The position numbers and the translations under genes were made by a program. The notes below the pieces were generated by a model. That model had not been told where the DNA came from. It saw only the letters and a list, made by a program, of their open reading frames with translations, and made no database searches. Source: Niveibacterium umoris (GTDB lineage: Bacteria > Pseudomonadota > Gammaproteobacteria > Burkholderiales > Rhodocyclaceae). Taken from it: a stretch of DNA of 64,000 nt. The stretch spans positions 558,001 to 622,000 of the forward strand of contig NZ_JACIET010000001.1 of assembly GCF_014197015.1 (NCBI RefSeq), written 5' to 3'. This document shows positions 1-64,000 of this stretch, one piece after another (position 1 is the stretch's first letter; every line of letters begins with the position of its first letter).

Positions 1-1
1 T

Positions 2-862
2 ACGGTCAGGGACTACCTCGTCGGCTGGCTGGCCGAGTGGGTGCGAGAATACGGCGTAGATGGATTTCGCTGCGACACCGTCAAGCATGTGGAGCCCGCG
101 GCGTGGAAACGCTTGAAGGCTGAGGCGGTAGCTGCCCTGAGTGATTGGAAAGCGAAGCACCCGGACAAAAAGATTGACGATGAACCGTTCTGGATGGTTG
201 GCGAGTACTGGGGGCAAGGCATAGAGAAGAGTCCTCTGTACGGGAATGGCTTCGACGCACTGATCAATTTCGATTTCCAGGGGCGTGTCTCATCGTCTCG
301 CGACCTGGATTCGCTCTTTCACGACTATGCCGCGCGTCTTTCAGGCAAGCCGGGATACAACGTGCTTTCTTATTTGTCGTCACACGACACACGACTTTAT
401 CCGCGCAATCGCTTGATTGATGGTGGAACGGCTCTTCTACTGGCGCCGGGTGGTGTCCAGATCTTCTATGGGGATGAGACCGCTCGTCCCAATGGGCCGA
501 CCGTGCCTTCCGATGCACAGCAGGCGACGCGATCGGATATGAATTGGAATTCGATCAATCAGACAGTATTGGCGCACTGGTCCAAGTTGACCCGTTTTCG
601 CGCGCGCCATCCTGCATTGGCGCGGGGAGCGCATCACCGCCTTGCAACATCGCCTTACGTTTTCTCGCGAGTGATTGATGGCGGCGGCGACGCGATCGTG
701 GCGGCTCTTGGCGCAACAGGAGAGGTGGATATTCCGGTCGCGGGTGTGTTCAAAGAGGGCGCCCAGTTGGTGGACGCCTATTCAGGTCGCGAGTCGACAG
801 TCATAAATGGCAAAGTCCATTTGCTGGGCGAGTCGGTCGTTTTGCTGGAGGAGAGGCGATGA
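2..862 (+). CDS. malS: Alpha-amylase, MalS-like, C-terminal part (5' end outside window)
   Basis: This is the C-terminal 286 residues of a GH13 alpha-amylase; the frame is open from base 2, so the N-terminus lies before the window. Catalytic region II is visible as GFRCDTVKHV (nucleophile Asp at residue 25 of the fragment), region III as WMVGEYWGQG (acid/base Glu), and region IV as YLSSHDTRL. The spacing and the text around these motifs resemble the periplasmic MalS of enteric bacteria, which hydrolyses maltodextrins. A signal peptide cannot be judged because the start is missing. The stop overlaps the next start (ATGA), and the two following genes are an aldo-keto reductase and glucokinase, so a maltodextrin-to-glucose-6-phosphate operon is likely. 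The family is certain; the MalS subtype is inferred. Confidence 0.8.
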   Translation, partial: TVRDYLVGWLAEWVREYGVDGFRCDTVKHVEPAAWKRLKAEAVAALSDWKAKHPDKKIDDEPFWMVGEYWGQGIEKSPLYGNGFDALINFDFQGRVSSSRDLDSLFHDYAARLSGKPGYNVLSYLSSHDTRLYPRNRLIDGGTALLLAPGGVQIFYGDETARPNGPTVPSDAQQATRSDMNWNSINQTVLAHWSKLTRFRARHPALARGAHHRLATSPYVFSRVIDGGGDAIVAALGATGEVDIPVAGVFKEGAQLVDAYSGRESTVINGKVHLLGESVVLLEERR

Positions 863-1749
863 TCGCGTCGCGCTACTTTGGCAAGATGTCGCCGATAGCG
901 CTCGGGACTTGGCGCATGCACGAATGGGGCATGAGTTCGGCTGAACTCGCTTCCTTTCTGCAAGGTGCCGTCGAGGCAGGCGTTACGACGATTGACACCG
1001 CTGACGTTTATTGCAATTACGGCGGCGAACGGATGCTCGGGGATGCGTTACGGCGCTCTCCGGATCTTCGTGATCGTATCCAGTTGGTCACGAAGTGTGG
1101 GGTGCGACTGAAGTCGTCCGACGCGCCGGCGTCACGTGTGAAGCACTACGACTGTTCGCGTGCTTACGTTATTCAGCAGGTTGAGCGCTCATTGCAGTCT
1201 CTCTCGACTGATCGAATCGATCTGCTTCTCCTGCACCGTCCGGATCCTCTGTTGGATGCTGACGAACTGGCTGAAGTGTTCTGCGCACTTAAGCAGTCCG
1301 GAAAAGTCCGTAGTTTCGGCGTGTCGAATTTCCGGCCGCAACAATTGGAACTCCTTCAGTCGCGGCTACCGTTTCCTCTGGTGGTGAATCAGATCGAGCT
1401 TTCGCTCATGCGTTGCAGCCCGATGTTCGACGGAACGCTCGATCAATGCCAGAAGATGCGGATTGTGCCGATGGCGTGGTCTCCACTTGCGGGCGGTCGT
1501 TTGCTTTCCAGCGATGCGCGCAATGATGCGCTTGAAGCTGTGCTTTCGGCGATTGCAGGCGAGACAGGTCTGACGCCGGAGCAGGTAGCGCTGTGCTGGC
1601 TGATGCGTCATCCCGCCGGGATTGTTCCGGTGATTGGGTCCGGAAAACTTGAAAGAGTCAGGCTTGCGATCGACGCTGCCAGCTACGCTATGGACAGGCA
1701 GCACTGGTTCGAGCTGCTGGAAGCCGCCACAGGCTGCGAGGTTGCATGA
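859..1749 (+). CDS. Aldo/keto reductase, YdhF-like
   Basis: An NAD(P)H-dependent oxidoreductase of the aldo-keto reductase superfamily, 296 residues, a normal length for a single TIM barrel. The catalytic tetrad can be read as Asp46, Tyr51 (DTADVY), Lys79 (LVTKCG) and His126 (LLLHRPDP), and the family motif FGVSNF follows. The layout is closest to the YdhF/Tas group rather than to the aldose reductases. Its start overlaps the amylase stop and its stop overlaps the glucokinase start, so it is translationally coupled to sugar genes and may act on a sugar aldehyde or ketone. The substrate cannot be deduced from sequence. Confidence 0.88.
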
Positions 1750-3680
1750 ATACCCGCGCCGCGCGTGCCGTGGCTCCGGCCTCGGTGGCCGGTTTGGTGC
1801 GTGCGTTCGCCAACGCAACCCCTTTTCCGGATGGTCCTCGCCTGCTCGCGGACGTAGGCGCAACCAACGCGCGTTTTGCGCTTGAGACCGCCCCGGGGCA
1901 TTTCGAAGCCATTGAAGTGCTCCGCTGCGACGACTATGCCGGGATCGTCGATGTCATTCGCTCCTATCTCGAACGAGTTCGACTTCCGCGCGTCAGCCAT
2001 GCTGGTATTGCCATCGCGAATCCGATCGGCGGTGACCTTGTCCGGATGACGAATCGAGACTGGACGTTCTCGATTGAAGAGGTGCGCCAGCGACTCGACC
2101 TCTCCACGCTGCTGGTGGTGAATGATTTCACCGCGCTCGCGATGGCGCTCAGGCACCTCAGTTCAGATCAGCGCATGCAGGTCGGCGGGGGCACGCCGCA
2201 GCTCAATTCTGTCATCGGCTTGCTGGGCCCCGGAACCGGGCTTGGTGTCTCTGCGCTGATCCCGACTGAGGACCGCTGGGTGACGCTGGGCAGCGAGGGG
2301 GGGCATACAAGTTTTGCGCCCAACGACGAGCGCGAACTGGATGTGCTGCGCTATTGCTGGCGGCAGTATCCGCATGTTTCCGGTGAGCGCCTGATCTCGG
2401 GGCCGGGTATCGAGCTGACGTACCGTGCGCTGTGCGAAAGGGACGGCGTACCTGCCTTGCCGCGCAAGGCGCGGGATGTTGTGGAAGCCGCGCTCGCGGG
2501 GACTGATCCGGTGTGCGTTGAAACGCTGGATTGCTTCTGCGGGATGCTTGGCACGGTGGCTTCAAATCTTGCGGTCACACTTGGCGCGCTAGGCGGCATC
2601 TACATTGGCGGCGGCATCGTTCCGCGGCTTGGCGCACGGTTTGAGCATTCACCATTCCGTGCCCGATTCGAGGCGAAAGGGCGGTTTTCGGATTACCTGG
2701 CCGATGTGCCGACCTATGTGATCACCGCCCCTTACCCGGCGTTTCATGGTGTCTCGGCGATTCTTGCCGATCATCTGCGCGGGCGCACGACGGGTGACGG
2801 CTCGCTGCTAGACAAGATTCGCAGTGCCGCCGTGTCGTTATCGAAGGCCGAGCAGCGGGTGTCGCAACTTGTGCTCGCGCGCCCCCGGACGGTGCTGAAC
2901 GACCCGATCATCGAGATCGCGCGGCAGGCGGAAGTGAGCCAGCCGACAGTCATCCGCTTCTGTCGCTCTCTCGGTTTTCAGGGGCTTTCGGACTTCAAAC
3001 TCAAGCTGGCGTCGGGTCTGACCGGTACGGTGCCGGTGCGACACAGCCAGGTGCGGCATGGAGATTCCGCCCCTGATGTGAGCGCCAAGGTAATGGAGAA
3101 CACTGCGTCCGCGATCCTCAAGCTGCGGGATGTGATCAACGTGTCGGCGATTGAGGAGGCGACGAGGATTCTTGGCCGCGCGCGCCGAATCGAGTTCTAT
3201 GCCATTGGCAACGCGGCAGTTGTTGCGCTGGACGCGCAATTCAAGTTCTTCCGCTTCCGCATTCCGTGCGTGGCCTATTCGGATACGCACATGCAGATCC
3301 AGTCCGCCGAGCTTTTGGGGCCGGGCGATGTGGTCGTCGTCGTGTCCACATCGGGGCGGCCCTCCGACCTTCTGCGCGCGGTGGATGCGGCGCTCGCGGC
3401 AGGGGCGGAGGTCGTCGCGATCACTGCCAGCAAGAGCCCCTTGTCGCGCAAGGCAACGGTGAGCATCGGCCTCGATCACGTCGAAGATGGTCAGACCTTC
3501 ATTTCCATGGTTGTACGGGTGCTGCAACTGGTCGTTGTCGATGTGCTTGCGGTAGGGGTCGCGCTGCAACGTGGCGCAGACAATCCGCTGGGGGCGCTCA
3601 GCGACATTACGCAACACGACGACGAACGCCCCTTCGAAAACGAAAACCCCCGGTCGCGCATTTCGCACGTATCGGGCTGA
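1746..3680 (+). CDS. glk: Bifunctional glucokinase / RpiR-family transcriptional regulator
   Basis: A natural fusion of 644 residues. Residues about 30-345 form a bacterial glucokinase (ATP + glucose to glucose-6-phosphate), with the phosphate-binding start [14 protein letters not shown] and the segments [11 protein letters not shown] and [10 protein letters not shown]. Residues about 354-430 are an RpiR-type helix-turn-helix ([18 protein letters not shown]), and residues about 470-600 are a SIS sugar-phosphate-binding domain ([14 protein letters not shown]). The regulator half resembles HexR, which controls Entner-Doudoroff and glucose genes. The fusion is known from Burkholderia and relatives, so enzyme and sensor of its own product sit in one chain. 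It is the last gene of the amylase-AKR-glk operon, with an ATGA overlap upstream. Confidence 0.93.
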
Positions 3681-3719
3681 TCGCGCAGGCATTCTCGTCG
3701 CGCCCCTGCTCTGAGCAGT

Positions 3720-3750
3720 TTGCAGTGGCCCGCGCTGCGGGCGATATACT
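3720..3750 (+). promoter_or_regulatory. Possible sigma-70 promoter for the permease pair
   Basis: TTGCAG (3720-3725) and TATACT (3745-3750) lie just ahead of the first permease ATG at 3769. The spacer is 19 bases, longer than the ideal 17, so this is a weak candidate. It sits in the only gap between glk and the permease genes. Confidence 0.35.
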
Positions 3751-3768
3751 GCTGCAGGGAGCTGCCGC

Positions 3769-4929
3769 ATGTTCTTCATCGCCCGTCTCATCTTCCGTAA
3801 TGCTTGGCGCCATCGACTCCGTACCACGCTGACCCTGCTTGGCATGGTGGTTGCGGTGCTCGCGTTTGGCTTGCTGCGGACCTTCGTGGACGCCTGGTAC
3901 GCCGGCGTCGAATCCGCTGCAGCCAATCGGGTGATCAGCCGCAATGCGGTGTCGCTGGTGTTTCCATTGCCGCTGTCGTATCGCGATCGCATTCGTGCTG
4001 TGCCTGGTGTCAAGCAGGTCAGTTGGGCAAACTGGTTCGGCGGCATCTACAAGGAGCCGAGGAACTTCTTCGCGCAATTCGCGATCGAGCCTGCCAGTTA
4101 CCTCAAGCTCTACCCGGAACTCTTGTTGAGCGATGAAGAACGTGCCGACTTCATACGCGATCGTCGGGGCTGCATCGTCGGCGCCAAACTCGCGGAAAAA
4201 TATGGATTCAAGGTCGGTGACACGATCACCTTGCGTGGCACGATCTATCGCGGCGATTGGAGTTTTGTCGTGCGCGGCATCTACCATGCGGCGAGCAAGA
4301 AGACCGATGTCTCGACCATGTTCTTCCATTGGGACCTGCTCAACGAATCGCTGAAGAAGATTTCGCCGCGCTACGTGAACAACATTGGCGTGTTCGTTAC
4401 AGAAGTTGAAGACGCCAACAACGTTGCACAGATCTCGCTCGATATCGATGCTCAGTTCAAGAACTCGGCCGCAGAAACGCTCACAGAGACCGAACAGGCG
4501 TTCCAGCTTTCGTTCGTTGCGATGAGCGATGCGATCATCACCGCGATTCGCGCGGTGGCCTATGTGGTCATCATCATTATCATGGCGGTCATGGCCAATA
4601 CGATGGCGATGACCGCGCGTGAGCGCACCGCCGAATATGCGACGCTGAAAGCGCTCGGGTTCAAGCCAAGCTTCGTGGGATGGCTGATCTTTGGAGAGTC
4701 GCTGTTGCTGGCTTGGATCGGGGGCGCTGTGGGGATGCTGCTCACGCTTCCGGCCACGCATGCGCTAGGCGCAAGTCTGGGCGCCTTCCTGCCCGGCCTG
4801 GATGCATCCAACGCGACACTGCTCTCGCAATTCTTCGCAGCGACGCTTGTTGGTGTCGTTGCGGCGATTGCCCCGGTGCGCCGCGCGATGAGTATCCGCA
4901 TCGTGGAGGGGCTTCGCGCCTACGCCTGA
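3769..4929 (+). CDS. ABC transporter permease, FtsX/MacB type (first of pair)
   Basis: An inner-membrane protein of 386 residues with the layout of FtsX-like permeases: one N-terminal membrane segment (about residues 20-45), a large periplasmic domain, and three C-terminal segments (from about residue 260 to the end). The C-terminal half has the usual sequence MAMTARERTAEYATLKALGF. Such proteins work in pairs with an ATPase in export or mechanotransmission. The stop overlaps the start of a second permease (TGATG), so the two are coupled and probably form a heterodimer. No ATPase or membrane-fusion protein is encoded next to them. The substrate is unknown. Confidence 0.85.
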   Translation: MFFIARLIFRNAWRHRLRTTLTLLGMVVAVLAFGLLRTFVDAWYAGVESAAANRVISRNAVSLVFPLPLSYRDRIRAVPGVKQVSWANWFGGIYKEPRNFFAQFAIEPASYLKLYPELLLSDEERADFIRDRRGCIVGAKLAEKYGFKVGDTITLRGTIYRGDWSFVVRGIYHAASKKTDVSTMFFHWDLLNESLKKISPRYVNNIGVFVTEVEDANNVAQISLDIDAQFKNSAAETLTETEQAFQLSFVAMSDAIITAIRAVAYVVIIIIMAVMANTMAMTARERTAEYATLKALGFKPSFVGWLIFGESLLLAWIGGAVGMLLTLPATHALGASLGAFLPGLDASNATLLSQFFAATLVGVVAAIAPVRRAMSIRIVEGLRAYA

Positions 4930-6098
4930 TGTCCCGAGTCCCGCTTTCCTACTCCATCCGTAACCTTTGCACACGACGCCTTACCACCGTGCTGACGGCG
5001 GGCGGCATGGCGCTGGTGGTGTTCGTATTTGCTGCCGTGCGCATGCTCGACGCCGGGCTCAAGCAGACCTTGGTGGCCACCGGCACGCCTGAGAACGTGG
5101 TGGTGATCCGCAAGGGGGCCGAGACCGAAGTACAGAGCGGTGTCACACGCGACCAGGCCGGCCAGGTTGAGAGCCTGCCTCAAATCGCCCGCGGGCCCGG
5201 TGGTGCCGCAATGGTGTCGAAGGAAACGGTGGTGCTCTACGCCCTACCGAAAAAGGGCAGCGACAAGCCGACCAACGTGGTGATTCGGGGGGTTGGTGAA
5301 TTTGGCATGACATTGCGCTCGCAAGTACGTCTGAGTGCAGGGCGCATGTTTGCGCCTGGCAGTGCGGAGGTGATTGTCGGCGCCGGCGTGGCCGAGAAGT
5401 TTCGCGGTGCCGGGCTTGGTCAGTCGCTCAGATTCGGCGGTCGAGACTGGATCATCGTGGGCGTTTTTGATGCGGGCAAGACGGCGTTCGAATCAGAAAT
5501 ATGGGGTGACGCCGAGCAATTGATCCCGGCGTTCCGGCGTACTGCCTTTTCTTCGCTGTTGGTGCGCTTGAACAGTCGCGATGACTTCGCCGCCGTTCGC
5601 GACGCGATCGACAGCGATCCTCGCCTCGGTCTTGAGGCCAAGACCGAACAGCGCTTCTACGCCGACCAGTCAGAGGCGCTTTCGAAGTTCATCACTATTC
5701 TCGGCATGACGCTGTCGATCATCTTCTCGATCGGGGCCGTCATAGGCGCGATGATTACGATGTACTCAGCGGTGGCAACACGCACTGCCGAGATCGGCAC
5801 CCTTCGTGCACTTGGTTTCCGGCGTGCGAAGATCCTCACTGCGTTTCTCGCGGAGTCGCTTTTTCTGGCACTGCTCGGTGGCGTCATGGGTTTGGCTATG
5901 GCGTCCGGCATGCAGTGGGTATCGATCTCCACCACGAACTTCCAGACCTTCGCCGAATTGGCCTTCAGCTTCACGCTGACGCCGCGCATTGTCGTGGAGA
6001 CGCTCGTTTTTTCCCTGGTGATGGGCCTGGTCGGCGGCTTCCTGCCCGCAGTGCGGGCAGCGCGGCTCGACATCGTGACAGCACTGCGCGAGGGTTGA
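4929..6098 (+). CDS. ABC transporter permease, FtsX/MacB type (second of pair)
   Basis: The partner permease, 389 residues from the ATG that overlaps the previous stop. It has the same topology: an N-terminal membrane segment within residues 15-40, a periplasmic domain, then three membrane segments. It carries the family signature RTAEIGTLRALGF before the second segment. A longer reading frame begins 250 bases upstream inside the first permease gene, but that part is a shadow and the TGATG junction fixes the start. The gene converges on panC with a 19-base gap and no clear terminator. Confidence 0.87.
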   Translation: MSRVPLSYSIRNLCTRRLTTVLTAGGMALVVFVFAAVRMLDAGLKQTLVATGTPENVVVIRKGAETEVQSGVTRDQAGQVESLPQIARGPGGAAMVSKETVVLYALPKKGSDKPTNVVIRGVGEFGMTLRSQVRLSAGRMFAPGSAEVIVGAGVAEKFRGAGLGQSLRFGGRDWIIVGVFDAGKTAFESEIWGDAEQLIPAFRRTAFSSLLVRLNSRDDFAAVRDAIDSDPRLGLEAKTEQRFYADQSEALSKFITILGMTLSIIFSIGAVIGAMITMYSAVATRTAEIGTLRALGFRRAKILTAFLAESLFLALLGGVMGLAMASGMQWVSISTTNFQTFAELAFSFTLTPRIVVETLVFSLVMGLVGGFLPAVRAARLDIVTALREG

Positions 6099-6117
6099 GC
6101 CTGTCGCCGCGAGCGGG

Positions 6118-6942
6118 TCAGACTTCGAGATTGTCGATCAGACGGGTGTTGCCGAGTCGTGCGGCAGCAAGAATGACCAGCGGAATACCGGGTTCAGCGC
6201 CTTGCAGGTCGGATTGCCGGCGGATCGCGACGTAATCGGTCTTCCAGCCTGCCATGTCGAGGTGAGTCACGGCGGCGGCTTCCAGTGCCGCAAAGTCCGT
6301 CTGGCCCGCGCGCACCGCTTCGGCGATGGCGGCGAGCTGGCGGTGCAAGCGTGGCGCCTCGCTGCGCTCTTCGGGTGTGAGATAACCGTTGCGAGAAGAA
6401 AGCGCAAGCCCGTCTGGCGCGCGCACGGTGTCGCAACCCACAACGCGAATCGGCATGGCCAGTTCGCGGACCATGTTCCGGATCACCATCAGCTGCTGGT
6501 AGTCCTTCTTGCCGAAGAGTGCTACGTCCGGCTGGACGATATTGAACAGTTTGGTGACGACGGTCGCCACGCCCTGAAAGTGCCCCGGCCGGAAGGCGCC
6601 CTCCAGAATGCTGTCTTGTGCTGGCGCGGGCTGCACGAAGTACTGCTGCGGCGTCGGGTATAGCTCGCTCTCATCGGGCGCGAACAGGTGTGCAACGCCT
6701 GCTTCGCGCAGTTGGGCGCAATCCGCCTCGAAGGTTCGCGGGTACTTGTCGAAGTCCTCGTTCGGGCCGAACTGCAGGCGATTGACGAAGATGCTCGATA
6801 CCACCGTGTCGGCGTAGGCATGCGCCTGCTGCATCAGGCTCACATGGCCAGCGTGCAGGTTCCCCATGGTGGGTGCGAAGGCGATCGTGCCGGCGCTCTT
6901 GAGTGCCTTGCGCAGACTATCTACGGTGCGGTGGACGTGCAT
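6118..6942 (-). CDS. panC: Pantoate--beta-alanine ligase
   Basis: PanC joins pantoate and beta-alanine using ATP, the last step of pantothenate (coenzyme A precursor) synthesis in the cytoplasm. The protein is 274 residues, near the usual 280. The nucleotidyltransferase HIGH-like motif is seen as PTMGNLHAGH, followed by FGKKDYQQLMVI and the pantoate-loop region RAPDGLALSSRNGYL. The start is the ATG at 6942 because the alignment-typical beginning MHVHRTVDSLR starts there; the frame is open further upstream but without family sequence. panB and panD are not in the window. Confidence 0.95.
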   Translation of the reverse strand: MHVHRTVDSLRKALKSAGTIAFAPTMGNLHAGHVSLMQQAHAYADTVVSSIFVNRLQFGPNEDFDKYPRTFEADCAQLREAGVAHLFAPDESELYPTPQQYFVQPAPAQDSILEGAFRPGHFQGVATVVTKLFNIVQPDVALFGKKDYQQLMVIRNMVRELAMPIRVVGCDTVRAPDGLALSSRNGYLTPEERSEAPRLHRQLAAIAEAVRAGQTDFAALEAAAVTHLDMAGWKTDYVAIRRQSDLQGAEPGIPLVILAAARLGNTRLIDNLEV

Positions 6943-6998
6943 GAATGTGGTTCCGGAAACGAGGGCGGGAGGATGCCTCAGACTGCCCTGACAGGCAA

Positions 6999-7628
6999 TC
7001 AGCGGATTCCGCCGGCGGTCAGCAGCCCCAGGCCGACGAATAGCCCGCCAGTGGTGCGGTCGAGCCAGACCGTCACACGTTCGCGCCGGCGCAGCCAAGT
7101 GCCGATCGGGCCGGCGGCCATTGCGAAGGTGCCAAACACCAGGGCCGCCATCACGGCAAAGAGCGCACCGAACGCAGCGAGTTGGGCGGGTGTGCTCCAA
7201 CCACTGTGACGCACGAATTGCGGCAGGAAAGAAAGGAAGAACAGGCCAACCTTGGGATTGATGGCATTTGCGATCAGGCCGCGCATGAAATACGGGCGGA
7301 ATCCGCTACCCGCTTGCGGCGCTCGGTTGCGGGCGAGACTGGTGCCGCGCGATCGCAACGCCTGGATGCCGATCCAGATCAGGTACGCCGCGCCAGCCAT
7401 CTGCAGCACCTTGAAGGCGAGCGGCGACGCTGCGATCAGGGCGGAGACGCCAAGAACCGCGAGCAGGGTATGGTTGATGCAACCGGCGGCGCAGCCAAGG
7501 GCGAAACCGAGGGCTTCCGCACGGCCGCGCGAAATTCCCAAGGCGAGCACGCCCAGATTGTCCGGCCCGGGTGCGAGTGCCAGCAAGAATGCGGCACCGA
7601 GGAAAAGCGCGATCTGATCGAATGTCAT
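6999..7628 (-). CDS. LysE/RhtB-family amino acid exporter
   Basis: A 209-residue inner-membrane protein with about six hydrophobic segments. The N-terminal family motif APGPDNLGVLALGISRGR is followed by a Gly-rich second segment. Members of the LysE/RhtB family export amino acids such as threonine, homoserine or lysine. The start overlaps the stop of the upstream M20 amidohydrolase by four bases, so hydrolysis of an acylated amino acid and export of the product may be linked. The exact substrate cannot be read from the sequence. Confidence 0.9.
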   Translation of the reverse strand: MTFDQIALFLGAAFLLALAPGPDNLGVLALGISRGRAEALGFALGCAAGCINHTLLAVLGVSALIAASPLAFKVLQMAGAAYLIWIGIQALRSRGTSLARNRAPQAGSGFRPYFMRGLIANAINPKVGLFFLSFLPQFVRHSGWSTPAQLAAFGALFAVMAALVFGTFAMAAGPIGTWLRRRERVTVWLDRTTGGLFVGLGLLTAGGIR

Positions 7629-8794
7629 TTACAGGGAAGGGCGGTTTCGACGAGATTGACCCAGTAGCTGGCGCCAATCGAGAGGGCTTCGTCGTTGAAG
7701 TCGTAATGCGGGTTGTGCAAGGTGCAACCGCCCTTACCGGGGCCGTTGCCGATCCAAACATAACAGCCGGGGCGCTCCTGCGCGAAGTAAGCGAAATCCT
7801 CTGCGCCCATGCTCGGGCGCAGGTTCGACAGTACGGCTGCACCGCCTGCGGTAAGCGCGGCGGCCTTCTCGCAGATGTCTGTTGCGGTCACGTCGTTGAT
7901 CGTTGGGGGGTAGCCACGTCGGTAACGGTATTCAACCTCGACACCGTGCGCGGTGGCGATGCCGGTGGCGACGCGTCCCATCGCCGCCTCGATCCGGTCA
8001 CGTTCTTCGTGAGAGAGGGCGCGCACCGTGCCCATCAGCGCGGCGCGGTCCGGGATCGCGTTGTACGCCTCACCAGCGTGGAACTGGGTAACGGAAACCA
8101 CGGCCGGTTCCAGCGGATCGCGCGTACGGGTGATCAGGTGCTGCAGGGACTGGACAAGCGCGGCCCCGGCGACGATGGGATCCAGCCCTTGGTGCGGCAT
8201 CGCTGCATGCGCGCCGCGTCCGCGAATGTCGATTTCCCACTGGTCTGAACTCGCCATGACCGGGCCTGGGAAGACGCCGAAAGTGCCCACCGGCAGGCCA
8301 GGCCAGTTGTGCATGCCGAACACCATGTCGAATGGAAACTTATCGAGCAGGCCATCGGCGAGCATTGCCGGCGCACCGCCTTCGCCTTCTTCGGCGGGCT
8401 GGAAAATCAGCACCACGGTCCCATCGAACTTCCGGTTCCTGGCGAGGTACTCCGCGGCGCCAAGCAGCATGGTCGTATGTCCGTCGTGCCCACAGGCGTG
8501 CATGCGGCCTGCGTGTCGCGAACGATGATCGAAAGTGTTCCTCTCGGTGATCGGCAGGGCGTCCATGTCGGCGCGCAGGCCAATCGCGCGCTGGCTTGTG
8601 CCCGCGCGGATCACACCGACCACGCCGGTCTTGCCGATGCCGCGGTGCGTTTCGATGCCGAGAGCTTCCAGGTGCCGTGCAACGAGTTCGCTGGTGCGGT
8701 GCTCGTCGAAGGCCAGTTCAGGGTGCGCATGGATGTCGCGCCTGATGCGCGCGAGCTCCGCATGCCGTGCGCGGATGTCGTCGATGATTCGCAT
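7625..8794 (-). CDS. M20 family amidohydrolase (hippurate hydrolase-like)
   Basis: A cytoplasmic metallo-amidohydrolase of 389 residues from the M20D group, which includes hippurate hydrolase, IAA-amino acid hydrolases and N-acyl-amino acid deacylases. Metal-binding sequence is visible in MHACGHDGHTTMLLGAA, QPAEEGEGGA and the C-terminal SMGAEDFAYFAQ. The dimerisation domain is present in the middle (about residues 185-300). The gene is first in a two-gene unit with the LysE-type exporter. The natural substrate is unknown. Confidence 0.92.
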   Translation of the reverse strand: MRIIDDIRARHAELARIRRDIHAHPELAFDEHRTSELVARHLEALGIETHRGIGKTGVVGVIRAGTSQRAIGLRADMDALPITERNTFDHRSRHAGRMHACGHDGHTTMLLGAAEYLARNRKFDGTVVLIFQPAEEGEGGAPAMLADGLLDKFPFDMVFGMHNWPGLPVGTFGVFPGPVMASSDQWEIDIRGRGAHAAMPHQGLDPIVAGAALVQSLQHLITRTRDPLEPAVVSVTQFHAGEAYNAIPDRAALMGTVRALSHEERDRIEAAMGRVATGIATAHGVEVEYRYRRGYPPTINDVTATDICEKAAALTAGGAAVLSNLRPSMGAEDFAYFAQERPGCYVWIGNGPGKGGCTLHNPHYDFNDEALSIGASYWVNLVETALPCK

Positions 8795-8901
8795 CTCTCC
8801 GCCTCAATCAATCGCTCTGCTGGGCATGCAAGTCTAGCAGGGCTCCCGCTTTGACACCCGACAGCTTGCCTGCAGAAGCGCCTGGCTGAGGGTCCGGAAT
8901 G

Positions 8902-9477
8902 TCATCGGCTGACGGGTGGGTCGGCCGGAGGCAGAGAGCGGAAGCGTTGCCAGCGCCCGCGCCAGTAGACGACGGCCAAGCCAGCCAGCGCAGCCGCAGC
9001 GAACAGCCAATAGGCAATGTTCTCCGTGAATGCCAGCGGATCGCTCGCCATCGAGAAGGTATGTTCCATCGGTAGGCGAATCGTGATCGCGCCCGTCACC
9101 AATGCGCGGAACGCTTTCGATGCGGGCCATGCGGCCGGCAGCAGGCTCAAGAGCACGGCGCCGGCCACGCACAGGCGATCGACGACGCCGACTGCTTGCG
9201 GAGACCGCTTGACCACCGCGCTTTCGACCCGCATGAAAAGGGCGACGGCGAGGCAGACCAGTGCGCCAAGTGGCAGCACAATCAAGGCCAAGCCGAAGGC
9301 CGTGGCACTGATCAGGAACTCGGCGCCGGAAAGCGACGACACGCTGCCCCAGATTCCGGCAAGCCGCAGCCCCAATGCCGCCGAGGGTATGGCGAACAGC
9401 AGTGCTGCAATGAAGAATTTGCGGCTGCGAACGAGCAAACGGTTGCCCGGCAGCATCTGCGATGTATCTGTTGTCAC
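8902..9477 (-). CDS. Hypothetical membrane protein downstream of lexA
   Basis: I do not recognise this 191-residue protein. It has four hydrophobic stretches (about residues 22-42, 55-82, 105-125 and 155-173), so it is probably an integral inner-membrane protein with a short basic N-terminus. The start is a GTG placed directly after the lexA stop (TGA then GTG), which suggests translational coupling and possible SOS co-regulation. The ATG seven codons further in is the alternative start. No motif hints at function. Confidence 0.7.
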   Translation of the reverse strand: MTTDTSQMLPGNRLLVRSRKFFIAALLFAIPSAALGLRLAGIWGSVSSLSGAEFLISATAFGLALIVLPLGALVCLAVALFMRVESAVVKRSPQAVGVVDRLCVAGAVLLSLLPAAWPASKAFRALVTGAITIRLPMEHTFSMASDPLAFTENIAYWLFAAAALAGLAVVYWRGRWQRFRSLPPADPPVSR

Positions 9478-10080
9478 TCAGTGAAAACCGTTGCGTATCA
9501 GGCCGACGACGACGCCTTCGAGGTGGAAGTTCTCGCCGTCCGGTTCGATAGGCGCGAAATCGGGATTCTCTGCCAGCAGGCGGACACGGTTGCCGCGCCG
9601 TTCCAGGCGCTTCACCGTCACGTCGTCACCTAGCCGCGCCACCACGATCTGGCCATTTCGGGCGTCCGGTGTGCGGTGGACGGCGATCAGGTCGCCGTCA
9701 AGGATGCCCGCATCGCGCATCGACAAGCCTTTCACCTTGAGCAGGTAATCAGCTGAAGGCGAAAACATGGCGGGGTCGATGTCGATGCGCCGCTCGCAAT
9801 TTTCGGCTGCGAGGATAGGGCTGCCGGCGGCGACGCGACCAACCACCGGTAGGCCCGTTTCTTCGAGCAGGCGGATGCCGCGCGCGCGACCCTCTTCCAT
9901 CGCGATTGCGCCTTTGCGGGCCAGCGCCTTGAGATGCTCTTCTGCCGCGTTGGGGGAACGGAAGCCGAAGGCCTCGCAGATTTCGATCCGCGTCGGCGGC
10001 CGGCCTTCCTCGCGCACGGTGCGCCGGATCAGGTCGAGGATTTCCGCCTGGCGGGGGGTGAGATCCGATGCTTGAGTCAT
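9478..10080 (-). CDS. lexA: LexA, SOS repressor
   Basis: LexA represses DNA-damage genes and cleaves itself when RecA is activated. The protein is 200 residues. The N-terminal winged helix includes [20 protein letters not shown], the cleavage site is Ala85-Gly86 (VAAGSP), and the catalytic dyad is Ser120 (KGLSMRDAG) and Lys157 (DDVTVKRL). The ATG at 10080 begins [11 protein letters not shown], as in other LexA proteins. A perfect LexA operator lies two bases upstream of this ATG, so the gene is autoregulated. The membrane-protein gene follows without a gap. Confidence 0.97.
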
Positions 10081-10082
10081 GC

Positions 10083-10098
10083 CTGTATTTTTGTACAG
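10083..10098 (-). promoter_or_regulatory. LexA operator (SOS box)
   Basis: The sequence fits CTGT-N8-ACAG exactly. It ends two bases before the lexA start codon, so it occupies the place where a ribosome binding site would lie. The upstream TTGCAC (10111-10116, minus strand) could be a -35 element. Confidence 0.9.
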
Positions 10099-10121
10099 AA
10101 ACCCTGCTTGTGCAAGCGCGA

Positions 10122-11117
10122 TCAGGGGATCAGCACCGCGGCGCCCTGCAGGGTGCCGGCTCGCAGTCGCGCGATGGCCTGATTGGCCTGTGCGAGAGGA
10201 AAGCGCGTCACGCTGGTGTGCACCGGTTGGTGCGCGACACGTTCGAGAAATTCGGTGCCATCGCGACGTGTGAGATTCGCCACGGATCGGATTTGCCGCT
10301 CGCCCCACAGCCAAGCGTAGGGGAAAGCGGGTATGTCACTCATGTGGATGCCCGCGCAGACCACGATTCCGCCTTTGCGCAGGCTGTGCAGGGATAAGGG
10401 AACGAGGGCACCGACCGGTGCGAAGATGATTGCCGCGTCGAGGGCTTCGGGGGCGGGTTCGTCCGATGCGCCTGCCCATGCGGCGCCGAGTTGCAGGGCG
10501 AATTGCTGACTTTCGGTATCGCCCTCGCGGGTGAAGGCAAACACTTGCCTTTCCTGTTGCCGGGCGACCTGGGTGACGATATGTGCTGCCGCGCCGAAGC
10601 CGTAGATGCCAATGCGCCGTGCGTCGCCTGCCATGTTCAGGGCGCGGTAGCCGATCAGCCCGGCACACAGCAGCGGCGCGAGCGACGCGGCATCCACGCC
10701 TTCCGGCAGCGGGAAGCAAAAGCGTGCATCGGCGACGCAATATTCGGCGTATCCGCCGTCGATCTGGCATCCGGTGAAGCGCGCGTCGTCGCAAAGGTTT
10801 TCGCGGCCACTCAGGCAATACGCGCACCGGCCGCAGGTGTGCCCGAGCCAGGGGACGCCGACGCGCTGACCGCGGGAAAACTCGCTGACACCCGGGCCCA
10901 CAGCCTCGACGCGGGCAACGATCTCATGCCCCGGCACGATCGGCGATACGGCCTGCGGTAACTCGCCGTCGAGCAGGTGAAGGTCAGTGCGGCAAACGCC
11001 ACAGGCCTCCACACGCAACAGCAGTTGACCGTATGCTGGCTGTGGAACGCTGCGTTCGATTTCGACAAGCGGGCCGCCGGGTTGCCGGAGTTGCATTGCG
11101 CGAGATGTGCGGACCAT
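10122..11117 (-). CDS. Zinc-dependent alcohol dehydrogenase
   Basis: A medium-chain dehydrogenase of 331 residues. The catalytic zinc ligands are visible in [10 protein letters not shown] and PGHEIVARV, the structural zinc cysteines in [17 protein letters not shown], and the NAD(P) Rossmann motif in [12 protein letters not shown]. It belongs to the AdhA/AdhP-like group that oxidises primary alcohols or reduces aldehydes. The start at 11117 is preceded by a good GGGAGG ribosome binding site; the frame stays open upstream but has no family sequence. It is convergent with nothing and divergent from the peroxiredoxin gene. Confidence 0.92.
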
Positions 11118-11204
11118 GAGACCTCCCGATGAACGGTGCTTGTGGTGCGGCCTTGCTTGATCTAATCCTAGTGGACTTGCTGGTGCATGGCACGGGGGGA
11201 GCGC

Positions 11205-11738
11205 ATGGTGTGCGGCGTCGGGGATGATCGAGTTCCGGTAGAATCCCGGCCACGCCCGGGTGGGGTACCGTTGGCGCCGGGCTGCGTTGCACCGCTTTTT
11301 GCGTTGCCAGACGCCGACATGGCGCCGTTCGACCTGCGTGATGCGATTTCGCAGAACGTGGTCGTGCTGTGTTTCTACCCGCGTGATGGAACACCTGCCT
11401 GTACGCGCCAGGCGATCGAATTCAGCGATCACGAAAGCGACTTCTCCGCAGCCGGGGCGGTCGTAGTCGGGATCAGCCCGGACGATTGCCTGACGCACGC
11501 CGCGTTTCGCGATGAGCATGGGATCTCGATCCGCCTGCTGTCCGATCCGGACATGGAAGTGTGCCGACTTTATGGGGTGCTGCACCGACGTGAAGGTTGT
11601 GAGCGCGATATCGTTCGCCGCACGACCGTCGTGCTCGACCGCGCCGGTGTTGTCCGTCATCTTATCGATGACGTCCAGCTACGTGGGCACGCAGCCGAAG
11701 TACTCAAGCTCGTCAGAGAAATCGCAAGGAACCGCTAA
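11205..11738 (+). CDS. Peroxiredoxin, Bcp/PrxQ type
   Basis: A thiol peroxidase of the Bcp class that reduces hydrogen peroxide and organic peroxides. The peroxidatic cysteine lies in FYPRDGTPACTRQ; the Cys five residues later, usual in PrxQ, is not present. The start is uncertain. The ATG at 11205 follows a GGGGGAG sequence. A TTG at 11271, behind GGGTGGGG, would give 155 residues, the usual Bcp length. A -10-like TAGAAT lies between the two. The stop overlaps the slyD start (TAATG), so the two are an operon. Confidence 0.85.
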   Translation: MVCGVGDDRVPVESRPRPGGVPLAPGCVAPLFALPDADMAPFDLRDAISQNVVVLCFYPRDGTPACTRQAIEFSDHESDFSAAGAVVVGISPDDCLTHAAFRDEHGISIRLLSDPDMEVCRLYGVLHRREGCERDIVRRTTVVLDRAGVVRHLIDDVQLRGHAAEVLKLVREIARNR

Positions 11739-12217
11739 TGGAAATCGTCAAGAACGCCGTCGTTACCCTGAACTACACCGTCCACGATCCGGACGGCAAC
11801 ATGATCGATGACGGAAAGAACCCGCTCGTCTACCTGCACGGTGGCTATGACGCGATCTTCCCGCTGCTGGAAGAAGCGCTGCACGGCAAGACGCTGGGCG
11901 AAAAGCTCGTGATCAAGCTGCAGCCGGAAGATGCATTCGGCGATTACGACGAGAGCCTCGTCATGATCGAACCGGCCGACCTGTTCCCGGACAACATCGA
12001 AATCGGCATGGCCTTCGAACGTGTTGGCGAAGAAGGTGAAGAGGACATGCTGTTCCGCGTCACTGATATCGCCGATGGCAAGGTTGTCGTCGATGGCAAT
12101 CATCCGCTGGCCGGTACTGCGCTGGTCTTCGATGTCACGGTGGCCGAAGTGCGCATGGCAACTGCGGAAGAAATTTCGCATGGTCATGTGCATGGCGAGG
12201 GCGGTCACCACCACTGA
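11738..12217 (+). CDS. slyD: FKBP-type peptidyl-prolyl isomerase SlyD
   Basis: A cytoplasmic prolyl isomerase and chaperone that also binds nickel for hydrogenase assembly. The protein has 159 residues: an FKBP half (NYTVHDPDGNMIDDG and YLHGGYDAIFPLLEEAL), the inserted flap domain (about residues 65-120), and a short histidine-rich tail (HGHVHGEGGHHH) that would bind metal. The tail is shorter than in Escherichia coli SlyD. It overlaps the peroxiredoxin gene and is followed by a hairpin terminator. Confidence 0.95.
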   Translation: MEIVKNAVVTLNYTVHDPDGNMIDDGKNPLVYLHGGYDAIFPLLEEALHGKTLGEKLVIKLQPEDAFGDYDESLVMIEPADLFPDNIEIGMAFERVGEEGEEDMLFRVTDIADGKVVVDGNHPLAGTALVFDVTVAEVRMATAEEISHGHVHGEGGHHH

Positions 12218-12255
12218 TCGATGCTGCCGCCTTTGCGCGGCAATCTTTCATGAGC

Positions 12256-12294
12256 AGCACGCCGGGCGCAGCGCCGGGCGTGCTGTTTTGTTTT
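12256..12294 (+). terminator. Rho-independent terminator after slyD
   Basis: AGCACGCC (12256-12263) pairs with GGCGTGCT (12277-12284) around a GC-rich loop, followed by GTTTTGTTTT. Confidence 0.8.
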
Positions 12295-12784
12295 GGTGCC
12301 GCCGATTTGCAAGATTCCGGCGCTTCCAGTGAATTTGTGGGGCGACGTGGGCCGTATTGTCACGCACCCCTTCAACATTGCGTTGGATCGCTGCTGCTTG
12401 GTGCGTGCGCACTTTCTTCGGGCACGGCGAGTGGAGTTTGTCTCGCGGCGCCAAACGTGCTCGAGGCGGCATCTGGCGAATTTCATCGCGATTTAGAGAA
12501 GGTCTTGGTATTTGTGGCGCACTGTCAGCTGCTGGAATGGTTTTATTGCGCTTCGCGGCGTGATCGTTCAGTAAAGTACTGACGACCTTCGGAATCCGGC
12601 ATGAAGTGTGCTGTACGACTGATTTCGTTCAACATGGACCCGCAACTGCTCATGACTCAATCCACTGTCCGAACCCGTGCTGGCGTGATTCGGAATACCT
12701 GGACCTGCGGGACATCGATTCCGCGGGTGTTAATGGCGGTTTGTGCGCGTCCATCCATTCAGCTCTTCCCGCTTTGACCCATCA
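12295..12784. other. Long non-coding gap before the peptide ABC operon
   Basis: About 490 bases without a convincing gene. Short open frames here have no family sequence and start inside the slyD terminator or lack ribosome binding sites. The region is less GC-rich than its surroundings. It contains one perfect dyad (12568-12582) and presumably the promoter of the ABC operon, which I could not place with confidence. Confidence 0.6.
12568..12582. promoter_or_regulatory. Perfect dyad, candidate operator
   Basis: TCAGTA-AAG-TACTGA is a perfect 6-base inverted repeat, about 200 bases before the solute-binding protein gene. It is the only clear symmetrical site in the gap. Confidence 0.35.
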
Positions 12785-14986
12785 ATGAGAACCATGCGCC
12801 ATCTCGTCGCGACTGCGGTCGCGTCGTGTGCTTTGCTGCTGGCCGGCTGCGGCGACGTCTGGAACAGCCCCTATCCGGCGGCGGAGCGCAACCGCAACTT
12901 CCTGCACGAAGAATTCAATTCGCGCCCCAAGCATCTGGACCCGGTGCAGTCCTATGTCGAAGACGAGGCATGGTTCACCTACTCGATCTACGACACGCTC
13001 TTCGAATTCCACTACCTCAAGCGACCGTACGAGTTGCAGCCGAGCCTTGCGGCGGCGATGCCCAAGCTCACCTATCTCGACAAGGGTGGCAAGACGCTGC
13101 CGGAGTCGGCACCGCCTGAATCGATTGCCGAGACGGTGTACGAGATCCCGCTCAAGGCCGGCATCAAGTTCCAGCCCCACCCGGCTTTCGCGCGTGACGG
13201 TGCCGGCAAGCTGCGCTACGAAGGGCTGAACGATCAGACACTCGGGAACAGGAGCCAGATCACCGACTTCGAATACACCGGAACGCGCGAGCTGATTTCC
13301 GAGGATTTCGCTTACGGCCTCAAACGGATGGCCCGGCCGAAGCTCGAGACGCCGACGATCGAGATCTACAAGCAGATTGTCGGCATGGAAGAACTTGTCG
13401 CGATGCTCGATGCCGACGTCAAGGCCGGCAAGGTCGACCCCGACGGCTGGATCGACTTGCGCAAGTATCCGCTACCCGGCGTGGATACGACCGATCCGCA
13501 CCGGCTGCGCATCCACATCAAGGGCAAGTACCCGCAGTTCATCTACTGGCTGGCGATGCCGTTTTCCGCGCCGATGCCTTGGGAGGCCGAGAAGTTCTAT
13601 GGCCAGCCGGGGATGGCCAAGCGCGAACTGACGCTCGATATGTGGCCGGTTGGCACCGGGCCGTTCATGCTCACCCGCAATCGCCCGCTGCGCGAGTTGC
13701 TGATGGAGCGCAACCCGAACTTCCGCGAAGAAACCTACCCCTGCGAGGGTACGCCGGAGTATCGCGAACGCGGCTTCATGAAGGACTGCGGCAAGCGCCT
13801 GCCGATGATCGACGGCGTCAAATTCGCCTACGAGCGCGAGGCTACGCCGTTCTGGAACAAGTTCCTGCAGGGCTACTACGACTTCTACGCCTCGACCCGC
13901 TTCAAGTCGCTCGCCAGCTTCGATTCGGCGCTGCAGATTCAGGGCGGCGGTTTGTCTTTGTCCGACGTGATGAAGAAGCAGGGAATTACACTCGAGACGG
14001 AGGTGGAGCCAGCCACCGAGTACTTCTTCGTCAACATGCTCGACGCGACCATCGGCGACGGCGGCGCGACGCCAGAGGCGCGCATGCGCGCCCGCAAGGT
14101 GCGGCAGGCGATGGCGATTGCGCTCGACATGGAAGAGTACCTGTCGATCATCAAGAACGGACTCGGGCGCCCGATGCAGGGCCCGATCCCGCCCGGCATT
14201 GCCGGTTACAAGGAAGGGGCTGCCGGGATCAATCCGTATGCCTACACCTGGGCCAAGGGGCGCCCGCAGCGACGCTCCATCGAAGATGCCCGGCGCCTGA
14301 TGGCCGAGGCTGGGTACCCCAACGGGCGCGATGAGAAGACCGGCGAGCCGCTGGTCGTCAATCTCGACGTGTACGACTCATTCGCGCGCGCACAACTCGA
14401 GATCGTCATCAAGCAGATGAAGCGCATCGATATCCAGCTGGTGCCGCGGCCGACCGAGTGGAACCGCTGGCAGGAAATGCATCGCAAGGGCGCGGCACAA
14501 CTCTCGTTCTGGGGCTGGAACGCCGACTACCCGGATCCTGAAAACTTCCTGTTCCTCTTCTACAGCAAGAACAGCAAGGCCAAGTACCAGGGCGAGAACG
14601 TCACCAACTACAACAACCCGGAATTCGATCGCTTGTACGAACAGTTCCGCGGCATGGACATCAACGCTGACCGGCAAGCGATTATCGACAAGATGGCCGA
14701 GCTGCTGCGGCGCGATTCGCCGGTACTTGCTGGTTGGCACAACGAGGCCTTTCAGCTCTCTCACGGCTGGCTCGGCAACGCGCTGCCGGTGCGCATGATC
14801 CACACCAATCGTAAGTACCTGTCGCTGGATCTGGCGCAGCGCAATGCCAGCGTGGCGCAGTGGAACCGGCCGCAAGTGTGGCCGCTGCTGCTGATGTTTG
14901 CCGCGATCGCTGCAGTCGGCGTGCTCGGCGTGCGCCACTACCGTCGCCACGAATCCCAGACGGCGCGTACGGAGGCCCCGGAATGA
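12785..14986 (+). CDS. ABC transporter solute-binding lipoprotein, family 5, with C-terminal membrane segment
   Basis: An SBP_bac_5-type binding protein of 733 residues for oligopeptides or similar solutes. It starts with a lipoprotein signal peptide (LLLAGC, lipidated Cys22). The family body follows, with PVGTGPFMLTRN and a C-terminal lobe rich in Trp (LSFWGWNADYPDPENFLFLF). It is longer than usual (about 550) and ends with a hydrophobic segment at about residues 700-717 followed by RHYRRH, so both ends appear to be in the membrane. The start at 12785 puts the signal peptide at a normal length; a GTG at 12743 is the alternative. ATGA overlap with the first permease gene. Confidence 0.9.
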   Translation: MRTMRHLVATAVASCALLLAGCGDVWNSPYPAAERNRNFLHEEFNSRPKHLDPVQSYVEDEAWFTYSIYDTLFEFHYLKRPYELQPSLAAAMPKLTYLDKGGKTLPESAPPESIAETVYEIPLKAGIKFQPHPAFARDGAGKLRYEGLNDQTLGNRSQITDFEYTGTRELISEDFAYGLKRMARPKLETPTIEIYKQIVGMEELVAMLDADVKAGKVDPDGWIDLRKYPLPGVDTTDPHRLRIHIKGKYPQFIYWLAMPFSAPMPWEAEKFYGQPGMAKRELTLDMWPVGTGPFMLTRNRPLRELLMERNPNFREETYPCEGTPEYRERGFMKDCGKRLPMIDGVKFAYEREATPFWNKFLQGYYDFYASTRFKSLASFDSALQIQGGGLSLSDVMKKQGITLETEVEPATEYFFVNMLDATIGDGGATPEARMRARKVRQAMAIALDMEEYLSIIKNGLGRPMQGPIPPGIAGYKEGAAGINPYAYTWAKGRPQRRSIEDARRLMAEAGYPNGRDEKTGEPLVVNLDVYDSFARAQLEIVIKQMKRIDIQLVPRPTEWNRWQEMHRKGAAQLSFWGWNADYPDPENFLFLFYSKNSKAKYQGENVTNYNNPEFDRLYEQFRGMDINADRQAIIDKMAELLRRDSPVLAGWHNEAFQLSHGWLGNALPVRMIHTNRKYLSLDLAQRNASVAQWNRPQVWPLLLMFAAIAAVGVLGVRHYRRHESQTARTEAPE

Positions 14987-15960
14987 TTGCTTACCTGATC
15001 CGGCGCCTGCTGTGGGCGCTGCCAACGCTGCTCGGCGTCAATCTGCTGGTGTTCGCGCTGTTCTTCATCGTCAGCAGCCCGGACGACATGGCGCGCGCGC
15101 AATTGGGTGCCAAGCGCGTGACGCAAGAGGCGATCGAGCGCTGGAAGGCGGACCACGGTTACAACAAGCCGCTCTTCTACAACGCGAAGGCGGAAGGCAC
15201 CGCCAAGCTGACCGACACGATCTTCGTGCAGAAGTCCGCCCGCATGTTCCTGTTCGATTTCGGCAAGAGCGATCTGGGGCGTGACATCAACCACGAGCTC
15301 TCGGCACGGATGTGGCCCTCGCTGGCCCTGGCGCTGCCGGTGTTCCTGGTCGGTCTCTTCGTCGCCATCGTTGCCGCAATGGTGCTCGCCTTCTTCCGTG
15401 CGACGTGGCTGGACTACACCGGCGTGATCGCCTGCGTCGTGCTGATGTCGATCTCCAGTCTGTTCTACATCATCGCGGGCCAATACGTGATCGCGCGCAC
15501 CTGGAGTCTGGTGCCGATCTCAGGCTACGAGGGTGGATTCGACGCGGTGCGCTTCCTCGCCTTGCCAGTGGTCGTCGGTGTGGTGGCCGGACTGGGTTCG
15601 AGCGTGCGCTGGTACCGTGCGATCTTCCTCGAAGAAATCGGCAAGGACTATGTCCGCACGGCACGGGCCAAGGGCTTGTCCGAAGGCGCGGTGCTGTTCC
15701 GCCATGTGTTGAAGAACGCGATGATCCCGATCCTCACCGGGACGGTAGTGGTGATTCCGTCGCTCTTCCTCGGCAGCCTGATCAGCGAATCCTTCTTCGG
15801 CATTCCGGGGCTGGGCAGCTTCACGATCGAGGCGATCCTGATGCAGGACTTCGCCATCGTCCGCGCCATGGTGTTCATTGGCGCCTTGCTCTACATCCTC
15901 GGCCTGATCCTCACCGACATTTCCTACACCTTGGTCGATCCGCGGGTGCGACTGCAATGA
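14983..15960 (+). CDS. Peptide ABC transporter permease, DppB/YejB type
   Basis: An inner-membrane permease of 325 residues with six predicted membrane segments. The N-terminus IAYLIRRLLWALPTLLGVN is typical of the DppB/OppB family, and the ATPase-contacting EAA loop is seen as RTARAKGLSEGAVLFRHVLK. It is coupled by ATGA to the binding-protein gene and to the second permease. Binding protein, two permeases and one fused double ATPase match the YejABEF layout, so it could import microcin-like or other peptides, but this is inferred from layout only. Confidence 0.92.
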   Translation: MIAYLIRRLLWALPTLLGVNLLVFALFFIVSSPDDMARAQLGAKRVTQEAIERWKADHGYNKPLFYNAKAEGTAKLTDTIFVQKSARMFLFDFGKSDLGRDINHELSARMWPSLALALPVFLVGLFVAIVAAMVLAFFRATWLDYTGVIACVVLMSISSLFYIIAGQYVIARTWSLVPISGYEGGFDAVRFLALPVVVGVVAGLGSSVRWYRAIFLEEIGKDYVRTARAKGLSEGAVLFRHVLKNAMIPILTGTVVVIPSLFLGSLISESFFGIPGLGSFTIEAILMQDFAIVRAMVFIGALLYILGLILTDISYTLVDPRVRLQ

Positions 15961-17408
15961 AAGACTTCCAGATCGTCGTCCTTTGGTCGGACGTCCTGTT
16001 CGCCGTGCTGCTGGTCGCGCTGGCGACCGGCATCCGCTATGCCTTCAAGAAGGAACACCTGCGCCGCGCCTGGCATACCGTGTTCGCCAATCGCAGTGCG
16101 ATGGCCGCGCTGGTGATCCTGCTGGTGTACCTCTTGGTCACGGTGCTGGACTCCTTCCACTACCGGCCCGCGCTGGATTCCGCTGGTGCAGCGCCGGGGG
16201 GCAAGGTGCAGTATTCGGTCGAGGTGCTCTCGGTGCTGGATATCGCCCTGACCACGCTGCGTGATACACGCGAAAAAACGTACTCGGCGCCATTTGCGAC
16301 CCACTTCTTCGAGAAGCAGATGCTCGAAGGGGCCGACGGCAAGCAGTACCGCGACTATCCGCGCCTGAGCTTCGGTGGTGCGCACCTCAAGGATCCGGAG
16401 GGCGACAAGGCCGGCGACATTGCGCGGCGCTCCGCCTGTGGCGTGGGTGTCGGTGTGCTGCTGTGGATCCTGCTGATGCTGCCGATCGTGCGCGGCGTCG
16501 CGCGTTCGCACGGCTGGTCGATGCAGCAGGCGGGTGCGGAAGTGTTGCGTGGCGGCACGCAGATCGCGTGGGACGGCTTTGCCTGGTCGCTGCTCTTCGT
16601 GCTGGTGCTTGGTGGCGTGCTGGGCAATCTGTCCGGCCACTACCATGTGTTCGGCACCGACGCGACCGGCAATGACGTGCTGTATCAAACGCTCAAGGCG
16701 ATGCGCGTCGCGCTGATGATCGGCACGCTCGCAACCTTGGTCGTGCTGCCGCTCGGTATCGGGCTTGGCCTCGCCGCCGGCTACTACCGCGGCTGGGTGG
16801 ACGACACGATCCAGTACATCTACACCGTCATCAGCTCGATTCCGTACGTGCTGCTGATTGCCGCTGCGTCACTGATGATGACCATGGTGATCGAGCGCAA
16901 TGCCGCGCTGTTCGCGACCGCCGCATCGCGCGCAGACGCCAAGCTGGTGGCGCTGTGCGCGATCATCGGTGCGATTTCCTGGACTACGCTGTGCCGGCTG
17001 ATCCGCGCCGAAACGCTCAAGCTGCGCGAGCTTGATTATGTTCAGGCGGCGCGCTGCTTTGGCGTGTCGAGCCTGCGCATCATGCTGCGGCACATCCTGC
17101 CCAACGCCTTCCACATCGTGCTGATCACGGTGGTGCTGGATTTCTCCGGCCTGGTCTTGGCCGAGGCGGTGCTTTCGTTCGTGGGGGTCGGCGTCGATCC
17201 GACCTCGATCAGTTTCGGCATGATGATCAACAAGGCGCGGGGTGAACTTGCCCGCGATCCGCTGATCTGGTGGTCGATCAGCGCGGCTTTCGTCTTCATG
17301 GTGAGTCTGGTGCTGGCAGCCAACCTGTTTGCCGACGCGGTACGCGAGGCATTTGACCCGCGCGCGCTGCCGTCGCGCCGTCGCCTGCGTCTGGGGACAG
17401 CAAAGTGA
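15957..17408 (+). CDS. Peptide ABC transporter permease, DppC/YejE type, enlarged
   Basis: The second permease, 483 residues, much longer than the usual 280-340. The C-terminal part (about residues 220-470) is a normal DppC domain with the EAA loop DYVQAARCFGVSSLRIMLRH. The N-terminal part has membrane segments near residues 12-28 and 42-60, then a soluble insert of about 90 residues (DSFHYRPALDSAGAAPGG onward) and two more hydrophobic stretches. A longer open frame upstream is a shadow; the ATGA junction sets the start. Confidence 0.9.
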   Translation: MKDFQIVVLWSDVLFAVLLVALATGIRYAFKKEHLRRAWHTVFANRSAMAALVILLVYLLVTVLDSFHYRPALDSAGAAPGGKVQYSVEVLSVLDIALTTLRDTREKTYSAPFATHFFEKQMLEGADGKQYRDYPRLSFGGAHLKDPEGDKAGDIARRSACGVGVGVLLWILLMLPIVRGVARSHGWSMQQAGAEVLRGGTQIAWDGFAWSLLFVLVLGGVLGNLSGHYHVFGTDATGNDVLYQTLKAMRVALMIGTLATLVVLPLGIGLGLAAGYYRGWVDDTIQYIYTVISSIPYVLLIAAASLMMTMVIERNAALFATAASRADAKLVALCAIIGAISWTTLCRLIRAETLKLRELDYVQAARCFGVSSLRIMLRHILPNAFHIVLITVVLDFSGLVLAEAVLSFVGVGVDPTSISFGMMINKARGELARDPLIWWSISAAFVFMVSLVLAANLFADAVREAFDPRALPSRRRLRLGTAK

Positions 17409-19441
17409 ATGCACCGATGAACACCACCGAAAAGAATGTCGTGCTCGCCTTGCGCGAGCTCTCGATGCACATCGACAGCGAACGCGGCGTGGTGCGCGCG
17501 CTCGATCGCGTCAGCTTCGAACTGCGTGCTGGTGAGACCTTCGCGTTGCTCGGCGAATCGGGCTGCGGCAAGTCGATGACCGCGCTGTCGCTGATGCGAC
17601 TGCTGCCGCCCGCCGGCCGCATCGCCGGCGGCGAAGTGCAGATGGGCGGGCGCGATCTGTGCAACCTCACCGAAGCGCAGATGCGCCGCGTGCGCGGCGG
17701 CGACCTGGCGATGATCTTCCAGGAGCCGGGCACCAGCCTGAACGCGGTGCTGACGGTTGGCCAGCAGCTTGGCGAAGTGCTCGCGATCCATCGCGGCCTC
17801 AAGGGTGAAGCGGCGCGCACTGAAGCGATCGCGCTGATGAAGCAGGTGGGCATCCCCGATCCCGAGCGTCGCCTGACCGAATATCCGTTCCAGTTCTCCG
17901 GCGGCATGAAGCAGCGCGTCATGATCGCGATGGCGCTCGCCGGCAAGCCCAAGGTGCTGATTGCCGATGAGCCGACCACCGCGCTGGACGTGACGATCCA
18001 GGCGCAGGTGCTGGACCTGATGGCGGATCTGCAGCGCGAGCAGCGCATGGCGATGATGCTGATCACCCACGATCTGGGCGTGGTCGCGAAGATGGCGCAC
18101 CGCATCGGCGTGATGTACGCCGGACACCTGATCGAAGAGGCGCCGCGCGATCGGTTCTTTGCCAAACCCGCCCACCCTTATTCGGTCAAGCTGTTCGAGG
18201 CGCTGCCCGAAGGCCATCGCCAGAGCGGCAAGCTCGCCACGATCCCGGGTTCGGTGCCGCCGCTGACGACCGATTTCATCGGTTGCCGCTTCGCGGCCCG
18301 CTGCGAACACGCTTGGGATCGTTGTCGCGGCGAAGCGCCACGCTGGTACGAACTGGGCGATGGTCAGCGCGTGCGCTGCCACCTCTTCGATGCCGTCGAG
18401 CAGGGCCGCACATCCGGTGCGGTGGCGAGCAAGGTTCAGGAGGCAAAACCCCCGACGCGTGCCGGCGATACGCTGCTCGAAGTGCAAGGCTTGCAGGTGC
18501 ACTTTCCGATCAAGCGTGGGGTGTTCCAGCGTACCGTCGGGCATGTGAAAGCGGTGGACGGCGTGAGCCTGACGCTCAAGGCTGGGCGGACGTTGGCGCT
18601 GGTCGGTGAATCCGGCTGCGGCAAGACTACCGCTGGCAAGGCCATTCTGCGCCTGATCGAACCTACCGGCGGTAGCGCCGCGCTGGGCGGTGCCGATATC
18701 GGATCGCTCGATCCGACCGCACTGCGCGCGCTGCGTTCGAAGATGCAGATGGTCTTTCAGGATCCGTTCGGATCGCTCAATCCACGACTGCGTGTTTCGG
18801 AGATCATCGACGAAGGCATGGAAGCGCTCGGTATCGGTGGCGACGCCGTTGCGCGACGCGAACGTATCCTGCAGATCATGCAGCAAGTGGGTTTGCGGCC
18901 CGAGATGGTGGACCGCTACCCGCACGAGTTTTCCGGCGGCCAGCGCCAGCGGATCGCTGTGGCGCGCGCTTTGGCTGTGTCACCGCAGCTGATCGTTTGC
19001 GATGAACCCACCTCGGCGCTGGATGTGTCGGTGCAGGCGCAGATCCTGAATCTGCTGCAGGAACTGCAGTCTGAACTGGGGCTGGCCTTCCTCTTCATCA
19101 CCCACAACATCGGCGTGGTCGAGTATCTGGCACACGATGTGGCGGTGATGTACCTGGGCCGGATCGTGGAGCAGGGCAGCGCCGAAGAGGTGCTGAAGTC
19201 TCCGCGGCATCCCTACACCCAGGCGCTGCTGGCCGCGGTGCCGCGTGCGGACATCCATGCGTCCGCTGCGAATACCTCGGTCAAACCGGTGAAAGGTGAT
19301 CTGCCTTCGCCGTCGAACCCGCCGCAGGGGTGTCACTTCCATCCGCGATGCCCGCAGGCGCGTGACGAGTGCAAACAGTCGTACCCTGAGGCCCGAAAGG
19401 TCTCGGAGACCCGCGTGGTGAGTTGCCATTTCGCACTGTGA
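17405..19441 (+). CDS. Peptide ABC transporter, fused double ATPase (DppD-DppF/YejF type)
   Basis: A cytoplasmic ATPase of 678 residues with two complete nucleotide-binding domains, replacing separate D and F subunits. Walker A motifs are GESGCGKSMT (about residue 50) and GESGCGKTTAG (about residue 402); signature motifs are FSGGMKQRV and FSGGQRQRIAV; Walker B segments are VLIADEPT and LIVCDEPT. Both halves carry the C-terminal oligopeptide-ATPase cysteine region (CRFAARCEHAWDRC and CHFHPRCPQARDEC), which in this family can hold an iron-sulfur cluster. The start is a GTG overlapping the permease stop; ATG at 17417 is the alternative. A terminator follows. Confidence 0.95.
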   Translation: MNAPMNTTEKNVVLALRELSMHIDSERGVVRALDRVSFELRAGETFALLGESGCGKSMTALSLMRLLPPAGRIAGGEVQMGGRDLCNLTEAQMRRVRGGDLAMIFQEPGTSLNAVLTVGQQLGEVLAIHRGLKGEAARTEAIALMKQVGIPDPERRLTEYPFQFSGGMKQRVMIAMALAGKPKVLIADEPTTALDVTIQAQVLDLMADLQREQRMAMMLITHDLGVVAKMAHRIGVMYAGHLIEEAPRDRFFAKPAHPYSVKLFEALPEGHRQSGKLATIPGSVPPLTTDFIGCRFAARCEHAWDRCRGEAPRWYELGDGQRVRCHLFDAVEQGRTSGAVASKVQEAKPPTRAGDTLLEVQGLQVHFPIKRGVFQRTVGHVKAVDGVSLTLKAGRTLALVGESGCGKTTAGKAILRLIEPTGGSAALGGADIGSLDPTALRALRSKMQMVFQDPFGSLNPRLRVSEIIDEGMEALGIGGDAVARRERILQIMQQVGLRPEMVDRYPHEFSGGQRQRIAVARALAVSPQLIVCDEPTSALDVSVQAQILNLLQELQSELGLAFLFITHNIGVVEYLAHDVAVMYLGRIVEQGSAEEVLKSPRHPYTQALLAAVPRADIHASAANTSVKPVKGDLPSPSNPPQGCHFHPRCPQARDECKQSYPEARKVSETRVVSCHFAL

Positions 19442-19464
19442 CGTTCGCTTTGGGCGGTGAACCA

Positions 19465-19495
19465 AAAGGCGCCCATGGGCGTCTTTCGGTTTTCG
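19465..19495 (+). terminator. Terminator after the peptide ABC operon
   Basis: AAAGGCGCC pairs with GGCGTCTTT (one G-T pair) around a CATG loop, followed by CGGTTTTCG. The U-tract is short. Confidence 0.6.
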
Positions 19496-19597
19496 CGAAG
19501 ACCGGAAATGGCCGGGGCGCGTCGGTGTTTCTTACTGTTTCATGCGGCGTTCCGTCCTGTCATAAAAAGTGACCATATATTTAGCGACTTGAGATCG

Positions 19598-19613
19598 TGG
19601 AACACGTGATGCT
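19598..19613 (+). promoter_or_regulatory. Sigma-54-like (-24/-12) promoter
   Basis: TGGAAC-N5-ATGCT matches the consensus TGGCAC-N5-TTGCW with two mismatches and keeps the essential GG and GC ten bases apart. It lies 43 bases before the PEP-CTERM gene. PEP-CTERM genes are known to be linked with the PrsK/PrsR system and sigma-54. Confidence 0.65.
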
Positions 19614-19656
19614 TCAACCCGAATGAGAACGCTTTAGTTCACAACGGGAGGGTGTC

Positions 19657-20550
19657 ATGGAACGTAAATTCCAACTGCTGGGCGGCATGGTCCTTGCGGG
19701 ACTGAGCCTTGCTTCCGCGTCTGCATTCGCGGCCCCGATTTCTAGCTGGGGCTTTACAACTGATTCAGGCTTCATCGCCTATCGCGACACCAACAACAGT
19801 ACTGCTGGCATCACAGGGAGTGCTGCCAATGCGCGCCTGAGTGGTGAGAACGGGTTGATCAGCCTCCAGACTGGCGGCTCGTACGACTTCTCGACGATCG
19901 GCGACGTTTATTCGAAGCTTTCGTGGGGGACCCCCGCGGTCCCCGGTGGGGGGCAATCGTCGTTGTCCGTCGGCGCGGCCACGAATGGATCGGTGAGCGG
20001 CGTGCTGACAACCAACGGATCTTCGGTGCCGACGATGAGTGTCGTGCACAACAATTTCCCGATCTATGCGCCCTCGCTGCGCAGTGCGACGCTGTTCAAC
20101 ATCCTCAAACTCGATCCGTTGGTGCCGGATTTGCCGCCGTTTGATGCGCCGGCCCTGATGTTTGCGATCCATTACCTTGAAACCGACAACGTCTTGCCCT
20201 GCACAGTGGCGAGCCCGACTCCGTGCAACGATATCTTCGTGATTGACGTTGCTGGCGCTGGATTCAATCCACTGGACAAGACCTTCAATCAGACCTTTGA
20301 GTATCCAGAGTACGGCTTCTACAACGCGAAACTGTTGGTGGCGGGCGTCGATGTGCTCAGCGATGCGGCCTGCCGTGCCGTGGGGGTCGCCAATGGCTGT
20401 ATTGGCTTCACCACCGTAGAGAGCGAGGCGAACACTTTCAACGTCTCGTTCTCGATCACCGATAAGCCCTTTGAAACGCCAGAGCCGGCGTCGTTGGGCC
20501 TGATTGGCGCTGCACTCGCTTTGCTCGCATATCGTCGCCATACCGCTTGA
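19657..20550 (+). CDS. PEP-CTERM sorting domain protein
   Basis: A secreted protein of 297 residues. It has an N-terminal signal peptide (hydrophobic about residues 8-28, ending ASAFAAP) and a C-terminal sorting signal: the motif PEPASLG, a hydrophobic helix (LIGAALALLA) and a basic end (YRRHTA). Such proteins are cut by exosortase and often accompany exopolysaccharide or floc formation. The middle contains VVHNNFPI, which recalls the THxN subgroup of PEP-CTERM proteins, though the Thr is replaced. Two cysteine pairs occur between residues 185 and 250. GGGAGGG precedes the ATG. It stands alone between terminators behind a sigma-54-like promoter. Confidence 0.9.
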   Translation: MERKFQLLGGMVLAGLSLASASAFAAPISSWGFTTDSGFIAYRDTNNSTAGITGSAANARLSGENGLISLQTGGSYDFSTIGDVYSKLSWGTPAVPGGGQSSLSVGAATNGSVSGVLTTNGSSVPTMSVVHNNFPIYAPSLRSATLFNILKLDPLVPDLPPFDAPALMFAIHYLETDNVLPCTVASPTPCNDIFVIDVAGAGFNPLDKTFNQTFEYPEYGFYNAKLLVAGVDVLSDAACRAVGVANGCIGFTTVESEANTFNVSFSITDKPFETPEPASLGLIGAALALLAYRRHTA

Positions 20551-20565
20551 ATGACGTGGCAGACC

Positions 20566-20593
20566 GAAACAGCGGGCACCAGCCCGCTGTTTC
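20566..20593 (+). terminator. Hairpin terminator after the PEP-CTERM gene
   Basis: GAAACAGCGGGC and GCCCGCTGTTTC form a perfect 12-base stem with an ACCA loop. The U-run is weak, so it may work for both converging genes. The remaining 220 bases up to bpt hold nothing I can identify. Confidence 0.65.
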
Positions 20594-20816
20594 GTTCGGT
20601 CACACAAATCGCAAAGGCGTGCTTGGCTTCCGGTCTAACCGGCGCAGCACGGCGTTACGGGCTTTGGATCCCGGCGGGCTATGGCATTGATAAGCAAGGG
20701 GTGGCGAGGCTTGTTTCGGCTTCAATGAATTGGCCGCGTGGCGTCATCCAGGCAGGCCTTTGCTCGTGGCTGCACCGACGTCTCAAGACGCGCCGCTCAT
20801 TTACCAAGGGCAGGTA

Positions 20817-21563
20817 TCAGCCGAGCGTTTCGAAATCGCGCGCCGTCAGTTCGCGCCAAAGGCCGTCGACGCGGCCTTCGAGCGGCCTGAAGCGGGCCTT
20901 GTAGTTCATCTTGCGGCTCTCGCGAATCCAGTACCCCAGATAGAGATAGGGCAGGCCGGCGCGCCGGCAGGCGTCGATCTGCCACAGGATCGCGTAAGTG
21001 CCGAGGCTCGCCGGTTCGAGGTCGGGATCGTAAAAGGTATAGACGCTGGAAAGCCCGTCGGTGAGGCAGTCGACGATGCTGGCCATGCGCAGCACACCGT
21101 TTTCGCGGAACTCGATCAAGCGGGTGTCGATGTGGCTTTGCAGCAGGAAGTGCGAGTACTGCTCGCGACTGTCCTGATCCATGCCACCGCCCGCGTGGCG
21201 ACTTGCCTGGTAGCGCTGGTACAGCGCGTAGTGTTCTTCGTTGAAGACGAGCGGATGTTCGGCGGCAACCAGCGCCGTGTTACGCGCGATCGCCCTGCGC
21301 TGGCTGCGCGAAGGCTCGAATCGTTCAACGGGAACCCGCACCGGCACGCAGGCGCGGCAGGTGTCGCAATGCGGCCGGTAGGTGAAGACACCGCTGCGGC
21401 GGAAACCGTTCCTGAGCAGGTCGCTGTAGAGCGGCGTGTCGATCATGTGGCCGGGGGTCGCCACCTGCGATCGCGCGATGCGATCGGGCAGGTAGGAGCA
21501 GGCATACGGCGCGGTCGCGTAGAACTGCAGGAAGGCGTAGGGCAGATCCTTCAGTAGCGTCAT
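20817..21563 (-). CDS. bpt: Aspartate/glutamate leucyltransferase (arginyltransferase family)
   Basis: Bpt adds leucine from tRNA to N-terminal Asp or Glu of proteins, marking them for degradation by ClpAP through ClpS. The protein is 248 residues. The N-terminal domain has the conserved cysteines in [16 protein letters not shown], and the C-terminal GNAT-like domain contains [21 protein letters not shown]. The start at 21563 overlaps the aat stop (ATGA). With aat upstream, both leucyltransferases of the bacterial N-degron pathway form one operon. Confidence 0.95.
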
Positions 21564-22282
21564 CTCTCTGCGTTCCCCCAGTCGATGTCCTGCATCTGTG
21601 TCGCGCCCCATTTTGCAGCTGTCGCGTCCGGCCCGGCATGCATTGCGAGCAGTCGCGAAAAGGCGCTTCGTGCGATTTCGCGGCCACCCATCGAGGCCAA
21701 GTGTGCAGTATTCATCTGGCAATCTATCACCCGGAAATCCCGCCGTTCAAGATCGCGCGCCAGATGGGCGAGCGCGAGCTTCGAAGCGTCGGTTTTTCGC
21801 GCGAACATCGACTCGCCGAAGAACACCTTTCCGATCGCCATGCCGTACAAGCCCCCGGCAAGTTCTCCATCCACCCAGGTTTCGACGCTGTGCGCCCAGC
21901 CGAGTTCATGCATCTGGCAGTAGGCGGCATGCATCGCTTCGGTGATCCAGGTGCCGCCACCCGGCTCGCGGGGCGCGGCGCAGGCCTCGATCACATCGGC
22001 AAACACGGTGTCGCAGCGGATCTCGTAATCGCCGCGACGCAACGCCTTGCGCAGTGATCGCGTGACACGGATTTCCCCCGGCAGTAGCACCATGCGCGGA
22101 TCGGGGCTCCACCACAGGATCGGGTCGCCCGGCGCAAACCACGGAAAGATGCCTTGCCGGTACGCGGTGAGGAGCCACTCAGGCGTCAGGGCGCCGCCCG
22201 CTGCAAGCAAACCGTTCGGCTCGGGCAGCGCGTGTTCGAGGGGCGGGAAACCCGGCGGGTGGGGCGGGAGCCAATGGAGCAT
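21560..22282 (-). CDS. aat: Leucyl/phenylalanyl-tRNA--protein transferase
   Basis: Aat transfers Leu or Phe from charged tRNA to N-terminal Lys or Arg, creating an N-degron. The protein is 240 residues. Family motifs are visible: [44 protein letters not shown] and [19 protein letters not shown]. The ATG at 22282 starts [14 protein letters not shown], as is normal for the family. It is first in the aat-bpt operon. The 255 bases up to the divergent M61 peptidase gene must hold both promoters; I could not place them. Confidence 0.96.
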
Positions 22283-22537
22283 TGGTGCGGTCTGGGTGGG
22301 TTGGCCATCGTTATGCGTATCGGGCGGAGTATAGGCACAAGCGCCACAGGTCCCGTGCGTGTTGCAAGGTCGCCAATTCGCATGTGACTGCCGCGTCCCC
22401 GAAGGATTCTTGGCGGGCCAAACGGGCATGATGAAAAATTGCCGTGCTGCGCGCCTCTGCTGCGCTGCCAATCCCGACCACCGGCCGCTTTCGGCAGGCC
22501 CGGCCCATAACAAGACATAGCACCCCAGAGGATTCAA

Positions 22538-24322
22538 TTGTCCGCGTTGCAGCCCGTTCGCTACACGATTACGCCGGCCGACCCGGCTGCCCACCTCTTC
22601 GAAGTCACGCTGGAAATCGACACGCCCGCCAGCGGTCAGCGTTTCCTGTTGCCTGCCTGGATTCCTGGCAGTTACATGGTGCGCGAGTTCGCGCGCAACA
22701 TCGTCTGGCTGAAGGGCGAATGTGACGGTGTCGCGGTCAAGGTCGACAAGGCCGACAAGCACACTTGGGTGCTCGGTCGCGTCGCCGCCGGTGCAAAGGT
22801 GTTGCGTCTGACCTACGCGGTGTACGCGTGGGACCTTTCGGTGCGATGCGCCCACCTCGACGCCACGCATGGCTTCTTCAACGGCACGCAGGTCTTCTTG
22901 CGTGTCGAGGGCCGTGAGCAAGCGCCGCATCGGGTGCGCATCGATGCCCCGGTCGGGGTTCGCGGCTGGTCCGTCGCGACCTCGCTGCCCGAAGCGGCTG
23001 GTCGCGGCGGCGCGAAGCGCAAGGGCTTCGGCTGGTACGAGGCGCCCGATTACGATGCGCTGATCGATCATCCGGTCGAGATGGGGGCGCTAAGCTGGGT
23101 CAGTTTCGAGGTGCGCGGTGTGTCGCACGACTTTGCGATCAACGGTCGGCACGATTGTGATCTGGCACGACTCGCCGCCGATGTCGCGCGCGCCTGCGAA
23201 GCCCAGTGTGCGTTGTTTGGCGACGCGCCGCCGCCGTTCGAACGTTATGTCTTCATGCTTACCGTCGTGGGCGATGGATATGGCGGACTCGAACATCGCG
23301 ATTCGACCGCGCTGCTGGCGTCGCGCAACGATCTGCCCTTTCCGGGGATGAAGGACGCCACCGAGGCCTATCGCGGCTTCCTTGGTCTGTGCAGTCATGA
23401 GTATTTCCACGCCTGGAACGTCAAGCGCATCAAGCCTGCGGCGTTTGCGCCCTACGACCTGCAGCAGGAAAACTACACCCGGCTGCTGTGGCTGTTCGAG
23501 GGTTTCACCTCCTACTACGACGACCTGGCGTTGGTGAGGGCCGGCCTCGTTTCGCACGACGAATACCTGGCGCTTGTCGCTAAGACCGCCGGCGCTGTTG
23601 CGCGTGGGGCCGGGCGCGCGGTGCAGTCGGTGGCCGAGTCGTCGTTCGACGCATGGATCAAGTACTACCGGCAGGACGAGAACGCGCCGAATGCGATCGT
23701 CAGCTACTACGCCAAGGGCTCGCTGGTGGCGCTGGCACTGGATCTGACGCTACGTGCGAAGAGCGCCGGCAGAAAGTCGCTCGACGATGTGATGCGTTTG
23801 CTGTGGGCGCGCCACGGGGCGGGCGATGGCGTGGCGGAAGACGCGATGCCGGGGATCATCCGTGAAGCCACCGGAATCGATGTCACCCGCTTGCTGCGTT
23901 CTGCAACCGAGGGCGTGGAAGACCTGCCTTTGGAGAAATTGCTCAAACCTTTCGGCGTGCGTGCGCTGTGGCAGGCGGAGGGAGAGGTTCCGTATGTTGG
24001 CGCCAAACTTGCCACTGAAGGCGAGTCGGTCAAGTTCGCTCAGGTCTTTAGCGGTGGGCCGGCACACGCTGCGTGCATCTCTGCCGGCGACCTGCTGATC
24101 GCGGTTGATGGTTTGCGGGTGAAGGCCGGTGGGCTGGAGGCGAGACTGACGCGTCACAAGGCCGGCGACCAACTGCGTCTGCATCTGTTCCGTCGTGACG
24201 AGTTGTACGAGACCAGCCTGACGCTGGCTGCGCCACTGACGACGACGCTCAAGTTGTCGATCGAGGCTAAGGCGGCAAAGGGGGCGGCGAAGCTTCGCCA
24301 GGGGTGGCTTGGCGGAAATTGA
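22538..24322 (+). CDS. M61 family peptidase (glycyl aminopeptidase-like) with PDZ domain
   Basis: A zinc peptidase of 594 residues. The metal motif HEYFH is at residues 287-291, and the third ligand Glu321 lies in WLFEGFTSYYDD. The N-terminal beta domain is typical of M61 (LPAWIPGSYMVREFARNI), and a PDZ domain occupies about residues 480-560. No signal peptide is evident, so the protein is probably cytoplasmic. The start is a TTG behind AGAGGA, because no ATG or GTG fits the family N-terminus (MSALQPVRYTI). The biological substrate is not known. Confidence 0.92.
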   Translation: MSALQPVRYTITPADPAAHLFEVTLEIDTPASGQRFLLPAWIPGSYMVREFARNIVWLKGECDGVAVKVDKADKHTWVLGRVAAGAKVLRLTYAVYAWDLSVRCAHLDATHGFFNGTQVFLRVEGREQAPHRVRIDAPVGVRGWSVATSLPEAAGRGGAKRKGFGWYEAPDYDALIDHPVEMGALSWVSFEVRGVSHDFAINGRHDCDLARLAADVARACEAQCALFGDAPPPFERYVFMLTVVGDGYGGLEHRDSTALLASRNDLPFPGMKDATEAYRGFLGLCSHEYFHAWNVKRIKPAAFAPYDLQQENYTRLLWLFEGFTSYYDDLALVRAGLVSHDEYLALVAKTAGAVARGAGRAVQSVAESSFDAWIKYYRQDENAPNAIVSYYAKGSLVALALDLTLRAKSAGRKSLDDVMRLLWARHGAGDGVAEDAMPGIIREATGIDVTRLLRSATEGVEDLPLEKLLKPFGVRALWQAEGEVPYVGAKLATEGESVKFAQVFSGGPAHAACISAGDLLIAVDGLRVKAGGLEARLTRHKAGDQLRLHLFRRDELYETSLTLAAPLTTTLKLSIEAKAAKGAAKLRQGWLGGN

Positions 24323-24363
24323 TGCACAGCGTGTGAGGCTGCCGGCCCGGCAGAAGCGGATTG

Positions 24364-24882
24364 CTACTCGCAGGGCGACGGGTCGAAACCGAATCGTTTT
24401 GGAACGTCGCCCGATTCAATCGGCGCCAGCTTGAGTCGGTGCACACCCAACGTCAGCCAGCCATGCCGCAGGTCGTCGTCGAGTTCAAGTGCGTCGGACA
24501 GCGCCACGAGATCCTGGCTGGCGAGAAGGCCGATACCGGCATCGGATTCGATCAGGACGGCACCGGATTCGTCGACCCAGCCGGTTTGCGGTGTTACCGG
24601 GCGCCCGGTGTGGGTCAGCAGGCGCGAGGCATCGGAGAGGTCGCGCCCGAATACCCAGGGCGTGTAGTCGAGCCGAACAAAAACCCGCTGCGGCCCGTTC
24701 TGGAAGAACCATCGTCCGGCTTCGTCACACTGGTAATTGCGGCCGATGAACTCGGCAAAGCCGCGATGCGTGACGACTGTGTCCTGCAAGCGCCAGCGCC
24801 CCTGGCGGTCCAGCGACAGCCAGCCGAAACAGGCAGGGACGTTCGGCCAGCGGGCGAGCGAGCGGAGGACCGCGTCGTCCAC
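24364..24882 (-). CDS. Conserved hypothetical protein, DUF2946-like
   Basis: A 172-residue protein without membrane segments. It begins SLARWPNVPACFGWLSLDRQ and has many aromatic residues, as do a group of betaproteobacterial hypothetical proteins that I recall as DUF2946; the domain number is from memory. It has no catalytic motif that I can identify. It lies directly downstream of bamD with an 11-base gap and is probably co-transcribed with it. Confidence 0.75.
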   Translation of the reverse strand: MDDAVLRSLARWPNVPACFGWLSLDRQGRWRLQDTVVTHRGFAEFIGRNYQCDEAGRWFFQNGPQRVFVRLDYTPWVFGRDLSDASRLLTHTGRPVTPQTGWVDESGAVLIESDAGIGLLASQDLVALSDALELDDDLRHGWLTLGVHRLKLAPIESGDVPKRFGFDPSPCE

Positions 24883-24893
24883 CCTTCAGCCTG

Positions 24894-25712
24894 TTACCAG
24901 ATCTTCCACCACGGCCGGGCGGCGGGCGACGCATCGGCAATGTAGCGGCTCTTCGGAAAGTTGAGCGCCAGCACGCGCCGGCTATCGGCTGCGAGATCCT
25001 TCATGCCGAGCTGGTCGTAGCTGTTGATCATGATCGCCAGCGCTTCTTCGACCGCGGGCGAATTCGGATAGTTCTTGATCGTGGCTTGCGCGCGGTTCGC
25101 CGCCGCCAGTTGCGCGTTACGCTTCTGGTAGTAGCGCGCGACGTGGATCTCGTGCTGCGCCAGGGCGTTGACCAGATAGCCCATGCGCACACGGCCGTCT
25201 TCCGCGTACTTGCTGTCGGGGAAGCGGGTCACCAGTTCCTTGAAGGCGTCGAAGGAGCTGAGCGCAGCCTTCGGGTCGCGTTCGGTCAGATCCTGTTGAC
25301 CGACCAGCCCCATGAATCCCTGGTCTTCATTGAAGGTGATCAGGCCCTTCAGGTAGTACGCGTAATCGACGTTGGGGTGGTTCGGGTGCAGCTTGATGAA
25401 GCGCTCGATCGCAGCAAGCGCCTGTGCCGGATCCTGTGCCTTGTACCAGGCGTAGGCAATTTCCAGCTGCGCCTGCTGTGCATAGCGGCCGTAAGGGTAT
25501 TTTGCTTCCAACTGCTCGAAGAGCTTGACCGCGCGATCGTACGAACTGGATTCGAGCAGCTCTTTCGCCTCTGCGTAGATCTCTTCGGCCGGGCGCTGGT
25601 CGATCTTGCCGCCCTTGTCCGACTCGAACCACGACGTCAGCGTGGAGCAGCCAGCCAGCGAAACCAGAACCAGCAAGCTTGCGGCTACACTACGCGCTCG
25701 CAAAAACGGCAT
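24894..25712 (-). CDS. bamD: Outer membrane assembly lipoprotein BamD
   Basis: BamD is the essential lipoprotein of the BAM complex that inserts beta-barrel proteins into the outer membrane. The protein is 272 residues. A lipoprotein signal ends LVSLAGC (Cys22), followed by tetratricopeptide-like repeats: EIYAEAKELLESSSYDRAVK, KYPYGRYAQQAQLEIAYAWY and RFPDSKYAEDGRVRMGYL. The ATG at 25712 is preceded by a perfect TATAAT at 25742-25747 on the same strand. The gene is divergent from rluD, with only 10 bases between start codons. Confidence 0.96.
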   Translation of the reverse strand: MPFLRARSVAASLLVLVSLAGCSTLTSWFESDKGGKIDQRPAEEIYAEAKELLESSSYDRAVKLFEQLEAKYPYGRYAQQAQLEIAYAWYKAQDPAQALAAIERFIKLHPNHPNVDYAYYLKGLITFNEDQGFMGLVGQQDLTERDPKAALSSFDAFKELVTRFPDSKYAEDGRVRMGYLVNALAQHEIHVARYYQKRNAQLAAANRAQATIKNYPNSPAVEEALAIMINSYDQLGMKDLAADSRRVLALNFPKSRYIADASPAARPWWKIW

Positions 25713-25722
25713 CAAAGCACCT

Positions 25723-26688
25723 GTGACTAAGCAAAGCGCGGATTATAGCGGAAGCGCTGAACCGGACCTGGACGAAGGGGTCGTACGAAGCCTGACCGTG
25801 CCCTTTGAAGAGGCCGGGAGCCGCCTTGACGTGGTGCTGGCGCATCTGATTCCAGAGCACTCGCGCGTGCGCTTGCAAGGCTGGATCAAGGAGGGGCGTC
25901 TGACGATAGATGGCGTCTTGGTCGATGACCCCAAGCGCAAGGTGCGCGGCATGGAGCGCCTCGAGCTGGCAGAAGCGCTGCCACTGGAGGTGGTGGCTTC
26001 GGCGCCGGAAGACATCCCGCTGAACATCATCCATGAAGACGCCGACATTCTTGTCATCGACAAGCCTGCCGGACTGGTCGTGCATCCGGGTAGCGGCAAC
26101 TGGAGCGGCACCTTGCTCAATGCGCTGCTGCACCATGCCGAAGACGCCCGCCTGCTGCCCCGCGCGGGGATCGTGCACCGACTCGACAAGGACACCAGCG
26201 GCTTGATGGTTGTGGCGCGCAATGAAATCGCGCAGACCGATCTGGTGCGGCAGTTGCAGGCTCGAACCGTCAAGCGCCAGTACTACGCACTGGTGCGCGG
26301 CAGCGTCGCCGGCGACACCATTGTGGATGCGCCAATTGGCCGCCATCCCACGCAGCGCACCCGCATGGCGGTGGTGAGCGGGGCGCGCGAAGCACGCACG
26401 CACGTGAAAGTCTGCGAACGTTTCGAACGCTGCACCCTGGTCGAATGCGCGCTCGAAACCGGGCGTACGCATCAGATCCGGGTGCATATGGCCCACCTCG
26501 GTCACCCTTTGGTTGGTGACACGCTCTACGGCGGCGGCCGGGGCGAACCGGTATTTCACCGTCAGGCGCTGCATGCGTGGCGGCTCGGTCTGATTCATCC
26601 AGCGACGCGCGAGGCAATGGCATGGGAGACCGCCTTGCCGCCTGACTTTGCCAGCCTGCTTGAAACGCTCGGCCGGGGGCGCGCATGA
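25723..26688 (+). CDS. rluD: 23S rRNA pseudouridine(1911/1915/1917) synthase RluD
   Basis: RluD makes three pseudouridines in helix 69 of 23S rRNA. The protein is about 321 residues: an N-terminal S4 RNA-binding domain (about residues 25-85) and the RluA-type catalytic domain with the catalytic Asp in AGIVHRLDKDTSGLMVVAR. The C-terminal RTHQIRVHMAHLGHPLVGD is also typical. The start is uncertain. GTG at 25723 lacks a ribosome binding site but gives a normal length; the frame is open upstream, where it would run antisense to the bamD signal peptide. ATGA overlap with pgeF. Confidence 0.93.
   Translation: MTKQSADYSGSAEPDLDEGVVRSLTVPFEEAGSRLDVVLAHLIPEHSRVRLQGWIKEGRLTIDGVLVDDPKRKVRGMERLELAEALPLEVVASAPEDIPLNIIHEDADILVIDKPAGLVVHPGSGNWSGTLLNALLHHAEDARLLPRAGIVHRLDKDTSGLMVVARNEIAQTDLVRQLQARTVKRQYYALVRGSVAGDTIVDAPIGRHPTQRTRMAVVSGAREARTHVKVCERFERCTLVECALETGRTHQIRVHMAHLGHPLVGDTLYGGGRGEPVFHRQALHAWRLGLIHPATREAMAWETALPPDFASLLETLGRGRA
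25742..25747 (-). promoter_or_regulatory. -10 element of the bamD promoter
   Basis: A perfect TATAAT on the minus strand, 30 bases upstream of the bamD start, which implies a leader of about 20 bases. No good -35 is visible at 17-base spacing. The element lies inside the assumed rluD coding sequence. Confidence 0.55.
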
Positions 26689-27431
26689 CTGAGTGGCTTA
26701 TCCCGGAATGGCCTGCCCCGCGCAACGTACGGGCGCTGTTCTCGACCCGCAAGGGTGGCGTCAGTTTGCCGCCCTACGCTGGTCTCAACTTGGGGACGCA
26801 TGTCGGCGACGACCCGGTTGCTGTCGCTGCGAACCGCCAGCGCGTGCGTGCCCATGTGCCGGCAGAGCCTTGCTGGCTCGAGCAGGTGCATGGCACGCAG
26901 GTGGTGGACGCTGATGCGCCGCTGAGCCGAATCGCTGACGCCGCGACGACGCGCGAAGCGAACGCGGTCTGCGTGGTGATGGTCGCTGATTGTTTGCCTG
27001 TGTTGTTCTGCAACCGCGCGGGTAGCGTGGTCGGGGCCGCTCATGCGGGCTGGAGGGGCCTGCATGCGGGTGTATTGGAGGCAACCATTGCGCGGATGGA
27101 CGTCGCGCCTGAGGATCTGCTGGTATGGCTTGGCCCGGCGATCGGGCCGAAGCACTTCGAGGTCGGGCCTGAAGTGCGCGCGGCATTCGTCGAATCCAGT
27201 CCGGAAGATGCGGACTGTTTTGCCGCGGGTGAGGGCGACCGCTGGATGGCCGATCTGTTCGGGCTCGCGAAGGCACGCCTGGCACGCGCGGGCGTGGGTG
27301 CGGGAGCGGTGTTCGGAGGAAAACGCTGTACGGTCAGTGATCGTGAATCGTTCTACTCCTACCGGCGCGATGGGCGCAGCGGCAGGATGGGCGCCTTTAT
27401 CTGGATGGAGGGGAATCTTCCGGCGGCGTGA
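26685..27431 (+). CDS. pgeF: Peptidoglycan editing factor PgeF / purine nucleoside phosphorylase-like
   Basis: A protein of the YfiH/LACC1 (polyphenol oxidase) family, 248 residues. Members have been linked with purine nucleoside phosphorolysis and with peptidoglycan quality control. Copper/zinc ligands are visible in CWLEQVHGTQVVD, ADCLPVLFCN and AAHAGWRGLHAGVLEA. It follows rluD with an ATGA overlap, an arrangement common in proteobacteria (rluD-yfiH). Its last 35 bases overlap the end of the convergent small membrane-protein gene. Confidence 0.94.
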   Translation: MTEWLIPEWPAPRNVRALFSTRKGGVSLPPYAGLNLGTHVGDDPVAVAANRQRVRAHVPAEPCWLEQVHGTQVVDADAPLSRIADAATTREANAVCVVMVADCLPVLFCNRAGSVVGAAHAGWRGLHAGVLEATIARMDVAPEDLLVWLGPAIGPKHFEVGPEVRAAFVESSPEDADCFAAGEGDRWMADLFGLAKARLARAGVGAGAVFGGKRCTVSDRESFYSYRRDGRSGRMGAFIWMEGNLPAA

Positions 27432-27618
27432 CTGGCTGGTCTTCCAGTGCTTCTTTTTCTGCGCGCCTTCGCCGGCGCGCGCGGCTACCGCCGAGCCAAA
27501 GGATCAGGGCCAGCGGGAAAATGAAACCGGAAAACGTCATGATGCCGCCGACGATCGATTCGGCTCCGACAGCGGCCATCAAGGCGACATAGATCCAGGC
27601 GATTGCGATGATGTACAT
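27397..27618 (-). CDS. Small membrane protein between pgeF and phaC
   Basis: A 73-residue protein. It has two hydrophobic helices (about residues 2-17 and 25-44), then a very basic stretch (RARRRRRAEK) and a Pro/Glu-rich tail. By the positive-inside rule the tail would be cytoplasmic. The beginning MYIIAIAWIYVALM resembles small proteins I recall next to PHA genes in other betaproteobacteria, which supports it as a real gene. The function is unknown. The start chosen (27618) begins at the first helix; the upstream part of the frame is unlikely to be translated. Confidence 0.7.
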   Translation of the reverse strand: MYIIAIAWIYVALMAAVGAESIVGGIMTFSGFIFPLALILWLGGSRARRRRRAEKEALEDQPVTPPEDSPPSR

Positions 27619-27636
27619 GGTTTGGCTGGGGCATTG

Positions 27637-27674
27637 ACCAGGCGCAAGCGTCACGGGTTTGTGCTTGACCTGGT
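27637..27674. promoter_or_regulatory. Imperfect dyad upstream of phaC, candidate operator
   Basis: ACCAGG-CG-CAAGC is mirrored by GCTTG-A-CCTGGT across a 13-base centre. The site lies between the divergent small membrane-protein gene and phaC. The right arm contains TTGACC, a possible -35 for phaC. A GCAAAAAT stretch follows at 27687, which could also matter for PhaR binding. Confidence 0.4.
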
Positions 27675-27785
27675 GTTTTGTGCGGTGCAAAAATCAAGCG
27701 AAACCGGCGCCAGTTCTAGCTGCTTGGGCTGTAATGCAGTCCGGTGCAGCAGGACAGCGCCGAGCTTTTTGATGCGGAGAACACA

Positions 27786-29525
27786 ATGACGGCTTCCAAT
27801 GAACAACCTGGCGTTGATCCTTCTGTCTGGCTCAAGGCTGGTCAGGGAATGATGCAGGGGATGTTCGAATTTGTCTCCCGGCAACAGGAGATGCTCAAGC
27901 AGGCCGGGATCCAGATTGCTCCGCTTGAAGCTGCGACGGCGGATTCCGAGCCGCTGGTCAAGCTGCAACAGGAAATCGCAGAGCAGCACGCCCGACTGTG
28001 GTCGGGCCTGGTCAACCGCAAACCGGGTGAGGCCTACACGCCGGTCATACCCGCCGAGGCGGATCGACGCTTCGCTGCGCCGGCCTGGGCAGAGAGCCCG
28101 GTGTTCGATTATTTGCGGCAGGCCTACCTTATCAACGCGTCGTTCCTGACACGCGCGGCGGACGTGCTTCCGGTTGCCGACAAGCAGGCCAAGGGGCGTC
28201 TGCAATTCCTGATGCGCCAGTACGTCGAAGCGATGAGCCCGGCCAATTACGCTGCCACGAACCCGGAGTTCGTCAAGCAGGCGGTCGAAAGCAAAGGCGA
28301 GAGCATTACCCGCGGCATCCTCAACATCATCGCGGACCTCGAGAAGGGGCGCATCGCGATGACTGACGAGAGCGCTTTCGAGGTCGGCCGTAATCTTGCG
28401 GTGACCCCGGGGGCGGTGGTGTTCGAGAACGAACTGATCCAACTGATCCAGTATGCGCCGCAGACCGAGAAGGTCTGCAAGGTGCCGCTGCTGATCGTGC
28501 CGCCTTGCATCAACAAGTACTACATCCTCGATCTGCAGCCCGAGAATTCCTTCGTGCAGTACGCGGTGTCGCAGGGCATCACCACTTACCTTGTTTCATG
28601 GCGTAATCCGAAGCAGGAACAGGGCCGCTTGGGGTGGGACGACTACATCGAACACGGTGTGCTCGAAGCGATCGAAACCGTGCAGGAAATCAGCAAATGC
28701 CCGAAGCCGAACATTCTCGGCTTTTGCGTTGGCGGCACCCTGACCAGCAGTGCGCTGGCAGTGGCCGCAGCGAAGGCCGAACTTCCTGTCGAAAGCCTGA
28801 CGCTGCTGACTACTTTGCTTGATTTCGAAGAGCCCGGCGACCTGGCGTGTTTCGTTGATGAAGGCAGCGTTGCGACGCGCGAGAACACGATTGGCAAGGG
28901 TGGCTTGCTGGCGGGGCGGGAGCTTTCCAGCGTCTTCTCTGCGCTGCGCCCGAACGACCTGATCTGGAATTACGTCGTCGACAAGTACCTGAAGGGGAAT
29001 GCGCCTCCGGCATTCGACCTGCTGTACTGGAACTCCGACAGCACCAATCTGCCAGGGCCTTTCGCCGCCTGGTATCTGCGCAACATGTACCTTGAAAACA
29101 ACCTTCGGGTGCCGGGGCGCCTGCAGATGTGCGGCGTTCCGGTCGATCTGGGGCGCGTTGATTGCCCGACCTATATCTTCGCGACCCGCGAAGACCACAT
29201 CGTGCCGTGGCACTCGTCCTATCTCGGCCGCAAGCTGCTCGGCGGCGAGACGACATTCGTGCTCGGCGCGAGCGGCCACATCGCCGGTGTGATCAACCCG
29301 GCAGCGAAGAATCGACGCAGTTATTGGGTCGGCGAGAATTCGACCGCGGTTGCTGATGAATGGCTGGCAAGCGCAGAGGAGCGGCGCGGTAGTTGGTGGC
29401 CGCACTGGATGGAATGGCTCAAGGCACGCAGTGGATCATTGGTCGCTGCGCCGAAACGGCCGGGTGCCGGACGGTTCAAGGTCATCGAGCCCGCACCGGG
29501 ACGCTATGTGAAAGAACCCGCCTGA
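27786..29525 (+). CDS. phaC: Class I polyhydroxyalkanoate synthase
   Basis: PhaC polymerises (R)-3-hydroxyacyl-CoA into PHA at the granule surface. The protein is 579 residues, normal for class I. The lipase-like box is GFCVGGT with catalytic Cys314; the other triad members are Asp470 (TREDHIVPW) and His498 (GASGHIAGVINP). The N-terminal domain (about residues 1-200) is typical of class I enzymes. The ATG at 27786 is preceded by GGAGAA. Two reductase genes and phaR follow, giving the usual PHA gene order apart from the missing thiolase. Confidence 0.97.
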   Translation: MTASNEQPGVDPSVWLKAGQGMMQGMFEFVSRQQEMLKQAGIQIAPLEAATADSEPLVKLQQEIAEQHARLWSGLVNRKPGEAYTPVIPAEADRRFAAPAWAESPVFDYLRQAYLINASFLTRAADVLPVADKQAKGRLQFLMRQYVEAMSPANYAATNPEFVKQAVESKGESITRGILNIIADLEKGRIAMTDESAFEVGRNLAVTPGAVVFENELIQLIQYAPQTEKVCKVPLLIVPPCINKYYILDLQPENSFVQYAVSQGITTYLVSWRNPKQEQGRLGWDDYIEHGVLEAIETVQEISKCPKPNILGFCVGGTLTSSALAVAAAKAELPVESLTLLTTLLDFEEPGDLACFVDEGSVATRENTIGKGGLLAGRELSSVFSALRPNDLIWNYVVDKYLKGNAPPAFDLLYWNSDSTNLPGPFAAWYLRNMYLENNLRVPGRLQMCGVPVDLGRVDCPTYIFATREDHIVPWHSSYLGRKLLGGETTFVLGASGHIAGVINPAAKNRRSYWVGENSTAVADEWLASAEERRGSWWPHWMEWLKARSGSLVAAPKRPGAGRFKVIEPAPGRYVKEPA

Positions 29526-29630
29526 GGCGGGCAAGGAAGGAGTAGCCGGTCGCGCATCGCGGGACGCGTCCGGATTCGAATATGCCCGCCAAAGGCCGTC
29601 ACCCGTTCCACGTGTCGGTTGCATCGTCAG

Positions 29631-29659
29631 GTGCCGGCGCAATCGCGTCACGCCGGCAC
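29631..29659 (+). repeat. Inverted repeat in the phaC-phaB spacer
   Basis: GTGCCGGCG and CGCCGGCAC form a perfect 9-base stem around an 11-base loop. No U-run follows, so it is more likely an mRNA-stabilising or regulatory hairpin than a terminator. Confidence 0.55.
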
Positions 29660-29723
29660 TGCAATGGATGCGACATGGCTCATGGAGCGAGGGTCGCCTC
29701 AACAACGAGAGGAGAAGAAGCAA

Positions 29724-30464
29724 ATGGTTCGAGTTGCTCTGGTAACCGGCGGCATGGGGGGGTTGGGTGAGGCGATCTGCATCAAGATGGCGGCGCTCGG
29801 CTACCACGTCGTGACGACTTATTCGCCCAGCAACACCAAGGCGCACGATTGGCTGCAGACAATGAACAACATGGGATATGGCTTCAAGGCCTATCCGTGC
29901 GACGTCACTGATTTCGACTCGGCAAAGGCTTGCATTGAAGCGGTGACCAAGGACATCGGTCCGGTCGACGTGCTGGTGAACAACGCGGGCATCACGCGCG
30001 ACATGACCTTCAAGAAGATGACGAAGGCCGATTGGGATGCCGTGATCCATACCAACCTCGACAGCGTGTTCAACATGACCAAGCAGGTCATGGACGGCAT
30101 GGTCGAACGCAAGTGGGGTCGCATCATCAATGTCTCGTCGGTCAACGGCCAGAAGGGTGCATTTGGCCAGACCAACTATTCGGCCGCGAAGGCCGGCATG
30201 CATGGTTTCACCAAGGCTCTTGCGCTCGAGGTGGCCAAGAATGGTGTCACCGTGAACACGATCAGCCCGGGCTACATCGGCACGAAGATGGTGACTGCGA
30301 TCCCGCAGGAGATCCTCGACTCCAAGATCCTGCCGCAGATTCCGGTCAGCCGGCTGGGCAAGCCGGAAGAGATTGCCGGTCTGGTGGCGTATCTGGCGTC
30401 TGACGAAGCGGCGTTCCTGACCGGCGCGAACATATCGATCAATGGCGGCCAGCACATGTTCTGA
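29724..30464 (+). CDS. phaB: Acetoacetyl-CoA reductase, copy 1
   Basis: An NADPH-dependent short-chain dehydrogenase of 246 residues that reduces acetoacetyl-CoA to (R)-3-hydroxybutyryl-CoA for PhaC. The nucleotide motif is TGGMGGLGEAI, NNAG is present, and the active site is Ser (INVSSVNGQKG), Tyr and Lys (NYSAAKAG). PhaB hallmarks such as GYIGTKMV are present. The ATG at 29724 follows AGGAGAAG; the open frame upstream is not coding. A second reductase gene of roughly 55-60% identity follows. Confidence 0.94.
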   Translation: MVRVALVTGGMGGLGEAICIKMAALGYHVVTTYSPSNTKAHDWLQTMNNMGYGFKAYPCDVTDFDSAKACIEAVTKDIGPVDVLVNNAGITRDMTFKKMTKADWDAVIHTNLDSVFNMTKQVMDGMVERKWGRIINVSSVNGQKGAFGQTNYSAAKAGMHGFTKALALEVAKNGVTVNTISPGYIGTKMVTAIPQEILDSKILPQIPVSRLGKPEEIAGLVAYLASDEAAFLTGANISINGGQHMF

Positions 30465-30482
30465 CCGCGCCGCGAGAGCGGT

Positions 30483-30519
30483 ATCCGGTGCTGCGTCGGG
30501 CCTCGGCGCAACACCGGAT
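30483..30519 (+). terminator. Hairpin after phaB copy 1 (weak terminator or stabiliser)
   Basis: ATCCGGTG-C-TGCG pairs with CGCA-A-CACCGGAT with one mismatch. Only a weak GGTTTTAT follows 8 bases later, so partial termination is possible. Confidence 0.45.
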
Positions 30520-30555
30520 TGAACAGGTTTTATAACCGAGGCAAAGGAAACAATC

Positions 30556-31296
30556 ATGTCGAAGAAAGTCGCCCTGGTCACCGGGGGTATGGGCGGATTG
30601 GGCACCGCAATCTGCAAGTCGCTGCACAAGAACGGGTACAAGGTTGTTGCCAACTACTTGCCGGGTCTGCCGATCAAGGACGAATGGGTGGCAGCGACGC
30701 GCGCTGAAGGCTTCGATTTCGAGATCGCCGAGGCTGACGTCACCGACTACGAGCAGTGCGCTGCGATGGTGAAGAAGATCGAGGCGGAGATCGGCCCGAT
30801 CGATGTGCTCGTCAACAACGCGGGCATCACCCGTGACGCCACGTTCCGCAAGATGGACAAGGGGCAGTGGGATGCAGTCATGTCGACCAACCTCGACAGC
30901 ATCTTCAACGTGACCCATCAGGTTCTGACCGGCATGGCAGAGCGTGGCTGGGGCCGGGTGATCAACATCTCGTCGGTGAATGGGGTCAAGGGCCAGTTCG
31001 GCCAGGCCAACTATTCGGCGGCCAAGGCTGGCATCCTCGGCTTCACCAAGGCGATTGCCCAGGAAGTTGCCAAGAAGGGTGTGACCGTCAATGCCGTGGC
31101 GCCGGGTTACATCGGCACCGACATGGTCATGGCGATCAAACAGGAAGTACGTGACCAGATCGTGGCGACCGTTCCCGCCGGCCGACTTGGCAAGCCGGAA
31201 GAAATCGGCGATTTGTGCGCCTATCTGGCGTCGGAATCGGCTGGCTACATCACTGGCGCCACCATCAACATCAACGGTGGTCTGCACATGGCGTGA
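30556..31296 (+). CDS. phaB: Acetoacetyl-CoA reductase, copy 2
   Basis: A second PhaB-like short-chain dehydrogenase, also 246 residues. The motifs are TGGMGGLGTAI, NNAGITRDATF, catalytic INISSVNGVKG and NYSAAKAG, and GYIGTDMVMAI, which is closer to the well-studied Ralstonia PhaB than copy 1 is. The most variable part against copy 1 is about residues 20-75, near the cofactor and substrate entrance, so cofactor or chain-length preference may differ. AAAGGAAA precedes the ATG, and a strong terminator follows. Confidence 0.95.
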   Translation: MSKKVALVTGGMGGLGTAICKSLHKNGYKVVANYLPGLPIKDEWVAATRAEGFDFEIAEADVTDYEQCAAMVKKIEAEIGPIDVLVNNAGITRDATFRKMDKGQWDAVMSTNLDSIFNVTHQVLTGMAERGWGRVINISSVNGVKGQFGQANYSAAKAGILGFTKAIAQEVAKKGVTVNAVAPGYIGTDMVMAIKQEVRDQIVATVPAGRLGKPEEIGDLCAYLASESAGYITGATININGGLHMA

Positions 31297-31317
31297 TGCG
31301 CCGCACACGGCCGCAAG

Positions 31318-31350
31318 AGGGCTCCGCGAAAGGCGGAGCCCTTTTTGTTT
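31318..31350 (+). terminator. Rho-independent terminator after phaB copy 2
   Basis: AGGGCTCCGC and GCGGAGCCCT form a 10-base stem with a short loop, followed by TTTTTGTTT. It separates phaB from phaR. Confidence 0.92.
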
Positions 31351-31416
31351 GTGCAGTGCTATACACTACGCCGCACAACAACGAAGACCCGTCCGACAAC
31401 GAGGGAGGAGACCGTC

Positions 31417-32004
31417 ATGGCACAACTCAGGCTCATCAAGAAGTACCCGAACCGACGGCTGTACGACACGCGCACGAGTTCTTACATCACGCTGGCCGAT
31501 GTGAAGGAACTGGTAGTCAATCAGGAAGAGTTTCAGGTCGTAGACGCCAAGACCAACGAAGATCTGACCCGCGCCATCCTGCTGCAGATCATTCTCGAAG
31601 AAGAGTCCGGTGGCGCCCCGATGTTCACTGTGGATCTGCTGTCGCAGATGATCCGTTTCTACGGCAACGCGATGCAGGGGATGATGGGCAAGTACCTTGA
31701 GAACAACATCCACGCGTTCACCGACCTGCAGTCGAAACTGCAGGAGCACGCCAAGTCGATCTACGGTGAAAACAACCCGATGAGCCGTGACTTGTGGACC
31801 CAGTTCCTCAACTTCCAGGGGCCGGCGTTGCACAGCATGATGGGCGCCTACATCGACCAGAGCAAAAAGATGTTCAGCCAGATGCAGGAACAGGTCGAAA
31901 GCCAGACCCGCAACCTCTTCTCGGGCTTCCAGTTTCCTAACCCCGGCCAAACGGCTGGAACGGTTGCGACGGACGATCAGGACAAGGTGACGCCGAAGCG
32001 CTAA
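31417..32004 (+). CDS. phaR: PHA synthesis repressor PhaR
   Basis: PhaR binds DNA and PHA granules, represses phasin genes and leaves DNA when granules form. The protein is 195 residues. The N-terminal DNA-binding domain begins LIKKYPNRRLYDTRTSSYI, the family hallmark, and a PHB-accumulation regulatory domain follows (LLLQIILEEESGGAPMFTVD is cut here). A helical, amphipathic C-terminal half includes MFSQMQEQVESQTRNLFSG. GGGAGGAG precedes the ATG. It has its own transcription unit after the phaB terminator. Confidence 0.96.
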   Translation: MAQLRLIKKYPNRRLYDTRTSSYITLADVKELVVNQEEFQVVDAKTNEDLTRAILLQIILEEESGGAPMFTVDLLSQMIRFYGNAMQGMMGKYLENNIHAFTDLQSKLQEHAKSIYGENNPMSRDLWTQFLNFQGPALHSMMGAYIDQSKKMFSQMQEQVESQTRNLFSGFQFPNPGQTAGTVATDDQDKVTPKR

Positions 32005-32030
32005 ACTGCGCGCCTTTCGCGAGTCGCCCG

Positions 32031-32076
32031 ACGGCCTCTCGGTGCGTGGAACGAAAGTTCTCGCTCGGGAGGCCGT
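32031..32076. repeat. Inverted repeat between phaR and rimO
   Basis: ACGGCCTC is mirrored by GAGGCCGT with a 30-base centre. The long loop makes it a weak terminator; its role is unclear. Confidence 0.35.
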
Positions 32077-32124
32077 AGTCATTCCTGGGCGCAGATCGCA
32101 CAGCAATCAAGCAAGGCATCGACC

Positions 32125-33468
32125 ATGAATAACCCATCCCGCACTCCCACCGTCGGTTTTGTCAGCCTCGGCTGTCCGAAGGCCACGGTCGACTCCGAGA
32201 ACATCCTCACGCGTCTGCGCGCCGAGGGCTACGACATCTCTGGCTCGTACGATGGCGCCGATCTGGTGATCGTGAATACCTGCGGCTTCATCGATGCCGC
32301 AGTGGAAGAATCGCTGGATGCGATCGGTGAGGCTTTGCACGAGAACGGGCGGGTGATCGTCACCGGTTGCCTCGGTGCCAAGAAAGATGCGGCCGGGCAG
32401 GGCATCGTAGAGCAGGTGCATCCGAAGGTGCTTGCCGTCACTGGCCCGCATGCCACCGAAGAGGTGATGAGCGTCGTGCACGAGCATCTACCCAAGCCGC
32501 ACGATCCCTTCATCGACCTGGTGCCGCCGCAGGGGATTCGTCTGACGCCCCAGCACTATGCCTACCTGAAGATTTCCGAAGGCTGCAATCACCGCTGCAG
32601 CTTCTGCATCATTCCGTCGATGCGCGGCGATCTCGTGTCACGACCGATCGGCGAAGTGATGAAGGAAGCCGAAGCGCTGGTGGATGCCGGCGTAAAGGAA
32701 ATCCTCGTCGTCTCGCAGGACACCAGTGCCTATGGCGTCGACGTCAAGTACCGCACCGGCTTCTGGGGCGGTCGCCCGGTCAAGACCAAGATGTACGACC
32801 TGTGCAAGGCGCTCGGCGAACTGGGCGTCTGGGTGCGGCTGCATTACGTCTATCCATATCCGCACGTCGACGACATCATCCCGCTGATGGCAGAGGGCAA
32901 GATCCTGCCCTACCTCGACATCCCCTTTCAGCATGCAAGCACCCGGGTGCTCAAGCGGATGAAGCGCCCGGCTGCGGCCGAGAACACACTGGAGCGTATC
33001 CGCCGCTGGCGCGAGATCTGCCCCGATCTGACGATTCGCAGCACCTTCATCGCCGGTTTCCCGGGTGAAACCGAGGAAGACTTCAACGAACTGCTGGATT
33101 GGCTTTCCGAGGCGCAACTCGATCGCGTCGGCTGTTTTTCATATTCGCCGGTTGAAGGCGCGACCGCCAATGAACTCGACGGTCAGTTGCCCGACGAAGT
33201 CCGCGAGGAGCGGCGCGATCGCCTGATGGAGCATCAGGAGGACATCTCCACGCAGCGACTCGAGCGCATGCTAGACCGTGAGATCACGGTGCTGGTCGAT
33301 GAAGTCGACGACGAGGGTGCCGTGGCCCGTTCGATGGGCGACGCGCCGGAAATCGACGGGCTGGTGATCATTCCTGACGGCACCGATCTGGAAGTCGGGG
33401 AGTACGCGCGCGTACGCGTTACCGATGTCGACGTGCACGATCTGTACGCACAGATCATCGAGGATTGA
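32125..33468 (+). CDS. rimO: Ribosomal protein S12 methylthiotransferase RimO
   Basis: RimO is a radical-SAM enzyme that methylthiolates an aspartate of ribosomal protein S12. The protein is 447 residues in three domains: an N-terminal UPF0004 domain with its cluster cysteines ([28 protein letters not shown]), the radical-SAM domain with CNHRCSFC, and a C-terminal TRAM domain (about residues 375-445). Total length and DSE are as in RimO rather than MiaB. The gene stands alone between phaR and an FAD dehydrogenase. Confidence 0.97.
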
Positions 33469-33512
33469 ACCCCAACCCAAGCGGCTCATGAGGACGTCTT
33501 GCCGGGAGTTGC

Positions 33513-34916
33513 ATGGATCTAGTCGCTGAACTTGTCGCCTTGCTTGGCGGCCCGCACGTGATCACCGCGGACGCAGATCAGGCGCCTTATCTGCAGGACT
33601 GGCGCGGCCGCTACACCGGGCGGGTGCAGGCGGTGGTCCGCCCGGCCACGACTGAAGAAGTTGCAGCGGTCGTGCGACTGTGTCGGACGCATGGTGCGCC
33701 GATGGTGCCGCAGGGCGGAAACACTAGCCTGTGCGGGGGGGCGACGCCGGACGATAGCGGCAAGGCCGTGCTGATCTCGCTGCAGCGTCTGAACCACATT
33801 CGTGCGCTGGATACCGATAACGACACCTTGACCGTCGAAGCCGGCTGCACGCTTGCCGAGGTGCAGGCGGCCGCAGCTGAAGCTGACCGACTGTTCCCAT
33901 TGTCGCTGGCGTCGGAAGGGACCTGCCGCATCGGCGGCAACCTGTCGACCAATGCGGGCGGAGTCCACGTCCTGAGATACGGCAACGCGCGGGATCTGGT
34001 GCTCGGACTCGAGGTGGTGCTGCCAGACGGGCAGGTCTGGAACGGCCTGCGCGCGTTGCGCAAGGACAACACCGGCTACGACCTCAAGCACCTGTTCCTG
34101 GGGGCAGAAGGGACCCTCGGCTTGATCACCGCGGCGGTGCTGAAACTTTCGCCACGGCCGCGCAGTGTCTGCACGGCATGGGTCGCGGTGACAGACCCGG
34201 CTGCGGCGGTGGCGTTGTTGCGCCGTTTCCGCACCGAGTGCGGCGAGCGGCTCTCGGCCTTCGAGCTGATGAGTCAGATGACCCTGGCGCTGGTGCTGCG
34301 CCACATCCCCGGGGCGCAGAATCCGTTGGCAGAAATCCCGTCGTGGTCGGTGCTGGTAGAACTTTCTGACACCCGGGTGGATGCGGCGCTTGATCGGATC
34401 CTCGAGTCGGTGCTTGCGCCCGCCATGGAGTCGGGCGCTGTGCTGGACGCGGCGATCGCCAGCAGCGAGGCTCAGCGTCTGGCGCTCTGGGGCCTGCGCG
34501 AAAACGCTTCGGAAGCGCAACGCCACGAGGGCGTCAGCGTCAAGCACGACGTTTCGGTGCCTGTAAGCCGCATCCCGGAGTTCCTGCGTCGGGCCGACGC
34601 TGCGTTGACTGCCGCGTTTCCGGGCATCCGCATTGTTGCGTTTGGCCATGTCGGCGACGGCAATCTTCATTACAACTGCTCGAAACCAGCGGCGGATGAA
34701 AATGCTGAACTGCTGGCCGAGTGGGGTGGTTTGAACCGGATCGTGCATGATCTGGCACACGAACTGGGCGGCTCGATTTCCGCCGAACATGGGCTCGGTC
34801 AGCTCAAGCGGGGCGAGATTCGTCGCTACAAGTCCGCGCTTGAAATGGATCTGATGGAACGGATCAAACGGGCCTTCGATCCGGATGGTCTGATGAATCC
34901 GGGAAAAGTGCTGTGA
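33513..34916 (+). CDS. FAD-linked oxidase, GlcD/D-2-hydroxyacid dehydrogenase type
   Basis: A flavoenzyme of 467 residues from the VAO/GlcD family, which oxidises D-2-hydroxy acids such as D-lactate, glycolate or D-2-hydroxyglutarate. The FAD domain shows PQGGNTSLCGGATP and GGNLSTNAGGVHVLRYGN; the C-terminal domain has FGHVGDGNLHYNC (metal-binding His) and ISAEHGLGQLKR. This layout is closest to the FAD-binding D-2-hydroxyglutarate dehydrogenase group. It is not next to glcE or glcF. The substrate is open. Confidence 0.9.
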   Translation: MDLVAELVALLGGPHVITADADQAPYLQDWRGRYTGRVQAVVRPATTEEVAAVVRLCRTHGAPMVPQGGNTSLCGGATPDDSGKAVLISLQRLNHIRALDTDNDTLTVEAGCTLAEVQAAAAEADRLFPLSLASEGTCRIGGNLSTNAGGVHVLRYGNARDLVLGLEVVLPDGQVWNGLRALRKDNTGYDLKHLFLGAEGTLGLITAAVLKLSPRPRSVCTAWVAVTDPAAAVALLRRFRTECGERLSAFELMSQMTLALVLRHIPGAQNPLAEIPSWSVLVELSDTRVDAALDRILESVLAPAMESGAVLDAAIASSEAQRLALWGLRENASEAQRHEGVSVKHDVSVPVSRIPEFLRRADAALTAAFPGIRIVAFGHVGDGNLHYNCSKPAADENAELLAEWGGLNRIVHDLAHELGGSISAEHGLGQLKRGEIRRYKSALEMDLMERIKRAFDPDGLMNPGKVL

Positions 34917-34970
34917 TCCTCCCGGACGCGGGATGGGCCGCATTTTGTGCGTTTCAATCGCAAGTCAGGG

Positions 34971-34999
34971 TTGACGTCCCCTGTTTCATAGTCTATGAT
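34971..34999 (+). promoter_or_regulatory. Strong sigma-70 promoter of the tRNA cluster
   Basis: TTGACG and TATGAT with an exact 17-base spacer. Transcription should start around 35006, about 10 bases ahead of tRNA-Ala. Confidence 0.85.
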
Positions 35000-35016
35000 C
35001 TCATCTCTTTCGCGGC

Positions 35017-35092
<76 letters not shown>

Positions 35093-35123
35093 AACAAGCT
35101 TGCGAAAGAAAAAGTTGTACCGG

Positions 35124-35199
35124 GTCCCCATCGTCTAGAGGCCTAGGACACCGCCCTTTCACGGCGATAACCGGGGTTCGAATCCCCGTGGGGACGCCA
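35124..35199 (+). tRNA. tRNA-Glu (TTC), copy 1
   Basis: A 76-base cloverleaf with acceptor GTCCCCA/TGGGGAC, anticodon TTC in CCTTTCACGG, T-loop TTCGAAT and encoded CCA. Confidence 0.96.
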
Positions 35200-35210
35200 A
35201 GTTTTTGGCG

Positions 35211-35230
35211 AAGGCAGCGAAAGCTGCCTT
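35211..35230 (+). repeat. GNRA-capped hairpin in the Glu-Asp spacer, copy 1
   Basis: AAGGCAGC and GCTGCCTT pair around a GAAA tetraloop. The second copy of the spacer (35497-35516) has AGGGCAGC, GCAA, GCTGCCTT, so the stem is kept with a G-T pair and the loop stays GNRA. It is probably a processing signal for the tRNA precursor. Confidence 0.6.
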
Positions 35231-35278
35231 TGATTTCGGAACAGGCTGAACACTGATCCGAAAGTGCAGTTCAAGCGC

Positions 35279-35355
35279 GGAGTGGTAGTTCAGTCGGTTA
35301 GAATACCGGCCTGTCACGCCGGGGGTCGCGGGTTCGAGTCCCGTCCACTCCGCCA
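35279..35355 (+). tRNA. tRNA-Asp (GTC), copy 1
   Basis: A 77-base cloverleaf with acceptor GGAGTGG/CCACTCC, anticodon GTC in CCTGTCACG, T-loop TTCGAGT and encoded CCA. Confidence 0.96.
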
Positions 35356-35364
35356 GTTTTGAAG

Positions 35365-35393
35365 AGGGCTGTTCCAGCGACAGCCTTTTTTAT
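35365..35393 (+). terminator. Terminator-like hairpin between the two tRNA units
   Basis: AGGGCTGT and ACAGCCT form a stem, followed by TTTTTTAT. Readthrough would be needed to express the second Glu-Asp pair unless that pair has its own promoter, which I do not see. Confidence 0.65.
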
Positions 35394-35409
35394 TTGAAAG
35401 TTGTACCGG

Positions 35410-35485
35410 GTCCCCATCGTCTAGAGGCCTAGGACACCGCCCTTTCACGGCGATAACCGGGGTTCGAATCCCCGTGGGGACGCCA
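35410..35485 (+). tRNA. tRNA-Glu (TTC), copy 2
   Basis: Identical over all 76 bases to the first tRNA-Glu. It belongs to the second unit of the tandem duplication. Confidence 0.96.
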
Positions 35486-35564
35486 ACTTGTTGGCGAGGG
35501 CAGCGCAAGCTGCCTTTGATTTCGGAACAGGCTGAACACTGGTCCGAAAGAGCAGTTCAAGCGC

Positions 35565-35641
35565 GGAGTGGTAGTTCAGTCGGTTAGAATACCGGCCTGT
35601 CACGCCGGGGGTCGCGGGTTCGAGTCCCGTCCACTCCGCCA
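35565..35641 (+). tRNA. tRNA-Asp (GTC), copy 2
   Basis: Identical over all 77 bases to the first tRNA-Asp; last gene of the cluster. Confidence 0.96.
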
Positions 35642-35649
35642 ACCATCAG

Positions 35650-35675
35650 AAGGGCTGACCAAGTGGTCAGCCCTT
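35650..35675. terminator. Hairpin between tRNA cluster and convergent binding-protein gene
   Basis: AAGGGCTGACCA and TGGTCAGCCCTT form a perfect 12-base stem. It overlaps the stop codon of the minus-strand gene. Neither side has a good U-tract, so it may act as a bidirectional transcript end protected by structure. Confidence 0.6.
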
Positions 35676-37010
35676 CGCATTTCCGGCATCGCGTCGGAAG
35701 GTGGACTGCACTTCTGCGCGCGATTCTATGAAGCCGCGCACCAGAGCGATGTGCTCGCGCAGGATGTACAACTCGTTCGCATACGCGAGCGGAACTTTGC
35801 GGCGCAGCGCGCGTTGTTCGATTGCATCCAGTTGCGTTTGCCACCGCGGCACGTCTTTCGCCTCACCACGGCGCGCTTCCTCCTCGAGAAACTTGAGTTC
35901 GCCGTACCAGCGGTAGATGCGCGAACGCGCGTGCCAGCGCAGCAGCGCGGGCACGATGCGCAGGGCGGGCAGCAGGATCGCGATGAGCGGCAACAACGTC
36001 CAGATCAACCGGTCGACGAGCACCGCGGCCCAGAACGGCAGCACGCGTTGCAGTAGCGGCGGACCGGAACGGTAGAAGCGGGTGGCTTCGGAACTGGCCG
36101 GAAGCTCGTGGTCGCGCGCGGCCGGAAATTCATTGCCTTTCTCGAACAGCCCCGGCGCACGGTGGATTTCCTGCGCGGTCTGCATCAGCAACGCCACCAG
36201 CGCCGGATGCAGGTCGCTACGCGCGACAAGGTTCGCAGTCGGGGCGACGAGGGCGAGGTCCTCCGGTGGTTGATCGGCGATCAGATCGATCGCGCCGCGC
36301 GGTAAGGTCAGTCGCGTCAGATGCGGCATCAGGCGGGTGTAGGCATCGGCGTGGGCGAAGCCCATCAGCCGGACGCCTGGCATCTTCATCAACTTCTGGA
36401 CAATCGGGGCTTGCGCGCCGTTCACGGTGATCAGTGCGTCCACCTTGCCGTTGGCCAGTGCCGCGATGGCGGCGTCACCGCCCAGCGGCAGCAGGTTCGG
36501 GTCGTCGGTTGGTATGCCGTTGGCGGCGAGGATTTCGAGTGCGAGCAATTGCGCGCCTCCGCCCTGTGCGCCCACTGCGATGCGATAGCCGCGCAGTTGC
36601 GCTACCCGGTCCGCCTGCAGGTCACCGCGCACGAACACCCACATCGGCTCGTAGTACATCGCGCCGAGCGTGACCAGATCGGTGGACTCCGGCTCGCGGA
36701 CGATCCCGCCCTGCAGGAATCCGACATCGGCCTTGCCATCGACGCCTTTCAGGCGACGCAGGTTCTCGATCGTGCCACTTGATGGCTTGAGGACCAGCTT
36801 TACGCCCTGTTTTGCGAGCGCGTCGCGGTAGCGTTCCGCGAACAAGGCATAGGCGCCGCCAGGGGCGCCGGTGGTCATCGTCAGCGTTCGCGGCGGCATC
36901 GGCGCGAAGTAGTGCAGAACGAGCAGGATGCCGACGAGCGCGCCGACGAGTGCGGCGATGCTCCATAGGATCCACCGGTGTTGAGGCTGGAAGTGTTCTG
37001 GTGTGTGCAT
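35667..37010 (-). CDS. TAXI-type TRAP transporter solute-binding protein, membrane-anchored
   Basis: A 447-residue protein. It has an N-terminal membrane anchor (about residues 15-36), then a TAXI-family binding domain (TMTTGAPGGAYALFAERYRD at its start) up to about residue 310, a hydrophobic stretch at about residues 330-365 (ILLPALRIVPALL), and a charged, probably cytoplasmic helical tail. Normal TAXI proteins are free periplasmic proteins of about 320 residues feeding a fused TRAP permease. No TRAP permease gene lies nearby, so it may sense rather than transport. The start at 37010 gives the anchor at a normal distance. Confidence 0.88.
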   Translation of the reverse strand: MHTPEHFQPQHRWILWSIAALVGALVGILLVLHYFAPMPPRTLTMTTGAPGGAYALFAERYRDALAKQGVKLVLKPSSGTIENLRRLKGVDGKADVGFLQGGIVREPESTDLVTLGAMYYEPMWVFVRGDLQADRVAQLRGYRIAVGAQGGGAQLLALEILAANGIPTDDPNLLPLGGDAAIAALANGKVDALITVNGAQAPIVQKLMKMPGVRLMGFAHADAYTRLMPHLTRLTLPRGAIDLIADQPPEDLALVAPTANLVARSDLHPALVALLMQTAQEIHRAPGLFEKGNEFPAARDHELPASSEATRFYRSGPPLLQRVLPFWAAVLVDRLIWTLLPLIAILLPALRIVPALLRWHARSRIYRWYGELKFLEEEARRGEAKDVPRWQTQLDAIEQRALRRKVPLAYANELYILREHIALVRGFIESRAEVQSTFRRDAGNAKG

Positions 37011-37114
37011 GGCCTTGCAGCCTAAGCGCCCGCAAGACATGCTGTCCAGCCCCCACGCCAGCGCTCCGGTAGAATGCGCGGCCCCCTAATTCCGCAACAC
37101 CGCTGGATCACCCG

Positions 37115-38086
37115 ATGCCCCGCTTGCTGCTCGCCCCGATGGAAGGAATGGTCGACGACCTGATGCGCGATGTGCTGACGCGCGTCGGTGGCTACGACCA
37201 TTGCGTGACCGAGTTCGCGCGGGTGTCGGGTACGGTTTTGCCGGCACGGTGCTATACCCGTATCAGCCCCGAGTTGCTCAATGCAGGCCGCACCTTGGCG
37301 GGCACGCCGGTACGGGTGCAGTTGCTCGGCTCGGACCCCGCCTGCATGGGTGACAACGCGGCACGCCTTGCGACGCTTGCGCCGCCGGGCATCGATCTGA
37401 ACTTCGGCTGCCCGGCGCCGACGGTCAACCGCCATCGGGGCGGCGCAGCGTTGCTGAACGAGCCGCATCTGCTGTTCGACATCGCCCGCGAAGTGCGTGC
37501 GGCGGTGCCGCGCGGCATTCCATTCACCGCGAAGATGCGGCTTGGCATCGACGATGCGTCGCGCGCCATCGAGTGCGCGCAGGCCCTTGCCGACGGCGGC
37601 GCCGAGGAGCTCGTGATTCACGCCCGCACCAAGGCAGACCGTTACAAGCCACCCGCGCACTGGGCGGAAATTGCGCGCGTCACTGACGTGGTCAAGGTAC
37701 CGGTCGTGGCGAACGGTGAGGTGTGGTCGGTCGAAGACTGGCGACGTTGTCGCAGCGAAAGCGGCCGCAGCGACGTCATGCTCGGGCGCGGCGCCGTGGC
37801 CGATCCCTTTCTTGCTCGCAGGATCCGCGGTACCGCGCCCGCGACGCTTGCCGAATGCTGGAGCGAGTTGCTGGGTCTGCTCGCGGTCTACTGGCGCGCC
37901 GTGCTGACAAAGGTCGAAGCCAGGCATGCACCGGGGCGCCTGAAGCAGTGGTTGTTCCTGCTCGAGCGCAACTATCCGCAGGCGGCGCGCTTGCTCGCGG
38001 AAGTTCGACCGATGCGCGATGCCGGGCTCGTCGAGGCCGCGCTGATCCGGCACGGAGCGCCGATCTCGCTCGAGGCGGCTGCCTGA
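37115..38086 (+). CDS. dusC: tRNA-dihydrouridine(16) synthase DusC
   Basis: A flavin-dependent enzyme that reduces uridine 16 in the D-loop of tRNAs. The protein is 323 residues. The FMN barrel starts LLLAPMEGMVDDLMRDVLT, the catalytic Cys is in LNFGCPAPTVNRHRGG, and the phosphate-binding loop is MLGRGAVADPFLA. The sequence VTEFARVSG after the first motif is typical of DusC rather than DusA or DusB. It overlaps the methyltransferase gene (TGATG), so a small tRNA-modification operon is likely. Confidence 0.94.
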   Translation: MPRLLLAPMEGMVDDLMRDVLTRVGGYDHCVTEFARVSGTVLPARCYTRISPELLNAGRTLAGTPVRVQLLGSDPACMGDNAARLATLAPPGIDLNFGCPAPTVNRHRGGAALLNEPHLLFDIAREVRAAVPRGIPFTAKMRLGIDDASRAIECAQALADGGAEELVIHARTKADRYKPPAHWAEIARVTDVVKVPVVANGEVWSVEDWRRCRSESGRSDVMLGRGAVADPFLARRIRGTAPATLAECWSELLGLLAVYWRAVLTKVEARHAPGRLKQWLFLLERNYPQAARLLAEVRPMRDAGLVEAALIRHGAPISLEAAA

Positions 38087-38760
38087 TGTACGCCAACTCG
38101 CGTGGCATCACCAGCGCGCAGGACAGCGTGCACCGCAATCTCGATCGACTGCTGCAACGCCACCTTGCGAGTGGCTTCGAGCGACCGATCGGTGCGGCCA
38201 CCCGCGATGCCTATGAGGCGGTGATGGCGGATTGGGACGGTCGCGCGCCGCTGCTGCTCGATGCAGGGTGCGGCGTCGGTTGGAGCACGCTCGCGCTCGG
38301 TCGTGCGCATCCGCAGCACTTCGTGATTGGCGTCGATCAGTCGGAGGACCGCATCTCGCGTGGCAAACCCGACGCACAGACGAACAACGTGCGATTCGTA
38401 CGCGCCGATCTGGTGGACTTCTGGCGTCTGTTGCGCGATGCGAAGATCCGGCTCGATCGCCACTACCTGCTGTATCCGAATCCCTGGCCGAAGATCGGCC
38501 ATCTGTCGCGGCGCTGGCACGGCCACGCGGTGTTTCCAGTCATCCCGCAACTGGGCGGCTTGATCGAACTGCGTACCAACTGGCAGATCTATGCCGACGA
38601 GTTCGCTTGGGCGATGGCGCGCGTCACCGGCAAAGAGAGCGCGCCCGCGCTTTACGAGGCTCTTGATCCGCTGACCCCTTTCGAGCGCAAGTACCGCGAT
38701 TCCGGGCAGAGCCTCTGGCGCTATCAACTGGACCTGCGAGACGAGGGTGGCGCGCGATGA
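38086..38760 (+). CDS. TrmB-like SAM-dependent methyltransferase
   Basis: A protein of 224 residues with the SAM motif LLLDAGCGVGWSTLALG and the TrmB hallmark region LYPNPWPKIGHLSRRW, followed by LIELRTNWQIYADEF. True tRNA (guanine46-N7) methyltransferases usually read PDPWPKK at this point; here the Asp is Asn, so this may be a paralogue with another RNA target. The neighbours dusC (upstream, TGATG overlap) and a YkgJ-type protein (downstream, ATGA overlap) support an RNA-modification context. Confidence 0.85.
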   Translation: MYANSRGITSAQDSVHRNLDRLLQRHLASGFERPIGAATRDAYEAVMADWDGRAPLLLDAGCGVGWSTLALGRAHPQHFVIGVDQSEDRISRGKPDAQTNNVRFVRADLVDFWRLLRDAKIRLDRHYLLYPNPWPKIGHLSRRWHGHAVFPVIPQLGGLIELRTNWQIYADEFAWAMARVTGKESAPALYEALDPLTPFERKYRDSGQSLWRYQLDLRDEGGAR

Positions 38761-39104
38761 GTGACGCCTGTCGTGCCTGCGGTGCTTGCTGCGCCACTTT
38801 CGTTGTCAGCTTTCACATGTCCGAACGCGACGACCAGCCGGGCGGCATGGTGCCGGAGGCGCTCGCCGACGAAGAGACCGCATCGACCTGTCGCATGCGT
38901 GGCACCGATCGCGCGGCCCCGCGCTGCGTCGCGCTGGTGGGCAAGGTCGGTGAGGCCGTGCATTGCGGCATCTACGAATTCCGTCCTAGCCCGTGCCGCG
39001 AGTTTGCTCCGCACGGCTGGCTCGGTGTCAGCAACGCGGCCTGCAATCGCGCGCGTGCGCGGCATGGCCTCGTGGCGCTGCCCGATCCCTGTCCGCCGCG
39101 CTGA
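38757..39104 (+). CDS. YkgJ family cysteine cluster protein
   Basis: A small cytoplasmic protein of 115 residues with a CxxCGxCC start (CRACGACCATF), a middle Cys (STCRM), CVALVGKVGEAVHCGIYEF and RPSPCREF. The eight-cysteine pattern defines the zinc- or iron-binding UPF0153/CxxCxxCC family (YkgJ). Its function is not established. It ends the dusC-methyltransferase-ykgJ operon. The 45 bases after it contain repeated GGCCGCG and separate it from the convergent hpnE. Confidence 0.9.
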   Translation: MSDACRACGACCATFVVSFHMSERDDQPGGMVPEALADEETASTCRMRGTDRAAPRCVALVGKVGEAVHCGIYEFRPSPCREFAPHGWLGVSNAACNRARARHGLVALPDPCPPR

Positions 39105-39149
39105 GGCCGCGGTTGGGCCGCGCTTAGGCCGCGATCAGGCCGAATTCGC

Positions 39150-40478
39150 TCAGTCGAAGGTAAACAGCTTCGGGGGCGCTACGCCGAGCGAGCGGAACAC
39201 GGTGCGCGCCGCCTGCAGACCCGAGCGGACCGCACCTTCAAGCGTTGCCGGATAGTCCGAAGCGACATAGTCGCCGGCGAGCAGCAGATTCTTGACCGGG
39301 GTGATCGTGATCGGGCGGAACGCGCCCGGCTCGCAGGCAAACGTCGCGCGTTTCTCGGTGATGACCTGGGCCCACTTTGGCGAGGGCAGGTGGCCTGAAT
39401 CGGGCACCATCAGTCGTTCGACGTCCTGATGCGCGCGCAGCGCGATTTCCTCACGGCTCAATTCGGTGTCGGCGGCGCTGATCACGCCCGCAAGCATGCC
39501 CGCCGGGCCACCCAGTTGGCCGCGATCGAACAGCCACTGCAGGAAGCCGCCATCGAGCCCGATCATCGGCCGTGCGAGGCGCAAGGGCGGGTCGTACGAC
39601 AGGTAGACGGTTGTGATCGCTTCGTGCTGCATCGCCGCCAGTTGTTCGCGCAGACGTTCCATTTCGGAGAACTCGGCCGTCAGCGCAGGTACCTGCCACG
39701 GCGCGGTCGCAAGCACGACATGGCTGTAGCGCCCGTCGAAGGGGTCGCCTTCGAGCGCGAACGAATCATCTGCGCGGGCAATGCCGCGGATCTTCGTCAT
39801 CGTGTGCACCGACTGCCCGTTGCGTGAAAGGAACAGCACCGCCGGCACCGGCAGCAATTCGGTGAGATCCACTTTGGGAATCAACACTTCCGACGCGCTG
39901 GCGCTGGCGGCGACGCTGTCGCGCAGTACGTTCGCAAAGATCTGCGCGGACGCCCGTTCGGCCGGGGTGTTGAGCGCGGCAATGCAGAGCGGTTCCCAGA
40001 CCAGCCGACGCAGTGTTTCGGTTTGCTGTGCGCGCATCAGCAGGGCGCTGACGGTGATGTCTTCTGCGAGCTTGAATTTCGTTCGCTTGAGCAGGTTCAG
40101 CAGGCGCACTGCGGCGCGCCTGTCAGCCCAGTTGAGTCCCTTGGCCCGCAGCAAGCCTACGGCCAGGTGGAGGGGGGCGGGCAGGGCGGCGGCCTGCAGA
40201 TCCAGCTTGCCCGGCACATGCACGAAGAAGGGTGCGCTGTAGAGCTTCTTCGGGCTGACCTTGAGCATGCGCAGCATGCGCAGCGTTTCGGTATAGGCGC
40301 CGACGAGGATGTGCTGGCCGTTATCGACCCGCCAGCCATCCTTCTCGACCACGCGGGCGCGCCCACCCAGCGTCGATGCGCCTTCGAACACCGTCACCCG
40401 GATATCGGCGCGCGCCAGCTCCACTGCGCAAGCAAGGCCCGACCAGCCCGCGCCGATCACTGCAACATGCGGACTCAT
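39150..40478 (-). CDS. hpnE: Hydroxysqualene dehydroxylase HpnE
   Basis: An FAD enzyme of the amine-oxidase/desaturase family, 442 residues, which with HpnC and HpnD converts farnesyl diphosphate to squalene for hopanoids. The FAD motif is VAVIGAGWSGLACAVELA, followed by FEGASTLGGRAR and DNGQHILVGAY, the HpnE signature. The C-terminal FAD contact is LLLAGDYVASDYPATLEGA. hpnC and hpnD are not in the window. The start overlaps the Nudix gene stop (ATGA), so the two are co-transcribed. Confidence 0.93.
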   Translation of the reverse strand: MSPHVAVIGAGWSGLACAVELARADIRVTVFEGASTLGGRARVVEKDGWRVDNGQHILVGAYTETLRMLRMLKVSPKKLYSAPFFVHVPGKLDLQAAALPAPLHLAVGLLRAKGLNWADRRAAVRLLNLLKRTKFKLAEDITVSALLMRAQQTETLRRLVWEPLCIAALNTPAERASAQIFANVLRDSVAASASASEVLIPKVDLTELLPVPAVLFLSRNGQSVHTMTKIRGIARADDSFALEGDPFDGRYSHVVLATAPWQVPALTAEFSEMERLREQLAAMQHEAITTVYLSYDPPLRLARPMIGLDGGFLQWLFDRGQLGGPAGMLAGVISAADTELSREEIALRAHQDVERLMVPDSGHLPSPKWAQVITEKRATFACEPGAFRPITITPVKNLLLAGDYVASDYPATLEGAVRSGLQAARTVFRSLGVAPPKLFTFD

Positions 40479-41020
40479 GCGGCGGTCGCGGGGGCGGCGA
40501 TGTCGGCGACGTGGAAGCGGAAGCTGCCAGCGCGCCGGTCTTCGTAGTACAGCCGCAAGGTCAGCGCGACCGAACGGAAGGCAAGCTCATCCCACGGAAT
40601 CTCGGCTTCGGTGAAGAGGCGCGTCTCGAGCGATTCCTCGCCCGGTCGAAAGTCCAGATCGAGCAATCGGGCACGGTAAAGGATATGTACCTGGCTGATA
40701 TGCGAGACGTTGATCAGCGAGTACATGTCACCCACGGCGATGCGCGCGCAGGCCTCTTCGGCGGTTTCTCGCGCGGCGGCTTCTGCGGTGGTCTCGTGGT
40801 TCTCCATGAAGCCTGCCGGCAGCGTCCACTTGCCGTGCCGTGGCTCGATCGCGCGGCGGCAGAGCAGGATCTTGTCCTCCCATTCCGGAATCGCACCGAC
40901 CACCATCTTCGGATTGCTGTAGTGGATCGTGCCGCACGCGTCACAGACGTGGCGGGGCAGGGTGTCACCCGTTGGAATGCGCAGCACGACAGTGGCGCCG
41001 CAGTTGGAGCAGAAGTTCAT
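40475..41020 (-). CDS. Nudix hydrolase with zinc ribbon
   Basis: A 181-residue pyrophosphohydrolase. The N-terminus has a zinc ribbon (CSNCG and CDACG), and the Nudix box reads G-x5-E-x7-RE-x2-EE within GFMENHETTAEAAARETAEE. The arrangement resembles the NudC-related and ADP-ribose pyrophosphatase-like group (zinc ribbon plus YSNPKMVVGAIPEW). It is coupled to hpnE. The start at 41020 puts the first Cys at residue 4. The substrate is unknown. The 175 bases upstream separate it from the divergent HDOD gene. Confidence 0.93.
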   Translation of the reverse strand: MNFCSNCGATVVLRIPTGDTLPRHVCDACGTIHYSNPKMVVGAIPEWEDKILLCRRAIEPRHGKWTLPAGFMENHETTAEAAARETAEEACARIAVGDMYSLINVSHISQVHILYRARLLDLDFRPGEESLETRLFTEAEIPWDELAFRSVALTLRLYYEDRRAGSFRFHVADIAAPATAA

Positions 41021-41195
41021 GGCTGGAGGGCGGTTTGAAGGTACGGGCGCCGGGGCCGGCCGCCCAGGCTGCATCGATTCTAAACCAGCGCCCCGGCTCA
41101 GCGGCGCGCGACTGAAACGATGCGCCGCAGTACGAGGCTAAAGTTTTCTCAAGTGCGGCCGTTAGCGGGGTGTACGCCGAAGAAAGATTCATTGA

Positions 41196-43205
41196 ATGAA
41201 TGGTTGCCCCCCGATTTCAGCCCTTGACGTAAACCGGATCGAGCGGCTCAGACTTGCCGGTGATCTGCCATCGCCCAGGGGCGTGGCGCTTGCGATCATG
41301 CGCGCGGCGCAGTCGGACGACGTCTCGACCTCCGAACTGTCGCAAATCATCAAGACCGACCCTGCCTTCGTCGCCCGCGTGGTCAAGGCTGCGAATGGCG
41401 TGCTCGGGTTCGGCCGGCGCCCCGTTTCCTCGGTTCACGACGCACTGATGGTGCTGGGCTTGCCGGCGGTGCGCACGCTCGCACTCGGGTTCTCGCTGCT
41501 CTCGAACTATCGTACCGGCGGATGCCGTCAGTTCGACTACGAGGGGCTTTGGTCGTCGTCGCTGATGCGTGCGGTCGCAATGCAGGCAATCGTCAAGCGC
41601 ACGCGGGTCGCGCCGCCGGATGAGGCTTACTGCATCGGCCTGCTGTCGCGGATCGGTGAGTTGGCGCTGGCGACGATCTATCCCGACCAATACGGCGAGT
41701 TGGCGGCTGAACCGAACGGCGATCCCGACGCTCTGCTGCAGCGGGAAAAAGCCGCCTTCGCGATTGATCACCTTGAACTCGGTGCGCTCATGTTGAGCGA
41801 CTGGGGCATCCCGGAAGCCTACGTGACTGCCGTGTTGCATCACGAGCATCCGGTGCGCGCGCAGTTGCCGGACGATTCGCGTGAATCGGGCATGTGCATG
41901 GCGCTGGCACTGGCAGCGCAATTGGCGCGCTTCTGCGTCACGCCGGCAGTACAACAGCCCGCGCTGATCGGGCGCTTGCTGGAACTTGGGCGCGCCGTGG
42001 GCTACGACGCGCCAACGCTCTTCGAAACCTGTGATCTGGCTGCGCGTGAGTGGTCGGAATGGTGCGCACTGCTGCAGTTGCCGCTGTGCCCGATTGAACC
42101 TTTCGCGACGCTGGCCGAGCGTCCGTCAGTCGAGGCGCCGGCCGAAACGATCGCTAAAGAAGTGAAGCCTTCCGCAAGAACCGTCGACGATGTGACCGCA
42201 ATGCCTCCCCGCGCCAACCACATGCGGGTACTGCTGGTCGAGAGTGACGCCGCGCTGCGCACGGGTGTCCGTGCTGTGCTTGACGGTGCCGGTCACGAAG
42301 TTCAGGAAGCCGACTCGGTTGCAATGGCCACCGAGCTCGCGCTGGTGATGCAGCCGCACATGATGATCATCGACTGGACCCTGCCGGATGGAAGCGGTCT
42401 GGGGCTGGTCGAGCGCCTGCGCCAGACTCGCATGGGGCGCAGCATCTATGTGCTCGTTCTGACCAGCCATGAAAACGAGCAGCGTCTGGTGGATGCGTTC
42501 GAATCGGGCGTAGACGACTTCATCACCAAGCCGATCAATGATCGCGTGCTGCTGGCGCGCCTGCGTGCAGGCCTGCGCGTTGTGCGCCTGCATCAGGAGG
42601 TAGAGCGTGACCGTGAAGAGGTCCGCCAGTTCGCTTCAGAACTGGCGATCTCGAATCGCCGCCTGTCCGAGACTGCACTCACAGATGCCCTGACCGGCTT
42701 CCCGAATCGACGCCACTTCCTCGAACGATTGAAGCAGGAGTGGTCGGCCGCGGGTCGCCACCATCGTCCGCTGGCATGCATGCTGGTGCGCGTGACCGGG
42801 TTCGGCCAGATCGCAGAAACCTACGGGCGTGAATTGGGCGACCGTGTCATCGCGCGAACCGCGGAAGTGCTCAAGCAATGCTTGCGCACGCACGACATCG
42901 TGGCGCGTGTCGGCGACGGGGAATTTGCGGTGCTCTGTCCGGACACGGCAGCAGGGCCGGCGCAGCTGGTGGCGCAGCGCATCTGTCGGCAGGTCGAAGA
43001 GAGCCCGGTTTCCTCGGGCAGGCTGCAGTTGAGTATCTCTGTCGAGATTGGCGTGGCGGCGCGTGACGACGCGATGGACTCCCCGGACGCGCTGATGAAT
43101 CAGGCCTCAAGTGCGTTTGAGGGGGCAAAAGATTTGCAGGAATCTGCGGGCGCGAATTCCTCGCCGTCGCGCCCCGGTGGCGTGTTGGGCGCTGTAATGC
43201 ATTGA
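41196..43205 (+). CDS. HDOD - receiver - degenerate GGDEF protein
   Basis: A 669-residue cytoplasmic signalling protein. Residues about 12-215 are an HDOD domain (LPSPRGVALAIMRAAQSDDV, LGFSLLSNYRT). Residues 343-460 are a receiver domain with phospho-acceptor Asp393 (IIDWTLPDGSG) and Lys445; the acidic pair is partly replaced (VESD). Residues about 500-655 are a GGDEF domain (TDALTGFPNRRHFLERL), but the signature is GDGEF (573-577), so diguanylate cyclase activity is doubtful. The gene lies directly upstream of flhDC, which suggests a role in motility. No histidine kinase gene is adjacent. Confidence 0.92.
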   Translation: MNGCPPISALDVNRIERLRLAGDLPSPRGVALAIMRAAQSDDVSTSELSQIIKTDPAFVARVVKAANGVLGFGRRPVSSVHDALMVLGLPAVRTLALGFSLLSNYRTGGCRQFDYEGLWSSSLMRAVAMQAIVKRTRVAPPDEAYCIGLLSRIGELALATIYPDQYGELAAEPNGDPDALLQREKAAFAIDHLELGALMLSDWGIPEAYVTAVLHHEHPVRAQLPDDSRESGMCMALALAAQLARFCVTPAVQQPALIGRLLELGRAVGYDAPTLFETCDLAAREWSEWCALLQLPLCPIEPFATLAERPSVEAPAETIAKEVKPSARTVDDVTAMPPRANHMRVLLVESDAALRTGVRAVLDGAGHEVQEADSVAMATELALVMQPHMMIIDWTLPDGSGLGLVERLRQTRMGRSIYVLVLTSHENEQRLVDAFESGVDDFITKPINDRVLLARLRAGLRVVRLHQEVERDREEVRQFASELAISNRRLSETALTDALTGFPNRRHFLERLKQEWSAAGRHHRPLACMLVRVTGFGQIAETYGRELGDRVIARTAEVLKQCLRTHDIVARVGDGEFAVLCPDTAAGPAQLVAQRICRQVEESPVSSGRLQLSISVEIGVAARDDAMDSPDALMNQASSAFEGAKDLQESAGANSSPSRPGGVLGAVMH

Positions 43206-43234
43206 TTTAAAAGCGGTAATCCAGGTGTTTTTCG

Positions 43235-43282
43235 GCATGTAGGTGAAATTCCTACATGCTTGTGCGCGTTCGCGCCTACATG
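43235..43282. promoter_or_regulatory. Dyad plus extra half-site upstream of flhD
   Basis: GCATGTAGG-N7-CCTACATGC is a perfect 9-base inverted repeat (43235-43259). A further CCTACATG lies at 43275-43282, exactly 24 bases from the first. Such spaced repeats look like an operator for a dimeric regulator of flhDC. Confidence 0.55.
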
Positions 43283-43302
43283 ATTATCCGAACTCGCCCG
43301 AC

Positions 43303-43310
43303 TCAAGTTT
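43303..43310 (+). promoter_or_regulatory. Sigma-28-like -35 octamer upstream of flhD
   Basis: TCAAGTTT is the same octamer found in the better motA promoter. The matching -10 (GCCGATAA) is poor at 11-base spacing, so this is only a partial match. Confidence 0.25.
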
Positions 43311-43346
43311 CTTTAAGGCCGCGGTACTGTTGCTTCCACACGATAA

Positions 43347-43363
43347 GTTGCCAAAAAGGCAAC
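43347..43363 (+). promoter_or_regulatory. Hairpin in the flhD leader
   Basis: GTTGCC-AAAAA-GGCAAC ends eight bases before the GGAGGT ribosome binding site. Two GGA motifs (CGGACTGAGGAGG) follow, which could be CsrA sites; this is inferred. Confidence 0.4.
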
Positions 43364-43380
43364 GGACTGAGGAGGTCACA

Positions 43381-43698
43381 ATGCTTACCGCAAACCTGTC
43401 GGAAGAGATTCGCGAGCTGAATCTGTCTTACCTGATGCTGGCCCAGCGGCTGTTGCTGGAAGACCGGCAGTCAGGGATGTTCCGCCTCGGTCTGGGCGAA
43501 GACGCTGCCGATGTGATCGAAGCGCTCTCGCCGGCGCAGATTCTGCGCATGTCCTCCTCCGGCATGATGCTTTGCCAGGTCCGCTTCGACGAACGCCTGC
43601 TGCTCGAGCTGCTGTCCAATCATGAGCGTGAGCCGGCGGTGGCCAGCATTCACGCGGCGATCCTGGCGGCCAGCCGCCCGGTCGAAAATCTCGCCTGA
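43381..43698 (+). CDS. flhD: Flagellar transcriptional activator FlhD
   Basis: FlhD forms the FlhD4C2 complex with FlhC, the master activator of class 2 flagellar genes. The protein is 105 residues, normal for the family, with LSEEIRELNLSYLMLAQRLL and the helix-turn-helix-like C-terminal part. GAGGAGG precedes the ATG at 43381; the frame is open further upstream but reads through the regulatory region. flhC follows after 10 bases. Confidence 0.96.
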   Translation: MLTANLSEEIRELNLSYLMLAQRLLLEDRQSGMFRLGLGEDAADVIEALSPAQILRMSSSGMMLCQVRFDERLLLELLSNHEREPAVASIHAAILAASRPVENLA

Positions 43699-43708
43699 GG
43701 CCGCGACC

Positions 43709-44257
43709 ATGGCTACCCGCAGCGTGGTGCAGGACGCAATCGACACCCAGAGCGCGATCGAGATGATCCGCATGGGCGCCCGCATGCAGATGCTGGAAGC
43801 AGAGACCTCGCTCTCGCGCGAACGCCTGCTGCGGCTCTACAAGGAAGTGCGCGGCGAATCGCCGCCCAAGGGCATGCTGCCGTTCTCGACCGACTGGTTC
43901 ATGACCTGGCAACAGAACATCCATGCCTCGCTGTTCATGGGGTTCCACCGCTTCCTGCAGGAACATGGCGGCCTGCGCGGGCTCGACACCATCCTGTCGG
44001 CGTACCGTCTCTACATCAAGCACTGTGAAGAGAATGATCTGGAGCGCGTGCTCAGCATCACCCGCGCCTGGACCCTGATCCGCTTTTTCGACGCCCACAT
44101 GCTGCAGCTTGCCGGATGCACACGCTGTGGTGGCCGCTATGTTGCGCACGCCTACGACCCGACGCACGACTACGTCTGCGGGCTGTGCAACGTACCCTCG
44201 CGTGCGGGCAAGACCCGCCGCGCAGCCCCTCACGCCGAAGCCACAACAACAGTCTGA
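43709..44257 (+). CDS. flhC: Flagellar transcriptional activator FlhC
   Basis: The DNA-binding partner of FlhD, 182 residues. Zinc is held by four cysteines, CTRCGG and CGLCN, near the C-terminus. The N-terminal IEMIRMGARMQMLEAETSLS and central MLPFSTDWFMTWQQNIHAS are conserved in FlhC. The ATG at 43709 gives the usual length. A strong terminator follows, separating flhDC from motA. Confidence 0.96.
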   Translation: MATRSVVQDAIDTQSAIEMIRMGARMQMLEAETSLSRERLLRLYKEVRGESPPKGMLPFSTDWFMTWQQNIHASLFMGFHRFLQEHGGLRGLDTILSAYRLYIKHCEENDLERVLSITRAWTLIRFFDAHMLQLAGCTRCGGRYVAHAYDPTHDYVCGLCNVPSRAGKTRRAAPHAEATTTV

Positions 44258-44282
44258 CCTCCTCCTTGCTCGGCAAGGAGCT

Positions 44283-44317
44283 AAGCCGCCGTCACTTTCG
44301 TGTCGGCGGCTTTTTTT
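44283..44317 (+). terminator. Rho-independent terminator after flhC
   Basis: AAGCCGCC pairs with GGCGGCTT, followed by TTTTTTT. A smaller hairpin CTCCTTGC/GCAAGGAG precedes it. Confidence 0.9.
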
Positions 44318-44333
44318 GCACTGCAACGGGTGC

Positions 44334-44360
44334 TCAAGTTTGTCTTGGCGACGCCGTTAG
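44334..44360 (+). promoter_or_regulatory. Sigma-28 (FliA) promoter of motA
   Basis: TCAAGTTT-N11-GCCGTTAG matches the enteric consensus TAAAGTTT-N11-GCCGATAA at 13 of 16 positions with exact spacing. It lies right after the flhC terminator and 53 bases before motA. Confidence 0.75.
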
Positions 44361-44413
44361 AGCACTGGTCGGGCGTCGAGGCTCGCGCGTTTCTGTAGGA
44401 AGGGCAGAAAGCA

Positions 44414-45268
44414 ATGTTCCTGATCATCGGTTACGTGATCATCCTTGCCGCATCGGTCGGTACGTACGCCATTCACGGCAGTCTGGCCGCGCTGTGGGTG
44501 CCAACCGAGTACATCGCGATCTTCGGTCTGATGATCGGCGGTCTGGTCGCCGGCAACGGCATCAAGACCATCAAGTCGGTCGCCGGCGCGGTGCCAGGGG
44601 TGTTCAAGGGATCGCCCTACAACAAGGCGATGTACGTCGACCTGCTGGCAATGCTGTACGAGATTCTTGCCAAGGTGCGCAAGGAAGGCCTCATGTCGAT
44701 CGAAGGCGACATCGAGAACCCCGACGGCAGCGCGATCTTCGGCAAGTATCCGAGCGTCACCGTCGATCACCACGCGATGGAATTCCTTACCGATTACCTG
44801 CGCATGATGGTGGGGGGCAACCTCAACGCCTTCGAAATCGAAAACCTGATGGACATGGAAATCGAGACCCACCATCAGGAAGCCCACACCCCGGTGCACG
44901 CGGTCACCAAGATGGCCGACGGCGTGCCGGCCTTCGGTATCGTCGTCGCGGTGATGGGGGTGGTGAACGTGATGGGCTCGGTCGGCCAACCGCCGGCGGT
45001 GCTCGGCAAGATGATCGGTGGCGCGCTGGTCGGCACCTTCCTCGGCATCCTGCTTTCCTACGGTTTCGTCGGTCCGCTCGCGGGTCAGCTCGAACAGAAG
45101 ATGGAAGAGGGCGGCAAGATCTACCAGTGCATGAAGGTGGTGTTGCTCGCGAGCATGAACGGCTACGCGCCGCAGGTAGCGATCGAATTCGGTCGCAAGG
45201 TGCTGTTCTCGACCGACCGCCCGAGCTTCAAGGAGCTCGAAGAAGAAATCAAGAATCGGAAAAAGTAA
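44414..45268 (+). CDS. motA: Flagellar motor stator protein MotA
   Basis: MotA and MotB form the proton-driven stator. The protein is 284 residues with four membrane segments (about residues 2-20, 30-50, 168-190 and 202-222) and a large cytoplasmic loop that contacts FliG. The conserved prolines appear in VPAFGIVVAVMGVV and the fourth segment. AGGAAGGG precedes the ATG. It is the first gene after a sigma-28-like promoter, so it is a class 3 gene. Confidence 0.97.
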   Translation: MFLIIGYVIILAASVGTYAIHGSLAALWVPTEYIAIFGLMIGGLVAGNGIKTIKSVAGAVPGVFKGSPYNKAMYVDLLAMLYEILAKVRKEGLMSIEGDIENPDGSAIFGKYPSVTVDHHAMEFLTDYLRMMVGGNLNAFEIENLMDMEIETHHQEAHTPVHAVTKMADGVPAFGIVVAVMGVVNVMGSVGQPPAVLGKMIGGALVGTFLGILLSYGFVGPLAGQLEQKMEEGGKIYQCMKVVLLASMNGYAPQVAIEFGRKVLFSTDRPSFKELEEEIKNRKK

Positions 45269-45357
45269 GGCGCCGTCGGCGCCGCGCCCGCGTGGGCGGC
45301 TGCGGCGCCAAACGATGGTTCAAGACTTTCGACGCATAGTTCGCCCAAGACCGGTAC

Positions 45358-46323
45358 ATGGCCGAAGCAACCCAACAACCCATTGTCGTCAAGCGGATCA
45401 AGAAAGGCGGCGGCGGCGCGCACGGCGGTGCGTGGAAGATCGCCTATGCCGACTTCGTGACCGCGATGATGGCGTTCTTCCTGCTGATGTGGCTGCTCGG
45501 TTCGACCACCGAGGGCGACCTCAAGGGCATCTCGGACTACTTCCAGGCGCCACTGAAGATGTCGATGCAAGGGGGCCTCGGCACCGGGGATGCAACCTCG
45601 GTGATCCCCGGCGGCGGCAACGATCTGACCAAGTCCGTCGGCCAGGTCGCCAACGCCGACTACGACCAGCCCAAGAAGCGCATCAGGCAGCCGAAGATCA
45701 TGCCGGCCGACAACGAGTCGATCGAGCGTGCCCGCTTCGAGGAAATCAAGCAGAACCTCGAAGCGATGATCGAGGCTTCACCAGTGCTGCGGCCCTTCGC
45801 CAAGCAGTTACTGCTCGACATCACCTCCGAAGGTCTGCGCATCCAGATCGTCGACGAGAAGAACCGCCCGATGTTTGACAGCGGCGGCGCAACGCTCAAG
45901 CCCTACACGCGCGAAATCCTGCGCGCGATCGCGGTGACGCTGCACGAGGTGGGTAACCGTATCAGCGTCTCCGGCCATACCGACGCCACGCCGTATGCGG
46001 CAGGCGATCGCGGTATCGGCAACTGGGAACTCTCGGCCGACCGCGCCAACACCTGCCGGCGCGAACTGGTCTTTGGTGGTCTCGGCGAAGACCGCATCGC
46101 GCGGGTGGTCGGCCTCGCGGCGACGATTCCGCTGAAGGCGGAAGACCCTTACGACGCGATCAACCGCCGCATCAGCATCGTTGTGCTCAACAAGCGCGCA
46201 GAAGAGCAGATCGCCAATGCCGGCCGCACGCTTGAAGTCTCGGGTCAGGCACCGTCGGCCGACCAAGTCGGGCGGGAAGTGGGGGCGCAGCCGGAACGTG
46301 CGCCGCAGGAATCACAGCGTTGA
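45358..46323 (+). CDS. motB: Flagellar motor stator protein MotB
   Basis: MotB anchors the stator to peptidoglycan. The protein is 321 residues. A single N-terminal membrane helix carries the proton-binding Asp in KIAYADFVTAMMAFFLLMWL, and an OmpA-like domain (about residues 140-275) has VSGHTDATPYA and NWELSADRANTCRREL. A glycine-rich basic N-terminus (KRIKKGGGGAHGG) is typical. It follows motA after 89 bases and is probably co-transcribed. Confidence 0.96.
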   Translation: MAEATQQPIVVKRIKKGGGGAHGGAWKIAYADFVTAMMAFFLLMWLLGSTTEGDLKGISDYFQAPLKMSMQGGLGTGDATSVIPGGGNDLTKSVGQVANADYDQPKKRIRQPKIMPADNESIERARFEEIKQNLEAMIEASPVLRPFAKQLLLDITSEGLRIQIVDEKNRPMFDSGGATLKPYTREILRAIAVTLHEVGNRISVSGHTDATPYAAGDRGIGNWELSADRANTCRRELVFGGLGEDRIARVVGLAATIPLKAEDPYDAINRRISIVVLNKRAEEQIANAGRTLEVSGQAPSADQVGREVGAQPERAPQESQR

Positions 46324-46338
46324 GAGGATGAGGGAGCC

Positions 46339-47505
46339 ATGAAACTCTCAAGAACAGCCGCGCTCGGGCTAGGCATCGGATGGACCGTCGTGGCGACAGG
46401 CCTCGCCTGGGCTATGAGCTGGTCGGCACTCGTCGCCGGGGCTGCCGCAGCGCTTGGCTGGATCGCAGCCGTCTTCGGGCTCGCGGCCACCGTGGATGAT
46501 GCGAAGAAACCCGCAGTCACACCCCCACAGGTTCCGCCGGTATTGCCGGAAACACTTGGCGCGGCGAGCCAGGGTGCCGCCGATCAATTGCTGGCGATTC
46601 GCGACGAGATCAATCGGGTGCGCACCCTCTTGCAGGACGCGATCGCCAAGCTGAGCGCCAGCTTTACCGGCATGCATGCGCATACCCGCGCGCAGCAGGA
46701 GATCGCGCTGCAGATCACCTCACAGGGAGCGGGCGACGATTCACAGGATAGCTTCGACCGTTTCATCTCCAATACCTCCGACGTGATGCAGCGGATTGTC
46801 GATAGCGTGATCGAGAACAGCCGCATTGCGATGGAACTGGTGGAACTGACCGACACCATTTCAAAGCGCGCCAACGACGTCGAACAAATCCTCGGGGAGA
46901 TCGGCGCGATTGCAAAACAGACCAACCTGCTCGCCTTGAACGCCGCTATCGAGGCCGCACGCGCAGGCGAAGCGGGTCGCGGATTCGCGGTGGTGGCGGA
47001 CGAAGTGCGCGACCTGTCTGCGCGTACCGCCGCGTTCTCCAAACAGATCGGTGGCCTCATGCAGTCGATGCGCGACGGGGTGCGCCAGACCGAGAGCGCG
47101 ATTTCCCAAATGGCCTCGCAGGACATGACCTTCGCGCTCAACTCGAAGGGTCAGGTCGAAGAGGTGCTCGCCACCGTCGAGCGCATCAACCACCAGCGCC
47201 AGCAGGGCGTCGCGCAACTGTCCGAGCATTCGACGGCGATGGACAGTGAAGTTGGTCGCGCGATCACCGCAATGCAGTTCCAGGACATGGTGTCGCAGCT
47301 GGTCGGCCATGTGATCGAACGTGTCGACGGGCTCGACCGCCTCACCAAGGCACTCGCCGAACTGGCGGGCGCGACAGATCGGCCGGGTGACATCGATCGT
47401 GCAGCGACGGCGCTGCAAGCCCAGGTGTCCGCACTGCCGGCGATCAAGGATGTGCATTCCGTTAATCAGGCTCGCATCGCGGTCGGCGATGTCGAGCTGT
47501 TCTGA
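46339..47505 (+). CDS. Membrane-bound receptor-like protein with CheZ-like segment
   Basis: A 388-residue protein. It has two N-terminal membrane helices (about residues 6-25 and 28-50) with almost no periplasmic loop. A receptor-type signalling hairpin follows (tip near residues 195-225, [20 protein letters not shown]), then a second helical segment (about residues 265-345) with [20 protein letters not shown]. The FQDxxxQ pattern (Asp316, Gln320) equals the catalytic Asp-Gln motif of the CheY phosphatase CheZ. The chain ends with a flexible linker and GDVELF, recalling the CheZ C-terminal CheY-docking peptide. No cheZ gene is present in this cluster. The receptor part is certain, the phosphatase role is an inference. 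Confidence 0.85.
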
Positions 47506-47525
47506 CCTGCAGGGAGAAGCAAAAA

Positions 47526-47891
47526 ATGGCGAAGACGGTTCTCACCGTGGATGACTCGGCCTCGATCCGGCAGATGGTCTCTTTCACGCTCAAGAGCGCG
47601 GGCTACGACGTACTCGAAGCGGTCGACGGCATGGACGGGCTCGACAAAGCGAAAAGCCGCCAGGTCGACCTGGTGCTCACCGACCAGAATATGCCGCGCA
47701 TGGACGGGCTCAGCCTGATCAAGCAACTGCGCGGGCAGCCGCAGTACCGCACGGTACCGATCCTGATGCTCACCACCGAATCCTCCGACACGATGAAGCA
47801 GCAGGGCCGCGCCGCGGGGGCGACCGGCTGGCTGGTCAAACCCTTCGACCCGCAGAAACTGATCGAAGTGGTCAAGAAAGTGATCGGCTAA
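47526..47891 (+). CDS. cheY: Chemotaxis response regulator CheY
   Basis: A single receiver domain of 121 residues that, when phosphorylated by CheA, binds the flagellar switch. The acidic pair is in TVDDSASIRQM, the phospho-acceptor Asp in VLTDQNMPRMDG, the Thr/Ser in LMLTTES, and the Lys in WLVKPFDP. It sits between the receptor-like protein and cheA. It has no output domain. Confidence 0.96.
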   Translation: MAKTVLTVDDSASIRQMVSFTLKSAGYDVLEAVDGMDGLDKAKSRQVDLVLTDQNMPRMDGLSLIKQLRGQPQYRTVPILMLTTESSDTMKQQGRAAGATGWLVKPFDPQKLIEVVKKVIG

Positions 47892-47932
47892 GTCGCGATC
47901 TGCCTGCGCAGGCGAGCAATGGGGGAGGCAGC

Positions 47933-50218
47933 ATGTCCTTTGACATGAGCCAGTTCCACGAGGTGTTCTTCGAGGAATCTCGTGAGCACCTGGAGAGCAT
48001 GGAATCCTTGCTTCTGGCGGTGGATGTTCACGCGCCGGAAAGCAGCGACATGAATGCGATATTCCGCGCGGCCCATTCGATCAAGGGTTCGGCGGCAACC
48101 TTCGGTTTTACCGACGTGGCCGAACTTACCCACGTCATGGAAACGCTGCTCGATCTGGTGCGCAACAACGCCATCGCGCTGACCGAAGAGATGGTCGATG
48201 CCTGCCTGGCCGCCGGGGATGTGCTGAGGGTGTTGCTCGACGCGCACCAGGGGCATGGCGAACCCGACCACGTCGCCGCCGAGGCGATCCGCCAGCGCCT
48301 CGCGGTGCTGGCCGACGGTGCGCCACGTAGCGGGGAAGCCACCGCCAAGGGGGGTGTCGGCAGTCGCAAGCAGACCTATCAGCTCGGGTTCGCGGTAACA
48401 GCTGGCGACCAGCGCGGCGAGCAGGGCATCGAGAACCTGCTCAACGAGTTACGTGAATTGGGCGAGGTGCTGGAAACGCAGCCCCCCGCAGACGGCGCCA
48501 GCACCTGGCAGGTGAAACTGGCCAGTGACGTCGACGCCGACACGCTGCGCTCGGTACTGGAATTTGTCGCCGACAGCGCGTCGGTCACCGTCGAACAACT
48601 CGGCGGGCAGGGCAAGACTGCCGATGCAGCGCCCGACGCCTACGGATTTTTCGACGCGGCACCCGGTGCGCCAGCGCAGGAAGAAACCGCCTACGGTTTC
48701 TTCGAACCGCTCCCTGCCGCCGCGCCCGCCGCCGCAGTCGAGGAAGCCTACGGCTTCTTCGAACCCCTGCCAGGCGAAGCTGCCGCAGCCCCGGCGGTGA
48801 AATCGGCCGGTAGTGATGACGCTTACGGTTTCTTCGAACCCATTTCGACGCCGACCAGCAGCGCCGATGCGGCCGACGGTTCCTATGGATTCTTCGAGCC
48901 GATCCGGCAGCCGGCGCCCGAGGTGCTTGCCGCGGCCGCGCCGCTGCCTGCGACCCAACCCGCGCCGGGCAAGCCTGCCGCCGCAGCGCCGGCCGCGGTG
49001 CGCGAGGCGGGCGCCGCCAAGCCTGCCGCACGTGGCGACACCGGCTCGATCCGGGTCAATATCGAACGGGTCGATCAGATGATCAACCTCGTCGGGGAAC
49101 TGGTGATCACCCAGGCGATGATCAGCCAGGCCGCCGGCTCGCTCGACCCGGTGCTTTACGAACGCCTGCACAGCGGCATTGCGCTGCTCGAACGCAACAC
49201 GCGCGACCTGCAGGAATCGGTGATGTCGATCCGCATGTTGCCGATCTCGACCGTCTTCAACCGATTCCCGCGCGTGGTGCGCGACCTATCCGGCAAGCTC
49301 GGCAAGAAGGTCGAGCTGGTTACCAGCGGCGAGCACACCGAACTCGACAAGGGTTTGGTCGAACTGATCTCCGATCCGCTCACCCACCTGATCCGCAACA
49401 GCCTCGACCACGGCATCGAATCGCCCGAGCGGCGGCGCGAATCGGGCAAGAGTGAAACCGGTCGCATCAATCTGCGTGCCTACCACCAGAGCGGCAACAT
49501 CGTGATCGAAGTGGCCGACGACGGCGCCGGTCTCAATCGCAACCGCATCCTCGAAAAAGCACGCGAGCGGGGCTTGCCGGCCTCCGATGCGATGTCCGAT
49601 CAGGACGTATGGCAACTGATCTTCGAACCGGGGTTTTCTACCGCGGATCAGGTCACCGATGTGTCCGGCCGCGGTGTCGGGATGGACGTGGTCAAGCGCA
49701 ACATCGGTTCGCTGGGCGGTCGCATCGAGCTCGATTCGATGCTGGGCGTCGGCACCCGGGTGACGGTGCGGCTTCCGTTGACGCTGGCGATTCTCGACGG
49801 CATGTCTGTCGGCATTGCGGGCGAGACCTACATCATTCCGCTCGACTATGTGGTCGAGTCGCTGCAGCCGACACCGGCCATGCTCAAGGCCGTGTCGGGT
49901 GTCGAACGCTTGCTCGACGTGCGCGGCGAATACCTGCCGATCGTCGATCTGCACGAAGCCTTCGAGACCCCCGGCGAGCGCGGTGCCTACGACGGCGGCA
50001 TCATGGTGATCATCGAATCGGACGGCAACAAGGCTGCTGCCTTCGTCGACGAACTGATCGGTCAGCACCAGGTCGTCATCAAGAGTCTGGAAGCGAACTA
50101 CCGCAGGGTGCCGGGCATTTCCGGCGCCACCATCATGGGCGACGGCCACGTCGCGCTGATCCTTGATCCCCCGCAGCTGGTAAGCATGGCGCGCCGCGCC
50201 AGCCAGAACGCTGCCTGA
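47933..50218 (+). CDS. cheA: Chemotaxis histidine kinase CheA with YGFF repeats
   Basis: CheA phosphorylates CheY and CheB. The protein is 761 residues: the P1 phosphotransfer domain with His48 (AAHSIKGSAATFGF), a second folded region (about 145-225), a long Ala/Pro-rich linker, P3 dimerisation (from about residue 365, NIERVDQMINLVGELVI), the P4 ATPase domain (LIRNSLDHGIESPERRRESG, DDGAGLNRNRI, GRGVGMDVVK), and the P5 CheW-like domain. The linker holds five copies of a YGFF motif, at Tyr237, 254, 273, 298 and 318, four of them followed by EP. A typical P2 domain is not obvious. Confidence 0.96.
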   Translation: MSFDMSQFHEVFFEESREHLESMESLLLAVDVHAPESSDMNAIFRAAHSIKGSAATFGFTDVAELTHVMETLLDLVRNNAIALTEEMVDACLAAGDVLRVLLDAHQGHGEPDHVAAEAIRQRLAVLADGAPRSGEATAKGGVGSRKQTYQLGFAVTAGDQRGEQGIENLLNELRELGEVLETQPPADGASTWQVKLASDVDADTLRSVLEFVADSASVTVEQLGGQGKTADAAPDAYGFFDAAPGAPAQEETAYGFFEPLPAAAPAAAVEEAYGFFEPLPGEAAAAPAVKSAGSDDAYGFFEPISTPTSSADAADGSYGFFEPIRQPAPEVLAAAAPLPATQPAPGKPAAAAPAAVREAGAAKPAARGDTGSIRVNIERVDQMINLVGELVITQAMISQAAGSLDPVLYERLHSGIALLERNTRDLQESVMSIRMLPISTVFNRFPRVVRDLSGKLGKKVELVTSGEHTELDKGLVELISDPLTHLIRNSLDHGIESPERRRESGKSETGRINLRAYHQSGNIVIEVADDGAGLNRNRILEKARERGLPASDAMSDQDVWQLIFEPGFSTADQVTDVSGRGVGMDVVKRNIGSLGGRIELDSMLGVGTRVTVRLPLTLAILDGMSVGIAGETYIIPLDYVVESLQPTPAMLKAVSGVERLLDVRGEYLPIVDLHEAFETPGERGAYDGGIMVIIESDGNKAAAFVDELIGQHQVVIKSLEANYRRVPGISGATIMGDGHVALILDPPQLVSMARRASQNAA

Positions 50219-50236
50219 AAGCCAGTGGAGACAAGC

Positions 50237-50737
50237 ATGGTCGAAGCCAACATGCAACTGACGGTCGCCCAGGAGGGCAGGGTCATCGCCGGCGAGTTCC
50301 TGACCTTCACGCTGGGCGGCGAGGAATACGCGATCGACATCCTCAAGGTGCAGGAGATCCGCGGCTACGACGCGGTAACCCGCATCGCTGGCGCGCCGGA
50401 GTTCATCAAGGGTGTCATAAACCTGCGCGGCATCATCGTGCCGATCGTCGATCTGCGGATCAAGTTCAAGGCCGGCAGCGCGGAGTTCACGCCTTTCACC
50501 GTGGTGATCATCCTGAACGTCGGCACGCGTGTCGTCGGCGTCGTGGTCGACGGCGTGTCGGACGTGCTGACCCTGGCGCCGGAGCAGATCCGGCCGGCAC
50601 CGGAGTTCACTTCGGCCATCCGTACCGAATACATCCTCGGGCTTGCCTCGGTGGCCGAGCGGATGCTGATCCTGCTCGACATCGAACGGCTGATGAGCGC
50701 CAGCGAAATGGCGCTGGTCGACGAAGCCATCCTCTGA
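50237..50737 (+). CDS. cheW: Chemotaxis coupling protein CheW
   Basis: CheW links receptors to CheA. The protein is 166 residues, one CheW domain with [39 protein letters not shown] and a DLR motif. The ATG at 50237 follows GTGGAGA; a GTG at 50225 is possible. It lies between cheA and the large receptor gene. Confidence 0.95.
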
Positions 50738-50779
50738 ATCCGTCCATCCCACGTCCCAGATTTCGCCCGGAGAAGCGTG

Positions 50780-53539
50780 ATGCAAGCTTTCCTCAAACCC
50801 GCGCTGTCGTTGATGAACCGCATGGCGGTCGCACGCAAGTTTGCGTTGATCGGTGTGATCGTCCTGTTGGCGCTCGGCTTCATGGCCTGGCATTTGAACA
50901 AGCGCATTGCCACCGATCTTGAGTTTTCCGAGATGGAATCGCTGACGGCGCATTATTACTTTCCGCTGCGGCAGATGATGGAGTTCGTGCAGACCCATCG
51001 CGGCCAGGCCCGGCAGGTACTGATGGGCAACGAGGCCGCCAAGGCGAAGCTCAAGGAAGCAGCCGACAAGGTCGAGGCCGCGATCAAGGCCGAGGACGAA
51101 GTGATTGCGCATGAAGGGCACCGCTTCGGGCTCGACGAACCTTGGGGCAAGATCAAGCAGGAGTGGGCCAACGTCCAGCAGCGCGCCGTGAGTGTGAGCG
51201 CCGACGAGTCGGTCAAGCTCCATTCCGATCTGATCGGGCATATCGTCGACCTGATCGGAACTGTCGCCGACAACACGAACGCTACCCTCGACCCCGAGGT
51301 GACCACTTACTATCTGATGACCATCTTCGCGCAGGACGGGCCGGGCGTGATCGAGGCGGTGGGCCGCATGCGCGCGCGTACCGTTTCGGCGATCCTCGCT
51401 AAGCAGGTCAGCGTCGCAGATCGGGTCGACATCGCGGTTCAGCAGAGCGCGATTTCGCGCGGCATGCGCGACCTCGATCTGGCCCTGCAGAAGGCGCTGG
51501 CGGCCGACGCGAGCGGGGTGATCAAGGAGAAGGTTGCACCGAAGGCTGAAGCGTTCAACAGCAAGCTCAAGGCGGCGCTCGAACTATCGGCGCGAATTCT
51601 CGCCGCGGACAAGGTCGATGGCACGCCGGATGAAGTGTGGAGCGTCACTTCTGCCGCCGTGCAGTCGGGCAATGCGCTGCTGGATGCGGCAGCGGACACC
51701 TTCGACCAATCGATCGACAGTCGGGTCGAGCGTCTGACGCACGAACGGCAAGCGATTTTCGCTGTGTTTGCAGCGGCGGTGGCGGTGGCGCTTTACCTGT
51801 TCCTCGGCTTCCGTGCCGGCATGCTCGCTGCGATCGGCAGCATCCAGAGCGGTGCCCGGCGCATCTCGCAGGGTGACCTTTCTCTGGATGTGCATGTCCC
51901 GTCGCAAGACGAATTCGGTGCGATCGCGGTGACGCTCAACACCATGCGAACGCAGCTCAAGGAGCGCACCGAGCGCGAACAAGCGGCGGCAGCCGAGAAC
52001 CTGCGCATCCGCAATGCGCTGGACAAGACCTCGACCAATGTGATGTTGGCCGACAACGAGGGGAAGATCCTCTACTGCAATGAGTCGGTCACCGTCATGT
52101 TGTCGGGCGTGGAAGCTGAGTTGCGCAAGGCGCTGCCGCAGTTCCGTGCGAACGACATCGTGGGACGCAACTTCGACGAGTTCCACCGCAATCCCTCGCA
52201 CCAGCGCAACCTGCTGGGCGGCTTGCGCGGCAAGCATGTCAGCAACATCAAGGTCGGGCCGCTGAGTTTCCGTTTGACGGCCAACCCGATTACCGATGTG
52301 GGCGGGCAGCGCTTGGGTACGGTGATTGAATGGCTCGACCGAACGGCCGAGGTCAAGGCGGAGGAGGAGCTTGCCGGCTTGCTCAAGGCGGCACTCGATG
52401 GCGACTTTGAAAAACGGCTGTCAGTGGCCGACAAGGAAGGCTTCTTCCGGCAACTGGCCGAAGCAATGAATCAACTGCTGGGTGTGGTCTCGGGTGGCCT
52501 CGAAGACATTGCCCGGGTGCTCAACGCCATCGCGTCGGGCGACCTGACGGTGCGTATCACCTCTGACTATCAGGGCCTGTTCGGGCGTCTGAAGGATGAC
52601 ACCAATTCCACCGTCGATCGCCTGAACGATGTGCTGGGTCGCATCCGCGAGGCCAGTGACGCGGTGAACACGGCGGCGCAAGAGATCGCGGCGGGCAATT
52701 CCGACCTCTCCGGCCGCACCGAAGAGCAGGCTTCGAGTCTGGAAGAGACTGCGTCGAGCATGGAAGAACTCAACACCACGGTGAAGCAGAACGCGGACAA
52801 CGCCGCGCAGGCCAACAAGCTTGCGATGCAGTCCAACGAGGTGGTGCAGCAAGGCGGGGCGCAGGTGCGCAAGGTCGTGACGACCATGGATGCGATCCAG
52901 AGCAGCGCCACCAAGATCGCGGACATCATCGGGGTGATCGATTCGATTGCCTTCCAGACCAACATCCTGGCGCTGAACGCCGCGGTCGAGGCTGCGCGAG
53001 CGGGCGAGCAGGGTCGTGGCTTTGCGGTGGTGGCTTCCGAGGTGCGCAACCTCGCGCAACGCAGCGCGCAGGCCGCCAAGGAGATCAAGGGCCTGATTGC
53101 CGATAGCGTTGAAAAGGTTGGCGAGGGCGCACGCGAAGTGCGCGACGCCGGCGCCACCATCAACACGATGGTCAGCAGTTTCGAAGAACTGGCGCGCCTT
53201 GTGACGGACATCTCGCAGGCGAGCCGCGAACAGGCTTCGGGTATCGAGCAGGTGTCGGCCGCGGTTGGCCAGATGGACGAAGTGACACAGCAGAACGCTG
53301 CGCTGGTCGAACAAGCGGCCGCGGCGGCCGAAAGTCTGGAAGAGCAGGCGCGCGCGCTGGCCGGTGCAGTCGCTGCGTTCCGGCTCGATGGCCAGGCGGC
53401 AGGGGCCTCGCCGATGGTCGAAGCGGTGCGCTCTCCGGTGCGTTCAGCCACCGCCGCTCGTATGGCGTCGGTGGCGCCGGCGCCGGCCAAGCCCCGCAAG
53501 AAACCAGCACCCAGCGAATCGGACTGGCAGGAATTCTGA
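50780..53539 (+). CDS. Methyl-accepting chemotaxis protein, PAS-containing, with CheR-docking tail
   Basis: A receptor of 919 residues. It has membrane helices at about residues 21-38 and 325-345 flanking a large all-helical periplasmic sensor (about 40-320). HAMP follows, then a PAS-like domain (about 410-525, including [16 protein letters not shown]), a second HAMP-like part, and the signalling domain (about 620-860) with [20 protein letters not shown]. Methylation-site context is seen in [18 protein letters not shown]. It ends in DWQEF, which matches the NWETF-type pentapeptide that binds CheR and CheB. GGAGAAG precedes the ATG at 50780. Confidence 0.94.
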
Positions 53540-53587
53540 TCGACGCTCTGACCACTACACGAAAGCGGTAAAGGGGGAACAGCCGTC

Positions 53588-55846
53588 ATGCGCATCAACG
53601 CACCGGTAACGAATCGCGAATACGTGCTCGACGATCGCATCATGATCGTGTCGAAGACCGACACCAAAGGTCGGATCACCTATATCAACCGCGACTTTCT
53701 CGATGTGAGTGGCTTCACCGAGGCGGAGCTGATGGGGCAGCCGCACAACATCGTGCGCCACCCTGACATGCCGCCAGAGGCCTTCGAGGATATGTGGAAG
53801 TGCCTGAAGGCGGGTCGTCCCTGGATCGGTCTGGTGAAGAATCGCTGCAAGAACGGCGATCACTACTGGGTCGAAGCGCATGCCACGCCGATTTTCGAGG
53901 GCGACCAGATCGCCGGATACATGTCGGTGCGCCGCAAGGCCAAGGCAGAGCAGATCGCGGCGGCAGAGGCGTTCTATGCCCAGGTGCGCGAAAAGCGCGC
54001 GACGGCGTCGGTACGTGTCGGCCAGGTTGTGGGCAATGGCGTATCCACCTGGCTCGCGAACTGGGCTGATGTGCCGCTGGTGACCAAAGTGTGGGTGGCC
54101 AGTGCCGCGATTGCTGCGCTGTCTGTGTTTGCGGTGTGGCGAGCGGGTGGTGGCACATGGGCGCCCGAGGTGATGGGGTCGCTGGGCGGGGCGGCAATAC
54201 TGCTGGCCTTGATTGCACACTCGGTGTCGCGCCAGCTCAACGACCGGCTGGCGGCCGCAGCGCGCACGGTACAGCGGGTGGCGCAGGGCAATCTCAAGGA
54301 TCAACTGGACGTGGCGCGCAATGACGAGATCGGCCGCCTGGTGCAGTCGGTGGAATCCATGCTGATCCGGCACGGCTTCGACATGGCCGAGACTGACCGC
54401 CTGGTGGTGGAGAGCCTGCGGGTGAAGACCGGGCTGGATAACGTTGCCACCAACGTGATGATTGCCGACCGCGACAACCGCATCATCTACATGAACAAGT
54501 CGCTGGAGCGCACCTTCAACGACGCGATCGACGATTTGCGCAAGACCTTCGGCAGTTTCGACGTGAGCAAACTGATCGGCACTTCGATCGACGTCTTCCA
54601 CAAGAATCCGGCCCACCAGCAGCAATTGCTGGCGCGCCTGAACGGCACGCACAAGGCCATGGTGAAGATCGGCGCGCGAACCTTTGTGCTGACCGTCAAC
54701 CCGGTGGTGGATGAGCGCGGCGCTCGCCTGGGCACCGCGGTGGAATGGCTTGACCGCACTGCGGAACTGGCGATCGAGGGCGAAGTGGCGTGCATGGTGG
54801 AGGGCGTAGCCAACGGCAACTTCGACCACCGCATCGATCTGGCCGACAAGAGCGGCTTCAGCCTGAAACTCTCCGAAGATCTGAACCGGATGGTGGACGT
54901 GACCTCTGGCGGTCTGGCGGCGCTGGCGTCGATCCTGCAGGCGATTTCGCAGGGCGACCTGACCCGCAGCATGGAGGGCGACTACCGGGGCGTATTCGGC
55001 CAGCTGCGTGACGACGCCAACCTGACGGTGGCGCGGCTGCGCGAACTGATGGGCACGATCCAGCAAGCGACCGACGCGGTGAATACCGCCGCTAAGGAAA
55101 TCGCTGCCGGCAACGCCGACCTGTCGTCGCGCACCGAAGAGCAGGCTTCGAGTCTGGAAGAGACCGCGGCGAGCATGGAAGAGCTGAACTCGACGGTGCG
55201 CAACAACGCGCAGACGGCAGCCGATGCCAGTGCGCTCGCAAAACAGTCCGATGCGGTGTCGCAGCGCGGCGGTGAGATGGTGCGGCAGGTGGTGGGCACG
55301 ATGGACGCGATCCAGAAGAGCGCGGCGAAGATCGGCGACATCATTGGCGTGATCGATTCGATCGCCTTCCAGACCAACATTCTCGCGCTCAATGCCGCAG
55401 TGGAGGCGGCGCGGGCAGGCGAGCAGGGCCGCGGCTTCGCCGTAGTGGCCTCGGAAGTGCGCAATCTGGCCCACCGCAGCGCGCAGGCGGCCAAGGAAAT
55501 CAAGGGCCTGATCGAAGAGAGCGAACTCAAGGTGCGCGGCGGTGTGCAGCAGGTGCGCGATGCCGGTTCGACGATCGAAGAGATGGTGACCAACTTCCGC
55601 CAGCTCACCCGGCTTGTGAACGAGATCGCCGGTTCCAGCCGCGAACAGGCCGAGGGCATAGAGCAGGTGGCCTCTGCGGTTACCCAGATGGATGAGGTTA
55701 CCCAGCAGAACGCCGCACTGGTCGAGCAGGCCGCGGCTGCGGCGGAGAGCCTTGAAGACCAGGCGCAATCGTTGAGCGCAGCGGTTTCCACTTTCCGGCT
55801 TACGCCGGCCGGGAGTCATCCGTCCCACGGGCGCGGCAGGCGTTGA
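53588..55846 (+). CDS. Aer-like PAS chemotaxis receptor
   Basis: A receptor of 752 residues. The N-terminal PAS domain (about residues 20-115, [20 protein letters not shown]) resembles Aer, which senses energy state through FAD. A membrane hairpin follows (about 165-212), then HAMP, a second PAS-like domain (about 285-395, [16 protein letters not shown]), another HAMP-like part and the signalling domain (about 480-730). Parts from the second PAS onward are clearly paralogous to the preceding receptor. Unlike that one, it lacks a CheR-docking pentapeptide and ends in a basic tail. Confidence 0.93.
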
Positions 55847-55879
55847 GGGCATTTGCATGAGCGCAGGAAAGCATCACTG

Positions 55880-56893
55880 ATGAGTGACAAACCGGATTCA
55901 CGAGTTCCGCCCCGCCCGCCGTTGACGGCGCCGCGCACGACGCCACTTGGCGCGACGCCCCGACCCGGCCTCGCGGCCACACGGCCACTCACGCCGACCG
56001 GCACTGTTCCACCGGGTGCCGTGCAGCGCGCGAAGATTGTCGAGACGCTTGGCAAGATCGACGTATCGGGGCGCGAGTTTGCCTTCACCTCGGCCGACTT
56101 CGAGCGGGTGCGTGGTCTGATCTACAAGCACGCCGGCATCGCGCTGTCGCCGATCAAGCAGGACATGGTGTACAGCCGCTTGGCGCGACGTTTGCGGGCC
56201 AAGAGCATGCGCAGCTTCACTGAATATCTCGATGCGCTCGAACGCAACAACGATACGAAGGAATGGGAGGAATTCGTCAACGCGCTGACGACCAATCTCA
56301 CCTCGTTCTTCCGCGAGGCCCACCACTTCGACACGCTGGCCAAGCAGATGCGGGCGATGCCGCCCAAGCAGGTCTTCAAGATCTGGTGCTGCGCAGCGTC
56401 GACGGGCGAAGAGCCATACTCACTTGCGATTACTGCTTGCGAGGCCTACAACTCGCTGACGCCACCGGTGCAGATCATTGCGACCGATCTCGATACCAAT
56501 GTCCTCAAGCATGGCGAACAGGGCATGTACGGCATGGACCGGGTCGAGCGCCTTGAACGGGAGCGCTTGCAGAAGTTCTTCCTGAAAGGCACCGGCGAGC
56601 AGGCCGGCAAGGTGCGCGTGCGGCCGGAACTCCAGCGCCTGCTGAGTTTTCGTCGCCTGAATCTGCTCGAACCGAACTGGCCTGTTCAGGGGCCGTTCGA
56701 CGCGATTTTCTGCCGCAACGTGATGATCTATTTCGACAAGCCGACGCAGTACAAGATCCTGCATCGCTTCGTGCCCTTGCTGAAACCGGAAGGCTTCATG
56801 TACGCCGGCCATTCGGAAAACTTCATGCATGCGGCCGACCTCTTCCGCTCCCTGGGGAGAACGGTGTATGCCCGCGCTGACCAACGGAGCTGA
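55880..56893 (+). CDS. cheR: Chemotaxis protein methyltransferase CheR
   Basis: CheR methylates receptor glutamates using SAM. The protein is 337 residues, with a Pro/Thr-rich N-terminal extension (about residues 4-50) that is not usual, followed by the N-terminal domain (FTSADFERVRGLIYKHAGIA) and the SAM domain (WCCAASTGEEPYSLAI, FDAIFCRNVMIYF). The ATG at 55880 follows a weak ribosome binding site. The cheD start lies 26 bases inside its end. Confidence 0.95.
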   Translation: MSDKPDSRVPPRPPLTAPRTTPLGATPRPGLAATRPLTPTGTVPPGAVQRAKIVETLGKIDVSGREFAFTSADFERVRGLIYKHAGIALSPIKQDMVYSRLARRLRAKSMRSFTEYLDALERNNDTKEWEEFVNALTTNLTSFFREAHHFDTLAKQMRAMPPKQVFKIWCCAASTGEEPYSLAITACEAYNSLTPPVQIIATDLDTNVLKHGEQGMYGMDRVERLERERLQKFFLKGTGEQAGKVRVRPELQRLLSFRRLNLLEPNWPVQGPFDAIFCRNVMIYFDKPTQYKILHRFVPLLKPEGFMYAGHSENFMHAADLFRSLGRTVYARADQRS

Positions 56894-57500
56894 CTTTGAT
56901 CCGCTCGATGCGCACCTTGCGGACAACACCTACTTTGACCGCAACTTCGAGTGCGACGCGGTCAAGGTGCTGCCGGGGGAGTACTACGCGACGACTCGCG
57001 ACATGGCAATCGTCACCGTGCTTGGTTCGTGCGTGGCAGCCTGCATCCGCGATCGCGACAAGCGTATCGGCGGGCTCAACCACTTCATGCTGCCCGATGG
57101 CGGCGAGCGCGGTGTCGTGTCGGAATCCGCACGCTACGGGGCGTTTGCAATGGAAGTGCTGATCAACCGGCTGCTCGGCATGGGCGCGCGCCGTACCAGC
57201 CTGGAAGCCAAGGTGTTTGGCGGCGGGCGGGTGATGGCGGCGCTGACCGGATCCAACGTGGGCGACCGAAACGCGGCCTTCGTGCTGGACTATCTCAAGC
57301 TCGAGCGCATTCCTGTCGTCGCGCAGGATCTGCTGGATGTGTATCCGCGCAAGGTCTATTTCTTTCCGGTCAGTGGCCGGGTGATGGTGAAGAAGCTGGT
57401 GGATCTGCGTAACGAAACCCTCATCGACCGTGAGCGCGCGTACCGCGAGCGCCTCACGCATGCGCCGCGTCACAGCGGCGATGTCGAGCTGTTCGACTAA
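56868..57500 (+). CDS. cheD: Chemoreceptor glutamine deamidase CheD
   Basis: CheD deamidates receptor glutamines to glutamates and in some bacteria helps CheC. The protein is 210 residues. The catalytic Cys-His pair is in VTVLGSCVAACIRD and GGLNHFMLP, followed by KVFGGGRVM. The C-terminus is SGDVELFD, nearly the same as the end of the receptor-like protein at 46339-47505. GGGGAGAA precedes the ATG at 56868, inside the end of cheR. Confidence 0.95.
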   Translation: MPALTNGADFDPLDAHLADNTYFDRNFECDAVKVLPGEYYATTRDMAIVTVLGSCVAACIRDRDKRIGGLNHFMLPDGGERGVVSESARYGAFAMEVLINRLLGMGARRTSLEAKVFGGGRVMAALTGSNVGDRNAAFVLDYLKLERIPVVAQDLLDVYPRKVYFFPVSGRVMVKKLVDLRNETLIDRERAYRERLTHAPRHSGDVELFD

Positions 57501-57512
57501 GGCGAGACGATC

Positions 57513-58601
57513 ATGGCCATTCGCGTACTCGTGGTGGACGATTCGGCGGTGATGCGATCGGTGTTGTCCGAGATCATCAACCAGGCTGACGACATGGAAG
57601 TGGTGGGCACGGCGACCGATCCGATCGTCGCGCGCGAAATGATCAAACAACTCAATCCCGATGTCCTCACGCTGGACATCGAGATGCCCAAGATGGACGG
57701 GCTTGAGTTCCTCGACAAACTGATGCGACTGCGTCCGACGCCGGTGATCATGATTTCGACCCTGACTGAACGCGGCTCCGATGTGACTTTCCGTGCGCTT
57801 GAACTGGGTGCGGTCGACTTCGTCACCAAACCCAAGCTCAATTCTGCGCAAGGCATCAAGGTTTATTCGGATGAGATCTGCGACAAGATCCGCGCAGCGC
57901 ATCTGGCGCGCTTGCGCTCACCAAGCAAATTCGCGGCCGCCGCCCCGACACCTGGCGCGGCGACGGGTGCCGGCAGCGCAGTCAGCGGGCCGCCCATCGA
58001 CGCCGCGGTGCTGCGTGACCGCCTGGTGCTGATTGGCGCATCCACAGGCGGCACCGAAGCCATCAAGGAGGTGCTGACGCGATTCCCGGAGCAGATGCCC
58101 GGCATCCTGATCGTGCAGCACATGCCCGAAATGTTCACCGGCTCGTTCGCCAAGCGGCTGGACGGCCTCTGCAAGATCCATGTCAAGGAAGCGGAGGACG
58201 GCGAAAAGGTGCTGCCGGGTACCGCGTATCTGGCCCCGGGGCATTCGCATCTGCTGGTGAAGAAAAGCGGCGGGCTCTACGTCTGCGAATTGTCGAAGGC
58301 GGATCCGGTGAATCGCCACCGGCCGTCGGTCGATGTGCTGTTCCATTCGGCTGCGCGCCATGTCGGCAGTAGCGGCGTCGGCGTGATCCTTACCGGCATG
58401 GGCAAGGACGGCGCACAAGGCATGCTGGCGATGAAGCAGGCCGGCTGCTGGAACATCGGCCAGGATCAGGAAAGCTGCGTCGTCTATGGCATGCCACGCG
58501 AGGCGGCACAGATTGGCGCAGTGGATGAGGTAGCCCCCTTGAACGAGGTCGCGCAGCGGGTGGTGGCGCGACTCAAGCAGCCCGCGCGGCGCGGCGCATG
58601 A
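57513..58601 (+). CDS. cheB: Chemotaxis response regulator methylesterase CheB
   Basis: CheB removes methyl groups from receptors when phosphorylated. The protein is 362 residues: a receiver domain ([14 protein letters not shown]; phospho-acceptor in [12 protein letters not shown]; Lys in FVTKPKL), an Ala/Pro linker, and the methylesterase domain with Ser ([12 protein letters not shown]), His ([13 protein letters not shown]) and Asp ([10 protein letters not shown]). It starts 12 bases after cheD. A STAS gene follows. Confidence 0.97.
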
Positions 58602-58629
58602 GCAGGACAACGACACGAAGGAGCATCAA

Positions 58630-58935
58630 ATGGACGCAAGCGTGACGACGAACGATGGCAAGGGCCTGCTGAAACTTTCCGGCCGCTTTGATTTCAATGC
58701 CCACCGCGAGTTTCGCGAGGGGCTCGACAAGCTCGTCGGTCTGCAAGGGGTCAGCGGCTTCACCGTGGACCTGGCCGACGTGAGCTATCTCGACAGCTCC
58801 GCGCTGGGCATGCTTCTGCTGCTGCGTGACAAGGCGAAACAGGCGAACAAGGTCGTCACGCTCACTGGCGTCAAGGGCAGTGTGCAGCAGGTGCTGGAGA
58901 TCGCGAACTTCGCAAAGATGTTCACGATCGCGTGA
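58630..58935 (+). CDS. STAS domain protein (anti-sigma factor antagonist-like)
   Basis: A 101-residue single STAS domain, like SpoIIAA or RsbV. The phosphorylatable serine region is YLDSSALGMLLLLRD, and the domain otherwise has normal length. No partner anti-sigma kinase is encoded nearby. It is the last gene of the chemotaxis block, with its own good ribosome binding site (AAGGAG). It could regulate a sigma factor or act in a partner switch with the chemotaxis proteins; this is open. Confidence 0.9.
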   Translation: MDASVTTNDGKGLLKLSGRFDFNAHREFREGLDKLVGLQGVSGFTVDLADVSYLDSSALGMLLLLRDKAKQANKVVTLTGVKGSVQQVLEIANFAKMFTIA

Positions 58936-59001
58936 TTGAAAAGCAGGGCGCAGGGAATGGGGCGTTCCCGTCCCTGTGTGATCGCTCACCGCGCCTGATC
59001 G

Positions 59002-60690
59002 CTACACCGCTTCCCAGTGTTCGATCAGCAACTGCAGCGATGCATTTCCCTTGTACTCGTTGGTGGCAAGGCGGAAGGCGGCACGCAGGCGATCCGGCGC
59101 GGGGTCGGCGTGGCGGAAACGGATCGCTTCGTAGCGTTCGCTGCCGCGCCGCAGCGTGAGTTTCACATGCGCGTCCTTGAGAAGTCGTTGTGACTCGACT
59201 TCGAAGGCGTCTGCGAACAGCGGCGCCGGGAACCCCTGGCCCCAGATTTCGCGCTCGATCAACCGCGCCGCTTCGAGCGACATTTCGTGCGGCGACAACG
59301 CGCCGTCGGTTTCCAGACTGGGGTTGAGTGCGCCGTCGTCGGCCAGCGCCTGCACAACCGCATCGAAGCCGGCGGCGAAACGTGCGAAATCGGCTTCGCG
59401 GATCAGCACGCCGGCAGCCATCGCGTGGCCGCCGAAGGTGAGGATCAGATCGGGCTGACGCTTGCTGAGCAGATCGAGTGCATCGCGCAGATGCACACCG
59501 GCGACGGAACGGCCTGATCCCTTGATTTGCCCGTCATCACTGCGTGCGAAGGCGATCACCGGTCGGTGCAGGCGTTCCTTGACGCGGCCAGCGACGATGC
59601 CGACCACCCCCTGGTGCCAGTCCGGATCGAACAGCGCGACGCCATGGGCGGCCGTGTCGCCGAGCGCGTCGAGCATCACCTCGGCGCTCGCCTGCATGTC
59701 TTCCTCGATGCTGCGGCGTTCCTGATTCATGCGATCGAGTTCGCGCGCAAGGTGGAGCGCGCGCACCGGATCGTCCGTAATCAGGCATTCGATGCCGAGC
59801 GACATGTCGGCGAGGCGCCCGGCGGCATTGAGGCGCGGGCCGAGGCCGAAACCCAGATCGAAGGTGCTCGCCTTCATCGGGTCGCGCGATGCGGCCGCGA
59901 AGAGCGCCCGCACACCGGGCTGCATCTTGCCGGCCCGCATGCGCGAGAGCCCTTGATGCACCAGGATGCGGTTGTTCTGATCGAGCTTGACCACATCCGC
60001 CACCGTGCCGAGAGCAACCAGATCGAGCAGGTCGGCCAGCTTGGGTTCTTCGCGGTCGGCGAACCAGTTGCGCTGGCGCAATTCGGCACGCAGGGCCAGC
60101 ATCGTGTAGAACATGACGCCGACGCCGGCAATGTTCTTGCTGGCGAAGCTGCAGCCGGGCTGATTCGGATTCACGATCACGTCGGCGTCGGGCAGGGTGT
60201 CGCCAGGCAGGTGGTGGTCGGTGATCAGGGTCGTGATGCCGGCCGCGCGCGCGGCAGCAACGCCCTCGACGCTGGCGATGCCGTTATCGACCGTGATCAG
60301 CAAGGCTGGCTTGCGTTCGGCCGCGAGTGCGACGATTGCCGGCGTGAGCCCGTAGCCGAACTTGAATCGGTTCGGCACCAGGTAATCCACCGTACCGCCA
60401 AAGGCGCGCAGGGCGCGGATACCGACTGCACAGGCGGTCGCCCCGTCGCAGTCGTAGTCCGCCACGATGAGCATCGGCGCCTTTGCGGCGAGCGTGTCGG
60501 CAAGCAGGGTCGCCGCCGCCTGAATGCCCTTCAGCCCCTCGGGCGGCAGCAGGGCGCTCAGGGCGTAATCGAGTTCTTCCTTGCGCGACACGCCACGCGC
60601 GGCGTAAAGCCGCGCAAGCAAGGGTGGCAGCCCGGCGTCAGTGAGCCGACGCACCGGCGTCTCAGGGCATTGGCGATGGTTCAGCTGCAT
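59002..60690 (-). CDS. recJ: Single-stranded-DNA-specific exonuclease RecJ
   Basis: RecJ is a 5'-3' exonuclease in recombination and mismatch repair. The protein is 562 residues. DHH-family motifs are visible: IVADYDCDGATA, LLITVDNGIAS, ITDHHLPGD, GTVADVV and the DHHA1 region FGGHAMAAGVLI. The C-terminal OB fold begins near residue 440. The start at 60690 overlaps the stop of the upstream RpfE-like gene. Confidence 0.96.
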   Translation of the reverse strand: MQLNHRQCPETPVRRLTDAGLPPLLARLYAARGVSRKEELDYALSALLPPEGLKGIQAAATLLADTLAAKAPMLIVADYDCDGATACAVGIRALRAFGGTVDYLVPNRFKFGYGLTPAIVALAAERKPALLITVDNGIASVEGVAAARAAGITTLITDHHLPGDTLPDADVIVNPNQPGCSFASKNIAGVGVMFYTMLALRAELRQRNWFADREEPKLADLLDLVALGTVADVVKLDQNNRILVHQGLSRMRAGKMQPGVRALFAAASRDPMKASTFDLGFGLGPRLNAAGRLADMSLGIECLITDDPVRALHLARELDRMNQERRSIEEDMQASAEVMLDALGDTAAHGVALFDPDWHQGVVGIVAGRVKERLHRPVIAFARSDDGQIKGSGRSVAGVHLRDALDLLSKRQPDLILTFGGHAMAAGVLIREADFARFAAGFDAVVQALADDGALNPSLETDGALSPHEMSLEAARLIEREIWGQGFPAPLFADAFEVESQRLLKDAHVKLTLRRGSERYEAIRFRHADPAPDRLRAAFRLATNEYKGNASLQLLIEHWEAV

Positions 60691-61715
60691 CAGGATGCGT
60701 TGGGCAGGGGCGCGAGCAGTAACTCTGGCGACTTCGGCTTGAGCCAGAATGCCCACGAGGGCGTAGCGACCGCCAGTTCGATGCCGCTGCGCTCGCCCGG
60801 CGCGGTGATCCGTGCCTGTTTGATTTCGCGGCGCTGCATCTGAGCCGCGAGCGGGGCGAAAAGCTGGGCTTCGAGCACGATCAGGGCGTCGAGCCAGCGT
60901 GTGGTATCGCGGAAGCGCGCAGGCGCATCCAGTGCATCGATCAGCAAGAGGCTGTCGCCGTCAGCCGGCGTCGTCGCGAATTCGGTCAGCGGCGCGGCGT
61001 CCTTGCCGGCGAGGCGTGCAAGGCCCGATCCGACAGGGTTGTCGCTGAACACGCGGGCTGCAGTGCTCTTCGCCTCGCCTTCGAGCGGGCCTTCGCCCCA
61101 GAACCAGAGGCTGTTGACGAGACGGCTGCCCGTGTTTTCGCGTGCGCGATTGACCGGGTGATCGTGCAGTGAAACCTGCACCTCGTTCACGATGCGGCCC
61201 CAGCGTTTCGTGTCATCGCCTTCCGGCAGGAACAGCGCTACCGGGCGGCCAGCGACGTCGAGCAGGTCACTGAACCTTACCTGTGCCGGCTCACGCAGCT
61301 TCAGATAGCCGCGTTCGGGCGTGACCAGGGTGAAGTCACCGACGTCTTTCAGGGCCACACGCAGCGCGCTACCGAGGGCGACGGTTTCGTCCTGCGACAG
61401 GGCGAGTGTGCGCGGGTCGGTCAGGATCATCTGGTCGCGTGCGAAATGCAGGCCGACCGGGTCGGCACACAGCCAGATTTCGCCGGCTTGCGGCAGCGGC
61501 AGGCCTGCCTCGCCAGCACGACGTAACACGGCTGTGCCCGCCTTCTGCATACCGAAGGTGCTGGCGAATGCGCGGGTGCTGGTGCTGGTCGTGCCGGTAC
61601 TCAGGCGCGAATGGCCGACCAGCCATGAAAGTCCGGGGAGCGAAATGCTGCGCAGCGCCGAGATGGCGTCGGGCGCTTCGTAACGGAGTCCGGGCAGGAC
61701 GATTGTGGCGTGCAT
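60690..61715 (-). CDS. RpfE-like conserved protein
   Basis: A 341-residue cytoplasmic protein that resembles the RpfE-type regulatory proteins found beside recJ in Xanthomonas and in betaproteobacteria; some databases call it phosphoglycerate mutase-like. The conserved segment NSLWFWGEGPLE is visible, and TPERGYLKL and WGRIVNEVQVSLHDHPVN precede it. No catalytic serine or metal motif of real phosphoglycerate mutases is obvious. The stop overlaps the recJ start (TGATG), so the genes are coupled. The function is unknown. Confidence 0.8.
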   Translation of the reverse strand: MHATIVLPGLRYEAPDAISALRSISLPGLSWLVGHSRLSTGTTSTSTRAFASTFGMQKAGTAVLRRAGEAGLPLPQAGEIWLCADPVGLHFARDQMILTDPRTLALSQDETVALGSALRVALKDVGDFTLVTPERGYLKLREPAQVRFSDLLDVAGRPVALFLPEGDDTKRWGRIVNEVQVSLHDHPVNRARENTGSRLVNSLWFWGEGPLEGEAKSTAARVFSDNPVGSGLARLAGKDAAPLTEFATTPADGDSLLLIDALDAPARFRDTTRWLDALIVLEAQLFAPLAAQMQRREIKQARITAPGERSGIELAVATPSWAFWLKPKSPELLLAPLPNAS

Positions 61716-61777
61716 AAGCTCATTCAGATCAAGGACTTCCCGCGGGGCGGACGGCCGAGTGTAACATGCGTCGAAGT

Positions 61778-61807
61778 AAGGCCTTCGCCCGTTTGGGCGG
61801 AGGCCTT
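61778..61807. repeat. Inverted repeat between the RpfE-like gene and lolC
   Basis: AAGGCC-TT-CGCCC pairs with GGGCG-GA-GGCCTT around GTTT, a strong hairpin with one internal mismatch. It lies in the divergent intergenic region and has no U-tract. Confidence 0.5.
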
Positions 61808-61874
61808 GCGCTTGAATCAACCTTGCCAATTCCCGCGCGTAATGCATGCGGCGGGTATGAGCTGACCGGTGCCG

Positions 61875-63128
61875 ATGAACTACGAACTCCTGATCGGGCT
61901 GCGCTATGTGCGGGCCCGGCGCCGCGCAGCGGGCCGCAACAGTTTCATCTCTTTCATCTCGATGGTATCGATGCTCGGCATCGCGCTCGGTGTTGCGGCG
62001 CTGATCGTGGTGCTGTCGGTGATGAACGGCTTCCAGCGCGAGTTGCGTACCCGCATCCTGGGCGTCGCTGCACATGCGCAGGTCGTCGCCTACGAGGGTG
62101 ACCTGCAGAACTGGCAAGAGGCGGCGAAGATCGCGGCGGCTTACCCCGGTGTCAAGGCGGTTGCGCCCTTCGTACAGCAGCAGGGCATGCTGTCGCTGGG
62201 GGAATCGGTACGCGGCACGCTGGTACGTGGCGTGCTGCCTGACGCGGAAGACCGCGTCGCGGACTTTGCCAAGAACATGAAGGCCGGGAAGCTGACCGAT
62301 CTGAAACCCGGCGAGTTCGGCATCATCCTCGGCGCGGAACTGGCCAAGGCAATGGGCGTGATGCCCGGCGAGAAGGTGACGCTGATTGCGCCGACCGGGC
62401 TGGTGACGCCGGCCGCGATCCTGCCGCGGCTCAAGCAGTTCACGGTGGTCGGCGTGTTCGAGGTCGGCATGTACGAGTACGACGTCGGGCTTGCGCTGAT
62501 CCACATGCAAGATGCGCAGACGCTTTACCGGATGGGCGAAGGCGTTTCCGGCGTCCGGCTCGCGCTCAATGACCTGTATGCCGCGCCGGCCGTGGCGCGC
62601 GGCCTGCTGAGCAAGCTTGATCCGAGCATCGGCGTGTCGGACTGGACGCGCAGCCATGCCAACTTCTTCCGCGCGGTGCAGATCGAGAAGAACGTGATGT
62701 TCATCATCCTCTCGCTGATCGTTGCAGTGGCGGCGTTCAATATCGTCTCGACGCTGGTCATGGCGGTGCAGGACAAGCAGGCGGATATTGCGATCCTGCG
62801 CACGCTCGGCGCGTCACCCAAGTCGATCATGACGATCTTCGTCATCCAGGGCGCAATCATGGGCTTGATCGGGCTGGGCATCGGCGTCACCGGCGGCGTG
62901 CTGCTGGCGCTCAACGTGGGTGTGGTGGTGCCGGCCATCGAGCATGCCTTCGGCGTGCAGTTCCTCGCCAAGGATGTCTATTTCATTTCCGAGTTGCCCT
63001 CGCAATTGCTGTGGAGCGATGTGATCACGATTACCGTGCTGGCCTTCTCGGTCACGCTGTTTGCGACGCTGTACCCGAGCTGGCGTGCGGCGCGGACCAA
63101 TCCTGCGGAGGCGCTGCGCTATGAGTGA
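61875..63128 (+). CDS. lolC: Lipoprotein-releasing ABC transporter permease LolC/LolE
   Basis: The inner-membrane subunit of the LolCDE complex that releases lipoproteins to LolA. The protein is 417 residues with one N-terminal membrane helix (about residues 25-50), a large periplasmic domain, and three C-terminal helices. The family motif is visible in [20 protein letters not shown] and [19 protein letters not shown]. Only one permease gene is present here, so it may be a LolF-like subunit that acts as a homodimer or have a partner elsewhere. It overlaps lolD by eight bases. Confidence 0.94.
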
Positions 63129-63804
63129 TCAGGAAGTGCTCGCCTGTACGGGGCTTGGGCGCCAGTACGGCGACGGCCCCGGCGCGGTCGTGGTGCTCGA
63201 TGGCGTCGCGCTGAGCGTGGCGCGTGGCGAAAGCGTGGCGATCGTCGGCGCATCGGGTTCCGGCAAGAGCACGCTGCTGCATCTGCTTGGCGGACTCGAT
63301 CGTCCGACATCGGGGGCCGTGCGCCTGCTTGGCCGTGACTTCTCGACCCTGTCTGAATCCGAACGCGGTCACCTGCGCAATGCCTCGCTCGGCTTCGTTT
63401 ACCAGTTCCACCACCTGTTGCCGGAATTCTCCGCGCAGGAGAACGTGGCCATGCCCTTGCTGATCCGCCGCATGCCGCGCGCTCAAGCACTGGAGAAGGC
63501 CGCGGCGCTGCTCGAATCGGTTGGTCTTGGGCACCGGCTGACCCATTCGCCGGGCGAATTGTCAGGCGGCGAGCGTCAGCGCGCCGCGATCGCGCGTGCG
63601 CTGGTGACCGAGCCTGCCTGCCTGCTGGCCGATGAGCCGACGGGCAACCTGGATCGCCACACCGCAGAGACCGTGTTTGACGTGATGCTCGCGCTGCGCC
63701 AGCGCATCGGCACCGCAGTGGTCATCGTTACCCATGATCCGGGGCTGGCCGCGCGCGCCGATCGCCGCCTGCAACTGAAGGACGGCGTACTGAGCGACGC
63801 CTGA
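63121..63804 (+). CDS. lolD: Lipoprotein-releasing system ATPase LolD
   Basis: The ATPase of LolCDE, 227 residues. Walker A is [10 protein letters not shown], the LolD-specific Q-loop region is [21 protein letters not shown], the signature is LSGGERQR, and Walker B is [11 protein letters not shown]. The ATG at 63121 lies eight bases before the lolC stop. Confidence 0.96.
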
Positions 63805-63824
63805 CCAGCGATCGCCGCAGCCAT

Positions 63825-64000
63825 TCAGGACAGCGGCGGTTGCTGCAATAGCAGGTCTTCCAGTTCGCGGCGACCGGAGGGCGTGCACATCGCGATCAGC
63901 GTGTCCTCTGGCATCAGCACCGCGTCGTCCTGCGGGTTGAAGAGCCAGTCGTTCTGGCCGCGGATCGCGAGCAGCACGTAGTGCGGGCTGCGGGTGCGCA
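63825..64000 (-). CDS. TrkA-C-type potassium channel/antiporter regulatory protein, C-terminal end
   Basis: Fifty-seven residues of the C-terminus are in the window; the rest lies beyond its end. The fragment reads VLLAIRGQNDWLFNPQDD and continues VLMPEDTLIAMCTPSGRREL, which has the pattern of the RCK_C/TrkA-C domain (LxPxDxLIxxGTP) of potassium channels and transporters. The frame is open to the edge, and the stop at 63825-63827 lies 20 bases from the lolD stop, so the two genes converge. The family is likely; the exact protein type cannot be told. Confidence 0.65.
   Translation of the reverse strand, partial: RTRSPHYVLLAIRGQNDWLFNPQDDAVLMPEDTLIAMCTPSGRRELEDLLLQQPPLS

Follow-up and report, generated by a model that had tools for sequence, protein, structure and literature searches.

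Why should a chemoreceptor encoded directly before a cheY gene carry, behind its signalling hairpin, a motif that resembles the active site of the phosphatase CheZ? The question is raised by P0001, a gene in the 64,000-nucleotide stretch of the Niveibacterium umoris genome analysed here (the window; the genome, G000, comprises 4.80 Mb in 17 contigs). An initial annotation had proposed that P0001 is a receptor fused to the "missing CheZ". The features referred to in this work are the following:

46339..47505, + strand: P0001, putative McpA-like chemoreceptor with an embedded Z module (388 aa ORF, PF00015, ortholog comparison)
46360..46488, + strand: N-terminal membrane anchor, residues about 8-50, one or two segments (predicted helices, hydrophobic sequence; topology predicted)
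46570..46734, + strand: N-terminal base helix of the proposed Z module, residues 78-132 (profile matches to hairpin-less proteins, conservation)
46828..47118, + strand: receptor signalling hairpin, about residues 164-260, tip 204-215 (PF00015)
47191..47370, + strand: C-terminal base helix of the proposed Z module, residues 285-344 (profile search, predicted structure)
47269..47298, + strand: CheZ-like motif AxxFQDxxxQ, residues 311-320, with D316 and Q320 (QFxDxxxQ in 25/25 aligned orthologs)
47461..47502, + strand: C-terminal tail, 14 residues ending GDVELF, putative docking peptide (25/25 aligned orthologs)
47526..47891, + strand: cheY, F7 type, with N59, E89, D92 and K95 (PF00072, comparison with CheZ-linked CheYs)
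47933..50218, + strand: cheA (Pfam Hpt, H-kinase_dim, HATPase_c, CheW)
50225..50737, + strand: cheW (PF01584)
43243..46323, + strand: flhD, flhC, motA and motB, upstream of P0001 (Pfam)
55853..58601, + strand: cheR, cheD and cheB (ORFs; cheR and cheB named from sequence)
56829-57500, + strand: cheD (PF03975 match at G000:C1:615087-615395), ending SGDVELFD

The gene order is flhD-flhC-motA-motB-P0001-cheY-cheA-cheW-mcp-mcp-cheR-cheD-cheB (both mcp genes, cheR and cheB are named from sequence). P0001 was correctly placed directly before cheY, only 20 bases separating the two genes, and the flagellar and chemotaxis cluster of the window is indeed devoid of cheZ, none being found among the ORF and Pfam calls. 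The MCPsignal domain (PF00015) covers residues 164-313 with an E-value of 4.8e-29, and the hairpin sits between the two Z helices, the N-terminal one of which has conserved residues at A101, L105, F109 and Q119. Reading of the ORF bears out an FQDxxxQ motif after the hairpin (F314, D316 and Q320), followed by the flexible linker and the short acidic-hydrophobic tail, GDVELF, that had been described. Helices are predicted at residues 5-25, 29-50, 135-344 and, as a short one, 351-370, then comes a disordered end; the AlphaFold2 model is a long helical hairpin (pLDDT 80, pTM 0.45), with pLDDT below 50 for residues 382-388. As a separate observation, the CheA of the window (47933-50218) has five near-copies of YGFFEP/YGFFDA in a Pro-Ala linker between P2 and the dimerisation domain, and this repeat is possibly a docking peptide.

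Conservation of the motif and the tail

A search of 61 genomes with the whole protein gave matches in 56, many of them only through ordinary receptors. The 25 best relatives (L003-L027, E 5e-39 or better) were taken as orthologs, i.e. they were found by the whole protein and the motif was not used. Three items were set aside before counting: L014, in which a TAA interrupts the frame and motif and tail are still seen in the pieces, the paralog L032 of the same genome, whose QFEDRVHQ is of a second class, and one own-genome match without a locus. In the resulting alignment of 25 rows, with the window included and L014 left out, QFxDxxxQ as well as the tail are kept in 25 of 25 sequences. Beyond the core of the hairpin, invariant residues are, among others, Q313, F314, D316, Q320, R328, V375, G383, L387 and F388, and the A of AxxFQ varies among the orthologs. 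The ordinary receptors of the same genome (30 frames from 28 loci, 29 of the frames with a recognisable hairpin and one overrunning its locus) contain neither QFxDxxxQ nor the conserved tail in any frame, and F.D...Q is found in the last 250 residues of none of the 30. Judged from the sequences, the P0001 motif exceeds chance; F[QEGAHY]D...Q arises in 0.5% of shuffles of P0001 residues 240-345.

The neighbourhood of the gene is conserved as well. The next chemotaxis gene is cheY in 23 of 26 ortholog loci (L011, L024 and L027 are the exceptions), and motB precedes the ortholog in 17 of the 26. In a motif-seeded scan of 80 named loci, in which only tail and neighbour are independent, a loose form of the tail is present in all 80, and a cheY lies at most 600 bases downstream in 71. 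Gamma-proteobacterial relatives keep QFxDxxxQ and the tail, the residue after F becoming A, G or E. The P0001-type receptor is also present in named records, many of them Rhodocyclales; among plasmid records three Vibrio places match P0001, without annotation, and none match the stand-alone protein discussed below.

A few further occurrences may be mentioned here. Receptor frames of about 330-460 aa in the same phylum (L093-L101, L106, L108-L112, L114-L117 and L119) have a QFEDMVTQ-like motif and a DEG[DE][IV]ELF-like end, and in two stretches around receptors of this type (L130, L134) the receptor is followed by a STAS-like protein and by a receiver protein about 565 aa long. Contigs L244 (CAJCHO010000089.1), L203 and L218, labelled Mycobacteriaceae, Nitrospirae and Geobacteraceae, carry McpA-cheY genes of beta-proteobacterial appearance, and are possibly mislabelled or mixed bins.

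Hairpin-less relatives and the distribution of the tail

When 398 genomes of the phylum were searched with a profile of the C-terminal part of P0001, 107 gave matches, and the same profile also finds proteins of about 150-210 aa that have the motif and the tail without the hairpin. Such hairpin-less proteins occupy the slot before cheY-cheA in L123, L127, L133, L223, L241 (Methylobacillus), L246 (Methylotenera), L247 and L249 (Massilia). When 14 short proteins were compared, the C-part profile matched 9 at E 2e-20 or better, while the receptor hairpin profile gave nothing better than E 0.013. The N-terminal base helix was compared by profile search, alignments A4 and A5, in which this helix is misplaced, being left unused there: the profile of residues 78-132 matches 8 of the 14 with E-values of 1.1e-9 to 2.9e-15 and two more at about 2e-4, the remainder being weak. 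In 28 of 61 measurable receptors the conserved F of the first helix lies at a distance of 205 residues from that of the motif, and the midpoint falls on the hairpin tip in 28 of the 61; in 6 of 9 measurable short proteins the distance is 51 residues, and in the other three it is 31, 38 and 56. The difference between the two common values, 154 residues, equals 22 heptads, which argues that a hairpin was gained or lost with the phase of the coiled coil kept. Taken at the level of sequence, the unit tied to cheY is thus best described as a separable "Z module" (base helices, motif and tail) into which the receptor hairpin appears to have been inserted, or from which it was lost. In one case (L248) the membrane segment is apparently kept and the hairpin is gone.

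Six short proteins were compared with Pfam and NCBIfam and none has a family over the cut-off, one of them, L133, touching PF04344 at E 0.016. The AlphaFold2 model of the Massilia stand-alone protein (pLDDT 85, pTM 0.68) is a helical hairpin with a third helix and a disordered tail; none of its 246 Foldseek matches reaches E 0.001, and no CheZ is among the 50 of them that were listed. N. umoris itself encodes a stand-alone Z-like protein (L120:4088-4660) with QFYDKLTQ and the end NEIELF, and the gene directly after it codes for a PAS-type histidine kinase (L120:4664-6175); short proteins similar to the Z-like one, with QF[YF]D[RK]xxQ, are found in L129, L250, L293 and L314.

The tail is less restricted than the motif. 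In the own genome the codon pattern [DE][IMV][DE][LF]F-stop is found twice, in P0001 and in L120:4088-4660, and its reversed form nowhere; over 13 genomes the pattern occurs at 15 places versus 6 for the reversed control. Of these 15 places, motif-bearing McpA-like receptors account for five, receptors without the motif for four, stand-alone Z proteins for two (own genome and G040) and CheDs for two (G007, G037); the last two are a frame of 13 residues and a non-stop. The motif-less receptors belong to genus-mates (L251, L260, L261 and L255, in G001, G004 and G006) and end in TEVELF, AEVELF or GEVELF, three of the four being alike enough for orthologs; a receptor of the own genome with a similar end region (L048) stops in SAELW. 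The strict tail is kept in 24 of 30 relatives' CheDs, and clusters of Vibrio and other gamma-proteobacteria have it on both CheD and the McpA-like receptor. Two CheX-family proteins (L322 and L328, PF13690 over the cut-off), found only through their place directly before a CheY, end GELEFF and GELELF. From these sequences the tail is seen to mark chemotaxis proteins, and not Z modules alone. A search of the open literature for the tail letters as literal text returned, among the matches listed, only what resemble chance word matches.

Which protein would such a tail bind? Its presence on two unrelated families of putative or known CheY phosphatases beside cheY argues for CheY as the partner, while its presence on receptors without the motif argues for a broader partner, e.g. 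an adaptation enzyme. The latter leads to an explanation that has no place for CheY dephosphorylation: the tail could be a variant tether to which CheR, CheB or some other adaptation protein binds, and the motif a matter of structural packing. N-W-E-T-F is a known receptor tether, with which D-V-E-L-F can be aligned, and another receptor of the window (50777-53539) ends DWQEF. The four genus-mate receptors ending in EVELF raise the standing of this explanation, and they lower that of the phosphatase and wider-family readings given below. Nevertheless we consider a tether quite unlikely, as the hairpin-less Z proteins, which offer no receptor hairpin for methylation, still keep both tail and motif, and as P. 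aeruginosa McpA, whose residue at position 2 is valine, failed to bind any of four CheRs in work cited by the consulted part of PMC7184735. The joint loss of cheD and the F7 cheY in enterics (PMC7184735) fits CheY as the partner of the tail. A term search of PMC7698151, made with regard to CheB binding, gave no mention of McpA.

CheZ, the partner CheY and the proposed function

The simplest form of the idea, namely that P0001 replaces a missing CheZ, is very improbable. It is true that the own cluster contains no cheZ, and that in one genome with receptor and F7 cheY, the latter on another contig, no cheZ was found (G012, 98% complete). However, a canonical cheZ (PF04344, E 1.3e-75) lies beside a cheY of its own at C1:811373-811972, about 200 kb from P0001, and 25 of the 26 ortholog-bearing genomes have one, a count that also weighs against the phosphatase reading given below. 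A canonical cheZ elsewhere in the genome was the first refuting condition named by the initial annotation; for this genome it refutes the replacement, but it does not refute a dedicated second phosphatase. The own genome further contains a CheX (C1:713425), and a search of it for CheC gave no match.

Nor do the profile comparisons support a fusion with CheZ. P0001 scores 10.6 bits against PF04344 (E 0.53), the family cut-off being 30.7 bits, and in the profile-profile comparison with CheZ that the initial annotation had called for, hhalign gave probabilities of 6% and 2%; at 6% the register falls on FQDxxxQ. Against 30 CheZs the base-helix profile gave nothing and the C-part profile was weak, its lowest E-value in this small set being 3e-5. 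Sequence searches of solved structures returned 19 and 1 matches, no chemotaxis protein being among them. Filing P0001 as a CheZ was rejected, since the profiles demonstrate no homology. Some unrelated observations on CheZ-like sequences can be added: at G013:C5:137470, G024:C1:2292864, G034:C29:36484 and G022:C8:239778 there are frames some 190-220 aa long whose match to the CheZ profile is confined to about positions 106-140, and the ORF 3677-4222 (minus strand) of L125 ends EVDGLLKDLMA, reminiscent of the CheZ tail.

Even though the profiles give no evidence of kinship to CheZ, the functional part of the earlier claim, that a receptor performs CheZ-like chemistry on the adjoining CheY, gains support, because motif and tail are invariant in the orthologs, a hairpin-less module sits in the same operon slot, and published F7 clusters contain a cheY and no cheZ (as described in the consulted sections of PMC7184735). 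We compared the CheYs of 75 module loci, that of the window included, with 27 rows of CheYs encoded beside CheZ, the own one being counted twice. Both groups have D12, D13, D57, N59, E89 and K109. A difference is found at position 92, which is D in 68, E in 5 and A in 1 of 74 F7 CheYs, but K in 26 and R in 1 of the 27 CheZ-linked rows. It is K92 of CheY that is contacted by D143 of CheZ. Without K92 an exact copy of this contact is impossible in the F7 CheYs and the geometry would have to differ, a point against a phosphatase; we speculate that an equivalent contact is made to K95, which is invariant in the F7 CheYs of the module loci.

Our preferred reading is that P0001 serves the F7 CheY as an auxiliary phosphatase of the CheZ-like kind, embedded in a receptor, and we put its probability at roughly 0.45. 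It draws on the motif, the tail and the conservation of both, on the separable module and its place beside cheY, and on the like tails of CheD and of CheX-type phosphatases. At the base of P0001 two helices would pair below the hairpin and present the A-x-x-F-Q-D-x-x-x-Q site, a linker and the Phi-acid-L-F tail. The GDVELF tail would capture the F7 CheY encoded next door, upon which D316 and Q320 would position a water molecule for in-line attack on the phospho-aspartate of CheY, as D143 and Q147 do in CheZ. The decay of CheY-P would thereby be coupled to the receptor array, the site being presumably exposed and under the control of the receptor state.

The same module and tail could, on the other hand, simply keep the F7 CheY, or some other protein of the F7 system, at the array for a phosphate sink or a local output, D and Q being only part of a binding surface. 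Docking of this kind would suit the F7 CheY1 of Comamonas, which autodephosphorylates fast and has been called a possible phosphate sink (consulted sections of PMC6391922), a finding that counts against a phosphatase, and CheY4 of V. cholerae, likewise proposed as a sink (PMC3774744, in part); CheD, which is not a phosphatase, has the same tail. We nevertheless find docking without catalysis unlikely, as it would not account for an invariant D and Q at CheZ spacing with a CheZ-like FQ before them, nor for the like tail on two CheX phosphatases; moreover F314, M317 and L321 may face outwards beside this D and Q, to judge from column hydrophobicity.

The phosphatase reading can be widened, tentatively, to a widespread and so far unrecognised family of CheZ-like phosphatase modules, stand-alone or with a receptor hairpin of 22 heptads inserted, that would serve the CheYs of systems without CheZ (F7 and F9-like) and use the C-terminal Phi-acid-L/F-F tail, common to CheD, CheX phosphatases and some receptors, as a docking code. 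For the F9-like part the candidates are receptors encoded immediately before cheY, whose motif reads QFQDRxSQ and whose tail is xxFF. When regions were drawn from the class by way of their CheYs, 51 of 114 genomes gave a match; of the best 40 regions outside the own genome 14 have the module and 26 do not, some being truncated at the end of the contig or region, and this result counts against the phosphatase reading. In six of the 14 (L312, L313, L315, L317, L318 and L319) a QFQDR[VTM]SQ receptor with an xxFF end lies immediately before cheY or overlaps it; the label "F9-like" for these six was assigned after the fact. When gene order was used as the criterion (cheA 290-370 bases after cheY) the QFQDR[VTM]SQ receptor was present in 5 of 5 (L313, L315, L317, L318 and L319). 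We regard this wider family as somewhat unlikely. CheZ itself could have descended from such a receptor-derived hairpin. The own genome also has a second, F9-like cluster (L139, G000:C2:1335000-1343000) with a receptor at 3103-4344 that has QFEDRVHQ and the end GITFF, cheY at 4365-4730 and cheA at 5072-7264.

Comparison with McpA-like receptors, CheX and CheZ

It is instructive to compare P0001 with the McpA-like receptors of F7 systems, i.e. McpA/CttP/PA0180 of P. aeruginosa, VCA1088/Mlp44 of V. cholerae and McpAso of S. oneidensis. Like P0001 these are membrane-anchored. They belong to an F7 cluster, as P0001 probably does, where their genes lie beside cheY or after cheB, and in their conserved C-terminus the residue at tether position 2 is non-aromatic (consulted parts of PMC7184735 and PMC7534058). 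The end of P0001, DVELF, likewise lacks x-[HFYW]-x2-[HFYW], and the A1 profile finds a receptor upstream of cheY-cheA (L266-L268) and, in a Vibrio, one after cheR-cheD-cheB (L265). P0001 thus fits a beta-proteobacterial form of this group, a likeness to P. aeruginosa McpA that is drawn from published descriptions and the A1 profile. Compared by gene order, the cluster of the window matches the published stage 4 F7 order (PMC7184735) except for P0001 and the distant cheY-cheZ pair. According to Ortega et al. 2020 (PMC7184735, as far as consulted) mcpA was lost prior to the beta-proteobacterial stages; in contrast, the window and its relatives keep the receptor, and Massilia, Methylobacillus and others keep a hairpin-less form.

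The consulted sections of the same work call the conserved C-terminus of P. aeruginosa McpA "important yet unclear" in its role, and those of PMC7534058 state that experimental reports on VCA1088 are lacking and that the F9 receptor VC1394 shares its topology. The McpA of Shewanella clusters together with the F6 array; swimming was unaffected when this receptor was deleted and increased when it was overproduced, and overproduction of three other receptors had the same effect (PMC9855816, in part). These results count against a phosphatase. Searches of the open-access literature listed no paper whose title or abstract start describes a CheZ-like motif in McpA-like receptors, and the motif, the hairpin-less relatives and the tail common to CheD and CheX are absent from the consulted parts of the F7 and McpA literature. 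Published work leaves open the role of McpA-like receptors, the reason for the conservation of their C-terminus and the way F7 CheY-P is switched off. The finding here is more than a motif: an McpA-like receptor has as its foundation a separable module that is linked to cheY, and D316, Q320 and GDVELF provide a handle for testing these questions directly in harmless bacteria. If the proposed function is true, the F7 CheY gains an off-switch, and the receptor, by carrying a CheY-P phosphatase itself, would unite the start and the end of the signal in one molecule of the array.

Two families of CheY phosphatases are of interest for comparison. The CheX proteins of L322 and L328, which have a receiver-like N-terminus, resemble P0001 in the tail and in the position of the gene directly before a CheY. 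The underlying folds are of unrelated families and so are the active-site motifs, which is ExxN in CheX. CheZ and P0001 have in common the AxxFQDxxxQ element (AxxFQ adjoins DxxxQ in CheZ according to the consulted part of PMC7750401), a predicted helical hairpin, a flexible linker and a hydrophobic C-terminal peptide. The likening of the P0001 tail to the CheY-docking peptide of CheZ was right in that a short conserved tail is present, but the tail is not the LLxxLGF peptide and is common with CheD instead: CheZ ends in QxxVDxLLxxLGF, P0001 in GDVELF. P0001 further differs from CheZ in that a receptor hairpin stands between its helices, and in that its adjoining CheY has no K92.
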